Assembly (NCBI GenBank): GCA_964023275.1
Contig: OZ029916.1
Location: forward strand, 43,684,896 to 43,748,895
Reading direction: 5' to 3'
DNA: 64,000 nucleotides
Source: Norana najaformis
Lineage: Eukaryota > Annelida > Clitellata > Crassiclitellata > Hormogastridae
The notes below the pieces were generated by a model, which was not told the origin of the DNA, did not search any database, and saw only the letters and a list, made by a program, of their open reading frames with translations. A program made the position numbers and the translations under genes. Of this stretch, positions 1-64,000 are shown in pieces; position 1 is the stretch's first letter; each line of letters opens with the position of its first letter.

Positions 1-3000
1 TCCTCTTCCTTCGACTCCTCTTCGTGCTGCCCAGAGCAAGAGAATGACACCACCACCAAAACATAAATTCACAACGCCTACAACAACGACAACTACTGAT
101 ACATCAGCGATTTCAACAACAACATCAGTGTTGGACAGCGACAACGCACTTGATAGGTTGGTATTATTACTTAATCCTTGACGCTATTAAAAGCTACACT
201 GGCTATACGGATTCCCCTTAACTTCCCCTTATTTATACTGCAGATCCAATTCCACACACTGCCTGCCTCTTGGATCTTGACCTGGAACCGAACCCTTCTT
301 GCCTATGGATTTTGTGTTGACTAAGCGCCTGATAAAAAGCTGGTTCCTGCAACTTCGCTTTCGTTGGTCTCTGCAGAAATCTCTAGTTTACGATTACGAT
401 TAGTAGTAGTTGCGCAGTTTAACGACAGCTTATGGCATCAAAGGCCGTTGCCGTCGCCCTCCTCCTTTATCCAGGCTTAGGACTGACACTACCCCCAAGC
501 AAGGCAGTGGCGGATTTACGATTACGATTACTTATACATATATAAAATATATAAACAACCTGAAAGCTAGACTGGGGTGTTTACTGCCTTCACTTTAACA
601 GCGAAATAATCAACCAGACGTTCGTCTTTGAGACAATCCTTACAGATTCCTATAGTCTTCTAATTACCCTTATGCATAAGAACACAACCTATTGGTCTTT
701 GAGACAATCCTTAGATATTGCTCGTCTGCTGGTTACCCTCATGCATAGCAACACAAACTATTAGTGGCTAACAGGTAGTCTATCGGTGCAGAGTGACAGA
801 AACCAACAACGATCGATTAATTATAATCGATTATAATTATCATTACTCCATACGCAGTAGAGAATGTTCAGGCTGACGAACGCGGTAACTGTAGATTCTG
901 GCAAGACTGGCGCCAGCTAGTGATAAGATTGGCCCTGAGTACAAATTTTCCTGGTTTTATATAAGCCCTTCTTGCTGGTGGCAGAAGGTTGCCTCGTCAA
1001 CCAGACATGCGTCGAAGCAAACTAAAGTTCTAGGTGTAAAGTATATCTTCAACTCATCCACAGTATGAATCAATAATCAATAAATCAATCAATCACATGA
1101 TCAGCTGCTATGCCCGGTCAACATAAGATGCAGTTCAGTATCCTAGTGAACATATCGAAAGACAGGCTCCGTCTTCTTCTGAACTCCAGGTGGCTTAGTT
1201 TCCTTTTGGATCCACTGGGCTGGCCAGCAACTTAACAGCTGTGTTCCTTCTTGCTTCTGGGTCATAGACTCAAAGCATGTTCTGATCCGGTGTATGCAAA
1301 TCTAAACCGATTCAATGTTTTTCAGTTATAAAGTTCATTCATTTGTAGAATAATAAACTAATGCCCTATTGTACAATTTTAAACTGATTCGGATTTGTAC
1401 AGTTCTACTGTTTTTCATGATTAGCTCAATCGTTTCTACAGTTCTATGCTGATTCCTTTTAACAATTTTCAACTGCAAAATTGCACTGTTCTCAAATATT
1501 TCATTTTTACAGTTACAGACTGGCTCGTTTCTACATTATAAACTGATTACAGACTGGCTCGTTTCTACATTATAAACTGATTCCTTTGTACAATTTTAAA
1601 CTGATGGTTTTGTACTATTTTAAATTTTAAAAATTTTTACAGTTATAAACTGGTTCATTTGTGTAGCTACAGACTGATTTATTTCGGTTATCGCATACTA
1701 ATTTATTTGCACATTTTTAAGCTATTGTCACATACACTCCCTCCGCAGTTTACTTGCTACTACACACGGATGAGGCGGCAAAAAATTCACCACCACCAAC
1801 AAAGTCATAATCATAATCAATAGCACCACTACCGCCACCAACAACAACAAAGTCATGATCACGATCATCATTATCATCAGCCCTCCAACTCCAACAGTAA
1901 CAACAATAATACCGTTTCTAGGCTAAGGCTACCGAGACATCTCCGTCCTTTTCATTACAACATCCATTGGAAGCCAGACTTCTACCACTCCTCCCCAAGC
2001 AACTTTTCCCTCGAAGGCAGCGTCGAAGTTTTCCTTCTCTGCCACTCCCCGACCGCAACCGTTTCCCTCAACGTCCGTAGACTCGTCGTCGACAGGTCGT
2101 CGGTCAAGGTCACCAGTCGACATGACAACGTGCCCATTGCCTGGACGGGTATCACGGAAAACACGACAGCGGAAGTGTACAACATCACGCTGGAGCGATC
2201 GCTAGTGGTTGAAGAGGAGATCGTAGTGTCGATGAGGTTTACTGGAGAAATCAACAGCGACCCAGTGGGTATCTACTGGAGCCAGTTCAACTCCGCCAAC
2301 GGACCAAGGCAAGAAGTTTGTTGTGTTGTGCTATGCTGTGGTAAAGTAATCAGTTTGCTATGTTGTGTTGTTATGTAATTTTCTGTTTTGTTGTGTCATG
2401 CTGTGTTATGTTATGTTAAGGTAATCAGTTTGCTATGTTATGTTGTGTTGTTATGTAATTTTCTGTTTTGTTGTGTCATGCTGTGTTATGTTATGTTAAG
2501 GTAATCAGTTTGCTATGTTATATGTTGCCTTGTGTTAAGTTCTGTTGTTATGTAATTTTAAGCTGTTATGAGAAGAAATAGGCATGCTATGTAATTTTAT
2601 GTTTTCTTGTGTTATGCCACGTTATGTTATCTTATATTATGCTATGTTAAGATAACAAGTTTGTTATTTAATATTGTGTCATTTATGTTGTGTTATTTTA
2701 TATTTTGTCATGTTAAGTTGTGCTGTGCTATGTTAGGCTATGTTAACGTAATAATTTCTGACGTCGTCGTCGTAGTCGTCGTCATCATCGTTATCATGTC
2801 ACCGTCTAGGATTTTAAAAGTACATTACGATCCTGACCACCTTTGTAATGAGCCTTCATAATCGTCATCATTACTCTTGTCGTCAAAGGTAGTCAATAAT
2901 TTCATTATTTTTAGCAGCAGCAAGTCCAGATGTTTATGATGATGCAATGTCAATTGACCGATCGATCGATTGATTGATTTTAGGTACATCGTGTCGACCC

Positions 3001-6000
3001 AGATGCAGACGACCGAGGCGAGGAGGGCTTTTCCTTGTGTTGATGACCCAGCGGCCAAAGCAACCTTCACCTTGACCATAGAGCGTCAGCCTCATCTGTT
3101 CACCTTGGCAAATACTCCTCTCAACTTCACGACAACCAGCTACGGGTAACGGCGCTCTCCTAAAGCCAAGGTCTTCTGGTTCCTGTGAATAAGCCATGCA
3201 TACAATTGTCTGGTTATAAAACACCCCTTCTTCCTCTTATCTGTCTCTGCTCTCCAACCCCAAACATCACCCACCGTAGCTGCCACGCTGTCTCTCTGCC
3301 TGACTCTTGGATCTTGACCCGGAACCGAACCCTTTTGCCTATCGATTTTGTTTTGACTGAGCGCCTGTGAAGAAGCTGGTCACTGCGGCGCGGCTTTCGT
3401 TGGGCGCTGTAGAAATCTTGGAATTACGATTACGATTACCTGCTCATGATTGCTAGCCACACACTTGATGTCGATGAGTGATCTGGCCACATGTGTATCT
3501 CATGGAAATGGCAAAAGGTCAAGCAATGCGGCAATTGACAGGAGTAATATTAAATGGGTAGTAGTCGTATATGTTATGAGGAGAAACGGGCCTTTGACAG
3601 AAAAGAAATAAGAAAAGTGGGCAGTTGGGAGGAATAAACAAGAAGAAGAATGAACATATTAGGAATTAGAAGACTTGGAGAGTAAAAAGATTGAACATAC
3701 TTTATTATATAGTATATGAATTCTTTGTGACATTATATATGATAAATTCTGGCCTTCTGTGTGTTTCACCTTTCAGGAGCCCTGGGTGGGTGACGGATGT
3801 CTTCAAGAAGACGAAACCAATGTCAACCTACTTGGTCGCTTTCGTCGTTTCTGATTTCACTGGAATCAATGCAACGACGAATGGACTGAGTCACATCGAG
3901 GTCAGCAACTACCATCGACGCATAGTGTCATCTCCGATTGCTTCCTTTGCCGCCTTATAATTATGATTTATTCTAGTTCATTTATACAAAGTCTGAATGG
4001 TGTGATCGAGAATGATCTCGTCTAGTCTGTTCAGGTTTATTCAATTCCATTATATTCTATTCTATTCTGGTTGGACAGAATCAGACCTGGTTTGGCCTCG
4101 TTGGGTCTGGTTTAGTTTAACCGGGCCTAATCAAGTATAGTCAAGTCTTTTAGGCCTAGCTTAGTCTAGATTGGTCCAGCATGTGTTACATAACCTGCTC
4201 TGACAGGACCCAATAAAATGCTGTGCAGTGTAATGCTACTTTAATCTAACTAACCTAACTTAACCTAATCTAACCGATCATAATCTAACCTAATCTAACC
4301 GATCATAATCTATTATAAAGTTCTTAAAGATCCACATATTTCATAGCTTTACAATTTAGGCAGCACTTTTACGAGGCGCTTTAAAGGCGCTATATAAAGG
4401 GTCTATCCTGACAGCATGCCGTTATGGGGCCCATATTTCCATATGGACCCATACACGGCACACATGGGTTCCATCAAATATTTATGGGCATGCTAGCAGG
4501 GTAGATAATTATCTAGCTTACTTAGATTATTTACTGACTGACTAAACTTACATTAGGCACCGGGGTCACCCCTTCAGACGCCTGTTTTGGGGGCTGTTTT
4601 AGTTTTCTGCTACTCCGATTTGTTGCAGGTGGGTCTGTGGGCCAAAGAGAATTTTACGACGGCCGGTTATTTGAACTACGGTTCCGTTGTTTCGGTAAAG
4701 GGCCTTGAATACTTTGAAGAGTACTTCAACTATTCATACAAATGGCCGAAATTGGGTAAGTGTTGTCACGCTACGATGGACATGGTACTTCGATATAGAC
4801 TTCTAAGGTAAAAGGTAAGGTAGATAAAGGTAACACACTTGTTTACTTGGTAGATAAAGGTAACACACTTGTTTACTTGGTAGATAAAGGTAACACACTT
4901 GTTTACTTGTATATAAAGAAGGTCCTTCGATGTAGACTTCTAAGGTAAAAAGGTAATGTAGATAAAGGTAACACATTTCTTTACACGCCTCTATAGAAAC
5001 TTTCAAGAACGTATTCAAAAGGGGAACAGCAGTGGTGAAGGATCTCGTCCGATACATTCACTGAAAAATAAGCAGAGTTGAGGCCATCCGGTCGCTGTAG
5101 AAAGACGTATACATTTACATTTACAATTACATTTGAAGGCAAAGGAACATGCTCTAAAGGTAACCAAACTGTTTCTCACGACCTGACCCCTGAATTTTGT
5201 TTGGCACCAAAACTAAGCCAACAACCTGGCTTTTGCGGACTTTGACTTGACACAGAACCGGTTATTATTAAGCTAGTCTCCCTATCTGTCGTTTGTGATT
5301 CTGTCTAATGTAATTTGATTCTTACCTCATCCGATCTGACCTAATCGCACTCCATCAGGTATTTCGTCTTACTAGCTGACTTGCTTTTGATGATTTAGAC
5401 ATGGTGGCCTTGCCAAAGATGTCCTTCGGCGGAATGGAGAACTGGGGATTGATCACTTACCAATATTCCAAGTTTCTCTTTGACCCAGACTTTTCGGACA
5501 CCGAGGAGAAACTGGGTGTAACTGGTATTATCGCTCACGAAATTCTGCACAACGTGAGTTCATTAAAACCGTAAATCTAAAACAATAATTCAGATGGTTA
5601 TCCTCAAATTTTCAAGAACAGCTTAGTGAAATATCAGTCGTTATTAAGTAAAATCTTTTACCATCTATCATTTGATTTAATTGGCTTTCAACAGAAGATC
5701 TAATGACTCATTCAGTTTATGTTACTATTAAGTTATAATTGTGGCATGTTGTTTAAAGACACAGTGATGTTGTGATACAATATCAAACAAATCAATGATT
5801 ATTATTCATTTGTTCGTATAAATTATTAATGAACATATGCCTAATTATTTGATGCAATAAAGTGATACAGCCCAATTTCAAGTTATTTAAAAGTATTGAG
5901 ATACAATGGAGCTTTTCCACTTCTCTGATGCAAAAGTCCGCTAATTTACTACTGCAACTGTTTTATAATACACTGAGGTGCATGACAGTATAGTGATGAG

Positions 6001-9000
6001 CAATCGAAAGGCCTGGGATTCTGAAACCCGCCAGGGTAAAAAATTGAGATATCTGTTCCACTTGTACGCCTAGTCAACTCAGCAGCAATGGGTACACTAA
6101 CCGTGCACTGTCAGTGGGAAGTTTAGGCGGGAAGGGAGAGGACTGGCCACGCGTCTTCATATGCCGAGGCTAAGAAAAATGAAGTCGCTAACACTTCATA
6201 ACCGTGGCTACCTCACGGGGCTAGCTTTTCTTCTTTATACAGTATTGTCTCCACTACTAATAATTGTCAGTACTAATCCCATCAACTCATTAGTTTCTGA
6301 TGCAAGGCTTTCTTTCAATGTTCAACTTCATATGAACCGAACCCTTTTGCCTATCGATTTGGATTTGACTGAGCGCCTGCAAATAAGCTGGTCCCCGTGA
6401 CGTGGCGTTCGTTGGGCGCTGTAGAAATCTCGAGATTACGATTACGACGTGTGTGCTTGTTTAAGTGGCTTGGAAACACAGTAACAATTCGCTGGTGGGA
6501 CAGTCTTTGGCTGCAGGAAGGCATGGCGAGATACTTCCAATATCTGGCCACTCAGATAGTTCAACCTTCGTGGGATGCTGTAAGTATAATACTAACGCTA
6601 TCACCGTCAATATTTTCTAGAGCAGTCTCTGTCACAATTACTATCACTGTCACTATCTCTTTCGCTATTGCTCTCTTTGTCGCTCTCACTATCTCTTTCG
6701 TTATTACTCTCTTTGTCGCTCTCACTATTTCTTTCGCTATTACTATCTTTGTCGCACTCACTATATCTATCAGTGTAACTATCTCTCTTGTTATCACTAT
6801 CAGTATGTTTCTTTGTATTACTATCACTTTCCATTTGTACGCTGGGGCTGTTTCGAACTGTCAGATAGTTGTTTTAGCTCCGTCGAGGGAATCTATCCGA
6901 GGGTCCCTGAAAAGATCCCAATCTAATCTAATCTAAACTGATCTGATCAGATCTAATCTAAAGACTTGTGTTGCGCCGTAATAATGCCTAAGGCACTGGT
7001 CGATGGACGCTTCAAGTCAAAATCGCAGTCAAAATCAAAATCCGTGCAGAACTCCAATAGGTCAGAGAAACCTGAAGCACAGTTTACCTTGACCGAGTGC
7101 AATACGTGTATCCTAATTCAGGATATGCATCACAGTCCTGGTTATAGCTAGAACTATAATAATATAATACAATAATAACTTCCACTTCCTATTACAGCTA
7201 ACCTACAACTATAATTATAAAGTATTAGTTTTATTACTGTAACAATGAATCCGACCACACCTACCACACCTGTTAAGCTGGTTCCCACGACTTAGTATGT
7301 TTGGGTGCTGAAGAAATCCGGAAATCACCAAACTCCCACCTTAATTAGCTGTACTGTAACATCAACATATGCTTTGATCTACAGGAACAGCTGTTTGTGA
7401 GCCAAGTTTTCTACGAGAAAGCAATTTGGATTGACGATACAGGAAGTACAACACCGCTCTACAATCCGGCTCTATACACCAACGCCGACCTCGATAGCAC
7501 GTTTAACAACATTGAATACTCCAAGGTAGGCTTTCTTGTTAGGCTTTCTTGTTAGGCTTTCTTGTTAGGCTTTCTTGTTAGGCTTTCTTGTTAGGCTTTC
7601 TTGTTAGGCTTTCTTGTTAGGCTTTCTTGTTAGGCTTTCTTGTTAGGCTTTCTTGTTAGGCTTTCTTGTTAGGCTTTCTTGTTAGGCTTTCTTGTTAGGC
7701 TTTCTTGTTAGGCTTTCTTGTTAGGCTTTCTTGTTAGGCTTTCTTGTTAGGCTTTCTTGTTGAAGTTAAAGAAATAAAAACCAAGTGACTGGAGGACCTC
7801 AAGGAGGCCCCGTAATTGCGCGGACTAGGGAGCCTCAACTGCGCGAGATCTCGCAGACTCTCGCGTGATTATTATGCGGACGTAGAATCTGAAATTTTCA
7901 GTTGGAATGAACTTTTTGTTTGAAATTAAAGAGTTACAAACTGCAAAGAAAGCATACGAACAATAATCATTTTGTTCGGTGACAAAATAATAGACCCAAA
8001 CTGTCATTTTCCTGACTTTGACCAAATGTAAATGTTTCTGAATGTGGTTGCACAGGACGCTAAAAATCGACCGCCAAATGGGTTAGGGTTAGATTCTGAC
8101 CCATACGGCATTTATAAAGAATTAAGTTCATATTCACATTCACACTGAGGCCCTAGCATATCAGTTTAGGCGAACACTTTGAGGCTTCCTAGTATTCCAG
8201 TTTAGGCGACCTCCTTGAGGTTCCCTGTTAACGTCCAAATAAAAAAGTACTTATTTTCTATAGCGACCGTATGGCCTCAACACCGCTCATTTTTCAATGA
8301 ATTTATCGGGTTAGATTCTTCACTACCGCTGCAGTTTGAATGAGCGCCATGCCATTTGAAGTCCGCGTGACGAACCGTGCTAGCCCGAGCTTAAAATCTC
8401 TGAAATATAGCTACTGTTAGTATGCGAACCGCTTTAACCCATGTAGCTATCCAGGCAAGATGGTGATATGATAATGATGGTGCTTTTGTTAACTATGCAT
8501 GTAACTATGATGGTGAAGATGATGATGACGTTGTTGATGATGTTGTGATGATTATGGTGGTGGATGATTACGGTGCCAATTGCAGAGGTGGTGGTGAATA
8601 AAATGACGTGCTGATGATAATGACGACGACGATGATGATGGTGCTGATGATGATGATGCTAACAATGGCGATGAAGGCTGTGATGTTGTTCTTGCTGATG
8701 GTAGTGGTGATGATGACGATGATAATGATGATGATTTCTCGCAATGACGCATTTCAAATCCATTCTTTCAATGCCTTCTCTTAGGGCGCTTCAATAATAA
8801 GAATGCTGAGCAAACTCATCTTAGGAGAAGACGTTTTCCAGAAAGCTCTAAAGGCAAGTACAACGAAATAGTCTAACACAAACATAACAGACAGACAGAG
8901 GTACAGACGTACAGACATACAGACAGACAGACATACAGACAGACAAACAGACAGACAGACATACAGACAGACATACAGACATACAGACAGGCAGGCAGGC

Positions 9001-9682
9001 AGGCAGATGCAAATTCTCATAATATGCAACTGACTTTCGGGCTCAATGATGCGATGTGTTTCATCTCCAAAATGCTGTAACAATGGCTTATTGCATTTAA
9101 ATCAATTTTTATCGCGGACGCATTAACACGGAATTCAACAACACCCAATAATCTATAGTGATGTAATAGTAATTAGCACAAATAACTGTCAACACACTGG
9201 AACGTTTTGTAGATGTTTTACCATAATTAAGAAGACGTTATGACTGCAAAGAAATACAAAAATCATTAAAAAATCTATAATTTCCTTTCGGCACAACATT
9301 TGACTGCACTTCATTTCAGTATTTATTAACTATTAATCGATTTATTATTCTTGTTTGTTAATAATACTATTTGTTGTTACTAATACCGTTAGTCAGTTCT
9401 CAGTTAGAAAGTAAGAAATGTAGAGACTTACAATTCATGTCAATAATAATAATAATAATTGAATAATTATTCAAAAGTATATATATATATAAAATTATAA
9501 AGTTTTTCAAAATATTTTATAAAAAATTATTAAATACTAATAAAATAAAAATACGTGCATACTGAAAACAATAATAAATAACAATTAGAAATAACAAAAA
9601 TAGCTAGTTTTAAATCCTGAGAGATCAAAGTAAACTGGAAATAAAGAAAACATACAACAATAATAATTATAATAATATTCTA

Positions 9683-9713
<31 letters not shown>

Positions 9714-12700
9714 TTGCAAATATGAACAGATATACATCTTGGAGCACCAGTACAAAAACGTGGACCATAACGACCTCATCAATTCGATGACTCAGGTAAA
9801 CATTTATACGTTATAATTCGTCAAGTTTCAGCCATAATTAACATTTATGAAGAAGACTGTAAACACAACATGACGACGAAGACGATGATGATGACGATGA
9901 AGATGGCGATGCTTATGACGATGAAGGTGTTATGGTGACGATGACGATAACACACTAATGTTTGATTCTTGCCTCGTTTGTCACATGACACCTAAAATTC
10001 CCCTCGTTTTCATCGCCGTTTTTCACTCCTACAGTTTTCTTTGAAATGTTCAGCTGTATCAACATTTTGCTCATTGCTCAAGTTTCCGTTCAAAAGAACC
10101 TCACACTTAAGACACAGTAAACACAAATTGTACCGCCCTTTTGATATCTGACTCATACCATAAAACTGGCGCCATATAAATTAGCCATTTACCTAGCGCA
10201 TTTTCAGTTGGATGCGGGGAGGGTGCGACTAGGCGAAGTCGTCGTCGCTCTCTTCGTCTGCAGGGCATGACCCCAAGAAAGAGCAGATGGAGGCGCCCTC
10301 TGACCCGGCCTTGATTCTTTCGGTTAAGTCCATGTTTCCAGTCGACTCCACCCTCAGAGACAGTATTGGCTCCGACGAAACGGATATCCGGTCGTCCATC
10401 TTGTCTTCCGCTCGGTCGGACACCGAATCGCTTCCGATCGGCGACGTCACTGGGCATGCGTAGTTAGCTTCCTTGTTTACCGTGAGAATATCGGCGAGAT
10501 TCATGAAACCGGTTTCCGTCCCGAGGGGTTTCGGTGCTTCGCCAGAGGTCGCCCGTGCAAACAGTCTTCGCATCCTTCCGGTCCGTTGCCACTCCTCGAA
10601 GAGCGCCTTCCCGTGTTTGTAGCCAACCTGTGCGATCTCGTCGAACTTGGCGAACTGCAGAGACTGGTATTTACTGATCGGTGGCCTCACGTAGTCGTAG
10701 AACTCGCTCGACTTGACGGCCTCCAGCAAACGCTCACAGGACACGTAGGCGAGCCGCGACTGGACCTCGGCCATGCTCGGGACCCGGGCCTTTTCGACCC
10801 AGGGACACCACCGGGTCCAGAGCAGCCACCAGCCGCTCAGCTCGTCTCCGTAGTTCGTGAACTCCGTGTCGCTTTCGCTGCTGACGTCGACGGCAAGGAT
10901 CGTCTGCGCGCCATGGCTCTTCATGACGTCGGCCGGAAGATTGTTGACGTAGGCGCCGTCGAGGAGCAGGTGCCCGTCGACGGGGTCGCAGAGCGGCGGC
11001 AGGTACCCGGCCAGCGACATGCTCGAGCGCACGTAGCGCCAGAGACAGCCCTGCGTGTGGACGCGCATCTTGGACGCCGTGACGTCCGTCGTGACGCAGA
11101 AGTAGGGCAGCCAGAGGTCCTCGATGTTGCAGTCGCGCAGGACGGACTCGATCTTGCGGTTGAACCGGTTTCCGGAGAGAAGCGACGTTAGGGGATAGGT
11201 GAAGTCCATCATCAGCGACCAGATTTTGCTCATGCTCAAAGACCACTCCTTGGCCAACCGTCGAAAGCGCACAAAGTTCGTCTCCTGCGACCAGAGGGCG
11301 CCCATAAACGCCCCGATACTCGTTCCCCCGACCATGTCGATCGGGATATCGGTCTCGACCATTGCCCGTAGGATCCCGACGTGGGCACAGCCTCTGGCCG
11401 CTCCACCACCGAGCACCAGACCCACGGCCGTCCCCGTCAAGATACGCGCCAGCCGAGAGAAGTCCGAAGTACGGGAGACCGGTCTGACCTTTGGCTTTTG
11501 ACCTTTGCGGGAAAGGACGTCGGCGGGGCAGCGGATGTGGTAGTGGGCCGTGATCCAATCCCTCCGACTCAGCCAATCAAGCGTGTCGCGAGGTCCTGCG
11601 CTGTCCTCGCGGTGTAGCAGCACAAGTTCCTTCTGGGCTCGACTGGATAGCTTTTCCAGCTGGCGTTCCAGCTCTCCAACAGAAGGATCGTGATCAGCGA
11701 CGGCTACGACAAGGACACAGTCCGCCTGCCGTATGCACCGATGGGTCCAGGGCGTGAGACGGAAATCACACTGGTAGAGGACCATCCGGTGAACGTCTTC
11801 CTGTTGGCTCAGCCAGCTCGATAGGCGGTAGGCGTTGACGCTGTCGAAGGCGGAGCTGCCCAGACGCGCCTCGACGCTCTCCTGACTGAGACACAGCGTG
11901 GGTCCGATGAGGTCAAGGGCCCGGCGCAGCTCGCGGGTGAAGTTCGTCAGAGGCACACGGTCAGACACCGGAAGCACTGCGACAGTGGAGAAGTTGGCGA
12001 CGAGGGGACGCGGCTCCAGATGCGGATGCTTGGACAGCATCGAGAAGAGGTTCGGCTGCTTCGTGAGGTGTCCCAGAATGCGTTGGCCCAGCAGGTGGAT
12101 CAGACGCGTGACGATCTGCGGGTGGCTTCGCTTGATCAAGTGCAGCAGACCGTCTGGAATCTGCGCCAGTTCCGTGTCGCGGACCGCCATCATCGTCGCC
12201 GGCCGAACGGTCTGCGTTAGGACCTCGACGAGACCAACGAGCTCTCCGCGCCCGTGTTCCCCTGCCAGCTCCTTCCTACCCGACGCCAGATGGCAGATCG
12301 ACCGCAGACGTCCGTTGAGCACGATGTACACGCAGTCCGACTTGTCCCTCTGTCGGTAGAGGGCCCGCCCGGCCTCGATGAAAATCCAGTCGAGGGCGAA
12401 ATCGATCTGACGGACGAATGGCGACATCCGACGCAAGACGATCTGGCCCATGTTCAGAACGATCTGAGGTTTCTGCTTGAGGAGCGCGTAGAAGTCCTTC
12501 TTGTCCAGGCCGAGGACGACCGTTGGATCGGTCGCCGTTTCGATGGTGAAAAGCGACGGTTCGCCGGTCAAGACCGCCAAAGCCCCGACCATTTCACCCG
12601 GGTGGACCGCATACAGAGTCCGCTGTTCCTCGGAGTTTCCGAGCAGCTGTTGTTTGACCTTGAGGCAACCGGAAATGACGAGGTACAGACAGTCCTCGTG

Positions 12701-15700
12701 CTCGCCCTCCTTCACAAGTGTCGAACCAGCGGCGAAGCTCAGGACTCGAAACCTGTCGTTTAGAAGACCCTCGTCGTTAATTCCTAGCAGGTCTGCCAGG
12801 TGTCGAACCGCAGACCGCACGTCTTGTTCACTGAGCATACTATTCGCCTCAGCCGGAATTTCCTGTGTAATTTTTCCACTTTGTGCTCTAGCGCAACCTG
12901 TTGAAGAAATGGTCCTTGAACGCAATTTTTCGACCGAATTCACGGTGCCTGACACCTTTTCTTTTGGCTCGGAGTGGCAGCTCACAGAAGTATCCAGATA
13001 CTCGTGGGAAAAGGACACGGCGCTCTGGAGACGACGAGTCTCGGGGTTCGAACCCTCACGACTCGGCCAGACGTGGATCTCTCTGCCACGTCGATCGTGA
13101 GTATCTTCTTCTGCGCCGGCGGGGGTCCCTCGCGGGTGTACCCTGTGTCCTTCGTCCTCAGGGTGTCTTTGCAGTTTCACTGGGGTCCGAACCACCGAAG
13201 CGGAACCCTGGTCGTTCGGAGCGACTAATTTCGTCGACTGATTGAACAGTTCCTTGCTCAAGCCGAGGTAATTGTGCAGCGCCAAGAATGTCACGCGCTG
13301 CAGTCGGACGGCTATAATCTGAACGACACGCACCAGTGATTCCGGGTAGCGATCCAGAACGATCCGGAGAGTCTTCAAGGGCAGCCGGAGTATGGTAGAG
13401 TCGACTTCAGCGACAGCATAGACCGTCTTGTACTTGGCTTGGCAACCAGTCAGCACGTCAAGGATGCTAAGAAGACTATGGATGCTCTCGCCCTGGGCCA
13501 CCTCCTTGACGCATGACTGCACACCGTCCGGTTCGGCGATGTAAAGCCGAACCTTTCCGGCCTGGACAACATAGATGCTGTCGTCGTCGTCACCGATGCA
13601 GAACAGGAACGTCTCCGCCGGAACGGAACGCGACTCGACGAACCGGCACAGCTCGAGGAAGATGGGCTCCTCGAAATGTCCAAACACGCGCACGTTGCGC
13701 AGCATGTACATCATCTCGGTCGGAAGCGTCTGGTCGGTCGATTCGAGACCTGGTAGATCGACCTCGAGAAGGGACTGAGAAGGGTCACGGATGCGTGTCG
13801 GGACGCGCTCCTTCCTCAGCTTCTGCAACCGCTTGCCTATGATCGATGCCAGTCGTTGACGACGTCCTTCGCTGACTTTGCGGATGAGGCGCCGACCGTA
13901 AAAGATGATCTTCTCGCGCTTTCTGAAGGACAGACGACGTTTCGGAGGTCGCTCAAGAACATCCTTGTCTCCATTAAGTCTGCGTCGACGGACCAGGAAG
14001 AGGTAGGCGCCGAGCAGGATCAGGGCAAACGCTCCGAGGATGGATCGAAGAAAGTCTACCTCCATCCGCAGCGCCGAGCAGTCGAGTTCTTCCCGAGTCT
14101 CAACCGACTGTGAAGCAGAAGACTCCTAATCGACTTTCGAGTGTAGAAAATTGCGGCAAATCGCTGATTCACTTCAGAAAGTAACTGATTCACGCAAGAG
14201 ATTTACGAGAGAGTTACTGATTCATTCGAGAGATTTACGATAGATTAACTAGAGATTTCATGATTCATAATCACTTTACAAAGAAACAGACGACGCTCAT
14301 GCCATAAAGTGACGTCATAATCTGCAAAGGACAATTGCGTCATCAGCAACACAAAATGGATAACAGAAAGCGTAAATTATGCTGCGCCATTTTATTAAAA
14401 AAAATTTGAAAGAACGTTAATTATCCTTTCGCAAAGCCAGAAATCCGAGTGGTAACTTCACGTTTTCGGTGTTTACTGCTTGTTGCGTAAGGCGAAGTAG
14501 ATCAAGATAAGCCAGAGCAAACGTAAGGTAATACAAGGTGAAGTAAGTTAAGACTAGGGTAAAGTAAGGAGAGACAATGCAAAATGTCAACGATCTTTTG
14601 AAGTATCAAACGACGATTGGGCTTCGAAATGTAGACTCACCCTATTGTTGTCGTAGCGTTAACTCCAGTAAAGGCACACAGTCTTTGAATTTTGTAATTT
14701 CCTATACAGACGCACGCTTTAAACTTACTGACTAAGCAGATTAATATTAGTCCCAAGAGGCGTCGTCCTGGGGTTAAAGAATCTGTTGTTATAAACGATG
14801 ATATCGTTTATATAGCGCCTTTCAAAGATCCTTAAAAGGTTTCACGTAAATAGTCAGATGCATGCATACATACTTACTTACTTCCGTTGGTTGGCTACTG
14901 AAGGCCCTTGAAGATGCCGGAAGACCAGTGGACTTTAACCTGAAGGAAGTTCTGCTGACGTGGATCGAGCAGATGGGATTCCCCCTCGTCACCGTCTCCA
15001 GGACCAGCAACGACTCTTCCGACCAACAAATAAACGTCACTCAGCGACTCTACCTCTTCCAACCAAACGCTGCTCTCGACGAAGCTTACCCTTCGCCTTA
15101 TGGGTACGTATACTTACCATTGTCTGCATAGTCCTTGTGTACATACCATAGACTGACAGACCACTTATACCTCGTGTACATACCATAGACTGACAGACCA
15201 CTTATAACTCGTGTACATACCATAGACCGACAGACCACTTATACCTCGTGTACATACCACAGACTGACCATTTACACCTCGTGTACATACCATATACTGA
15301 CAGACCACATAGACCTCCCGGTATACTGTCATTTCATACACGTGTAGACTCTATAGGAACAGCATACATGTATATGCTTCACTGTAAACCAGGACGCACT
15401 GAATAAGGCGCAGAAAATGTAGAATCGAGCCACAGCTGCGAACTAATAACGAAGATTCATATAAACCCACAAACATTTAGACCTATAATGGACACGGTAA
15501 TTATACGTAAGGCTTCCATTGCGATATGAATATCATGCTTATACTCATATAGCGCCTTTAATTTTAGAACATGCGACATATAACGTTATATATGTAATTA
15601 TAGGCTCTGTATACACTATCATATATACATATATTTACGCAGTAGCAATATATATATGTATATATATAGATTATATATACATATATTTATGCAGTAGCCA

Positions 15701-17985
15701 TATATACATACATATATATATACATATATATATATATATATTTATGCATGAACATCGATAATGATTTATACTGGGTCTCGTGTGACTTAGGTATCTGTGG
15801 GAAATTCCATTGACCTACATCACAAGCCTCGACTCGACTCCCGTCAGAGTGTGGATGCACACGGTCGAAAACAGTACGTAAACACAGACGCCAATGGAAC
15901 GCAGCACCGTTTCATTTCCTCGTCCGGACAGTTCTTTATGCGTCTTTTTTTCTTCTTCCCTCGCAGTCTGTTGTTGTAAACGATGATATTGTTTATATAG
16001 GCCTTTCAAAGGTCCTTAAAAGGTTCCACGTAAATAGTCAGGTCCAGTTTCTAATAATACTACGTAATTTTAAAATAAGGTGCCGCCTGGATGCGGTTTA
16101 CCGACTCTTCAAACGCAACTCGAGGGTTTAATTTAATCAAATCTAAGGACTTCTGAGGCGCCGTTATTATAACGCACAACCGTAGCCAAGAATCGTAATC
16201 CGCTGGAGAAGCCAGGTCGAAGTCCCAGTGAAACCAGAAAGCAGGCTACGGTGGGTAGGCAAATTGGAACAAATAAGACTAAAGTTTAGACCTGAACGAC
16301 TTTTAAAAACTGACAGAACGCACGTAAATGAGTAGCAAAATTCCAAAGCTGTGGACCAATCGCAGCGGACACCCAAAGCCCAACACTGTCAGCTGGTACT
16401 AAGCACTACAGGAATCAAGGTAAATGCAAATGTACGTTTTCTATAGGGACCGTATGGCCTCAACCTGCTCATTTTTCAGTGAGTGAATCGACCGAGATCC
16501 TTCACCACCGCTGCTCCTTCTGAAAGGGCCAATTAAGGCCCCTTTGTACTGACCGTACTACCCCGAGATTCAGTTCTCTGAAATAACCCCACAAAGGTGT
16601 CCGTTGATTAAGTGTTGCCCCGTCGAAACCCGATGTCAGGTAAGCGTCGAATTACTACACCATTAAATTTGGGGGCCATGTGCTGGTTGCAGTGAGTTTT
16701 CGGTTGACACAACCGTTGACGGCCGACGACTGGATACTCGTCAACCACAACCTCTACGGCTACTATCGCGTCAACTATGACGAAGCCAACTGGAGAAATC
16801 TGGCCGCTCAGCTGAAATCGGATCACACGGTTGGGCAACCAGCATATTCTTCATGTTGGAATTTACAGATTAACTGCTGAATCGAGAGTATTAAGAACTA
16901 GGTTTCATGAAAGCTATTAATAATAATTATTATTATTATTATTATTATTACTGATAATAATTATTACTGTTTAAATTCAGCATGGGTAGGATTAAGACCT
17001 AGGCTTAATGAAGGCCACTACACATCGCGTACAGAAGTGATATATAGTTCACTGAAGAGAGTTCAGTTCGTGTATCTGTTATTCTTTTTCTCTTATTATT
17101 TCTAGAGAATTCCGTTGAATAATCGAGCTCAGCTGATTGACGACAGTTTTACACTATCTATGTGAGTACAAATAAATAAATAAATAAATATGTAAATAAA
17201 AAGTAATAAACATTGTATAGATTGATATAGATAGATAGATAGATAGATAGATAAATCGGTAATTAGATAAATAAATGATTGCGTATAAAAATTTATTTAA
17301 TAATTATAATTGAGTAAAAATGAAATATAACAATAATAACAATAATAATAATAAAATTATTAATAATAATGCACCTGAAATGTTATCTAATTAAGCATGA
17401 TAATCATTATGTTCGAAAGGTCTGGAGACGTGAAGCAAGTGGTTGGTCTGCGACTGACCGAGTATTTGTCCAAGGAACTGGAATATCTGCCCTGGAAAAC
17501 ATTCAAGGAAAACGTGGCTCCCGTTCTAAGACGATTCCAGGACAACAGTATGTTCCTAGAACGTCTGCAGGTATCTCAGTCTAACCTATTCCAGTTCTTA
17601 GATGATCTTCATGTATCTCAATCCAACCTATTCCAGTTCTTAGATGACCTTCATGTATCTCAATCCAACCTCTTCCAGTTCTTAGATGGTCTACAGGTAT
17701 CTCAATCCAACCTCTTCCAGTTCTTAGATGGTCTACAGGTATCTCAATCCAACCTATTCCACTTATTAGATGGTCTTCAAGTATCTCAAGCCATTCTATC
17801 CCAGTTAATAAACATTGTATAGATTGATATATATATATATATATATATATATTATTATTATTATTACTGATAATAATTATTACTGTTTAAATTCAGCATG
17901 GGTAGGATTAAGACCTAGGCTTAATGAAGGCCACTACACATCGCGTACAGAAGTGATATATAGTTCACTGAAGAGAGTTCAGTTC

Positions 17986-18016
<31 letters not shown>

Positions 18017-21000
18017 GGTAGGTAGGTAAATAGGTAATTAGTATCAAGTAATTATACTTGAAGAACTGTCCAATTGTTAGACCATGTACAGGTATCTCAA
18101 TCCAGGTTATTCCACAGGCGTTTTAGGACCAGTACCCTGATGACATACACACAGACAAACAAGCAGACACTATGGCCTGACGACACTGCTATTCACAATC
18201 TCAGTATGTATATACACGAGAGCTAGAATACTGGTGCTACAAAAAGCCTTTTGAAGAATGGACTTTGTAGCTACAGTCTGTCTCACCTGATTTGCCCATC
18301 AAAGCATCAGACCTGTAGTCAAGTTAAGATTGAGAGTTTTAAATCTGTTTTACATACATGCACACATACACACATGCATATATACATACAATCATATATA
18401 CATACATAAATATATACACACAGACAGACAAACATTCATACATATATTTATTCATATATATATATATATACATATAATATATATATATGCATACACACCC
18501 ATATAAATAATTACTAATTCGTAAAAATGTCTGGCAAGAGGAAACTTGGGCGTTTCGAATGTTTGTCCAACACTTGATGTCGTTTCAGAACTACATCCTC
18601 AGTCTACTGATGAGTAACTACAACTCCCTCGGCTGGGATTCAAAACCAGATGACAACATCACCGTCATGTAGGTATCACTGGCCAACACACCCAAATATA
18701 CACCCACTTACTGACACACACCAATATATATATATATATATATGCATATATATGTATATATATATATTGGTGTATATATATACTTTATATATAATATATA
18801 TACAGTATAAACAAGTGTATATACGAACCAATGAGCATATGTCAATATAAAGGCCTACTTGTCCTGTCATCAGCTGTCCTCGGGCCAAGGAGTGACTGCA
18901 CCAGGGACAATTTTTTTCATCTGCCTCTGTCTCATATAGGACTATTCAGTGGCCCATACATACAGTGTACTCATTGGCCCGTAGGGAGCCTACATTGGCC
19001 CATCACCTCACTCACCTGTACTAAGGCTGCAATACACCCTTCTGTATGCAACCCCGAAATCCCACGCACTGACTCAAACATGTAATCAAGGCATTCGCGC
19101 CCCAGTGAATGTGACTCAGACATGTAATCAAGGTATTCACGCCCCAAGGAATGTGATTCAAACATGTAATCAAGGCATTCACGCCCCAATGAATGTCCGC
19201 CGCCCATTTTACCTCAGCTTTATCGGCGCCTTAAAAATTGCCTGTTAGCTGTCTGGATTCAGGTTCTGTTGATGCCATATAGTTTAAACACCAATCAATC
19301 AGTCAATCGATCAATCAATCAATCAGTCATATCAACCAATCAATCAAAGCATTCAATCAATCAATCAATCAATCAAATCATTCAATCAATTCATTTATCA
19401 GTTCATTTATTGAAACCGTTCAAACAAACAAACAAACAAAGATGTTCTTAAGAACAGCGAACAAAATCTCCATAGGTGTCAAAAGGCAGGTCCAAAAGGA
19501 CAAGGTTCCGCTTAATGCAGCCGCCTATAACCTAATACAAAAGTGCATATGGCGAATGATCCGATTAAGATATATCAGCCAATGTCATTTAAGATATTTA
19601 GCGCAAAACTAAAACTAAAATATAACCAAAACAAATGATCACAAACAAAACTAAGTTAACTGTTGGAAATTGTGCTCAAATAAGTATGCAAATGTCTCTT
19701 AAATAAGTACAAACTAGGCGGTATATTTCAGAAAGCAAACTATTCCATGATAAGTCCGAGCCAATTTTAACAGAGAATAGTCTGGTATTTGTGCGCGCCA
19801 ATCCTTGATAGTACTTGTCTTCAGACCTAGTGAAATATGTATGATGTCCTAGATAACTTAGAAAATAGTCATTAAAAGAAGTGGGAAGTAAGTGGTGATC
19901 AATCCGATACAGAAACTCATAAATTTGCAATTTGTTAATACAACTTTGAAAATATTAATGTCAACAAATCATTGATCAGAGCTGGAATAGGGTGAGGATC
20001 CTGTAATAACTCGTACTGCACGTTTCTGGAGTAGTTATTTATCAGTAGCAATTCGTCAGCATCCTAATAGTTTCCAAGTTATCAATATTAGATTTCGTCC
20101 GCTCATCATAGTCGAATATTCTACTTACTAACCAGCATTTACACATCTTCGGCACCTCATATTTTACGAGGCAATTTATTTTAATGTGTGTTTAGATTAC
20201 TTCGGCGCCTCATAATCGAAACGGCGTGTGGGTTTGACAGCGAACAGTGCATCAATGAGGCCCTTAATCGTTTCCGGTTATGGCAGGTCAACGGGTTCAA
20301 CAATTCGCTGTAAGTACACACGCACTAGGCGATTTAATCGATTCATTAAGCCGGTTGACATTATGTCAGCGACCTTAATTCTTACCGATCGAACATTTAA
20401 TTATCTTTGTTGTGACAGAAATAAATCTTATGCTGCTGAATTAGACTTACCTTTCACGAATTAATATCCGGGTTTGTTGGGCGTGACCGGCATTTCGCGT
20501 GGGGTAGAGATAAAATCGTTGAGTCACCCGAACGGTCAAAATACTGGGTTAGAAGGTGAATGGCTAGCTGTCATGCCTTGTCTTTGGGGCTGAGTCCGCG
20601 GCCATCGAGCGATCGATAGCAGAAACCACTGCTAACCCTTCGTGCTGCCTGGCAAATGAGGCAAGCCGAGGGTAGACAGAGTCTATTCTATTGAATAGCA
20701 CTGCATACAATGTCGACTTCTGCCATCTAGCGAATCGCAAGAACGAAATATTAAGTAAACAGAATCTTACGCCATGTGGGGAATAATACGTGCTTCACCA
20801 GCCTCCAGCTTTCTGTGTCGACGGCCAATAACTTTTCACAACTGTAGGAATGTGTGCGCGTGGCAAGCGCGAATGCCTGGGCATTTTATACATCAGTTAA
20901 TGAGGGATAATTAAGCGGACGGCATCAAGCACCTACGGGCGCTGAACCCATGGTGACTGATGATGATGATGATGATGATGTATGGCTAGCTGTGTTTGAG

Positions 21001-24000
21001 CGCGTGACTAGCGTAGGATAATTTATTGACGTGGCTGCTAATTGGCCTGGATGTAGCAGTCATTACATGGACTCTTACGGGTAATCGTAATCGTAATTCC
21101 GAAATTTCTACAGCGCCCAACGAAAGCATCGTCGAGGGGACCAGCTTACAGGCGCTTAGTCAAAACAAAATCGATAGGCAGAAGAGTTCGGTTCCAGGTC
21201 AAGATCCAGAAGTCAGTCGGAGAGACAGCGTGGCAGCTATGGGGGATGGTGTTTGGGGTTGGAGAGGAGAGAGAAGTCTGCTGGAGTAGAAATAGTTATA
21301 TTTGCAAATACTTGTTTGAAATTGGACGCCAAGTGCTTTTATTTCGTAAGGAATTGCTTTTAATTATGCCGGTGTATAAATTCAGCAGTGGCGAGCCATA
21401 ATTTCTATGATAACATGCCACTTGTATAAATTTGCGCTCTGAGCTCTTGAAACAAAACGTACTGATTATATGAAGCATACATCCTGTTTCCTCTCGAAGT
21501 CTGTCTCCATCCCATTCCTCTCCTGTGGTCTGGGCTGGTCAGCTTTGCTAGGACTTAATTTCTTATTCTGTCCTCTCTTGTCCTCTCAAATCCTGTCCCC
21601 TTCTCGCCCCTCTGTTCTGTCGTCTCGTCTCTCCTCACCTCTCCTTTATTCTATCATCTCCTCTCCCCTTCTCCTCTCCTCTCAGCTACCATCCTTCCCA
21701 TCTTGTTCCATTCTCTCTGAGGTGCTCTCCAAGCATGTCAAGTATGGCTTTCACTAGTAGTCGGTTACCAACAAATATTTCACTGCAAGCCACCGTTGAT
21801 TTTTATTTTATAGTTTATACATAACACTTTCAGTATATACTGTCACCATACATTATTTTAATGTGAAAACTTATTTGATCACTAGGTGATCCAATTTATT
21901 TTTCTTTCGCAGGATCAGTCCGGATCAGCGCTTCGCTGTCTACTGCACCGTAGCTGCACATGGTAACTATGACGACTGGCAGGTGCTCGTTTCCAGGTAC
22001 CAGGCCACGAAGAGCCACTTCAGCACAGAGTCCAGTAAACTGGTCGAAGCACTGACCTGCACCAGGAACATCACCACCATTAAAAGGCAAGATTAACCTC
22101 TATTCTAGATTAATTATTAATTATTTTAGTTAATTAATCCAGAGAGAGGAAGAAAGACTGTTCTGTGCAACTGTAATCATAAACTCGAAATTTATAAAGT
22201 GCTACTTAAAAGCTAAGTGCAATGGATTGTCCTGTTCTGGAATAACTGCTATTATCATTGTTATTATAATAATATTATTATTTTTATCATCATCGTCATC
22301 ATCATCGTCATCCTCCTCATCATCAGTATGATGATGATCATGATGATGATTCAAGCAAGGACCCCTTTTGACCCATTGGTATCATTGCTACCTAAATGAC
22401 CTTAGCTGATTTATTTTTAGTCTGTTTTTGAATTTAATCTGCATTATATCCAAAGCAGTTTTTGGAAGGTTGTACCGTAACTGAAACTGACTCAGCCCTG
22501 TTTTAAGAAAGTGCATCTAGATCTAGTAATTTGAATTTAGATTTCAAAAACCATCTTTTAGCATAGCTGAAAACTTACAACTGCTGCTTTGTCCATGGTG
22601 CTTAATTTTATGTTGCCAAGCTTTTGTAACGGTCAGTCTCACTGGCTTGCTATTCCTAAAAGTGCTTTAAAAGTGCACCTATATGAATTGCTACAAGGTG
22701 GATTATCATTACTGCTGCTACTACTGCTAGTAATGTACATGGCTTTATATAGCGACCATATGGCCTCGGCTCGGCTCATTTTTCATGAATTTATCGAGTG
22801 AAATCCTTCACCGCCACAACTAGTTCTGCCACTGTTGCTGCTATCGTCTTCTCTATTACAGTTGTATTGTAATATATTGTATATAGTAACATATCGTATT
22901 TTATGCATGAGCAGTGTTGTTGTTAGCAAATAAGTTAAATTAGGCCTCAGAGATTTATTCCTTAGGGGGTCAGAGTTGGACACAGGGTTATGGTGACGAG
23001 GGTTTAATTCTTGTCGTTCTAGTCTTCTGGACTCACTGCAGGCCCAGGAAACGAGCATTGTAGATCCATCTGGCTTCTACAACATCCTATGGTACATTGC
23101 CAAATCCAGGCAAGGATACATGGCTGCCTGGGAACACCTCTACAAATATGGCAATAACACGTATGTATATATACATGTATATATATAAAATAGGATGACA
23201 TTCATAAAATATATATATATATCCCTGTATATATATATATATGTATATATATGTTTATGTATGTATATTTACATGCATATCAAAATGTGACTTGCAAATA
23301 GCTTTGATTTGCTTTTAAGGCAAATCCATCTGTTGGATTGTCATCTTAATTGCCTGGCTGGGTGTTGCTGATGTTATATGTCTGTTATTTGAAACTGTGG
23401 TTGATGAGGGTGAAGGCATAATATTTCGATTATTAGCTTACATTTTGCGCTGTTTGTAAAAAATGTCTTCCATTATGAACAATTTTCACTGTTTATGTTT
23501 TCATTGTTCGCTGAATAATGTTCTCAGTGTATCAGAAATGTTAATTGTTTATCAGTAATGTCCTTTGTTGATTAAATAATTTTTATCGTTTATCATTAAT
23601 GTCCACTGTTTATAAATAATGCTTTGTTTGTTTATCTGTTTATGAATAGAATAAGTTGTTTGTAAATAATGCCCATTGTCTATAAATCCTTTATGTTATT
23701 ATAAAATGATTATGGTTTACAGGATTGGACGAGTGGACATTCTTAGAGGATTTTCAAACATCATAGCAACAAGAAGTGAAGCTGACAGGGTAATTGACAG
23801 AAAAAGTTGAATTTCTTTTGTTTTGTTACCCATTAAATTTATTCAAATCTCATGAGAAATTATTATGACAGGCATACTATATTTGGGTCGATTATATAGT
23901 GGCCTTCTAACCTGATTTGTCCTTTCCTCTTGTCCTTTGCTGTAGTCCTGTTCCTGTCCTTAGATTTTGATCGACGAGGCGTTTCCCGAGTTCGATTTTG

Positions 24001-24538
24001 GACGGCAGTTTGGCTTTGAAGTGATTGTTGATCGTGCCTTTTACTATTGTGATCATGGTGCTAATATGAAAGTCTCAAAATTAGATTAGCTTATGATTAG
24101 GACACAACAGGTGATCAGGCACTCTGAGTTTGGCCTTTTCCAGTGTTTTAGGAACTGTTAATCATGGACAAACTGGACATTCAGTCAGATGTAGTCCAAG
24201 CTTTAAGAAGTCTGTATTAAAGTTGAGACATGCATGTAACTGTATTGTAATACATAATTTATATAGCGCCTGTGTACCTACTCAGAGACATTCAACCAAG
24301 CCCCAGCAAGAGAAGATTTTTTGGCATATAATTTTTTAATATATAATTACCAAAACTTTTATGCAAAAATGTTTTCATTGATTTGTAGTTTGAAAACTAT
24401 CTGAGTCAGTATCCGGCTGCTAATTCCTACGAAGCCGATATTTTCACTTCCTTCCAACAGACCATCGAACAAAATATCAACTGGAGACAAAGAAATGCAC
24501 CGGAAATCAACAGCTGGCTGAGAAGCCTGAATTTCTAG
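1..24538 (+). CDS. M1-family zinc aminopeptidase (aminopeptidase N-like), 21 exons, 5' end outside window
   Basis: Removes N-terminal amino acids from peptides, probably as a type II membrane ectoenzyme. Exons I place: 1-156, 1922-2308, 2984-3145, 3777-3900, 4629-4755, 5399-5553, 6466-6579, 7385-7525, 8785-8853, 9730-9795, 14904-15103, 15791-15873, 16693-16829, 17106-17161, 17420-17570, 18589-18668, 20196-20309, 21913-22086, 23023-23160, 23723-23789, 24389-24538 (stop TAG). Joined they give 949 codons in one frame from base 2. Visible hallmarks: GGMENWG exopeptidase motif (residues 329-335 of the fragment), HEILH at 365-369 with the third zinc ligand Glu 388 exactly 18 residues on (HEXXH-X18-E), and the catalytic Tyr in EYSKGASIIRML (Tyr 453). 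Introns after exons 2, 9 and 18 start with GC. All active-site residues are present, so the enzyme should be active. The membrane anchor must lie upstream of the window. Paralogue identity (APN, APA or ERAP type) is not resolved. Confidence 0.93.
157..1921 (+). other. M1 intron 1, repeat-filled
   Basis: It holds a copy of SINE family A (about 205-402, tail of ATTACG repeats), another short tail remnant near 510-530, a two-copy degenerate tandem duplication at about 620-770 (each with TTTGAGACAATCCTTA), and an AT-rich degenerate tandem region at about 1290-1730 built from TTTCTACAGTTATAAACTG-like units. No coding exon seen. Confidence 0.6.
205..402 (+). repeat. SINE family A copy (sense +)
   Basis: Shares the family-A body: CTTGGATCTTGACCTGGAAC, GAACCGAACCC, TTGACTAAGCGCCTG, AAGCTGGTTCC, CTTTCGTTGG, GTAGAAATCTC-like end and an ATTACG tail. 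Diverged at many sites, so an older copy. Confidence 0.75.
2315..2745 (+). repeat. Tandem repeat in M1 intron 2
   Basis: Roughly 80-bp units containing GTAATCAGTTTGCTATGTT and TGTTATGTAATTTTCTGTTT recur from just after the GC donor at 2309, then decay into TGTTATG-rich sequence. Confidence 0.7.
3218..3440 (+). repeat. SINE family A copy (sense +)
   Basis: Well-preserved body from CTTCTTCCTCTTATCTGTCT to the ATTACGATTACGATTA tail, in M1 intron 3. Includes ACTGAGCGCCTGTGAAGAAG and GTTGGGCGCTGTAGAAATCT, the GCGCC...GGCGC stem shared by the family. Confidence 0.85.
4805..4990 (+). repeat. Tandem repeat in M1 intron 5
   Basis: About five units of roughly 35-40 bp with GGTAGATAAAGGTAACACAC, starting about 50 bp after the donor at 4756. 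The units contain GGTAAGGTAG, which resembles a splice donor. Confidence 0.8.
5020..5135 (+). repeat. SINE family E copy, 3' half (sense +)
   Basis: GGTGAAGGATCTCG, GAGGCCATCCGGTCGCTGTA and an ACATTTACATTTACAATTAC tail match the 3' half of the tRNA-derived SINE best seen at 57645-57905. Confidence 0.75.
5985..6230 (+). repeat. Possible SINE-like relic in M1 intron 6
   Basis: Contains GGCCTGGGATTCTGAAACCC, resembling a decayed tRNA B-box, followed by non-coding sequence. No second copy is present in this window, so the call is weak. Confidence 0.3.
6328..6452 (+). repeat. 5'-truncated SINE family A copy beside a splice acceptor
   Basis: Begins at GAACCGAACCCTTTTGCC and runs to GATTACGATTACGA. 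The element ends about 13-15 bp before the acceptor AG (6464-6465) of M1 exon 7, so part of the natural polypyrimidine/branch region must be supplied by or squeezed against the SINE. Confidence 0.85.
6610..6830 (+). repeat. CTATCTCTTTCGCTATTACT-type tandem repeat
   Basis: Degenerate 6-bp-based (CTATCA/CTCTTT) and longer units, such as TCTTTGTCGCTCTCACTAT, in M1 intron 7. It starts about 30 bp after the donor at 6580. Confidence 0.7.
6900..7100 (-). repeat. SINE family B copy (sense -)
   Basis: On the minus strand it ends with a GGCGC-AACACAAG-like motif and an AGATTAGATTAG tail. The body (GACCTATTGGAGTTCTGCAC) matches copies at 16125-16270, 25870-26060 and 56325-56430. Confidence 0.65.
7526..7761 (+). 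repeat. 13-bp minisatellite starting exactly at the M1 intron 8 donor
   Basis: About 18 nearly perfect copies of TTAGGCTTTCTTG. The first copy is the splice donor itself (AAG|GTAGGCTTTCTTG), so the array grew from the 5' splice site. Confidence 0.95.
8255..8390 (-). repeat. SINE family E copy, 3' half (sense -)
   Basis: Reverse complement reads GGCGCTCATTCAAACTGCAG, then TAAATTCATTGAAAAATGAG, GAGGCCATACGGTCGCTATA and AAAATAAGT, matching family E. Confidence 0.75.
8470..8740 (+). repeat. GATGATG-rich low-complexity region
   Basis: Imperfect (GAT)n/(GGT)n tract in M1 intron 8. No coding potential beyond low-complexity translations. Confidence 0.8.
8886..9006 (+). repeat. CAGA/CATACAGA microsatellite
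   Basis: ACAGACAGACATACAGAC units ending in (GGCA)n, in M1 intron 9, about 30 bp after the GC donor at 8854. Confidence 0.9.
10229..14065 (-). CDS. NTE: Neuropathy target esterase-like patatin phospholipase (PNPLA6/7 family), intronless, antisense in M1 intron 10
   Basis: Predicted ER-membrane lysophospholipase acting on phosphatidylcholine and lysophospholipids. The 1278 residues are close to family length. Order seen: N-terminal membrane segment (about 8-27, FLRSILGAFALILLGAYLFL) then basic RRRR; three cyclic-nucleotide-binding-like domains (about 125-265, 425-560, 560-690; e.g. DSIYVVQAGKVRLYI, DCLYLVISGCLKVKQ, DCVYIVLNGRL); and a patatin domain with oxyanion motif GGGAARG (about 883), nucleophile GTSIG (Ser about 914) and dyad Asp in LLLDGAYVNN (about 1033). 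An in-frame TAG 17 codons upstream of the ATG at 14063-14065 fixes the start. Family members in animals have many introns, while this is one uninterrupted 3.8-kb frame, GC-richer than its AT-rich surroundings; I infer an old retrogene kept intact by selection. No poly-A tract or target duplication remains visible. Confidence 0.95.
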   Translation of the reverse strand: MEVDFLRSILGAFALILLGAYLFLVRRRRLNGDKDVLERPPKRRLSFRKREKIIFYGRRLIRKVSEGRRQRLASIIGKRLQKLRKERVPTRIRDPSQSLLEVDLPGLESTDQTLPTEMMYMLRNVRVFGHFEEPIFLELCRFVESRSVPAETFLFCIGDDDDSIYVVQAGKVRLYIAEPDGVQSCVKEVAQGESIHSLLSILDVLTGCQAKYKTVYAVAEVDSTILRLPLKTLRIVLDRYPESLVRVVQIIAVRLQRVTFLALHNYLGLSKELFNQSTKLVAPNDQGSASVVRTPVKLQRHPEDEGHRVHPRGTPAGAEEDTHDRRGREIHVWPSREGSNPETRRLQSAVSFSHEYLDTSVSCHSEPKEKVSGTVNSVEKLRSRTISSTGCARAQSGKITQEIPAEANSMLSEQDVRSAVRHLADLLGINDEGLLNDRFRVLSFAAGSTLVKEGEHEDCLYLVISGCLKVKQQLLGNSEEQRTLYAVHPGEMVGALAVLTGEPSLFTIETATDPTVVLGLDKKDFYALLKQKPQIVLNMGQIVLRRMSPFVRQIDFALDWIFIEAGRALYRQRDKSDCVYIVLNGRLRSICHLASGRKELAGEHGRGELVGLVEVLTQTVRPATMMAVRDTELAQIPDGLLHLIKRSHPQIVTRLIHLLGQRILGHLTKQPNLFSMLSKHPHLEPRPLVANFSTVAVLPVSDRVPLTNFTRELRRALDLIGPTLCLSQESVEARLGSSAFDSVNAYRLSSWLSQQEDVHRMVLYQCDFRLTPWTHRCIRQADCVLVVAVADHDPSVGELERQLEKLSSRAQKELVLLHREDSAGPRDTLDWLSRRDWITAHYHIRCPADVLSRKGQKPKVRPVSRTSDFSRLARILTGTAVGLVLGGGAARGCAHVGILRAMVETDIPIDMVGGTSIGAFMGALWSQETNFVRFRRLAKEWSLSMSKIWSLMMDFTYPLTSLLSGNRFNRKIESVLRDCNIEDLWLPYFCVTTDVTASKMRVHTQGCLWRYVRSSMSLAGYLPPLCDPVDGHLLLDGAYVNNLPADVMKSHGAQTILAVDVSSESDTEFTNYGDELSGWWLLWTRWCPWVEKARVPSMAEVQSRLAYVSCERLLEAVKSSEFYDYVRPPISKYQSLQFAKFDEIAQVGYKHGKALFEEWQRTGRMRRLFARATSGEAPKPLGTETGFMNLADILTVNKEANYACPVTSPIGSDSVSDRAEDKMDDRISVSSEPILSLRVESTGNMDLTERIKAGSEGASICSFLGSCPADEESDDDFA
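14787..14860 (+). repeat. Repeat family D copy 1
   Basis: Contains TGTTATAAACGATGATATCG, TTTATATAGCGCCTTTCAAA and CACGTAAATAGTCAG. A near-identical copy lies at 15968-16043; the pair flanks M1 exons 11-12. The AGCGCC core is also in the other repeat families. Confidence 0.75.
15124..15315 (+). repeat. 37-bp tandem repeat in M1 intron 11
   Basis: About five copies with GTGTACATACCATAGACTGA and CAGACCACTTATACCTC. The array begins about 20 bp after the donor at 15104. Confidence 0.85.
15590..15760 (+). repeat. AT-rich (TA/CATATA)n tract
   Basis: Alternating TATA/CATATA sequence in M1 intron 11, able to form cruciforms. No gene. Confidence 0.85.
15968..16043 (+). repeat. Repeat family D copy 2
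   Basis: TGTTGTAAACGATGATATTG and GGTCCTTAAAAGGTTCCACG match the copy at 14787-14860 in direct orientation. Confidence 0.75.
16125..16270 (-). repeat. SINE family B copy (sense -)
   Basis: Minus-strand end is ACGGCGCCTCAGAAGTCCTT with a TAGATTTGATTAAATTAAA tail. The body shares CTGGTTTCACTGGGACTTCG with its relatives. Confidence 0.65.
16428..16600 (-). repeat. SINE family E copy, 3' half (sense -)
   Basis: Reverse complement carries GAGGCCATACGGTCCCTATA-GAAAACGTACATTTGCATTT, the family-E end and tail. Confidence 0.7.
16935..17074 (+). repeat. 140-bp direct repeat, copy 1 (M1 intron 13)
   Basis: Runs from an (ATT)n tract through TACTGATAATAATTATTACT, AATTCAGCATGGGTAGGATT and CTGAAGAGAGTTCAGTTCGT. 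Identical or nearly so to 17850-17990. Confidence 0.9.
17571..17806 (+). repeat. 42-bp minisatellite re-creating the M1 intron 15 donor
   Basis: Six units start at 17571, 17613, 17655, 17697, 17739 and 17781, each with GTATCTCA. The first is the donor of exon 15 (CTGCAG|GTATCT). Units at 17697 and 17739 also read CAG|GTATCT. The unit is 14 codons long and open, so any later donor would stay in frame. One stray copy lies at about 18088. Confidence 0.95.
17850..17990 (+). repeat. 140-bp direct repeat, copy 2 (M1 intron 15)
   Basis: Second copy of the 16935-17074 sequence, same orientation. Together they bracket exons 14 and 15. Short flanking matches (TAATAAACATTGTATAGATT) recur at 17202 and 17806. 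Confidence 0.9.
18360..18500 (+). repeat. CATA/TA microsatellite region
   Basis: (CATA)n and (TA)n tracts in M1 intron 15. Confidence 0.85.
18722..18805 (+). repeat. (TA)n tract with inverted arms
   Basis: ACCAATATATATATATA is mirrored by TATATATATTGGTGTATATA, a palindromic AT region in M1 intron 16. Confidence 0.8.
19070..19200 (+). repeat. Three-copy 46-bp tandem repeat
   Basis: Units contain CATGTAATCAAGGCATTC and ACGCCCCAAGGAATGTGA, in M1 intron 16. Confidence 0.85.
19285..19440 (+). repeat. (AATC)n / (AAAC)n microsatellite
   Basis: CAATCAATCAATCA runs then CAAACAAACAAACAAA. Confidence 0.9.
20730..20985 (+). repeat. Possible retroelement 3' end with (GAT)n tail
   Basis: Ends AGCACCTACGGGCGCTGAAC then (TGA)n. 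Resembles the 3' end of a LINE or SINE with an ATG-type tail. No second copy is seen here. Confidence 0.3.
21076..21290 (-). repeat. SINE family A copy (sense -)
   Basis: On + it starts TAATCGTAATCGTAATTCCG and continues CAGCGCCCAACGAAAGC, ACCAGCTTACAGGCGCTTAG and GGTTCCAGGTCAAGATCCAG, the reverse complement of the family. Confidence 0.85.
22735..22825 (-). repeat. SINE family E copy, 3' end (sense -)
   Basis: TATATAGCGACCATATGGCC and TTTATCGAGTGAAATCCTTC match the reverse complement of family E. Confidence 0.7.
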
Positions 24539-24766
24539 ATGAAACGCCTTGGTTACAATCGTAGACGAGCTGTGGTTGTCGATCTAAGGAACGGATAACC
24601 TTTAGCAAGATGAAACTTAATTTGATCAAGTTTAGTATGAACAAAATTTTGTGTATTTTATTGCATATTTGTAAGAGGTTTTTATAAGAAAGTTTTGAAA
24701 GAAATTGTTAGGAAAGAATTTTGTAAATTTACATAGCGCATGTTAAGGAAACTTACAAATATCAGC

Positions 24767-25512
24767 TTACGAAAAAACTTGATTTAGTATGAACATCTTG
24801 AACCTACAGAAACCGTTTTTAAAAAACTTGATTTTGTATGAACATCTTGAACCTACGGAAACCGTTATTAAAAAAACTTGATTTAGTATGAACATCTTGA
24901 ACCTACGGAAACCGTTATTAAAAAAACTTGATTTAGTATGAACATCTTGAACCTACGGAAACCGTTATTAAAAAAACTTGATTTTGTATGAACATCTTGA
25001 ACCTACAGAAACCGTTTTTAAAAAACTTGATTTAGTATGAACATCTTGAACCTACAGAAACCGTTTTTAAAAAACTTGATTTTGTATGAACATCTTGAAC
25101 CTACAGAAACCATTTTTAAAAAACTTGATTTTGTATGAACATCTTGAACCTACAGAAACCATTTTTAAAAAACTTGATTTTGTATGAACATCTTGAATCT
25201 ACAGAAACCGTTTTTAAAAAACTTGATTTTGTATGAACATCTTGAACCTACAGAAACCATTTTTAAAAAACTTGATTTTGTATGAACATCTTGAACCTAC
25301 AGAAACCATTTTTAAAAAACTTGATTTTGTATGAACATCTTGAACCTACAGAAACCGTTTTTAAAAAACTTGATTTTGTATGAACATCTTGAACCTACAG
25401 AAACCATTTTTAAAAAACTTGATTTAGCATGAACATCTTGAACCTACAGAAACTGTTTTTAAAAAAACTTGATTTAGTATGAACATCTTGAACCTACAGA
25501 AACTGTTATTAC
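24767..25512 (+). repeat. 49-50 bp tandem array just after the M1 stop codon
   Basis: About 15 copies with AACATCTTGAACCTACAGAA and AACTTGATTTTGTATG, starting about 230 bp after the stop, so probably in the 3' UTR. Several units contain GTTATTAAAAAA, i.e. the ATTAAA variant polyadenylation signal. There are no spacers, so it is not a CRISPR array. Confidence 0.95.
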
Positions 25513-25783
25513 GCTGTTTGCTTAAATCATGATAGACTAAGTTGCTTATCATAGTATCTTCATTGTCTTCTCTGTTTTTATACAATGAGTTAAGTGTATT
25601 TATACAATGAATTGTTTTCATTTATTTATTGACAGTAATGCATTAATTGCCGATATTATAATGCCGGGTCCAACCCTACCATCAGTTATTGCTCAAGGCT
25701 CATTGACAAGTTCTTCAGAGCATCATGTGCAATTGTTTAGCACCATCCACTGACGCTTCGTCTGTCATTAGTCAGTGCTGCTA

Positions 25784-25789
25784 AATAAA
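25784..25789 (+). terminator. Candidate polyadenylation signal AATAAA for the M1 gene
   Basis: First canonical AATAAA I see downstream of the stop at 24538 (about 1.25 kb on). ATTAAA in the tandem array could be used instead. Confidence 0.35.
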
Positions 25790-25869
25790 CAGAGACTTGG
25801 CGATATCAATGGAAAGGACATACACTAACAGATACAGGAAGGCAGACAACTGTGTATCACATCTGACAT

Positions 25870-26060
25870 AACTTCAGACAACAAATCTAATCTAATGACT
25901 TCTATAGCACCGTTATCATAATACCCAGGGCATCAGTCGAGGGTCGCTTAAAGTCAAAATCGCAGTCAAAAACCATAAACGGCAGCCAGGTCGAATTCCG
26001 ATAGGTCAGAGAAACCACACTGTGGTGGGTAAGCAACTAGGAACAGATGTGTCTTAAGAA
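25870..26060 (-). repeat. SINE family B copy (sense -)
   Basis: TCTAATCTAATGACTTCTAT plus AGCACCGTTATCATAATACC, AGTCAAAATCGCAGTCAAAA and GGTCAGAGAAACCACACTGT match family B on the opposite strand. Confidence 0.75.
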
Positions 26061-27008
26061 AAAAAAACAAAACCAAGTGCTTGTATAAACATCAGTGCAC
26101 ACACTACAGGGAATGCTGCATACACGAAGTGAAAGTAGAGAAGACACAGGAACACAGACAAGCAAACAAACAGTCATATCACCCACTGGCAGTCAAACTG
26201 ACTTCACAGACCGACGCTTTTAGACTTCAGCACTTGCGGGAGGTTCTTGAAACATTCTACTGTATACAGACATTCAGATATAAGGATCTGATTAATAATA
26301 ATAACATACATAAATACAATAGACTAAAACAGCAACCTTACTGCCTTGGAGCATTGCTGGGAGTTTCTTTTAACTGGAGCTATATAAATTTTCAATTACA
26401 GGCTATATTATCCCTAATTAATACCCTCATTCAATTATTTTCTCAGATCTAAATTTAGGTAAATAATGCAAAACAATGGACCAGATTTAGTAAAATACAT
26501 GTTTTTTAGAGTACCTTCAAAGATAAATACATTCTAGACACAAAAGATTACATCAAATGTTTCAAAGTTCATATTTATGTACATGGATACAACTAATAAT
26601 AATGATAATAAGTTATTATTGACAGCGATACGTTACTGCCAACATTAATATTTGCCATAATCACTAACAATATTGTTAAAATGTTATTGTTAACTTTAAC
26701 AATAATAGTTAAAATCACATTAATGACAATAATAGTTATAAATGTTAACACAGAATTCGTGAACACTCATCTTCTTTCCACACAAATAAAACACAGCTGG
26801 TTCCCTACGACAAAAGTCGATTTATTTTGGGGCCGATTTATTTTGGGGCTCAAATTCAAGCATCATTTTACCATAAAACTAGGTTATGACGCAAGGCAGG
26901 GTAAGCCAGTCACGCTAAATAGTTTCTGTACACAGAAGTCAGTTTAACAATATAACAGAAAACTGGTATTTATAATCTAAGGCAGACTTTAAACTGCATC
27001 CTGAGGGC
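26061..27008. other. AT-rich intergenic stretch, no gene recognised
   Basis: One open frame of 123 codons (26081-26452) has no recognisable domain and its composition looks random, so I do not call it. The rest is AT-rich with short AATA/ATTGTTAA runs. Confidence 0.5.
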
Positions 27009-27254
27009 ATGTGCTGTGAAAGAGTGGAATGTCTGCTCAGAGAAAAAGATAATCCAAGGAACAATTCCTGGATCCCAAGCTTTGGGAAGATCCAAATGAC
27101 ATGGATTGATCACATCAAGTTGTGTACTGAATTATCATTTGACCAGTTAGTACAGGAGACAAGGGACAGAAGCAAATGGCACAAAATTGTCCGTGGTGCA
27201 GACAATCCTCGGCTCAAGACCAGACTTTCAGCTCACATTCAACTAAAGGAATGA
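27009..27254 (+). pseudogene. LINE ORF2 C-terminal relic
   Basis: The translation contains MTWIDHIKLC, LSFDQLVQETRDRSKWHKIV and RGADNP, the tail typical of non-LTR retrotransposon ORF2 proteins (W-I-x-x-I-K ... D-R-x-x-W-x-x-I-V). No reverse transcriptase precedes it, so a dead fragment. Confidence 0.6.
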
Positions 27255-27384
27255 TCATAAAGGATTGATCATAATCAAGTGTCACCATAGCAGCAGAATA
27301 CACAAAACATCAACGATAACTCAAAACTCCAAGAGCTTAGAAAATAGTGTTATTTCAAGTATATCATACTTCTGCTAAATATAC

Positions 27385-27386
27385 AA

Positions 27387-27450
<64 letters not shown>
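27385..27450 (+). repeat. (TA)n microsatellite
   Basis: About 30 uninterrupted TA repeats. Confidence 0.97.
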
Positions 27451-27458
<8 letters not shown>

Positions 27459-27837
27459 AATACAGGAATGAAGCAAACAACTCTTAATACACATACATGT
27501 TTATATATCAGACCCTGTTTAATTGCACATCAATTATGAAAACAATGTTCTCAGAAAATAATCTGAATTTACTTTAAAATCTACCCTCAGTACAAACCAA
27601 CCTAACTGTGACAGTTCTTTTTACGGCTTCCAAAGTGGGCCTCATGTAGAGGGTCTAATTTATACATACAGACTATATATGCATGTATATATACACATAT
27701 GTATATATATATATTACCTTTGCAAAGATATATACTTACCCATATGCATATACAGAAGTATAAATCTTTATAAAGATATGTAAGTTTATCTAACAGAGAC
27801 TGTAATGAGCCTGTACAGTTGCTACACAGATACATAA

Positions 27838-27843
27838 TTTATT
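27838..27843 (-). terminator. Polyadenylation signal of the first GGACT-like gene
   Basis: AATAAA on the minus strand 27 nt after the proposed TGA at 27870-27872. Its placement supports this being the true last exon. Confidence 0.65.
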
Positions 27844-27869
27844 GATCAGTTCTAATTTTTGAGCTGGTT

Positions 27870-30800
27870 TCAGAAGATCAGTGCTTCTTCGATGTTTGTG
27901 GCGTTGGACAGGTCCTCGCTAAAATGAAAAACAAACTGGCTTCATTCAGCAGCCATCACCTGTCATCTTGAATCATCTTAACAAAGCGTCGTAATTGTTC
28001 CATCACCATCACCACCAAAAACTGCAGATCATATTTTCAAATCACCAACAGCACAATTTATGTAAGATTTTTATTCAAGTGAAATACGTATGCCCTAAGC
28101 TAAAAAGGAAATATAAGAATAAAGTAAAGTATCACATATCCCACAAGCGAGACGTAGAGAAGGTGCTCATCTATTTTTCTTAGCCCTTCAGCTGCCAATG
28201 GATAAATCCCAATGTCCTGGAGACAGGGCCAGCACATCACTGGACTTGCCATTTACTTCCCAGCTTATGTCATGTCATGTAATCATCTCTGGACTGGATC
28301 CAGTCGTTGATTTCTCTATGACATCCCTCCACAAATCCCGTCTCCCGGCCATCTCTTCAAGGGTCATTCTCCGTCTGCCCTCCGTTTTCCCATAGATAGT
28401 AACTCCGGCACCTTTCAGATCCTCTTCAAGGCAATCTATCCATCTTCTTTTCGGTCTTCCCACTGCTCTCTTTCCGTCCGGTTTGTATTTAAAGATTTTC
28501 TTTGGATTGCGGTTCTCCTCCATCCTCAGGACATGTCCTGCCCACTTCATTCTTCTTTTCTTGATCATATTGCTTATCAATGGTTGCTGTGTTCGTTGTC
28601 TAATACTCTCATTCGTTACATGGTCCTTATAGCTAACTCTTAGTATTCTTCTGAGCCATTTGTTTTCTGCTGCATTCAGTTTCTTCTCCATTGCTCTTGT
28701 AATACTCCATGACTCACATCCATAGATTAGTACTGGGATCACGCATGTGTTGAGGATTTTTAGCTTTATCGCCAGTTTTATATCATGTCGTTTGAAGACC
28801 TTTTGTAATCTGTTAAAGGTTGACCCTGCAAGCGCTATTCTCCTTTTGATTTCTGTTTCTGATCCTCCCCCTGCTTTCATTTCACTTCCCAGATAGACAA
28901 ACTTATTTATTACCTCAATTTCCTGTCCCTTAAGCTTAACTATTGGCCCGTTGTATTCCTTTTTTGTTATTGGCATTATTTTAGTTTTGTTATAGTTAAT
29001 TTTCAGTCCAAGTTTTCCACTTTCCTCTGCTAATGCCTCCAACAACTCCATTATTCTTGTTAGGCATTCTGCAATCATACATGCATCATCTGCATATTCG
29101 ACATCCTCTGTATTTCTTGGTTGAGATTGTGCTCCCAATTTATGAGTTCTTTCCAGACGTCTCATGATATAGTCCAATACCATATTAAACAAGATTGGTG
29201 ACAGGATGCACCCCTGTCGGAAACCTGTTTCTATCTTGAACCATTCCGTTTCTTCTCCTTCTAGTCGAATGCATGCCATTATTGTGCCATATAGTTTTCT
29301 GATGAGTCTGATTAATTTGGCGTGAATGCCATATTTCTCCAAGATCTTCCATGCTCCTGATCTCCAGACTGAGTCGTAGGCCTGGGCAAAGTCAATGAAG
29401 CACATAACTGTTTCTTTATTGTATTCAATTCTTTTTTCGATGATTTGTCGGATTACAAAGATCTGATCTGAACATCCTCTCCCTTTTCGAAATCCACTTT
29501 GATTTTCTCGTAGGATGTCATCCACTCTATCTGCCATTCTATTCAGGATGATTCTGGTGAAAACTTTGCCTGGTACACTTAATAGGCTGATTCCTCTGGA
29601 GTTGCCACATTCTTGTCTGTCTCCTTTTTTATATACTGGAATAATGACTGCTTTTCTCCAGTCCATAGGGATTTCCTCTGCTCTCCATACAGATGTTATT
29701 ACTCGATGCAGCCATTTTACTGTATATGTACCCGTATTCTGCAACATTTCTGCCGTTATCTTACATACTCCTGGGGCCTTGCCTTTTTTCATTTGATTAA
29801 CTGCCCTTTCTACTTCCTCTAGGGATACATCTTCTTCCTCATAATCATCCTCCTCCTCATTTAATAACTCGACCTGATCTATCTCGTTTATTATTTTCTC
29901 TATTTCTTTGGGCTCTTCTCTATTCAGTAACTCCTCAAAATGTTCTTTCCAGCGCTCCATTATCTTCTTTTTTTCAGTGATTATTTCTCCATTTGTTGTC
30001 CTTACTGGTTCTATGTTTATTAGTTTGTTATTAATTTCCCCACTTAGTTTTTTAACGTTGGCAAACAGTTTTTTGCTGTGTCCCCTCTTGTATGCCTCTT
30101 CCATCTCTTGTGCCATATCCTCCAACATAGTGTTCCTGTCTTTACTTAGATTTTTCTTTAGTCGTTTTCTCAGCTCACTCAGTTGCCCACCCTTCTCACT
30201 CTTCTCTCTCTTCGTGTTGGATAACATCTCTCCCTTTGTTTTCGTAACCATTCCCATTATATTCTCAGTCTCTTGTGATATCCATTTCCTTGCTTCATTT
30301 TTTCTGTGTCCTAGTTCTTCTGTCGCCACTTGATTAATTGTGTTTCTGAAGTTTTCCCACTCTATTTCTGCCTCATGACCTTCATCTATTAGATTAGTTA
30401 GTGCTTCATATTTGTTCTGTATCTTAATTTGGAATTGGTTACGTATTGCTTCTTCCTTCAGTTTCTCTGTGTCATAACGTGTTGTTTTTGGTGGTTTTTT
30501 CCCATGTAGCTTGATCTTGATTTCTGACACCACCAAGTGATGGTCTGAATTGATGTCCGCCGATCTATAGACTCTAGTGTTGGTTATTGATGTCAGCCAT
30601 TCTTCTCTTGTAATAATGTAATCTATCAGGTTCTCGGTCTTTCCGTCCGGTGAGCTCCATGTTGTCTTCCTGCTTGGTTCCCAGCTTATGCTGGTACCAA
30701 ATTATACTGCTTGGAGACAGAGGCACGATGCGCACAAACAACTTGACCACAATAACTAATAAAGTACAATGAAAATGGATCTTGCACAAGTAAAGCAGAA

Positions 30801-32264
30801 CCAGACAAAAACAGATACCAACTTAGAGATCTAGAGCTATATAAAAAAGACCTGATATTACAGACTGGAATTCAGTCACAATAAATCTTACAACACGTTA
30901 GCAAAGATGTTATGTTAAGAACTAAACCCATTCAACAAAGATGTTTTACATAGCATCTCTCTCTCCCTCTCGCGCACTCTTTCTCTCTCTTTCTGTCTCT
31001 GTCTCTCTATCTCTCCGTCTGGCTGGAATTAATCCCTCCTAATGTTAGGCACTAAAACATTGCCTTGCTAATTATTGGATAGGTAACTTTAACAGATTAA
31101 CTTACTCGGCTTTGTAAACTTTGTTGTGGCTTCCATAGGCGTTGTAAGAGGAATACGTTTCAAGTTCTAGCATTTCCGGTGGAAATTTCTTTAGGAAGTA
31201 GACCCAGCATTCCACTTTCCCCAATCGTTCACATTCTTTGTAGCTGGCGACGCCATTTGATAGTAAATTAACCGTGACCTTGTCTCTGGAGTACATGTCT
31301 GGATGACCTTCGAACTCATCAAGCCATTCCTGCAGCTGGTCATCAATGTCATAGATTTCCCCATAGATTTGCTGAAACACAGTTTAATCATAATATGTTT
31401 GTGAATATTTATTATTATTATATTTTTTGTTTATTATGCACACAACACCAGTAAATCTGAATTTGAGGCACAAATACTTGTACGACCAGTACTAGGAACC
31501 TCTCAAAGAATTAAACATATTTCTGAAGGCGAAGTTTACAATTTACATTTCATTACAATTCAATGCACGCATCAAACCCTTCTTGTAACATGAATCATTG
31601 TAATGTAAGTTTTACATAGCATCCAGGCATCCCACACTAGTGTTGTAAAAGTAAACTTCCATAACGTTTTCAAGGACACAGACCATGAATTTAATTACGA
31701 ATGCAAATTCGTTATTACAAGTTTTCACTGGTATTTATAAAGAAATGTGAGCAAGTTTAACGACCTGTGCACAGTGAGCTCAAATCCAAAGGACTTGTGA
31801 ACAGCAGCACGTACTGTTTTCCTTTGGTTTTTGGTTGTTTTTAGCTTTGAGTGTTTCTATTGTATTTTGCCTCTTTGGCTTAATAAAGATGAAACTGTTT
31901 ACAATACTTAAAGGCCAGAGACAGGCAGAAGTTCTCCAATGGATTACAAGTTTTTGCAACAATTTCACCCAAAGCAACCATCGTTTGATGTCTTGTACAT
32001 TATGAACCAGTGCATTTGCAGGTTTCATAGTTATGCATCATGTTTGTGCAGTACACTCACCTGCCCTTTTCCAGGGGCATAAAGAAGGAAAGGAATGTTC
32101 CACCGAGTTGAAATCACAAGTGGAAATGCACTTTCCGTCACAGCAGACCCAACGAACCGTGAATAACCATGCTCGTTCTTCTCGAAGTGGAAACAGTTTG
32201 GCTGTCCTCGCTTCAGCGTACCGTAAATAAATATTCGGTGGGGTAAACTGGATCCGTTTTCCAT
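27870..32264 (-). CDS. GGACT: Gamma-glutamylamine cyclotransferase (AIG2/GGCT fold)-like gene, copy 1
   Basis: Predicted cytosolic enzyme that opens gamma-glutamyl amines, for example from broken protein cross-links, to 5-oxoproline. Exons (minus): 32264-32061, 31371-31106, 27918-27870; 172 residues. Exon 1 starts at ATG 32262-32264 directly after a CAG acceptor and encodes IFIYGTLKRGQPN, the glycine-containing substrate loop of the fold. Exon 2 encodes GEIYDIDDQLQEWLDEFEGHP, with the catalytic Glu in DEFEGHP, then LETYSSYNAYGSHNKVYK. Reading on gives a TAA at 31102, but CCGA|GTAAGT there is a perfect donor, and copy 2 has a donor at the same place. The downstream exon (acceptor TTTTAG at 27919) adds DEDLSNATNIEEALIF and is followed by AATAAA. 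The last intron, 3.2 kb, contains the RTE insertion. Exons 1-2 are secure; exon 3 is likely. Confidence 0.82.
28188..28269 (-). repeat. SINE family F fragment, 3' side of split copy
   Basis: GTCCTGGAGACAGGGCCAGC, ACATCACTGGACTTGCC and TTCCCAGCTTATG match the SINE at 39960-40240. The rest of this copy resumes at 30678, beyond the LINE. Confidence 0.8.
28257..28269. repeat. Target-site duplication of RTE LINE, left
   Basis: TTCCCAGCTTATG, repeated perfectly at 30678-30690. Confidence 0.9.
28270..30677 (-). mobile_element. RTE-type LINE, 5'-truncated, with intact ORF
   Basis: A 2408-bp insertion bounded by perfect 13-bp target duplications. It is truncated inside the endonuclease: the first residues read SRKTTWSSPDGK, then IDYIITREEW and SDHHLVVSEIKIK (endonuclease SDH motif). 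The 3' end is almost immediately after the stop codon, with a short TGACA-type tail (CATGACATGA), as is usual for RTE elements. The open frame and perfect duplication imply a recent event. It lies in the last intron of GGACT copy 1, same transcriptional strand. Confidence 0.92.
28275..30672 (-). CDS. LINE ORF2 protein: endonuclease C-terminus plus reverse transcriptase
   Basis: Copies element RNA into DNA at a nicked target. About 799 codons are open from the truncated 5' edge; conventional start codons are not meaningful here. Visible: endonuclease end (DHHLVVSEIKIK), reverse transcriptase blocks (FRKGRGCSDQIFVIRQIIEK, GFRQGCILSPILFNMVLDYI, catalytic YADD in VEYADDACMIAE, FVYLGS), then the C-terminal domain WAGHVLRMEENR and GRPKRRWIDCLEEDLK. 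No frameshift or stop is seen. The missing N-terminal endonuclease makes it non-autonomous. Confidence 0.92.
30678..30740 (-). repeat. SINE family F fragment, 5' side of split copy, with right target duplication
   Basis: Begins with TTCCCAGCTTATG (right duplication 30678-30690) and continues CTGGTACCAAATTATACTGC and GAGACAGAGGCACGATGCGC, contiguous with the fragment at 28188-28269 in an intact SINE. Confidence 0.85.
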
Positions 32265-32819
32265 CTGCACAAAACAGAAGATCAAACACACAGCTGTGAA
32301 TATTTTTGTATCTGAACATTTATCTAGCACCTTTTAAAAACCTTTCAAATGTGAAATATATGTGTATATATATGTATTTATACATATATGAACAAATACA
32401 ATTCCAGAAATAAGTAGGCCTATATATTTCGTATTTTGGTATAGCATCATTATTTACAATGTAAAACTTGATGGTGCTAAGGCTTGAACCTGCACTCAAC
32501 TGCTGTCATCGCTCGTACTCAATACAACATGAAGCAGCAATAATGAGAATTGTTTTCTAGTTATAATAAAAACCCCTAATTGACGTTCATAATTTAAATG
32601 TTATGATGCAGTTTTCTTCTTATTTGTTCTTCGAATTTCTGCTAGCTTTTGGTAAGATGTGTGCAATATATTAAACAAAGAGGGGAACTCAAAAGCATGC
32701 AACTTTAACAGTAGGCCTAGATAAATCTTCGCCATTTAACTGCGCCATTGCCGCTATTAAATCAGATGGCAGAGCCAAGGGTTTACGGTTATCACCTTTT
32801 TTCGACAAAACCTTCCAAA

Positions 32820-32965
32820 GTGAGAGCTATTTAAACTTATTCCGACTTTAATTTATAAAATCTCGGCTAAAACAAAACAAAGAAAGTCTTCCAAAGTGAT
32901 ATCAATTTAAATTTATTCCGACTTTAATGGATAAAATCTCGGCTAAAGAAAACAGATAAAAACAG
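32820..32965 (+). repeat. Two-copy 75-bp tandem duplication
   Basis: Two units share CCTTCCAAAGTGA, TTATTCCGACTTTAAT and ATAAAATCTCGGCTAAA. They lie upstream of GGACT copy 1. Confidence 0.85.
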
Positions 32966-33299
32966 ATGGCAACTGATATCCACACGTACAATGACCACGC
33001 TAGGGCACGCCTACCTGTAGTACTCCCGCCCCTCATTTCAATTTGCTAAAAATACTCCCATAGCATTTTTACATTTAAAAATCGGACGCGGGAACATTGA
33101 AGATTTTCTTTAAAACTGTTTCCATTTTTTAACTGATTAATTTAGCTATAGAAATGATCACAATTATAAAAAAATAATCCAAGACTTCCCCAACGTCAAA
33201 GTTCAGATCTCAACTTCGAATAGGTGCTTAAGATAGAAGAAGGAGTAAATATCGCGCATTGATACAGATTCCACAAACAAGGACGTCTTTAACACGAAT

Positions 33300-33745
33300 T
33301 GTCTGTTTGAATGGAGCCACACCGTGTAAGGTCCCGGTGCAATGACCATGCTTGCCTGAGATTCAAACCTCAGATAAAGCCACGATCGGTATGCGAACAG
33401 GCATCTTCATGCATAGATGTGCCTTGCGTACACTTTAACCAGTGAAGATGACCAGCAGCAGGACTAGCAGAGGTAAGGGTTAGAGGAGGAATTCGAATAG
33501 GATTGACGGAAGATAAGTGTTTGCAGTTTTGAGTGAAAAACCTGCAGAGAGATTGCAAGAGGTTCAGCGTTGGTGAATTCATAGGATGGATAATTGTCAT
33601 AATTTTGGCGGAAGTTTATTCCAGAGGGGCGGAGCAACTAGGGCTATGGAGCGAATTAAAAAGTTTAGGGATGAGGTAACGGAGGGGTGGAGAAGTTAAG
33701 GATGGAAGAGGAGTTGTAACGAGTAACACACCAGTTTAGCCGTGT
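33300..33745 (-). repeat. SINE family A, head and internal fragment (sense -)
   Basis: Shares TTTGCAGTTTTGAGTGAAAA, GATTGCAAGAGGTT and GTTTATTCCAGAG with the full-length element at 35785-36390. It contains a diverged tRNA-like GGTTTGAATCTC box on the minus strand but lacks the 3' tail. Confidence 0.6.
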
Positions 33746-34054
33746 GGTCAAAAAAGTAGCCTAACACAACAACAGAGAACCTACGTCAAAGCCTAACTCC
33801 TTGCTTTGAATTTACTCAATCGCCAGTCCAAAATCATTTGTTTGTTCGTCAGATTTTGAGCTTTAATCTAATTTTCAGTGGACAGAAATTGCTTCACCTC
33901 TTTATGCCAGTGGTACTGAGCGATTCTGAAACTGTCGATCTAATTATTCAAAGTTATATGTGCTATTTCGATCATTCTCTTCATTTCGAAGCACGGAACA
34001 TGACCAAACTTGTCCGATTGCATCGACAATAATTTTTTATCGAAGCATCTCTAT

Positions 34055-34130
34055 GACCGTAATCGTAATAGTAATTCCGAGATTTCTACAGCGCCCAATG
34101 AAAGCCACGTCGCGGGAACCAGCTTATTCA
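34055..34130 (-). repeat. SINE family A, 3' end only (sense -)
   Basis: CGTAATCGTAATAGTAATTC, CAGCGCCCAATGAAAGCCAC and GGAACCAGCTTATTCAC match the family end. Confidence 0.8.
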
Positions 34131-34649
34131 CCGTATACTATCTTGTACTGAAGAAAAAACTCAGAAAATCCTTGCTGTTGGCAGAGACATGTGTCAGCTA
34201 AGAAACATACGTTGTGGTTCTGTCGCTGGTGTTGTGACCAAGGCCGAATTTTGATACCAAAATATTTTCAAAACGCAAACAGTGCAGCTCAGAATCCAAC
34301 CAATACGGAGCACACCTGCAGTGAACTCTGGACGTCTCTCGTCATTTTTGTCTGCAATTATTGACGTGTCTGACGCAATTGGTTTTAAAAATCAAAGAGA
34401 GGTCATCGGTCAGGAAACGAATGTTGAACAACAGCAGACGACATACGTCATTTAATAGTCAAACAGATCCACTCAACCGATTGAGATGTCTTGCATCAGA
34501 ATCTGTAATGATCCGACGCCCACTGCCGGCTTGTATTGACTTTAGGGCGATAATTTAGGTCGATATTGACGCGCGTGCCACTAATAGCCACAGCATACTA
34601 GACTATGGCCCAAATAAAATGATATTCGTGAATATGAAGAAGCGTAGGA

Positions 34650-34785
<136 letters not shown>

Positions 34786-34899
34786 CGGTGCCAGCAGCAA
34801 AAGACAATAAAGCCTATGCAAAAATTTCAGTAAAATAGTAATTCGAAACACTAATTATTTCGTTGGCATAAAAATCACTTCTTCCACTCAAACTGATAA

Positions 34900-35143
34900 T
34901 GCTCCTCTTCCGCAGATCCTATCCTGAATCCTCTTCTTCCCCTTATCTACCCTGCACCACCGAAACACCCCCACCGTAATCGTGTGACTACCTGCCTGAC
35001 TAAATCTTGGATCTTGACTTAGAACCGAACCCTTCATGCCCATTGTTTTTTGTTTTGACTGAGCGCCTGATAATAAGCTGGTTCCGGAGACTTAGCTTTC
35101 GTTTGGCGCTGTAGAAATCTCGAGCTTACGATTACGATTACGA
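34900..35143 (+). repeat. SINE family A copy (sense +)
   Basis: Body from CTTCTTCCCCTTATCTACC to GATTACGATTACGA, including GACTGAGCGCCTGATAATAA. Confidence 0.85.
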
Positions 35144-35784
35144 ATCACCATCTCTAAGAATTAGGCGTTTCATTTAATAGACTTCAAACTAAGTAGTGTC
35201 TGGAGCCAGCAGATACTAATGTAGTCAGAGGATAGTACGAATGCGTTTGGACACTAGACAGTTTATATCTGTGGGCGCCTTGCTATCATGGGCGTCGGCA
35301 GGATTAAACCCATCTGTGGATGGTCAACGTTTTAGTCCACCATGATGAGTGGGAATGGTGAGTTTTTCCACCATTTAATTGTAATAAATTATAAAAAATA
35401 ATAAAAAATAGGTGATTAACATAATAATAAGCATTGCTTAGGATTTTACTAGTATTAAAAAATTATTTGTAGGCCTATTCACAAGTTTGCTGCATTCATT
35501 CGAGTGTTTTTAAAAGATCTTAACCTCGAGTTCAGTAGCGTTCCTGGACGGTGGGAAAAATTTGTGACTGTGTGAAAGCAGTGTGGAGGATATTCATATT
35601 CGATTAATAATTCTGCTAGCTTTAAAATCCAAACATTCGCATTCACTTTGCTAGCGGACGAAGTAGTTACGTGGAGAATTGCATCGATTTCGTCTGCATG
35701 GTTGATTTTGCGGAAGAAAAATGTCAGACGGACCCCACGGTGAATTCGCTCCAAACTTTAGAAGAACATCCCTTACAAATATCG

Positions 35785-36390
35785 TATTCGTAATCTCGAG
35801 ATTTCTACAGCGCCCAACGAAAGCCACGTTTAGCCAGAATAAGCCAGCTTATTCAAGGCGCTCAGTCAAAACCAAATCGATAGGCAAAAGGGGTTCGGTT
35901 CCGGGTCAAGATCCAAATGTCAGGCAGAGAGACAGTGTGGCAGCTACGGTGGGTGATGTTTGGGATTGGAGCGGAAATACGGATAAGAGGAAGAAGGAGA
36001 GTCAGGACAGGATCTGTGAAAGAGGAGTGTTTTCAGTTTTGAGTGAAAGGCCAATTCAGAAATTGCAAGCGGTTGAGTATAGGCGAGTTTGTATGATGAG
36101 TCAGATAACTGTCGCAGTTCTCGGGAGTTTATTCCACAGTGGAATAGCTATGGATATGGAGCGATTACCAAATTTGAAGGAGAGGTGACGGGCGGGCGGA
36201 GAAGTGTTAGGGCAGAAGAGGAGAGGGTTGAGCGGAGTAGTTGGATTGCATATAGGAGGGTTGGGAAGATGGAAGTATGTTGCAGGTAAGTGATAGGACT
36301 TTGTACTCGACACATGAGTCGTAGATATGAGCCGGGATTCGAACCCCATTGTGCAGTCGTTCACTATGGTCCTGCTGATCAAGCCTGGAT
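35785..36390 (-). repeat. SINE family A, apparently full-length (sense -)
   Basis: On the minus strand it starts with a tRNA-derived head containing a perfect B-box GGTTCGAATCC (about 36340-36350), runs through a long unique body and ends GGGCGCTGTAGAAATCTCGA plus a degenerate ATTACG tail. About 600 bp, the longest family-A copy here. Confidence 0.8.
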
Positions 36391-36699
36391 TAATTCGAAG
36401 CCAAATGGCAGATTGTAATCGGGCTCTAACATCAGTTATGTTATCACTGGCAAGTCTTGCGGCTCATCATGCAAGGCACTGATGTTCGAGGCAATTGCTT
36501 TATATAATTGACGTCATCTCATTGGCCCGTATTTTATAAGCCCACAGAAATACGGGCCAACGCGCATGGCTAAACTGTGTAAAATTATTGATAATCATCA
36601 ATCCATGAATTTATGTACGTGCGTATGTACATGTATGTAGGTATGCATGTACGCGTATATATGCTTACATATACATGCATGTACATACGTGTGTATTGT

Positions 36700-36935
36700 T
36701 ATTGTAATTGTAATCTGACATTTTTGAAGCTCCTGTTTAAGAATAAACTCATCAGAGGCGCTCCCGACCCGAACCAGTGAGACCACTGTCAAATAATATA
36801 GACTTCAGGCGCTTGCGAAACTGCGGAAGGGACTAACTGAGGAGCTCGAGCTGCAACTCTCTCTCTGTCGAGAGAGAGACGATTATAGCTGGTAGATCCA
36901 ACATAGGCAAAGCTTCTAGACTGAGCTTCTGACTG
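36700..36935 (-). repeat. SINE family C copy (sense -)
   Basis: GAGGCGCTCCCGACCCGAAC, AGGAGCTCGAGCTGCAA and AGGCAAAGCTTCTAGACT match 60545-60800. The minus-strand tail is ATTACAATTACAATAACAAT. Confidence 0.8.
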
Positions 36936-37150
36936 ACACCCTTCTTCCTCTTATCTCTCTCTCCTCTCCAACCCCAAACACCATCCCCCAGATCTACCAC
37001 GCTGTCTCTCCGTCTAACTTTTGGATTTTGACCTGGAACCGAACCCTTTTGCCTATCGATTTTGTTTTGACTGAGGGGTTGTGAATAAGCTGGTCCCCGC
37101 GACGTGGCATTCGTTGGGCGCTATAGAAATTTCGGAATTACGATTACGAG
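36935..37150 (+). repeat. SINE family A copy (sense +), abutting family C
   Basis: CTTCTTCCTCTTATCTCTCT to GAATTACGATTACGAG; joined directly to the head of the family-C element. Confidence 0.85.
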
Positions 37151-37394
37151 CTTTAGCAGTGCGCATACAAGGAATTATCTCACTGCGGAAAATTATCTGA
37201 AGATTTTATGCTTCAGAGAACTAAATGGGGATTTAAGTTTTACAGAATTACTTCCAAATTCACTATTATGAGAAATATGACATGGAGATTTAAGTAATAA
37301 GAGAATTATCTGGAGATTCAAGTACTGAGAGATTAAAAAAGTTACCCTGAGATTTTAAGTAGCAAGAGAATTACCTCAAGACTTGGGCGAATTT

Positions 37395-37859
37395 TCGTCT
37401 TCTATGCAATCTAGTTCTTTCCAGGAACAGCTTCTGAGCTTTGGAGAAGCAGAGGCGCCTCTGAGGCCGACTGCGAATCGCTTTCAGACGACAGCGTTGT
37501 TCACCGACAGGAAGCAGAGGGAACGACGGGATACGACAGCTAGGACGTTAAGCGAATTTGTCTGCAGGCGACTGAAGATCACCGTATTTCGAAGTACGCT
37601 GGCTTCCTGGCTTACTGGCTGGATGAATGGATGGTTGGCCGCTATCACCGGTCTATTTATAGCGACCGCTCGAATGGTCGGTGTCGCCCTAATGCACGGT
37701 AATCGATTTCCAATCAGCGAGTACCCGTCAGCCGCAAGTGTTCGCCCACCCCTACGCCCACCCCTGCCGCCGACCTCTAGGTCATCCGTCCCACAGCATG
37801 CAGCCGTCCCTGTCCTGACCGCCAGCCCACACTCTCTGCCTCCCTTCCCCGTTTATTAG
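37395..37859 (+). other. CpG-rich segment with an unassigned open frame
   Basis: An open frame of about 150 codons with one hydrophobic stretch (LAAITGLFIATARMVGVALM) followed by a Pro-rich tail. I recognise no domain. Composition is richer in G+C and CpG than the surroundings. It may be an undescribed small membrane protein, a 5' exon of something else or chance. Confidence 0.2.
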
Positions 37860-38979
37860 GACTTAAACGACGTCTACCGACGTCACATATCTCGTCCAAA
37901 ATCTCGTCAAATTGCGTCGACGCGTCGCATCAGATGCAAACAACTTGCATGGGATTTGATAAGTTCTTTGTTTTTTTTTAAATTTAATGGCCAGCGCGCG
38001 CAGTCTTGGCTGTTCATACAACTAAACTTTAATACATACAAATATCATGGTGTATCAAGTATCAAGTATCCCCTTGTATTAACATGAGTTGAGTTGTAGG
38101 ACATTTAAATCATATACTGAATTATAGCTGCGTAAATGTTGTCGTATTTGCTGTTAGAACTTTTGCTTTACGCGGATAAATTCAATCAATTCGTTCACTT
38201 GAAACGTCGCTGATCAATAGTACTACTTCTTACTCTACTTGGTGCCGTTTAGTCATTGCTTCTCGTAACAGAAGGGCCCTCTGGTATACAGGAATATCAG
38301 TGAAGACATGCGGACAGGACGAAGGGATGAATGGGAGGAGGTGGAGGGATACGACAGAGGGAGGGAGGGTGGGTGGGAGATGGGTTGGGTCAACAGACGA
38401 AGCAGCGGAGACGTGCACACACGGCTGTGCGTAGAGCAGACGACATCAATGGAGCACGCGTGATGTCACTGATTCATTTATTCGATGCTCAGGCGGTAAG
38501 GAGAGCAGACGACTCTCGAACAGACGACGACGACGACGACGACGACGCGAAATCACGAATTAGACGAGAATCAAACGAGAATTAGACGAGAGGTACGCGG
38601 GAGGCAAAATACAAGGGCGTTCATGGTTACCCCGGAAAGTCAGCAAAGCGGTTCTCTATAGAGAACGATGACGTCACACGGTCTGTCAGCGACTTATGTG
38701 TTTGGACGTCACGCGGTTCACCGAAACCCTTGTGTAGAGTAAGGATTAGAAACCAGATACCTAGCAGCTCTTCTTCGGGAGACACTCGGAACTGTCAGAG
38801 CTTGTGCAGGGTTCGAAACCTGGTGTTTCATTTGCCTGCAACTGATTTCTTGAGATTTACCTAAAAGGCGCTATATTAAATGTACTGATACGTGTATACT
38901 CATATACATACTCAAATACATACATACATATGATTAACTTTACCGTTGGGCATTGGATATGTGTAGGAATAAACGATAT

Positions 38980-39087
<108 letters not shown>

Positions 39088-39247
39088 TGATGATGATAGT
39101 AATGACCTCTGATGAAATAAACTACCGAATGGAGTCCAACGTACCCATCCATACGTTTATTTAGCTTAACAGGAATTTGGGTCAGCAGCGGCTAAATCTT
39201 TAACCCTGAGACAAACGGAATCATGTATCATAGTCCTAATTAAATGT

Positions 39248-39485
39248 GCATCGTAATCGTAATCGTAATCGTAATCTCGAGATTTCTACATCGCCCAACG
39301 AAAGCCACATCAGGGTGAACAACTTATTCACAGGCGCTCAGTCAAAACAAACTCGACAGGCAAAGGGGATTCGGTTCCAGGTTAAGATCCAAAAGTCAAG
39401 CAGAGAGAGCGTGCATGGCAGCTACGGTGGGTGATGTTTGGGATTGGGGCGGAAAGAGGGATAAGAGGCAGAAGGGGAGTTTATC
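39248..39485 (-). repeat. SINE family A copy (sense -)
   Basis: CGTAATCGTAATCGTAATCT, CATCGCCCAACGAAAGCCAC and CGGTTCCAGGTTAAGATCC. It ends about 20 bp before the proposed last exon of GGACT copy 2. Confidence 0.85.
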
Positions 39486-39503
39486 AAAGTCTGAAAAGCC
39501 GTA

Positions 39504-40282
39504 TTAGAGCAGCTGTGATGCTTCATGACTTCTGAGGCTGTGAAGAACTTCATCGCAAGAATCGTTGCTGTTCCTACAAGACACACAAAACGTTCCTCTA
39601 GTCTTATAAGACTGTATGCTGCGATGCGTTAGCCCGATCAGTAACGCGCTTGGCTCGTAATCTAACGATTGTGAGATCGAGCCTGCCGAGAGGACTCTGT
39701 GCAACGACCTTGGGCAAGATGTTAACGCACGACTGCCTTCGTCATTAGGCACCTGAAATTTGGTACCGACTGCGGTTAGAGGTTAAAGGACCTTGTGGGG
39801 CAGCAGAAGTGTTGAAAGTGTTCTTGTAGTAGCTGGTGTCCTGGCCTGAGCCTGATGGCCGCTGTAGCGTTGGCTTGGATGTCTGCCGCCGTTGTAAACG
39901 TGCACTGGTCATTAAAAATGTAAGCATCGCTATAAAAAGGAGACAAAGTAAAAGTAAATGATCCCTTATCCCACACGTGACATCTAGTGGATGCGCTAAT
40001 CTCCTTTACTATAGGCTCTTGAGCCGGTGATGGACGAATTCCAAGGCCCTGGACACGGGGCCAGTGCATCGCAGGACTTGCCGTTTACCTCCCAGCTTAC
40101 TCCGGTACCAAATTCTATTGCTCGGTGACAGAGGCACGGTGTGCGCAAACAAATTGTCCAGGGTCGTTACACGGAGTCGAACCCGCAACCGCATGATCAT
40201 TGACCAAACGCGTTACCGATAGACCACCGTACCGCATTATAGTATTGCAGAGTACAGAAGTCAATGGATGCAAAACGATGGC

Positions 40283-40336
<54 letters not shown>

Positions 40337-42474
40337 GTGTGTGTTTGTGTAGGTGTGTGTAGCCATTTCTACAGCGCCTTTTAAGAACCGCTCACAAGTG
40401 CTTCACTCACATCACTTGGTACAAAGTAGGTGGCAGAGACCCTCTTACATTCAGCTATTCTGATTCGCTTTGACTTGTAATGCCATGCTTGCAGACCAGC
40501 CGAAGTTAAGAATATGTTAGCTTCAGTCCGCCCTGAGCTGTGCCGCAGGACTACCGGAAGTTTTCGCATATATCAGATTATATGAGCGACGAGCACCACT
40601 GGCTTCCCGTCGAGGAGAGGATAAAGTTCAAGGTCCTCCTCCTGAGGCAGGTTTCGTAGGTCGGCACCGCATCGCCATACATCGCGGAGCTCTGTTGCCG
40701 CCTCGAGTCGGCGGTCGTCTGCACATGGAGATATGCAGGTGCTGCGTTTCCGCACAGCAACTCGAGCCCGTCTTGCCCTCTCGTGTCTTGGACCTGGTTT
40801 TTGGAAGTCCTCCGCTGCACATAGGCCTGCTATTGTTGCATTTGACTGGTCAGCAAATATTCTCAAACTGTCTTAAAACACTCTTCTTTAGGTCTCTTAG
40901 ATAGTCATGCGTGCAGCTCATATGTAAGGTACTTAAAATGCGTTATGTTAAGTGTCTTAGTACATTCTTCCTTCCTTCCTTCCTTCCTTCCTTCCTTCCT
41001 TCCTTCCTTCCTTCCTTCCTTCCTTTCTTCCTTCCTTCCTTCCTTCCTTCCTTCCTTCCTTCCTTCCTTCCTTCCTTCCTTCCTTCATTCATTCATTCAT
41101 TCATTTATCAATTCATTCATTCATTCATTCATTTATCAATTCATTTACTCATTCATACACTCAGTTACACACTCAGTCATGCTTTCTATCCTGTAATTTG
41201 CTATTCGCAGCACGATAAAGAGACATTCCTTTTGCAAACTCACTTTAGGCTGTATTTCTTCTGATGAGTTCCGTTCGAATCGTAAGACGAATAGGTTTCC
41301 AGTTGCAGCATCGCGGCCGGAAAATTCTTTAAAAAATAGGCCCAGCACGTGACCTCCTGACCTAAATTCATACATCCGTCGATTTCCGTAGGAAGTCGGT
41401 CAACGGCGACTTTGTGACTGACGCCATTTGAAACCTTGTCACTTGGGACACTGTGTGTGACGTTGTTCAAAAGTAGGTCAACGGTGACGTATTCTCTGAC
41501 GTAAACTTCCGGAGAATCTTCGAACTTGTCCAACCAGTTGAGACGTTGAGCATCAACTTCGTAGACTTCACCAAATATAACCTAAGGGATTTGCAAAAAT
41601 AATTTAGCTATAATTAATATCATGATTATCGCGACGACGATGGTGAGAATCATAATTTCGTTGTAGTAATCGTAGGCCCTATTTGTAATCGAATTTTCGC
41701 ATATCTTCAGCGCCATAATGTCGTGAAAAGCAGCTTTTTCACAAGCGCTCTGTTAAAAATGAAATGGATGAGGCAAGTATGGTTCCAAGTCGAGACCCGC
41801 AGGTCAAGCAGGTGGTTGGCAAAATGCTACGGTGCTCAGAGTTGGAGCGACAAGGAGGACAAAGGAGAAGAGGTAAAGTCGGGATAAGACTTTTTAAAGT
41901 ATGGTGATGAAAAGTGATTTAATCGGATATCATCTGATATGTTGTAATGTAAAATGTAATGCCAACAGTAGTAGCCTTACAGGATCACCATGGACCCGAA
42001 ATGGAGACGTTGATCGAGACTTAATCGGATGACAAAACTGTAAGACCTAAGCTTTCATTACAGTAATATTCAGATACATGCAGACATACATACATACATA
42101 CATACATATATACGTACATACATACGTGCATACATACCTACATACACACATACACACATACATACCTACATACATACATACACGCATGCATGCATACATA
42201 TATACATACCTACATATATACAAAAAGCTTTTTGCTAACGGAATAATAGACAGAATATATCGTTTACCTGCCCTTCTCCCGGAGCATGGAGAAGGAAAGG
42301 GATGTTCCAGTGAGTGGAAATGACAAGAGGAAATGTTGACTTGGTTCGAGCCGAACCGAGGCATCGGGCCACTCCAAGCTCATCTTTTTGCAGGAAGTGG
42401 TGGTTGGGCTGGCCGGTCTTCAAGGTCCCGTAGACGAATAGACGGTGGGGAAGGTGAGGTAGTGTCCTCTCCAT
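39504..42474 (-). CDS. GGACT: Gamma-glutamylamine cyclotransferase-like gene, copy 2
   Basis: Tandem paralogue of copy 1, same strand. Exons (minus): 42474-42268, 41581-41244, 39573-39504; 204 residues. Exon 1: ATG at 42472-42474, LFVYGTLKTGQPN, STFPLVISTHWNIPFLLHAP. Exon 2: VIFGEVYEVDAQRLNWLDKF with the catalytic Glu kept in DKFEDSPEVY. Compared with copy 1 it has an extra 25 or so residues (around NGVSHKVAVDRLPTEIDG) before the conserved W-x-Y-F-L-K-x-F-P segment. Reading past exon 2 meets TGA at once, but CTAAA|GTGAGT is a donor homologous to that in copy 1; a matching phase-2 acceptor (CTTGTAG at 39574) leads to a 23-codon exon ending TAA. That last exon is less certain. The 5' side is a minisatellite, so the real transcription start is unclear. 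Confidence 0.75.
39620..39775 (+). repeat. tRNA-derived SINE (family F relative, sense +)
   Basis: TTAGCCCGATCAGTAACGCG (A-box like), TGTGAGATCGAGCCTGCCGA (B-box region), GCAACGACCTTGGGCAAG and GGCACCTGAAATTTGGTACC. It faces the family-F copy that follows. Confidence 0.65.
39960..40245 (-). repeat. tRNA-derived SINE family F, nearly complete (sense -)
   Basis: The minus strand begins GCGGTACGGTGGTCTATCGG with an A-box, then GCGGGTTCGACTCC (B-box), followed by ACCGTGCCTCTGTCACCGAG, CCAGCTTACTCCGG in reverse, and GGAATTCGTCCATCACCGGC. Best reference copy for the split element around the RTE. Confidence 0.8.
40290..40362 (+). repeat. (GT)n microsatellite
   Basis: About 22 GT units then GTGTAGGTGTGTGT. 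Confidence 0.97.
40590..40905 (+). pseudogene. CR1/L2-clade LINE ORF2 C-terminal fragment
   Basis: Plus-strand translation gives HHWLPVEERIKFKVLLL, the signature C-terminal L-H-W-L-P-x-x-x-R-I-x-F-K block of CR1/L2 LINEs, then in shifted frames PYIAELCCRLES and SSAHGDMQVLRFRTATRARL...GPGFWKS, matching the family's following G-D-L-x-V-P-R-x-R-T and G-P-x-x-W-N segments. Frameshifts and a stop mark it as dead. It shows that a CR1/L2-type LINE has been active in this genome. Confidence 0.75.
40966..41180 (+). repeat. (CTTC)n then (ATTC)n microsatellite
   Basis: About 30 CTTC units, then ATTC/TTCATTTATCAATTC units. Confidence 0.98.
41670..41930 (-). repeat. Diverged SINE family A copy (sense -) in GGACT copy 2 intron 1
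   Basis: TTCAGCGCCATAATG, AGCTTTTTCACAAGCGCTCT, ATGGTTCCAAGTCGAGACCC and GGTGCTCAGAGTTGGAGCGA align with the family but at low identity. Confidence 0.55.
42060..42215 (+). repeat. (CATA)n microsatellite
   Basis: ACATACATACATACATACAT-type sequence next to GGACT copy 2 exon 1. Confidence 0.95.
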
Positions 42475-44315
42475 GTCTCTTATTAATAAGGATGCCAAAC
42501 TTAATGTCTCTTATTAGCAAGTATGCACATTACCCAAACTTAATGTCTCTTATTCTCGTATTAGCAAGTATACACATTACCCAAACTTAATGTCTCTTAT
42601 TCTCTTATTAGCAAGTATGCACATTACCCAAACTTAATGTCTCTTATTAGCAAGTATGCACATTACCCAAACTTAATGTCTCTTATTCTCGTATTAGCAA
42701 GTATACACATTACCCAAACTTAATGTCTCTTATTCTCTTATTAGCAAGTATGCGCATTACCCAAACTTAATGTCTTATTCTCTTATTAGCAAGTATGCGC
42801 ATTACCCAAACTTAATGTCTCTTATTAGCAAGTATGCACATTACCCAAACTTAATGTCTCTTATACTCTTATTAGCAAGTATACACATTACCCAAACTTA
42901 ATGTCTTTTATTAGCAAGGATGCGCATATTAGCCAAATTTAATGTCTCTTATTGGCAAGTATGCACATTACCCAAACTGAATGTCTCTTATTAGCAAGTA
43001 TGCACATTACCCAAACTTAATGTCTTATACTCTTATTAGCAAGTATACACATTACCCAAACTTAATGTCTTTTATTACCAAGGATGCGCATATTAGCCAA
43101 ATTTAATGTCTCTTATTGGCAAGTATGCACATTACCCAAACTGAATGTCTCTTATTAGCAAGTATACACATTACCCAAACTTAATGTCTTATACTCTTAT
43201 TAGCAAGTATACACATTACCCAAACTTAATGTCTTTTATTACCAAGGATGCGCATATTAGCCAAATTTAATGTCTCTTATTGGCAAGTATGCACATTACC
43301 CAAACTGAATGTCTCTTATTAGCAAGTATACACATTACCCAAACTTAATGTCTTATACTCTTATTAGCAAGTATACACATTACCCAAACTTAATGTCTTA
43401 TACTCTTATTAGCAAGTATACACATTACCCAAACTTAATGTCTTATACTCTTATTAGCAAGTATACACATTACCCAAACTTAATGTCTTTTATTACCAAG
43501 GATGCGCATATTAGCCAAATTTAATGTCTCTTATTGGCAAGTATGCACATTACCCAAACTTAATGTCTCTTATTAGCAAGTATACACATTACCCAAACTT
43601 AATGTCTTATACTCTTATTAGCAAGTATACACATTACCCAAACTTAATGTCTTATACTCTTATTAGCAAGTATACACATTACCCAAACTTAATGTCTTTT
43701 ATTACCAAGGATGCGCATATTAGCCAAATTTAATGTCTCTTATTGGCAAGTATGCACATTACCCAAACTGAATGTCTCTTATTAGCAAGTATACACATTA
43801 CCCAAACTTAATGTCTTATACTCTTATTAGCAAGTATACACATTACCCAAACTTAATGTCTTATACTCTTATTAGCAAGTATACACATTACCCAAACTTA
43901 ATGTCTTTTATTACCAAGGATGCGCATATTAGCCAAATTTAATGTCTCTTATTGGCAAGTATGCACATTACCCAAACTGAATGTCTCTTATTAGCAAGTA
44001 TACACATTACCCAAACTTAATGTCTTATACTCTTATTAGCAAGTATACACATTACCCAAACTTAATGTCTTATACTCTTATTAGCAAGTATACACATTAC
44101 CCAAACTTAATGTCTTTTATTACCAAGGATGCGCATATTAGCCAAATTTAATGTCTCTTATTGGCAAGTATGCACATTACCCAAACTGAATGTCTCTTAT
44201 TAGCAAGTATACACATTACCCAAACTTAATGTCTTATACTCTTATTAGCAAGTATACACATTACCCAAACTTAATGTCTTTTATTACCAAGGATGCGCAT
44301 ATTAGCCAAACGTAA
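42475..44315 (+). repeat. 1.85-kb minisatellite with higher-order structure, abutting GGACT copy 2 exon 1
   Basis: Basic unit about 39-47 bp containing AATGTCTCTTATTAGCAAGT and ACACATTACCCAAACTT. A variant unit with AAGGATGCGCATATTAGCC recurs at about 42916, 43079, 43241, 43497, 43706, 43916, 44126 and 44289, spaced roughly 163, 210 or 256 bp, so blocks of three to five units were amplified together. The array begins at the very bases preceding the start ATG (GACATG on the minus strand against GACATT in the units). Confidence 0.95.
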
Positions 44316-44810
44316 CGTCGCTGTTCACCTCTTCGGAAATTGAACAGTATGTATGCGTTAAACCACTTAATATAGCGCCTTTTATGTACCTCTCAACAAC
44401 GCTGGGTCTCTGTCTCGGACAAATACTCTCTTACTCTCTGCTTTCTCTATTTTTCAAGCAATATTTTAATTATCATATATTATTATTTTATGTGTAGTTA
44501 GAGATAGATCGTACTATAGAATTAGTGTTAATTTGGTGTGTATTTAATTCATTATTTTATCGTAATCGCTTCCAAGGCTATTGTTATATAGATGTGCAAG
44601 GATAGGTAACATTGCATTAAACCTACGAATGGTCACCTATAGGGGCAAGGGGAGTTCTGTGCCAACAAATTGACCATAGTAAATTACATCATATCAACGA
44701 AGATGTAATGGTTACATTACCCGTAGCAGTATAAATCGTGTTTCCGGATAGTCGTGAAGATCCTTTGTAATTCTTTGTATTGGGGTCAACTTTCAACTGT
44801 TATTCAACTT

Positions 44811-45260
44811 TCAGAGAGTAGGGGGAGTGTCCACTTGATCGAAGTTTACCCTATCGAAAGGGTATCTTGTCACAAACCCACTGAAACAACTAATGTGGCT
44901 TAACAGAACATGACAATGGGTAACAGAACATGACAATGGGTAAAACTCGGGGTTGGAAGCTTGGGAAGACGTGCGGGCGGAAGCGATGTAGACAAGGAAA
45001 ATATATCTACGACGAGGTATAGTTTGAAACAGCGAGGAAACCAATAAGCCGGAATGACATGTATGCGGAAAGGTATATTCGCTGGAGGATATTCGGAGCA
45101 AGTGGATAGGGGTTTCTTTTTTGCACAAATCGCATTCTGCTAAATAAATCATTGGCTGTACGTAGTTAATATGATTTTCATCTGTGTTAAAACCACTTGT
45201 TGAACAATTTTCACATAATTGTTCTTCTAGAATTCTTTGGCTATTAATTACGTATAACAA
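44811..45260 (-). other. Unassigned open frame, possible retroelement relic
   Basis: 149 codons with paired cysteines (LCENCSTSG, YLAECDLCKK) that faintly recall the region before the GIY-YIG domain of Penelope-like elements. No GIY-YIG core is visible. Could be chance. Confidence 0.2.
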
Positions 45261-45439
45261 AGTGTCTGACTGAAGCAGACAGTCTCTCAGCTGAATCTGG
45301 TTCTGTTGACATTTCTAACTGCAACAGAGTCCGGTCTTAGCAGACACTCTTTGCTGACAGGCTGCCGCAAACGACCTTTGTCCAGTGAGGCGACCTTTGC
45401 GTCAGTAATATGTTTTCCGTCCATCCTCTCTGTTAGTAT

Positions 45440-45600
45440 GTCTCCAGCCTGTCTGTCTCTGTCTGTCTGTCTGTCTCTGTCTGTTTGTCTCTGTCTGTCT
45501 CTGTCTGTCTGTCTGTCTCTGTCTGTCTGTCTTTCTCTGTCTGTCTGTCTCTGTCTGTCTATCTGTCTGTTTGTCTGCCTCTCTCTGTCTGTCTCCAACC
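45440..45600 (+). repeat. (TCTG)n/(TCTC)n microsatellite
   Basis: TCTGTCTGTCTGTCTCTGTC units throughout. Confidence 0.96.
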
Positions 45601-45769
45601 CTCTGTTTCTCTGTTGTTCTGTCTTCCCCTTATGAATCTCCTTGACTCGTGTCCTAGCATAGTCTCTCAATGCCTTAGGCTGAAAGGCAACAATAGAAGG
45701 AGGCTAAACCCCCAGAAGTAGCCAGGGGTATGAAGTGTTAACTACTTCATTTTCTTAACCTCGTTGTAT

Positions 45770-45960
45770 AAGGACTCGTGGCCAGTCCTCTCCTTCGCCG
45801 CCCGATCTTTCCGACGGTCCATGTATTCATTTTGTTACAGAGTTCGTTAGGGGCGCAATTGGAGCAGAAATTTCTGCCCTCGCGGGAGCTGAACCTCCAA
45901 CTAAATGCTAACAATCTAACTACTAGACCACCGTACACCCCACTAAGTAAACGACAGTAA
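45770..45960 (-). repeat. tRNA-derived SINE head (sense -)
   Basis: Reverse complement: GTGTACGGTGGTCTAGTAGT, TAGATTGTTAGCATTTAG and GGAGGTTCAGCTCCCGCGAG, i.e. A- and B-box-like segments about 40 bp apart. Confidence 0.6.
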
Positions 45961-46264
45961 AATTTGCTTAAACTACCTTTGAACAATATTGTTAAAATTA
46001 CAAACTTTTTAGGCTTTCAATTCTGCTTGGAAAGGAGGGTAGGAAGGAAACCTGTTTTCTATTGAAATATTGAGAAAATGTTAGGCCAACAGTCCGAACC
46101 AGTAAGGGGAAAGCTTTCCACCTTCCAACCCATTGTATTATTTATGTTGTCTACTTGCTAAGCGCCACTAACCACTGTAATGACTAAGCATCAACAGATG
46201 GTGCTGAGCAATTGTTCTTGAAGGACTTGCTCAGTGTCTCGATTGACACAGTAATCGTCTCAGA

Positions 46265-46332
46265 GGAGGCTCGAACCCGAACACTCCGCGTTACAAGGCC
46301 AGTGCTCAAACCACTTGGCTAACGTGCCACAC
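46265..46332 (-). repeat. tRNA-like SINE head (sense -)
   Basis: Reverse complement: GTTAGCCAAGTGGTTTGAGC and GTTCGGGTTCGAGCC. It has tRNA internal promoter boxes but no acceptor stem pairing that I can see. Confidence 0.6.
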
Positions 46333-46349
46333 AAATCGTAAATGCATCC

Positions 46350-46447
46350 GCAAATGTACATTTTTTTAAAGCGAAAGTTTGGCCTCGACCCTGCTCATTT
46401 CTCAACGAATTTATCGGGTTAGATCCTTTACCACCGCTGCCCGTTTT
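46350..46447 (-). repeat. SINE family E copy, 3' end (sense -)
   Basis: GGCCTCGACCCTGCTCATTT, TTTATCGGGTTAGATCC and CACCGCTGCCCGTTTTAAAT match family E in reverse. Confidence 0.75.
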
Positions 46448-46776
46448 AAATCGTAAATCGTAGTCTGATCTCTGTTGAACAATGTCTCGAGTGAGGTTCA
46501 TTGTGTGTTCAAATTGAAGCCCTAAATCAACCGGAGGCCATTGGGGTTCTTCAGATTGGACCATGAACTCGTCGTCAATTCCAAGCCAGCTTTAATTATT
46601 TTTCTTCAAGTTATTTTTTCTTCTTGTAGATCAATGACGACAAGCGTAACAGATTTTTACAGCAAAACATTCAGTTGCTTGCTGGATTGATTGGTTGTTT
46701 GATTGATTGATTGATTGATTGAGTAGCATTAACCAGTGAGATTAAGTTCATGCAACACATCACACGACTGCTGTTG

Positions 46777-46782
46777 TTTATT
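46777..46782 (-). terminator. Polyadenylation signal of the DEG/ENaC gene
   Basis: AATAAA on the minus strand about 58 nt beyond the TGA at 46840-46842. Confidence 0.6.
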
Positions 46783-46839
46783 CAAGACAAGACCTCTCAA
46801 TTTCAGCCTGCGTCGTGGGCCCTGAAACCGGTATCTGCC

Positions 46840-47089
46840 TCAGTCCTCTTTGTTGCTGTCTGGCTGGAGAGGAAGGATCCAGGTCTGGCTCTTGCGCTGG
46901 CATCGAAGGACAAGAAAAAGAGCGATGAAGTCAATGAACTCGCAGACGGACAGGAGACTGGCACCGAGCAGAAGGCCCATCAGAGAACCGATATCGCTGA
47001 CGAGCCGTAGCTCGTCAAGAGCCACCTGTTGCTGGGTCGACACGTAGCTCATCTCCTTAAAGAAGATGTCGAGCTTTATGAAGTTCTCC
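46840..47089 (-). other. DEG/ENaC exon 10: pre-TM2 palm strand, TM2 and short C-tail
   Basis: RENFIKLDIFFKEMSYVSTQ leads into LRLVSDIGSLMGLLLGASLL and SVCEFIDFIALFLVLRC, an unmistakable TM2 with the GAS filter. A Ser sits before DIG at the position known as the degenerin site, small as expected. The C-terminus is only about 20 residues. The acceptor (CTTTGAAAG at 47090) has a weak pyrimidine tract. Confidence 0.88.
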
Positions 47090-50000
47090 CTTTCAAAGTC
47101 GACGACATAACAACAACAATAATGACATATATTCGCATTTAATACTCACGCTATCTATATGACTATTTGAAAATTGGTAGACTATTGGTCACCAGTAATT
47201 TCGTCTTGTAGGCCTATATCGTAGTCATAGGTCATGCATAGTCCCAGAGTTGCTCGCCTGAGTATATATCCTATAATAGATGTCGTATAATTTTGCCAAT
47301 ACAATACAATCTTTCAGCCTCTAAGTAGCCAACACCTAATATATTCTAATTGTTTTCGTATTAATACGGCGGGCTGGCCTATTCGATAGTTCGTTGTAAT
47401 CCAACGATATCTGGTTTGCGCCTGCTGAGCGGTCTGCGTGTATCTACCACATGCAGTTTGTTCGCGGACACTTTTCGCGCCTCAGATTCAGTTTAATGAC
47501 TCTGCCCAAGTAAAAAGTGCAATAAATGAAACTTGCAAAAATTCTGAAATAAAACGTACTTACCTGAAAAAATTGTCGTTCAGTTGGCTGTTTCTTACAC
47601 TGGCCTTGAGGTCCGCGTGAAGAGCCAAGAGAGCCTTTCGAAGCTTCTCGAAGCTCTGCTGGAGTCTGGTTTGAGTTTCGAGGATCGCCTGGCGATAGCT
47701 CCGATAGAGGACAGCCACGATGCCTGTGAAAGACCTCTCTCTGTCGGTCTGGATGTTGTCCAGCAGCCCCTCAAGTTCACTAACATTCTTGCAAAGTTTC
47801 TGAGCGTAGGCGGTCAGGTTGAGACGAGCTATGTTAGTATCGTTCATGACCGGTTGACTGAGATGGAAGGAGTGGCGGAACGCCGCCTGGATGTTGCTTT
47901 CCAGTCCTAGAAGCTTCGAGATGAAGAGGTTGTAGCTGCGGATATATCTGTCGTGGACAACGCTGACGCTGTTCCGGATCATCTCAAACTCGAACGAGGT
48001 CAGGTTCGTCTGGAGTTCCGTCTTCGTCAAGAGCGAGTTCTGGAATGCTTCGAGAATTGTCGTCGTCGAGTTCAACCCCTCGCGAACCATTTCCAGCGCC
48101 TGCCGACCGCTGGAGCCCAGCGATTCGCGAAGGCCCTTCAGAGCCTTGAAGGATCGAAGGGTTGCCTCAGCGTAGGCTGCGAACATTTCGTCCTCTTTCT
48201 CGTCAAGACTTGGCCAGCGACAGACGGCGAACCATTCGTCGCTTAGGAGTGAGTCGTTCTGGCGAGTCTTACCGTAGAACGATTCCAGTCTTCCAAGGAC
48301 CTCCAGCTTCTTTTTCCAGGTGGTGGTCGACTGTATGTACGTCCTGAGGTCGTTGGTCAGCGCAAGAAGCTTGCCAGACCAATACCTTGATGACGAATCC
48401 ATCGTATTAAGACAACTGGAAAAGCGAGCATCGTCTCGATAGTCCCAGGCTGTGTTTCCGTAGAGGTACGAGGCATACTCTCGGTAGACGACTCCGATTT
48501 CTTCGGCCTCTGTTTCGGCGTTCTGGGCGAACGATATGGTGTTGCTGATCTTCTGCTTCTTGTACCAAAGATAAGTGAACAACTTCGTATCGCTGCACAC
48601 ATAGAAACTGCTCAGGTTCTGAGATTGCATGAGCGAACTGGTTTCAGCAGCTGCGCACCTTTCGATCCACTTCCTCACCTTGCCCGTCCAGTTACTGCCT
48701 TCCGTATCCAGCGAAACTTTGACTTCAAGAAAGCCTTTGATGTTGTTGACCACATTGATGAATTTGCGGACCACCGGTTGACGCACAGCACTTGCTTCTC
48801 TTTTCTCCTCAAGGTCACGGCTGAGTGAACTCAGGTCTCCGAGGAACTGATCGACGTCATCCGTGACTTTGTGGCTGATTCCGAACTGGCTACGTAGAAG
48901 AACGTCGTCCTCGAGTAACCGGAAGCTGTCATTTAGATTCTTCTGATAGGAGCGGCTGGCGTTGAGGACGGAGAAGACTAGGTCTCGATTGCGCTGAGCA
49001 AACACCTTGTTCACCTTTTCCGAAGTCTCCCTCGCCGCCGAGAATTTTTCCTGCAGTTCCCCGACTGTAACAGTGAGAAGAGAGGTTAATAGGAATAACA
49101 AAAACAACAAAAACAACAACAACAACAACAGCCTGGTGAAAAACTTGTGCCTTTCTGTGTAACTGTCTGTCTGTTTGCTTGTCTGCCTACCTGTATGTCT
49201 AGTGAGAATTTCGGAAATGTACACGGACACTGCCCCGAGGTATACAGAATGTCTCAGTCTGCGATTTTTATATTTGCTATAGAAAATGATAAAGAAATTA
49301 GGCAAAGATATGGACAGACAAATAGTTATAGTGTGGTACTAACATGCACTCTTAGTAGTTACTTATAATTTATGATAAGACCTAGTATTATTGCCATCAT
49401 TTAAATGCATATATTTTGTTTATTTATTAAACCGGATAATTTATAGTATTTGCTGAGGTGGCGGTAGTGGTGGTGGTAGTGCACGAGGAGGAGGAGGAGG
49501 AGGAGGAGCAAGAGGAGGAGGAGGAGGAGGAGGAGGAGGAGGAGGAGGAGCAAGTGATTGTTGTGTTGTTTCTTGATGGTGGTGCTGTTGAAAACACGAT
49601 GATGATGGTAGTGTTGATGATGGCGACGTCAAGGTGGATGCTGGCTCGAAGAAAATAGCAGATACACAAACATACAGCCTACAAGGTCCATACAGAGAGT
49701 ATATACATGCATAGTATATACGAATATACATGCATACATATGCAGAAATCGTCCTTCATTGGTGCATTAGTTTAATGACGCTATAGAAGTTATAATAGAC
49801 ATCGTGGTCTAATCGAACCAGCCTGTGTGTTCCGTGTAACGATCCTGGGCAAGTTTTTGGTGCACATGTGCCTCTGTCACTAATCAGTAGAATTCGGTAC
49901 TGACCTTTGGGAAGTAAACGGTTGTCCTGCGATGCGCTGGCCCTGTGTCCAGGATCAACTGCCGGCTCGAGGGCCTATAGGAAAGGAAATGAGCGTGCCC

Positions 50001-50348
50001 CTACGCCTCACTTGTGGGATGTGGGATACTTTAAGTTGGAAGTAAACGGTTGTCCTGCGATGCGCTTGCCCTGTGTCCAGGACTTTGGGATTCGTCCATT
50101 GCCGGTTGAAGGGCCGAAGAGCGGGAAATGAAAGTCTCCCCTGCGTCCGTCCTACTATGGGGCACGGGAGCTCTACTTAATTTACTTGGACTCGACTTAC
50201 ACTTGAACTTGTCATATTCGGAGAGCTGTCTGACGTTAATCTTTGCGAGATGGGCATACGACAGCTGACCTTTGAACTGTCGGCGATTACAAGGACTTTC
50301 GCACTCACAGTCAACGCCTGCATGGTTCTTCAGACGAGCTACAGTTTT

Positions 50349-50391
<43 letters not shown>

Positions 50392-53300
50392 CATACTTCT
50401 ACTTCTACTACTACTACTACTACCACTACTGCTACTACTACTACCACTACTACCACTACCACTACTACTACTGTTATTATTACAAGATTAATTATATAGC
50501 GTAAATTAGTATAGGTGAATACAACTCAGATGCCATAAATAGACAGCATATTACTATAAAAATAGTGTTTGGTAGTGTTCATTTAGCATTTCCAGTCCTT
50601 TTCTGGCTACAAGATTAGCGTTGGTTATAATATGCTGAAGAATATGTCTGAAGACCTTTATGTCTGTCTGATTAATTAGGAACCTACACAAACAGAAAGG
50701 CAGACAGACGAACAGATAGACCAACAGACACAGACACACACACAGACACACGCAGACATAAACAGACACACACAGACAAATATGCAGACAGAAACATAGG
50801 CAGACAAACAGAGACATGCAGACACACTTCTGCGCCTTGACAGTTTCTCTGAGAGTTTTCTAAAAGACGCATCATAATGTCAAGAGCCAGGCACCTACAT
50901 AGACATACACAAACACAGACAGTCAGGCAGACGGACAATGACAAACACCAATACATATGAAATGCCATTCTTACCCAGTTCCCTTCTGGCGCATTTGAAA
51001 GCAGACGACATATTGCAGACGGCCACTGTTGTTTAAAAAAACACATTTAATTGAATTAAATTTAATTAAAGTCAATTGCCTTCTCCTAACAGTTTAAATA
51101 ACACACAGACAATCAGATGTGCATCAGATTTATCGCTAGACATCAAAGGGGAAACTCAGAAGAAATCAATTCGGTCCTGATAATACAGAGTCGACAAATT
51201 GCAGCATTCGAGTAACTATGGTCAACATGATTTTTGTTTCCTTAATAAATGTTTGGTGATTCTAGCAGTGTTGAAGTCGCTAATTTCTCTATCACGTGAG
51301 GTTTTTGTGAAATTGTCGAAAGCTTAATCAGCCCACGACGAAGGTCTCTTCCTGCTAAAGTAAACGGAAGTAAATCGGAAGAAAACGGGGAGTCCTAAGA
51401 TGAAGCACTGGTCCAGCGTCCAAGACCTTCAAATTCGTCCACTGCTGGATCCAAAGCCTAAGAAAAGGTAATGAGCGCTTTACATAAGTCCGTGTTTGCA
51501 CACGAGTACCGCCCCCTACAGGTTGACACGAGTACAGACTGACACGAGTACAGACTGATACGAGTACGGGTTGATACGAGTACGGATAGGTACGAGTACA
51601 GGTTGATACGAGTACAGGTTGATACAAATATGCGCGCAACTAATATAAACGAGCATGCACTTGGGATATGCTGATCGTAATCGTAACTGTAATCGTAAGT
51701 GCGCATTTATATAGCGCCTCTTCAAGAAAACTCCTCAGAGGTGCTCCCGACCCGACAAAACACGATCAAACAGAATGGTCTTCAACCTCAGGCGACTTAG
51801 AATCAAAGAAAGGACAACAGGACCATGTTGCAGGTTGCATGACAGCCTGTTCAAAAAATGACGAACCTACCCTAGCGAAGGTACCATGCTGCAATGTGAA
51901 AGCACGGACAGAGGGAAGACTTCAAAACTGTGTGCTGCAGAGGAAGAAGTCAGGGCAGATTAGACTGAAATACACAGCTCCCTAAGATAGGATAGGGTAA
52001 GCAGTACGAGGTGTATACCCCCCATAGCTGCCACGCTGTCTCTCCGTCTGACTTTTGGATCTTGACCTGGAACCGAACCCCTTTGCCTATCGATTTTGTT
52101 TTGACTGAGCGCCTGTGAATAAGCTGGTCCCCGCGACGTGGCTTTCGTTGGGCGCTGTAGAAATTTCGGAATTACAATTACGATTACGACGTATGTGAGA
52201 ACTTGCCGTTGTTAATCGGTGGCATGAAAGCGTCGATGCAGCCGCAGAGTGCAGCGATCTGTGACGCTTGGCAACGAGCCAAGCAGACGGAGCGTGGCTG
52301 GCTGCCGCGCTTACAGGTCCCGTACGGCGGTTCCAGGTCATCAGCGACAGTTGAACTGATTGCGAGCAGGGTGTGGGTGCCAGGACCGATCGATACCCCA
52401 AGGTCCCTCATGGACGGAACGTCACTGGCCATGTGAAGCCGAACCTATCAATAAATCAATAAATTGATCATTCATTCATTCAGTCAGTCAGTTCTTCCTT
52501 CCTTCATTTATTTATTCACTCATTAATTCAGTCATTAAGTAAGGTAGTCGTTCATTCATTCATTAGTTCATCAGTCAGTCAGTCAATCAATCAGTCATTC
52601 AGTCAGTCACTTAGTCAGTTAGTCAGTTAATCAGTCACTCAGTCATTCATTCGAAATGCATGTTTGTATAAAGATGGAAATGAATAGGCACATAAATATA
52701 TTATGGCAATATCTGACAAGTCCTAGCTGGAGTTTTTAAGCTCTGAGATGTCATTTCTGCATCGCATAAAAATAAATATATACAGGAATGAATAGCAATG
52801 AATTAAACTTACAATGTAGTAAAAAAATTATAAAGAAAAATAGAAGAATTACAGTGGTTGATAGAGCAGAAATCTATTTAATCATACTTTACTTCTCATG
52901 ATTCCTGCTTCTCTTAACATCTGTTAAGTAGTTCTATGCCTACTGTATACCTTGACTGTTACTCACCCTGAGTTCTACTAACCCTGACTGTTACCCACCC
53001 TGACTGTTACTCACCCTGACTCCCACTTCGCTCTGAAGTCCGACCATGTATTCATACTGCTCAATGTTGAGCACAAGACGTAGTGCGAATCTTACGCCTG
53101 CGAAGAACACAAAACAAGATTGAACCTACTAAGGAAAATTAACAAGTTGCGTTTTCTTTCAACTTCCAGATGTAAACATACATTGCAGTAAATGACAATT
53201 AGTCTTTTGGTAATGTTTCTACATAAGACTGAAGGATCTTTGCCGCCGAAAGGCAAATACGATAAGGCCAATCCAACAACCTGAACACCTTCCTCCTTAC

Positions 53301-56300
53301 TTTCCTGACTCAGCAGAAAATAGCTACAGTTGTGGCACGGCACAACGGGATGTGATCCCTGGACGCGGTGATGAGAGGACTACACACTGACCACTTGGAC
53401 AAATCATTCAGTGAGATTTTATGAATAGCCGACTCGTCATATAAACTAATTTAAATATTAATAAATATTTTGAAAATCCTTCATTTGCAATTACTCAGTA
53501 AAATATCCTTGGATCTTTACCTATATCTGAGGCCTGCTGTACTATTCTTTAAATCGTTAATTACAACAGACTATAAACCTTTAGTAAACATTGTCCTGGT
53601 ATTATATTCTATGGATCTTATTAATCGCTGACTTTGAAGAGTTCTTGTAGCAAGCCAGTGGTCAAAATACATGTAAAATATAAATGTACATGTTTTTCTA
53701 TACCGACCTTATGACCTCAACCCCCTCATTATTCAATGAATTGATCGGGTGAGATCCTTCACCACCGCGCTGATATCCCGTTCTTCGGCGCTTGAGCAAG
53801 AAAAGGATGGGTACCAAAGTCCATGTCATACCGGATCTGTTGTGTACTCCCAGCTTATGTAGCTACCAAATTCTACTGTTTGGTTACAGACAAGCTCGCG
53901 TGCACTATTTGCTCAGAATCGCTACACGGAGTCCTCTCAGAAGGCTCTAACCCGCAATCGTTGCATAAGACGCGCGCTTCCTAAAAGACCGCATTGCCTA
54001 CGTCGAGTGCGATAGCTAAATTTTTTATTACTGTATATGCTGTAATCGTAATCTCGAGATTTCTACAGCGCCCAACGAAAGCTAAGTCGCGGGAATCAGC
54101 TTATTTACGGGCGCTCAGTCAAAACAAAATCGATAGGCAAAAGGGTTCGGTTCCTGGTCAAGATCCAGGAGCCAGGCAGTCAGACAGTCGGACGGCTGTT
54201 TAGGTTTGTAGCATACCTGACTGATTTACGTAGCGCTTGTTGTTGTTGTCGTGGTTGAAAGTATAACAGACGCCAAAGTCGGTTAAAGTTGTTTTGAAGT
54301 CTTCGTTGATGTTACAGATTTCACCTCTCCAAGCGCAGCTGCAGTCAACAGCAAATTCGACAATATTGACAAAAATATCGTTGGCATTGAAAAAAGTCGA
54401 TGAAAATTGCAAAAAAATTGTCGAAACTCCATCAAAACTTGAAAAATGAAAATCGATAAAAATCATTCTAAAAATCGATCGCAAAATTGATGAGAACTCA
54501 ATGAAAGTCGATAAGAAGCATGAAAATCGATAGAACAAGAATCACGCGTCATTCGAAATGCACTTGAACTCAAGGGACAAAAATTCAGTTGCATTTATTT
54601 GGATGAAACTCATCGGTCGCTTCACTGGAATCGTACATCATAAAACCAAAAAAGTTTGAAAGTGCCAGCTTATTCATGAGAGCTACATCAAGTCAAAGGA
54701 ATTGTCCAGATATGGCATATGAACAAGAACAAGATCCGGGATACCATAGAGGTACTGAGATATACACTGAGATATATACTGAGATATATACTGAGATATA
54801 TACTGTGGTATATCCTGATTCTTCCTCTTCTCCTTATCTCTCTTCTCGCTTCAATTTCAAACACCATCCACCGTAGCCGTCCGACTGTCTGACTGCCTGA
54901 CTCCTGGATCTTGACCTGGAACCGAACCCTTTTGCCGATCTATTTTGTTTTGACTGAGCGCCTGTGAATAAGCTGGTTCCCACGACTTAGCTTTCGTTGG
55001 GTGCTGTAGAAATCTCTAGATTACGGTTACGATGAGAAAATGAAGCTGTTACGGTGGGTTGTGCTTAGGAATGGAAGCATCAGGGTCAGATTTCTAAGGA
55101 CTTCATCTTTGAATGGACAGCCTAAGGAATGATAGAGAGAGGGACTTGAGATGATGCTGTCTGGTGAATGACAGAACCCGTGGAAGAACGGTATCTTTAA
55201 TACACAATAATTTAGTGCGTTTTTAAGGTTTGTAAAAGGCACTATGTAAAGAGCCATATGCATCCATACATACAATGAGCTGAGATGGTTAGAATGCGTA
55301 CACATTCATTAAAATTACAGCAAGTAAATGCAGTTTTATTCAGTTACGGTTAACTGCGTTATTAGCTATCTTCTGAGTTATTATATAAACAAAGATGTTA
55401 GAGTGTACTCTAGAGATCTTTGACATAAATGTGCCTTCAGATTGCTCTAATGCTCCGCATATACGAGTTGACCTCTGACCACTGACCTCTGACTTCTGAC
55501 CTCTGACCACTGACCTGTCAATGAAGTCCTCCTTCTGATGAGCTACACTCAGCAAGAACTCCGTCAAATTTGTTCCGGGGGGTTCCACAAATTTACCCCA
55601 GTCTGCGTTCTTAGTCATTCCTGACAGATATCAGTTAGACATTACTTAGTTAGATATCTGTCGTTATGAAGACATTTTAAATAATTATTAAGATAATAAT
55701 TTTTATTCAGACATGTATTAGACTGACTGAAAAGATAGAAAGAGTTGCTTTTTTATTGATGCCTTGGTTAATTTCGCGTTGTGTTTCGGCTGTTTTTGCT
55801 TCTATGGCATAATAAAGTTGTTGAATACAGTTGATTGTTCATATTTACACATTAATTATTCATATATTTGTTGACTTCATTTATATACGTAATAATTATT
55901 CATGTATTTGTTGAATATTCATTTTATATTAATTATTCATACACTTAATAATTATTCACACATAGTGTACTTATTTTACTTGTGTTAATATTTGAACATG
56001 CACAACTCGTTCAATCTCAATATAATTTCCTTTGCAATGTAATGTAATGTACTGAAGACGTCATTACTTTTACACGTTAACGACATAAGGGCTCAGACAG
56101 TTTAACCCTACAGCCTAATTTATATTAAATTTTTGTGCACACTTTTCACAAGCGACTAGTAAGTATCCCACAAATAAAAAGAATTTTTTTAAATTTAATT
56201 TTTACCCTTGTGACTCATAGACCCAAGATGTTGATACACAAAGCATCAAACTCCTACATTTAAAAACTGCATGTGATACAAATCGACGAATGCATGCATA

Positions 56301-59300
56301 AAAATTAAGTAGGCCTAATCTGTGTAATCTAATCTAATGACTTCTATAGCGCCGTTATCGTAACGCAAAAGGCATCAGAGGGTATGATCGCTTCGAGGTG
56401 AAACCACAGTAAACAATCATTTGCCATTGAAGAAAACTCGTCAAAATCCAATCCGTGTAGGTCAGGTTTTCCGGAAGACCGTGAGATTGCAACAGATCGT
56501 AATCGTAATCGTATTCGTAATCTCGAGATTTCTACAGCGCTCAACGAAAGCTAAGTCGCGGGAACCAGCTTATTCACAAGCGCTCAGTCAAAACAAAATC
56601 GTTAGGCAAAAGGGTCAAGATCCAGGAGTCAGGCACTCAGACAGTCGGACGGCTACGGTGGATGCTGTTTGAAATTGAAGCGAGAAGAGAGATGAGGGGA
56701 AGAGGAATAATCAGGATAAGATTTCTGGAAAAGAAGTGTTTTCAGTCTTGAGTGAAAGACCTGCGCAGAAACTGAAAGAGGTGAAGTGTTGGTGAGTTCG
56801 TATGATTGACCAGACAACTGTCGCAACAGATGAGTTTTGAGTTACTTATGTGTCTCATGCTTGCATTGCTCCAGCCTTATACTGATACAAATGTCACTGG
56901 AAAATACGCAGCACCCTTAGAAAGTCCTACACTGCTACACCAACTGGAATCTCGTGACTGTAATTGTAACTGTAATCGAAAACTTGTATAGTGTCTTGTC
57001 AACAGAGCCCCATCTGTTGACGATTAGATGATCTGTCCAATACGAACAAGTGACCTACCGTACATGTCGTTGTCGTAGATCTTCTCAACATAGTCGTACA
57101 TTTTCCTTTTCACTGTCTCTGTTATTCTGAAAATTATCGACCAACGAATGTATCTTTCAGAGCAAATAGCCTTAAATTATTATACATGTAGCAATAGTTC
57201 TATTGGATGATTTATTTCTGCACCATCTGTCTGAGTATGTTTTGCTGAATAGGAATGTCTTTCCAAATACGAATGTTCTCCGAATGCTGACTAAGTAAGT
57301 AAGTAATGCATTCGTTAACAAGCCATATGTCCATCTACTGAGCGGGTAATCGTAGGCGTGGGCGGGGCACAGCGGTCAGACAACAAAAGAAAGACGATAC
57401 AAATAGGTCCTTAGTCGCTTTACGAATATGTCTAGCGAGAATAATGTAAATAGGAAGACTATTCCATATGGCTGGTGCAGAATTGCTGAATCCTAGATTG
57501 ACTTAGCTACATTACACAGAACGAGGACGTTAGCCTTGACAAACTTTTAGCCTATTCTACCCAAGACGATGACTGAAATGTCCTAGAAGCTCTATCGACT
57601 ATGTTGTCCCTTCTACATGACTGACTGCTCTTACTGACTGCTATAGTAGCCTGGTTAGCTACATCGGTAAAGCGCGTGCGCCAAGGAGCTTCTGTAAGTG
57701 AGGATCCCAGGTTCGCGTCCCGGTCGTGGCTTATATCAGAGGTTTATACCTCGGGCTACTACGGTCCGTGCACGCGGACCTTAAATGGCGTGGCGCCCAT
57801 TCAAACGGGCAGCGGTGGTGAAGGATCTCACCCGATAAAATCATTGCAAAATGAGCAGGGTCGAGGCCATACGGTCGCTACATAAAACCTATACATTTAC
57901 ATTTATCTTACTTCTGACTACATCTCTTAAGTTAGTTTTCTGCCCTGCTCAGATACTGTTGCTAAGAGATACGTGCTGGATTCAGATTGGGCCTCGTGTT
58001 TGCACTTAAACTAAGAATTTCCAGAAGTGATGATGTCAATCTAACTTTCTGCTCCTGCTATTTTTAAGCCTCTACCTAGGCGAGCCCTCCCTGTCAGTCT
58101 TAGCAAATAGACTGCTTTGTTGGAAAGGCGTGATTTTACCACTAAATATGCTGATTGACCACCTCCAAAAACTTCTATAGTGGCTAGGCCTACTGCGCAG
58201 TGTAATATACTTCAACTTACTTACTCAGATCAACTCTGTGATATTTCAATAACAATTCTCAGTAGCTTCTCAGGGACATTATGTATGCATGTATGTATGT
58301 ACTGTATGTATGTATGTATGCATGTATGTATGTATGTATGCATGTATGTATGTATGTATGCATGTATGTATGTATGCATGTATGTATGTATGCATGTATG
58401 TATGTATGCATGTATGTATGCATGTATGTATGTATGTTTGTATGCATGTATGTATGTAGGGCCTATGTTTGTATGTATGTATGTATGCATGTATGTATCC
58501 ATGCATGCACAACAGCAATGAGGAGATGGAGATATGAACACCTGAAGTTGTTATGGTTACAGAGGGTGACGCTGGGAAATTCCAGGTGCTCGGGGAAGAC
58601 GAACTGGATGTTGATGCTGGACTGATACTCGAGATAGGTACAGACACGAACGATGACCTGATAGCCAAGGAGAACGAGATTCAGGAGCACGATCGACATC
58701 AAGATGCACCTGCAAGAATCATATCATCAGATCCATCCACTCTACCCTACTCTACCCGAACTATTAGCATCATCCAATCCAACCTACTAGTCTGGTTAGC
58801 TACATTGGTTAACGCTTATGTCAAGGCGCCTCTGTGCGTGAGGATGCCGGTTCGCGTCCCGATCGTGGTTCATTTCAGAGATTTAATCTCGGGGTAGCAC
58901 TGTCCGTAAAAGGGGCACCTTAAGTGGCATGGCGCCCATTCAAACGGGCAGCGGTGGTGAAGGATCTCACCCGATAAATTCGTTGACAAATGTGCAGGGT
59001 TGAGGCCATACGGTCGTAATCGTAATCGTAATTCCGAGATTTCTACTGCGCCCAACGAAAGCCACGTCGCGGAGACCAGCTTATTCACAGGCGCTTAGTC
59101 AAAACAAAATCGATAGGCAAAAGGGTTCGGTTCCAGGTCAAGATCCAAAAGTCAGACGGAGAGACAGCGTGGCAGCTATAGGGTGGTGGTGTTTGGGTTT
59201 GGAGAGGAGAGAGAGATAGGAGAAAGAATGGGTGTCGCTATAGAAAAACGTGTACATTTGCATTTACATTTGACACAGTCAAATCTATTCTGTTCTAGAT

Positions 59301-59665
59301 TAGACTAGTTTAATAAATTCATAATGAAATTACAGGAGGTCAGATTTGATAGATTAGATTAGATTAGGTTACCTGCGAACGGTGAATCTGTATTTGTCTC
59401 TCTTCGAGGAACAGAAGGCGCGCAGCCCATGTAGCGTCGTGCGTTGGGCGAACTGACTCCAGCTGGTCAGCCGGTCGACGCTCTCTTCGTTCTCGACGGC
59501 ACAGCGACCGCACAGAACGGGGCCTTTCGCGGCCGCAGCTGCCCCTCTCGGCGCGGAGACGGTCGAGCTCCGGCTAAGGTCGGGAGGCCCGCCGCACCCT
59601 CCTCGGAGCCCGAAGCCGGTCGTGGCGGAGAGGTAGCTAGGGGGAGCGTCCGTGTAGGCAAACAT
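46840..59665 (-). CDS. DEG/ENaC-family cation channel subunit with giant extracellular insertion, 10 exons
   Basis: Two-TM, trimeric, amiloride-sensitive-type Na+ channel subunit at the plasma membrane; the ligand is unknown. Exons (minus): 59665-59373, 58709-58542, 57126-57059, 55620-55515, 54338-54217, 53097-53015, 52444-52207, 51025-50975, 49064-47564, 47089-46840. They total 2880 nt: 959 residues in one frame. Seen in order: gating motif TTLHGLRAF (His79-Gly80), TM1 (99-126), post-TM1 LEFPSVTLCNHNNF, FIDSCAWRGEICN, DFGVCYTFNH, LRLVLNIEQYEYM, VSIGPGTHTLLAIS, PPYGTCKRGS, C-x-x-x-C, CGC and MPP, the 500-residue insertion (377-877), ENFIKLDIFFKEMSYVSTQQ, and TM2 with selectivity filter GAS (919-921) and Glu927. 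The start is the first ATG after an in-frame TGA. Without the insertion the length (about 460) suits the family. Exon 7's donor is GC. Confidence 0.9.
47564..49064 (-). other. DEG/ENaC exon 9: 500-residue insertion replacing the thumb
   Basis: A single open 1501-bp exon with strong splice sites (CACTGTTACAG acceptor, TTCAG|GTAAGT donor), phase 1 in and phase 2 out, matching exons 8 and 10. The encoded stretch is rich in Leu, Glu, Lys, Arg and Ser with heptad-like spacing, no hydrophobic membrane segment after the splice site, ten N-glycosylation sequons and only five cysteines. The family's Cys-rich thumb (C-x-C-x-x-P-C ... Y) is absent. I recognise no known domain. If intron 9 is retained, translation stops three bases past the exon. 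Confidence 0.85.
49440..49560 (+). repeat. (GGA)n microsatellite
   Basis: GAGGAGGAGGAGGAGGAG with CAA interruptions, in DEG/ENaC intron 8. Confidence 0.97.
49780..50175 (+). repeat. SINE family F, partly duplicated (sense +)
   Basis: CGTGTAACGATCCTGGGCAA, TGCCTCTGTCACTAATCAG and GAAGTAAACGGTTGTCCTGC; the last 130 bp block occurs twice (about 49911 and 50039). Confidence 0.75.
50345..50475 (+). repeat. (TCA)n and (CTA)n microsatellites
   Basis: TCATCATCATCATCATCA followed by CTACTACTACTACTACCA. Confidence 0.97.
50695..50940 (+). repeat. (ACAGAC)n/(ACACAG)n low-complexity tract
   Basis: CAGACAGACGAACAGATAGA and CACAGACACACACAGACA sequences immediately below the exon 8 donor at 50974. Confidence 0.9.
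51355..51490 (+). repeat. SINE family F 3' fragment (sense +)
   Basis: AAGCACTGGTCCAGCGTCCA, AATTCGTCCACTGCTGGAT and AAAAGGTAATGAGCGC match the family-F 3' part. Confidence 0.65.
51515..51640 (+). repeat. 10-11 bp tandem repeat GATACGAGTACAGGTT
   Basis: About eight units of ACGAGTACAGGTTGAT-like sequence, in DEG/ENaC intron 7. Confidence 0.85.
51665..51800 (-). repeat. SINE family C, 3' end (sense -)
   Basis: GATCGTAATCGTAACTGTAA tail, TTTATATAGCGCCTCTTCAA and GAGGTGCTCCCGACCCGAC match family C. Confidence 0.75.
52015..52190 (+). repeat. SINE family A copy (sense +) beside a splice donor
   Basis: From CTGCCACGCTGTCTCTCCG to AATTACAATTACGATTACGA. Its tail ends about 15 bp below the GC donor of DEG/ENaC exon 7 (52205-52206), antisense to the gene. 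Confidence 0.88.
52450..52655 (+). repeat. (ATTC/AGTC)n microsatellite
   Basis: CATTCATTCAGTCAGTCAGT-type sequence beginning about 10 bp above DEG/ENaC exon 7. Confidence 0.92.
52951..53014 (-). repeat. 16-bp tandem repeat re-creating the DEG/ENaC intron 6 donor
   Basis: On the minus strand GTGAGTAACAGTCAGG is repeated four times with changes (GTGGGT, GTTAGT, GTGAGT), starting at the donor of exon 6. Confidence 0.9.
53690..53775 (-). repeat. SINE family E, 3' end (sense -)
   Basis: CTATACCGACCTTATGACCT and TTGATCGGGTGAGATCCTTC match family E in reverse. Confidence 0.7.
53785..53998 (-). repeat. SINE family F copy (sense -)
   Basis: CTCCCAGCTTATGTAGCTAC, TTCTACTGTTTGGTTACAGA and CTCTAACCCGCAATCGTTGC (B-box in reverse). 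Confidence 0.7.
54040..54198 (-). repeat. SINE family A copy (sense -)
   Basis: TGTAATCGTAATCTCGAGAT through GGTTCCTGGTCAAGATCCAG; it ends about 20 bp below DEG/ENaC exon 5. Confidence 0.85.
54820..55035 (+). repeat. SINE family A copy (sense +)
   Basis: CTTCCTCTTCTCCTTATCTC through GATTACGGTTACGATG. Confidence 0.85.
55466..55514 (-). repeat. 7-bp tandem repeat re-creating the DEG/ENaC intron 4 donor
   Basis: On the minus strand GTCAGTG GTCAGAG GTCAGAA ... seven heptamers start exactly at the donor (GACAG|GTCAGTG) of exon 4. Confidence 0.92.
56325..56430 (-). repeat. SINE family B, 3' part (sense -)
   Basis: TAATCTAATCTAATGACTTC, TATAGCGCCGTTATCGTAAC and AAAGGCATCAGAGGGT match family B. 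Confidence 0.75.
56497..56830 (-). repeat. SINE family A copy (sense -), long
   Basis: CGTAATCGTAATCGTATTCG through GTTTTCAGTCTTGAGTGAAA and GACAACTGTCGCAAC, reaching the internal body seen in the full-length element. Confidence 0.85.
57645..57905 (+). repeat. tRNA-derived SINE family E, full-length (sense +)
   Basis: Head GGTTAGCTACATCGGTAAAG (A-box region) and CAGGTTCGCGTCCCGG (B-box), body GGCGCCCATTCAAACGGGCA, end GGCCATACGGTCGCTACATA and tail ACATTTACATTTA. Pol III-type internal promoter is intact-looking. Confidence 0.88.
58276..58510 (+). repeat. (ATGT)n microsatellite
   Basis: TGTATGTATGTATGCATGTA units in DEG/ENaC intron 2, starting about 40 bp below the donor. Confidence 0.97.
58542..58709 (-). 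other. DEG/ENaC exon 2: TM1 and first extracellular strand
   Basis: RCILMSIVLLNLVLLGYQVI forms TM1; LEFPSVTLCNHNNFR is the conserved post-TM1 F-P-x-V-T-x-C-N block. Acceptor CTTGCAG at 58710; donor TTCAG|GTGTTC. Confidence 0.9.
58787..59011 (+). repeat. tRNA-derived SINE family E copy (sense +) joined to family A
   Basis: CTGGTTAGCTACATTGGTTA, CCGGTTCGCGTCCCGATCG and GAGGCCATACGGTCG; the 3' end runs directly into the ATTACG tail of an inverted family-A copy. Confidence 0.88.
59011..59225 (-). repeat. SINE family A copy (sense -)
   Basis: CGTAATCGTAATCGTAATTC through GATCCAAAAGTCAGACGGAG and GGGTTTGGAGAGGAGAGAG, in DEG/ENaC intron 1. Confidence 0.88.
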
Positions 59666-59699
59666 TTCGCTCGTCAAACGACTGAGTCAAAGTATCGTC

Positions 59700-60176
59700 C
59701 AGTGAAATTGTTTATTGTTTATTGAAATTGTTTATTGGTTCACCAACAACCAACAGTCTAAACAGTAACAACAGTTTCACCTAGAATATTACAAGTGCTG
59801 ACGTCAAAGGATAATCCAGACGGGAAAAATGTCCCGCTATCATATGGTTAACTCTCTCACATAATTCATATACAGGCGGCTAACGCAATACGGCATGTAA
59901 GCCCATAATTGCAAAGCTCGAGATGCAGGTTTCTTGGCCACTCCTGTTTGTAAAACACTCATCGTCAAACATTTCAATGTGGTAATCGTCGTTGTCGGCA
60001 TGGTCTCATCGTCATTGTCGTCGTCATCGTCAAAGTCATCACCATCTCCACAGCCATCTTCATCATCGTCAATGACAACAATAACAGCAGAAATAACAAA
60101 GCAGCAACATTATCAACAACTACAAACGTTATCATCATCAATGCCGTCATCATTAATGATAATATAATATAATATA

Positions 60177-60231
<55 letters not shown>

Positions 60232-60540
60232 AAGCATGTTCCTGAGGAATCATATTTCCCTCAGGCAAAAAAATAAGAAATAAAATAAAATAAATAATAA
60301 TTATACTTCCTTTCGTCCAGATTCGGTTCTCAGTTTCCCTCGGAGACCCAGAATGGAAATCCACAAACAGATTATTCTATGGCTTCTGGCAAAATTTTCT
60401 CTCCCAACTCGGCCTAAAAGTCTCCGGTAACATATTCCCAAAGCCACTGGGCCAAGCGTGGACAGGCTGCTGGCCACTTCTGTTAATAAAATTTTTACAA
60501 ACCCTTTACTCTATTTTGACAGATGCTGCTCACCTTTGGA
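59700..60540. other. Region upstream of the DEG/ENaC gene, no gene seen
   Basis: It should contain the channel's promoter. I see low-complexity GTC/TCA tracts (about 59990-60150) and an (AAT)n microsatellite (60178-60232), but no clear TATA box or exon. Confidence 0.5.
60178..60232 (+). repeat. (AAT)n microsatellite
   Basis: About 15 AAT units after four AATAT units. Confidence 0.97.
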
Positions 60541-60544
60541 GCGA

Positions 60545-60800
60545 CAATTTAGAATTGTAATTGTAATATAAGATTATAATGCGTCTCTTGGTGAATAAAC
60601 TCAACAAGGGGGCTCCCGACCCGAAGAAGTAAAATCACTGTTAAACAGGACAGTCTTCAAGCGCATGCGAAACCCTGAGAGGGAAAGAGAGAGGAGCTCG
60701 AGTCGCAGATCTCGAGAGAGACGGTTCCAGCAGGTGGGACCGACATACGCAAAGCTTCTGGACTAGGCGGTAGCAGTTCGCATGCGAGGACAAAAACATC
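60545..60800 (-). repeat. SINE family C copy (sense -)
   Basis: GGGGGCTCCCGACCCGAAGA, CAGTCTTCAAGCGCATGCGA, AGGAGCTCGAGTCGCAG and CATACGCAAAGCTTCTGGAC. Confidence 0.8.
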
Positions 60801-61155
60801 GCGTACGAGGGGCAGGCGCCATAATTTGACATCAAATGCGAATTGAGGACGATTACACCATCTGGCCTCTTAAGAGTACTGAAATCTTTGCTTGGGGCCT
60901 TAATACGTTCAGTCACTTGAGCAGGTCTAGTTTGAAGTTCAGCATCAAGAAGTTGCTGCAGCCGTAAAGACAAGATTAAAAGAAAACGACATCGAAACTG
61001 CGCTCAAAATTCTCTGCTCTAATGATAAACTTATGGCAGCAAACCCTGGAACCCGAGAGAAGCTGACACTTCCCCAGGCGGCTTTGCTATCCACTCAGGA
61101 ATTAATGTTGCCCCTTTCAACCTACTGAATTATTAAGTAACCTGATCCATAAACA

Positions 61156-61205
61156 ATCGTAATCGTAATCTCGAAATTTCTAGAGTGCTACTTAAAAGCT
61201 CCGGT
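61156..61205 (-). repeat. SINE family A tail remnant (sense -)
   Basis: AATCGTAATCGTAATCTCGA and AATTTCTAGAGTGC only. Confidence 0.65.
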
Positions 61206-63306
61206 ATATTAATCTTCTGTTTCTTGTTTTTGCTTTGGTACCTGTTTTTTTATGCCATTTACAAGTTAACAGCTAATATCAATAATATGTTACCTTTTAC
61301 ATACAGCAGCGTTTAATATGCTTAGTATTCCTTCGATTACTTTTTATATCCTTTAGGCCTACTTGATACCTTGTTACATCATACGACAGCTATTACTGAC
61401 GCTTACAATTTTGCTAATCACCAGTTTTCATAAGCAATTTAAAGTTAAAATTTACGTATTTAAAGTTTACTCCCTATTTGATCTTAAACTAAGCTGTAGC
61501 AAAATAATCTGTTTACTAACCCAGCAAAGCGTGCAAATAATGCTATACCATGTAGTCAAGCCAGCGTCGAATACAGATAACTGTCAATGTACATACAGGT
61601 AAAAACAAAATCGCTTTTGTTTACTTTGCTCTATGCAACACATGAATTTTAATGCAAAGTGTGGCAAGAGCGCTTTTTGACAGAACACAATTATTGTGGC
61701 CTACACCAGTCACTTGTCTGCGTGCACCAAGATCCATAATATAGCACCGTTAAAGTGCCTAACAAAAGAGGTGCAACAGCTATGTTTTATGTTCAACCTA
61801 CACTTATTGCTGAAGTTCAAAACGGTCACCTCATTGCCAGACAACCTATGTCTTTCGCTGCAGTCGCAGCATTAGTGGATGCTGTTAATCAGACATTGCT
61901 TATGTTGTGATCAGTTGGACTCGTCGAGAAATCTTAACGTCATGTCTTTAAAATCACGAGGCGCAAATGAAGATAAATAGGGAGGTGACGATGAAGAACA
62001 GGAAGAAATTAACAAGAAGATGAAATTCGGTCTTTGCCAAGGGCAACACTCATCGCTCCGGACACCTGCCGTTTTCCCGCCGTTAAGAACGCACTAAACC
62101 GAGATCAAGGAGCCGCTGGTCCACATATCACAGGACCTTCGTTCACCAATGCCACTCCTAAATTCCAAATCGCCCTAGCAAACAGCCACGCCTGTCATTA
62201 AGAAGAGTGCCAGTGAGGGTTCTGCTCAAACACTCTCCTTCTGACATCACCAATTATAAACAGCATTAATAGTTAATCAAATATATAGGCATATGTAATC
62301 TGTACACGTATTATATTTAATATATAAATATAACCAAATGTTTAAATATATACATTACCCATGCTTCTCTAGTCCAATTTTTGATAGGCCGATAGTTATT
62401 GCAACTAGGCCTAAATAATAACAGGCCTGTTATTTATGCGAATTTGCGGCTCGCGCACACACACGAACACACACACACACACACGAGTATGTCATAAACA
62501 CACACACACACACACACACACAGAAGAATGAAAGCCTGTCATAGTATAACCTGCCCGTAACTGCAGATGAGTTGATTCCCTGACGTTTTGTAATGAATAA
62601 TTTTCTTCATAGGCCTCGAAGCTGTTTTAAAAGTTTTACACTTCAGGTAAGGAGAAAGCGACGAGCTGAGACGCTGCAATAAGAAACTGGAAATGCAAAA
62701 AGTGCAAAAAATGTCGAATATTGAAGTATAGCAATAGATGTCTATCTCGTTTAGTCAAGTTTGACTTTGAAAGCTCTTAATAATTTAGACTGAGTAGTGG
62801 AACGACAAAAGCCTATTTTTGAGGACCCGCTTTTCACACTGGGATGTCCAATCATCCGGCGGATATAGATTGCGATGTGTATAATTTTCTTGTTACTTCG
62901 CACGATTTTTATTAGAGGCAGTGTCTCTTATCACTTCCAGGAGAAACGCGAGGAACTAGGGCCCCCTGGCGAATGAAATGATCATTGGAATTTGAGGAGT
63001 ACTCATGAAGGTAGATTCATGACTAAGTCGGTAGTCTGCGCATAGAAACATTCTAACAAACCGCTTTAGCTAGTGTAATGCAAATAAGGCTACTATATTA
63101 CTTACTTAATACTTACATACTGACTTACATACTTGCTACTTCTGTTTAAACGTTAGACTTATGTCATTTTAGTCTATTGCAGTGTTAAGCAATAAGTTTT
63201 CCCCTGTGATATTTTTCATATGCAGGCACAAAACGGTGTTAATTGTAATTTAACACCCTGGGTCGTCGCCAAAACACCGATCAGGTTGCTGCTGTAGAAT
63301 CAAATA
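61206..63306. other. AT-rich intergenic stretch, no gene recognised
   Basis: Apart from (CA)n tracts at 62452-62482 and 62500-62521 I find no coding signature on either strand. Short open frames here lack domain or composition support. Confidence 0.5.
62452..62521 (+). repeat. (CA)n microsatellites
   Basis: Two ACACAC tracts separated by GAGTATGTCATAAA. Confidence 0.97.
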
Positions 63307-63413
63307 AAAATAGTAGGGCTGCCAATTCTAACGATTAATTAAAATTTTAATCGATTAATTTTCGCTTGTTCGATTAATTTTGTTACTTATTTCAGTAACA
63401 GCCCTAAAATAGT
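63307..63413. mobile_element. hAT-type MITE with 8-bp target duplications
   Basis: Core 63315-63405 (91 bp) has AGGGCTG and CAGCCCT at its ends and internal ATTAATCGATTAATTTTCG. It is flanked by perfect AAAATAGT duplications at 63307-63314 and 63406-63413. Eight-base duplications and the GGGCTG-type inverted ends are hallmarks of hAT elements. Too short to encode transposase. Confidence 0.88.
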
Positions 63414-63511
63414 TTGGCAAAAGTCTGCACCTTACGTGACCAGGTAAAAGAGAGATTAAATTGAGAATTGCTAACGCAGAGTCCTGGTATGAGAACTTAC
63501 TCCGTAAGTTG

Positions 63512-63536
63512 TGGTGCACACACACACACACACACA
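63512..63536 (+). repeat. (CA)n microsatellite
   Basis: ACACACACACACACACACA. Confidence 0.95.
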
Positions 63537-64000
63537 TAAACATGTGAGCCCTACACACGGAGAACGAGCGACAGACGAGCGATATTGGGAAGATGCGTTG
63601 CCCAGAATACAGATGCCTAGGACGGATAGATGCATAGACTTGTCACAAGACTTGGCTGACCCTGCAACTAAGAGAACGATTGGCGTCTCATATTAATGGC
63701 AGTAGTTCCAGAGTCACGAGATGTAGACCATTGGTGAAGAGAAACCCCGTAGAAAAGAAGGCGCGCAAAAAGTCAACGACTATCTCCGGTAAAGGAACGA
63801 ACCCCGTTCTGAGATAAAGCCGTCCTCAGGACATTGCCCATCCAGCAACCGCAGAGTCGGATCCCGACACAAAACTCGACACTTATGCCTCTTTTAAGGA
63901 AGCGGCCAATCAGAATATTTCTTCGACAGGACATAAACTATGGACAAAGATCGCAAGGGAAGGCCATTCTACATCGAAAGTAGAATGAGCAGTGATGCTG

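Follow-up and report, generated by a model that had tools for sequence, protein, structure and literature searches.

An ASIC-like DEG/ENaC channel gene of Norana najaformis with a predicted helical domain of about 500 residues placed in the knuckle

DEG/ENaC channels share one common ectodomain plan and are recognised by two transmembrane (TM) segments, an FPxVTxCN motif, a GxS filter and a CxCxxPC thumb; to our knowledge, the stimulus that opens many of the invertebrate members is not known. Nematode EGAS channels likewise have an extra extracellular domain, but it consists of EGF-like repeats towards the N-terminal side of their ectodomain and is not a helical knuckle domain such as the one proposed here. 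The annelid and mollusc FaNaCs (PDB 8on7 and 7yvb, the latter of which we take to be the FaNaC of Aplysia) belong to the same superfamily, and a control gene of the genome studied here (L001) is FaNaC-like. Trichoplax TadNaC has insertions between its two knuckle helices, which PMC6827283 presents as predicted loops, whereas the insertion reported here is a predicted helical domain about the size of a whole channel subunit. The extracellular domain of ASICs is given as ~300 residues in PMC9949801, which describes H73, D78, K211, E411 and E416 as fairly conserved in all ASICs.

The window analysed here is a stretch of 64,000 nucleotides of Norana najaformis (contig OZ029916.1, 43,684,896 to 43,748,895), within which all positions are given unless marked C13. 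On its minus strand lies a DEG/ENaC gene that we model with 11 exons (59665-46840), 3018 nt and 1005 amino acids, all junctions being in frame. The model was built from homology and splice signals, and on these the architecture, a DEG/ENaC channel plus an insert, appears well supported. Exon 1 (59373..59665) encodes the cytoplasmic N terminus with a TLHG (His-Gly) motif, aligns with ASIC1 and with a paralogue on contig C13 and ends on a GT donor in phase 2; its putative start is the first in-frame ATG past an upstream stop. TM1 and FPSVTLCN lie in exon 2 (58542..58709; profile match, AG/GT, phases 2/2), followed by the shortened finger in exon 3 (57059..57126; AG/GT, phases 2/1), where the tblastn match to C13 exon 3 is weak (E 0.006), and by further finger sequence (NLTEFLLSVAHQKEDFID) in exon 4 (55515..55620; phases 1/2; tblastn to C13 exon 4, E 1.4e-6). 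Palm and ball (CAWRGEICN...CYTFNH) are found in exon 5 (54217..54338; profile match, 58.5% to C13 exon 5), the LRLVLNIEQYEYM...VGVR stretch that matches the LDIQQDEYLP block of ASIC1 in exon 6 (53015..53097; phases 1/0), and more palm with CGC...MPP in exon 7 (52207..52444; profile match, 45.6% to C13 exon 7, phases 0/1), the donor of which is GC (gcaagt, position 52206) and makes a GC-AG intron. Exon 8 (50975..51025; phases 1/1) contributes thumb sequence (VAVCNMSSAFKCARREL), with C13 exon 8 (VCDMAKSFFCVRSNL) at the equivalent place. Exon 9 (50201..50338; AG/GTAAGT, phases 1/1) contributes the end of thumb helix alpha5, CECESPC, strand beta10 and the start of knuckle helix alpha6, with the cysteine spacing of ASIC1. 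The inserted helical domain occupies exon 10 (47564..49064; 592-codon frame, AG/GTAAGT, phases 1/2), which was exon 9 in a preliminary description of this locus. After it come ENFIKLDIFFKEM and the GAS filter, in agreement with the DEG/ENaC assignment first made downstream of the insert: exon 11 (46840..47089) encodes beta11-beta12, TM2 with the filter, the C terminus and the stop, and by itself matches Pfam ASC positions 400-455 (58 bits, E 1.1e-15).

Elsewhere in the window, an intronless frame of 1298 codons (10229-14125, minus strand) encodes an NTE P-loop-like stretch, three cNMP-binding stretches and a patatin domain, and is presumably of the neuropathy target esterase or PNPLA6-7 type. 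The block around it has 58-59% G+C, against 33-48% in the rest of the window, and the frame looks like a retrocopy or a single-exon gene. A frame of 808 codons (28275-30701, minus strand) encodes a reverse transcriptase domain and is probably a non-LTR retrotransposon, and a frame at 1824-2378 (plus strand) resembles, by eye only, the start of an M1 aminopeptidase.

When the whole genome (608 Mb, 17 contigs; five candidates scored) was searched with the insert, three hits had E values of 10 or below: the window itself, C13:24326608-24328002 (27%, E 7.8e-36) and a third no better than chance (E 0.139). The C13 match belongs to a paralogue on another chromosome with the same architecture (11 exons, 1077 amino acids), and, with the inserts left aside, its protein shares 41% identity with that of the window gene across 497 aligned positions. 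Intron phase is common to both at nine of the ten introns, as is intron place, judged by eye; the tenth follows beta10 in the window gene, whereas in C13 it interrupts the insert after ~57 residues. The intron that follows C13 exon 10 is of the GC-AG type (gcaagt donor, C13 24326602). Among the protein candidates scored, 4 of 7998 matched the window insert (71, 68, 46 and 44% identity) and 2 of 8000 the C13 insert (74 and 69%). These six relatives (P0001-P0006), four of window type and two of paralogue type, are contig ORFs whose source code 'lgn' we read as Logan; they look like genomic exon reads, as they stop or run on past the same 3' residue, and since both insert types are among them, the two kinds of paralogue are apparently present in other genomes as well. 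The same exon order in the paralogue, an insert identity of 25% over 530 columns and the presence of the insert in six ORFs from other contigs all agree with the original proposal of one gene with a large insertion. A profile search for further insert relatives found none, in a database and through a word filter that would miss genes in short exons. P0003-P0005 read MQV/KQV beyond the end point of C13 exon 10, which, from their translations only, suggests a GC donor. The intron after exon 7 holds the same repeat in both paralogues (window 52171-51953, C13 24330601-24330419; 90% over 51 translated residues), which may be chance, similar stretches occurring elsewhere in the window. Intron 3-4 of the paralogue contains, on the opposite strand, a 999-codon frame (C13:24333318-24336314, plus) that by eye is endonuclease/reverse-transcriptase-like.

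By alignment, both paralogues have two TM segments, FPxVTxCN after TM1, a GxS filter in TM2 and a CxCxxPC thumb. Against Pfam ASC (cut-off 23.6 bits) the window gene scores 247.6 bits, as modelled before the exon 9 acceptor was corrected, and C13 scores 283.2 bits without its exon 8. The channel part is best matched by ASICs (ASIC1, ASIC2 and ASIC5; PDB 9e4a, 6l6p, 9mky), with ASIC1 30% identical over 452 positions. In PDB searches with a first model of 998 amino acids, ASIC1 was the best match at 142.5 bits (E 1.2e-40), followed by ENaC alpha (85.4) and, as the highest-scoring FaNaC, 7yvb (76.4; 45 for 8on7), and no such inserted domain is present in the aligned FaNaC parts. By these scores the window protein resembles ASICs more than any other DEG/ENaC of solved structure; the control L001 prefers the FaNaC1 of the annelid Malacoceros (8on7, 406.9 bits) over 7yvb (167.2), a preference that, for this one protein, suggests an annelid host. 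The His-Gly motif, the thumb cysteine spacing and the GAS filter are common to ASICs and the window gene. In contrast to ASICs, the window gene has a shorter finger and a knuckle insertion, its 493 extra residues departing from the ~300-residue ASIC ectodomain. In our own alignment mapping, H73, D78, K211, E411 and E416 are all replaced in the window gene (0/5 kept; S, Q, Q, K and V), and C13 keeps two of the five (K211 and E416). For this reason the window channel is here termed ASIC-like rather than an ASIC. Proton gating via the usual ASIC residues is unlikely. The genome contains at least 97 DEG/ENaC matches (genes or exons, for example on C1, C7 and C8; 93 of 751 candidates scored), among them neighbouring groups of single-exon genes.

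The position of the insert can be read from the same alignments. With phmmer, query residues 1-138 correspond to ASIC2 chain residues 248-395 and query residues 631-692 to 396-457, which puts the insert exactly between 395 and 396; against ASIC1 the split falls at chain residue 390/391 (first 998-amino-acid model). Thumb helix alpha5 of human ASIC1a is described as carrying D347 and D351 (PMC7553779), and by our own residue count on the ASIC1 alignment both precede CxCxxPC. The helix after beta10 would therefore be alpha6, as also in PMC11026163, that is the helix named as the ENaC knuckle in PMC7413742, and two knuckle helices are described in PMC6827283. On this mapping the thumb is kept and the insertion follows beta10, where it separates the two knuckle helices at the membrane-distal top. 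The insert proper spans residues 424-916 (493 amino acids; 47584..49062), its ends being placed by eye on the alignments with ASIC1 and C13, and its size is ~490-520 residues across the channels considered.

Ten N-glycosylation sequons were counted in the window insert, as first described; in the eight aligned sequences, sequons stand mostly at differing positions, and one N position is a sequon in all eight. The insert was also described as Cys-poor, which holds for the number of cysteines but overlooks four that are invariant in 8/8 sequences (codons starting at 48657, 48597, 48414 and 48222) and that may form disulfides. Its proposed helical nature is supported by two AlphaFold models, the best of each run (pLDDT 69.8 and 75.2); both runs were built on the same seven sequences, and in each only the best of five models was good (next best 49.1 and 57.9). 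With moderate confidence, the models predict that the insert begins and ends in a long helix, each of ~50 residues in the window model, with a helical bundle between the two. Their fold matches are generic helical bundles, the fold types compared being the TTYH ectodomain and alpha-pore-forming toxin bundles. In Pfam, the 592-codon frame had no match at E up to 1, exon 10 alone gave two weak rows under the family cut-offs (E 0.17 and 0.82), and the inserts of seven members had no significant match (best E 0.021, each listed family appearing in one member only). The insert profile had no significant match among PDB sequences (one chain, E 0.18). Judged by its sequence, the insert is best regarded as an unclassified domain within a DEG/ENaC architecture.

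What could such a domain do? We consider it somewhat probable that this is an ASIC-like DEG/ENaC channel with a helical knuckle crown, which binds a matrix component or a ligand and acts via the knuckle-finger interface. A folded helical domain of ~490-520 residues would be inserted between the two knuckle helices, and the three inserts of a trimer would rise as a crown from the membrane-distal top, where the knuckles meet the neighbours' fingers. Outside the cell, the head of the crown would bind matrix, a glycan or a secreted ligand. Pull or binding energy may then travel along the long end helices, reach the knuckle and the neighbouring subunit's finger, and from there act on thumb and pore. 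The insert would thus be an anchor or a receptor, outside contact biasing the finger and hence the pore. Several descriptions of related channels bear on this route: the knuckle faces the finger of the neighbouring subunit (PMC7413742), the knuckles form the upper vestibule (PMC6827283), and in annelid FaNaC1 ligand-driven finger movement draws the thumb (PMC11026163). The latter source describes alpha6 as relatively static in FaNaC1 gating, so an anchor or a ligand wall fits better than a moving lever. The idea of a new sensing or tethering ectodomain thus survives as a proposal, with a route through knuckle and finger in place of the direct coupling to the thumb first envisaged. As to the partner, the number of sequons, together with the role as matrix tethers proposed for ENaC N-glycans (PMC7958617), makes a tether our first guess; a soluble ligand seems to us slightly less likely than a tether to matrix or surface.

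Alternatively, the insert could be a passive or assembly element that shields the channel, pairs subunits at the knuckle-finger interface or serves surface delivery, without sensing. Alpha6 is reported to contact the alpha2 of the neighbour at an interface discussed for ENaC subunit arrangement (PMC7413742), the static alpha6 of FaNaC1 (PMC11026163) would suit such a role, and many sequons at mostly differing positions fit a shield. The two paralogues and six ORFs nevertheless keep many invariant residues, beyond what a shield would seem to need, and we regard this passive role as rather unlikely. The insert could also be the head of a soluble-ligand receptor, for example for a peptide, with the ligand no longer bound at the reduced finger. 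Such a head is partly the same proposal as the knuckle crown that we prefer, a secreted ligand being among the candidate partners of that crown, and it draws on alpha6 being part of the peptide pocket described for annelid FaNaC1 (PMC11026163) and on a finger shorter than that of ASIC1 in both paralogues. The fold matches are generic helical bundles, and a dedicated soluble-ligand head is a more doubtful candidate still.

The preliminary description had the thumb itself replaced by the insert, in a protein of 959 amino acids (2880 nt). The supposed intron 50974-49065, however, contains exon 9 (138 nt, phase 1 in and 1 out), which encodes ...VDCECESPCNRRQFKGQLSYAHL, that is the CxCxxPC thumb motif and beta10. 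It was reached with a profile built from eight DEG/ENaC genes with one exon each, all from this genome, which led to the C13 exon, after which the same motif was recognised in the window. Because exon 9 is in phase 1/1, its omission keeps the frame, and the total of 2880 nt looked consistent; adding it gives the present length. An alternative acceptor at 50317 would shorten the exon to 117 nt and the thumb by seven residues, the thumb still being present. We prefer the acceptor at 50338 despite its poor pyrimidine tract, because it reproduces exactly the ASIC1 spacing, C-7-C-15-C-x-C-x-x-P-C, found in both paralogues. Loss of the thumb would hold only if exon 9 were skipped, which its phases would allow, but with exon 9 the alignment to ASIC1 is complete as far as the insert, and the exon has a counterpart in the C13 paralogue, so that we consider a replaced thumb very improbable.

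Exon 10 itself, with its AG acceptor and GTAAGT donor, lies inside an open frame of 592 codons; the longest frame in 200 dinucleotide-preserving shuffles of 46001-60000 had 218 codons. It could belong to a gene of its own nested in the channel gene, or be a chance frame, the channel being spliced without it. A large exon of no recognisable family and a channel model drawn from homology and splice signals might suggest this, but it is the least credible reading of all: frame and phases fit on both sides (1 in and 2 out, as first described); skipping 1501 nt, not a multiple of three, would break the frame; judged from translations, the exon ends 3' at one and the same residue in C13, the relatives and the window gene; and, arguing strongly against a nested gene, the thumb motif and the insert start lie in one exon of the C13 model (24329342-24329027).

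A conserved knuckle domain of ~500 residues amounts to a natural gain-of-module experiment, and suggests that the apex can accommodate a domain the size of the channel itself. Tentatively, and with less confidence than we give to the crown acting via the knuckle-finger interface, the insert may found a new extracellular domain family, a three-stalk knuckle crown in which a matrix tether or a surface ligand would gate a channel from which most or all proton-sensing residues are gone. It offers a testable case of an external module acting on the finger-thumb-pore pathway, and widens the ASIC-like channels to genes in which few or none of the conserved gating residues are left.
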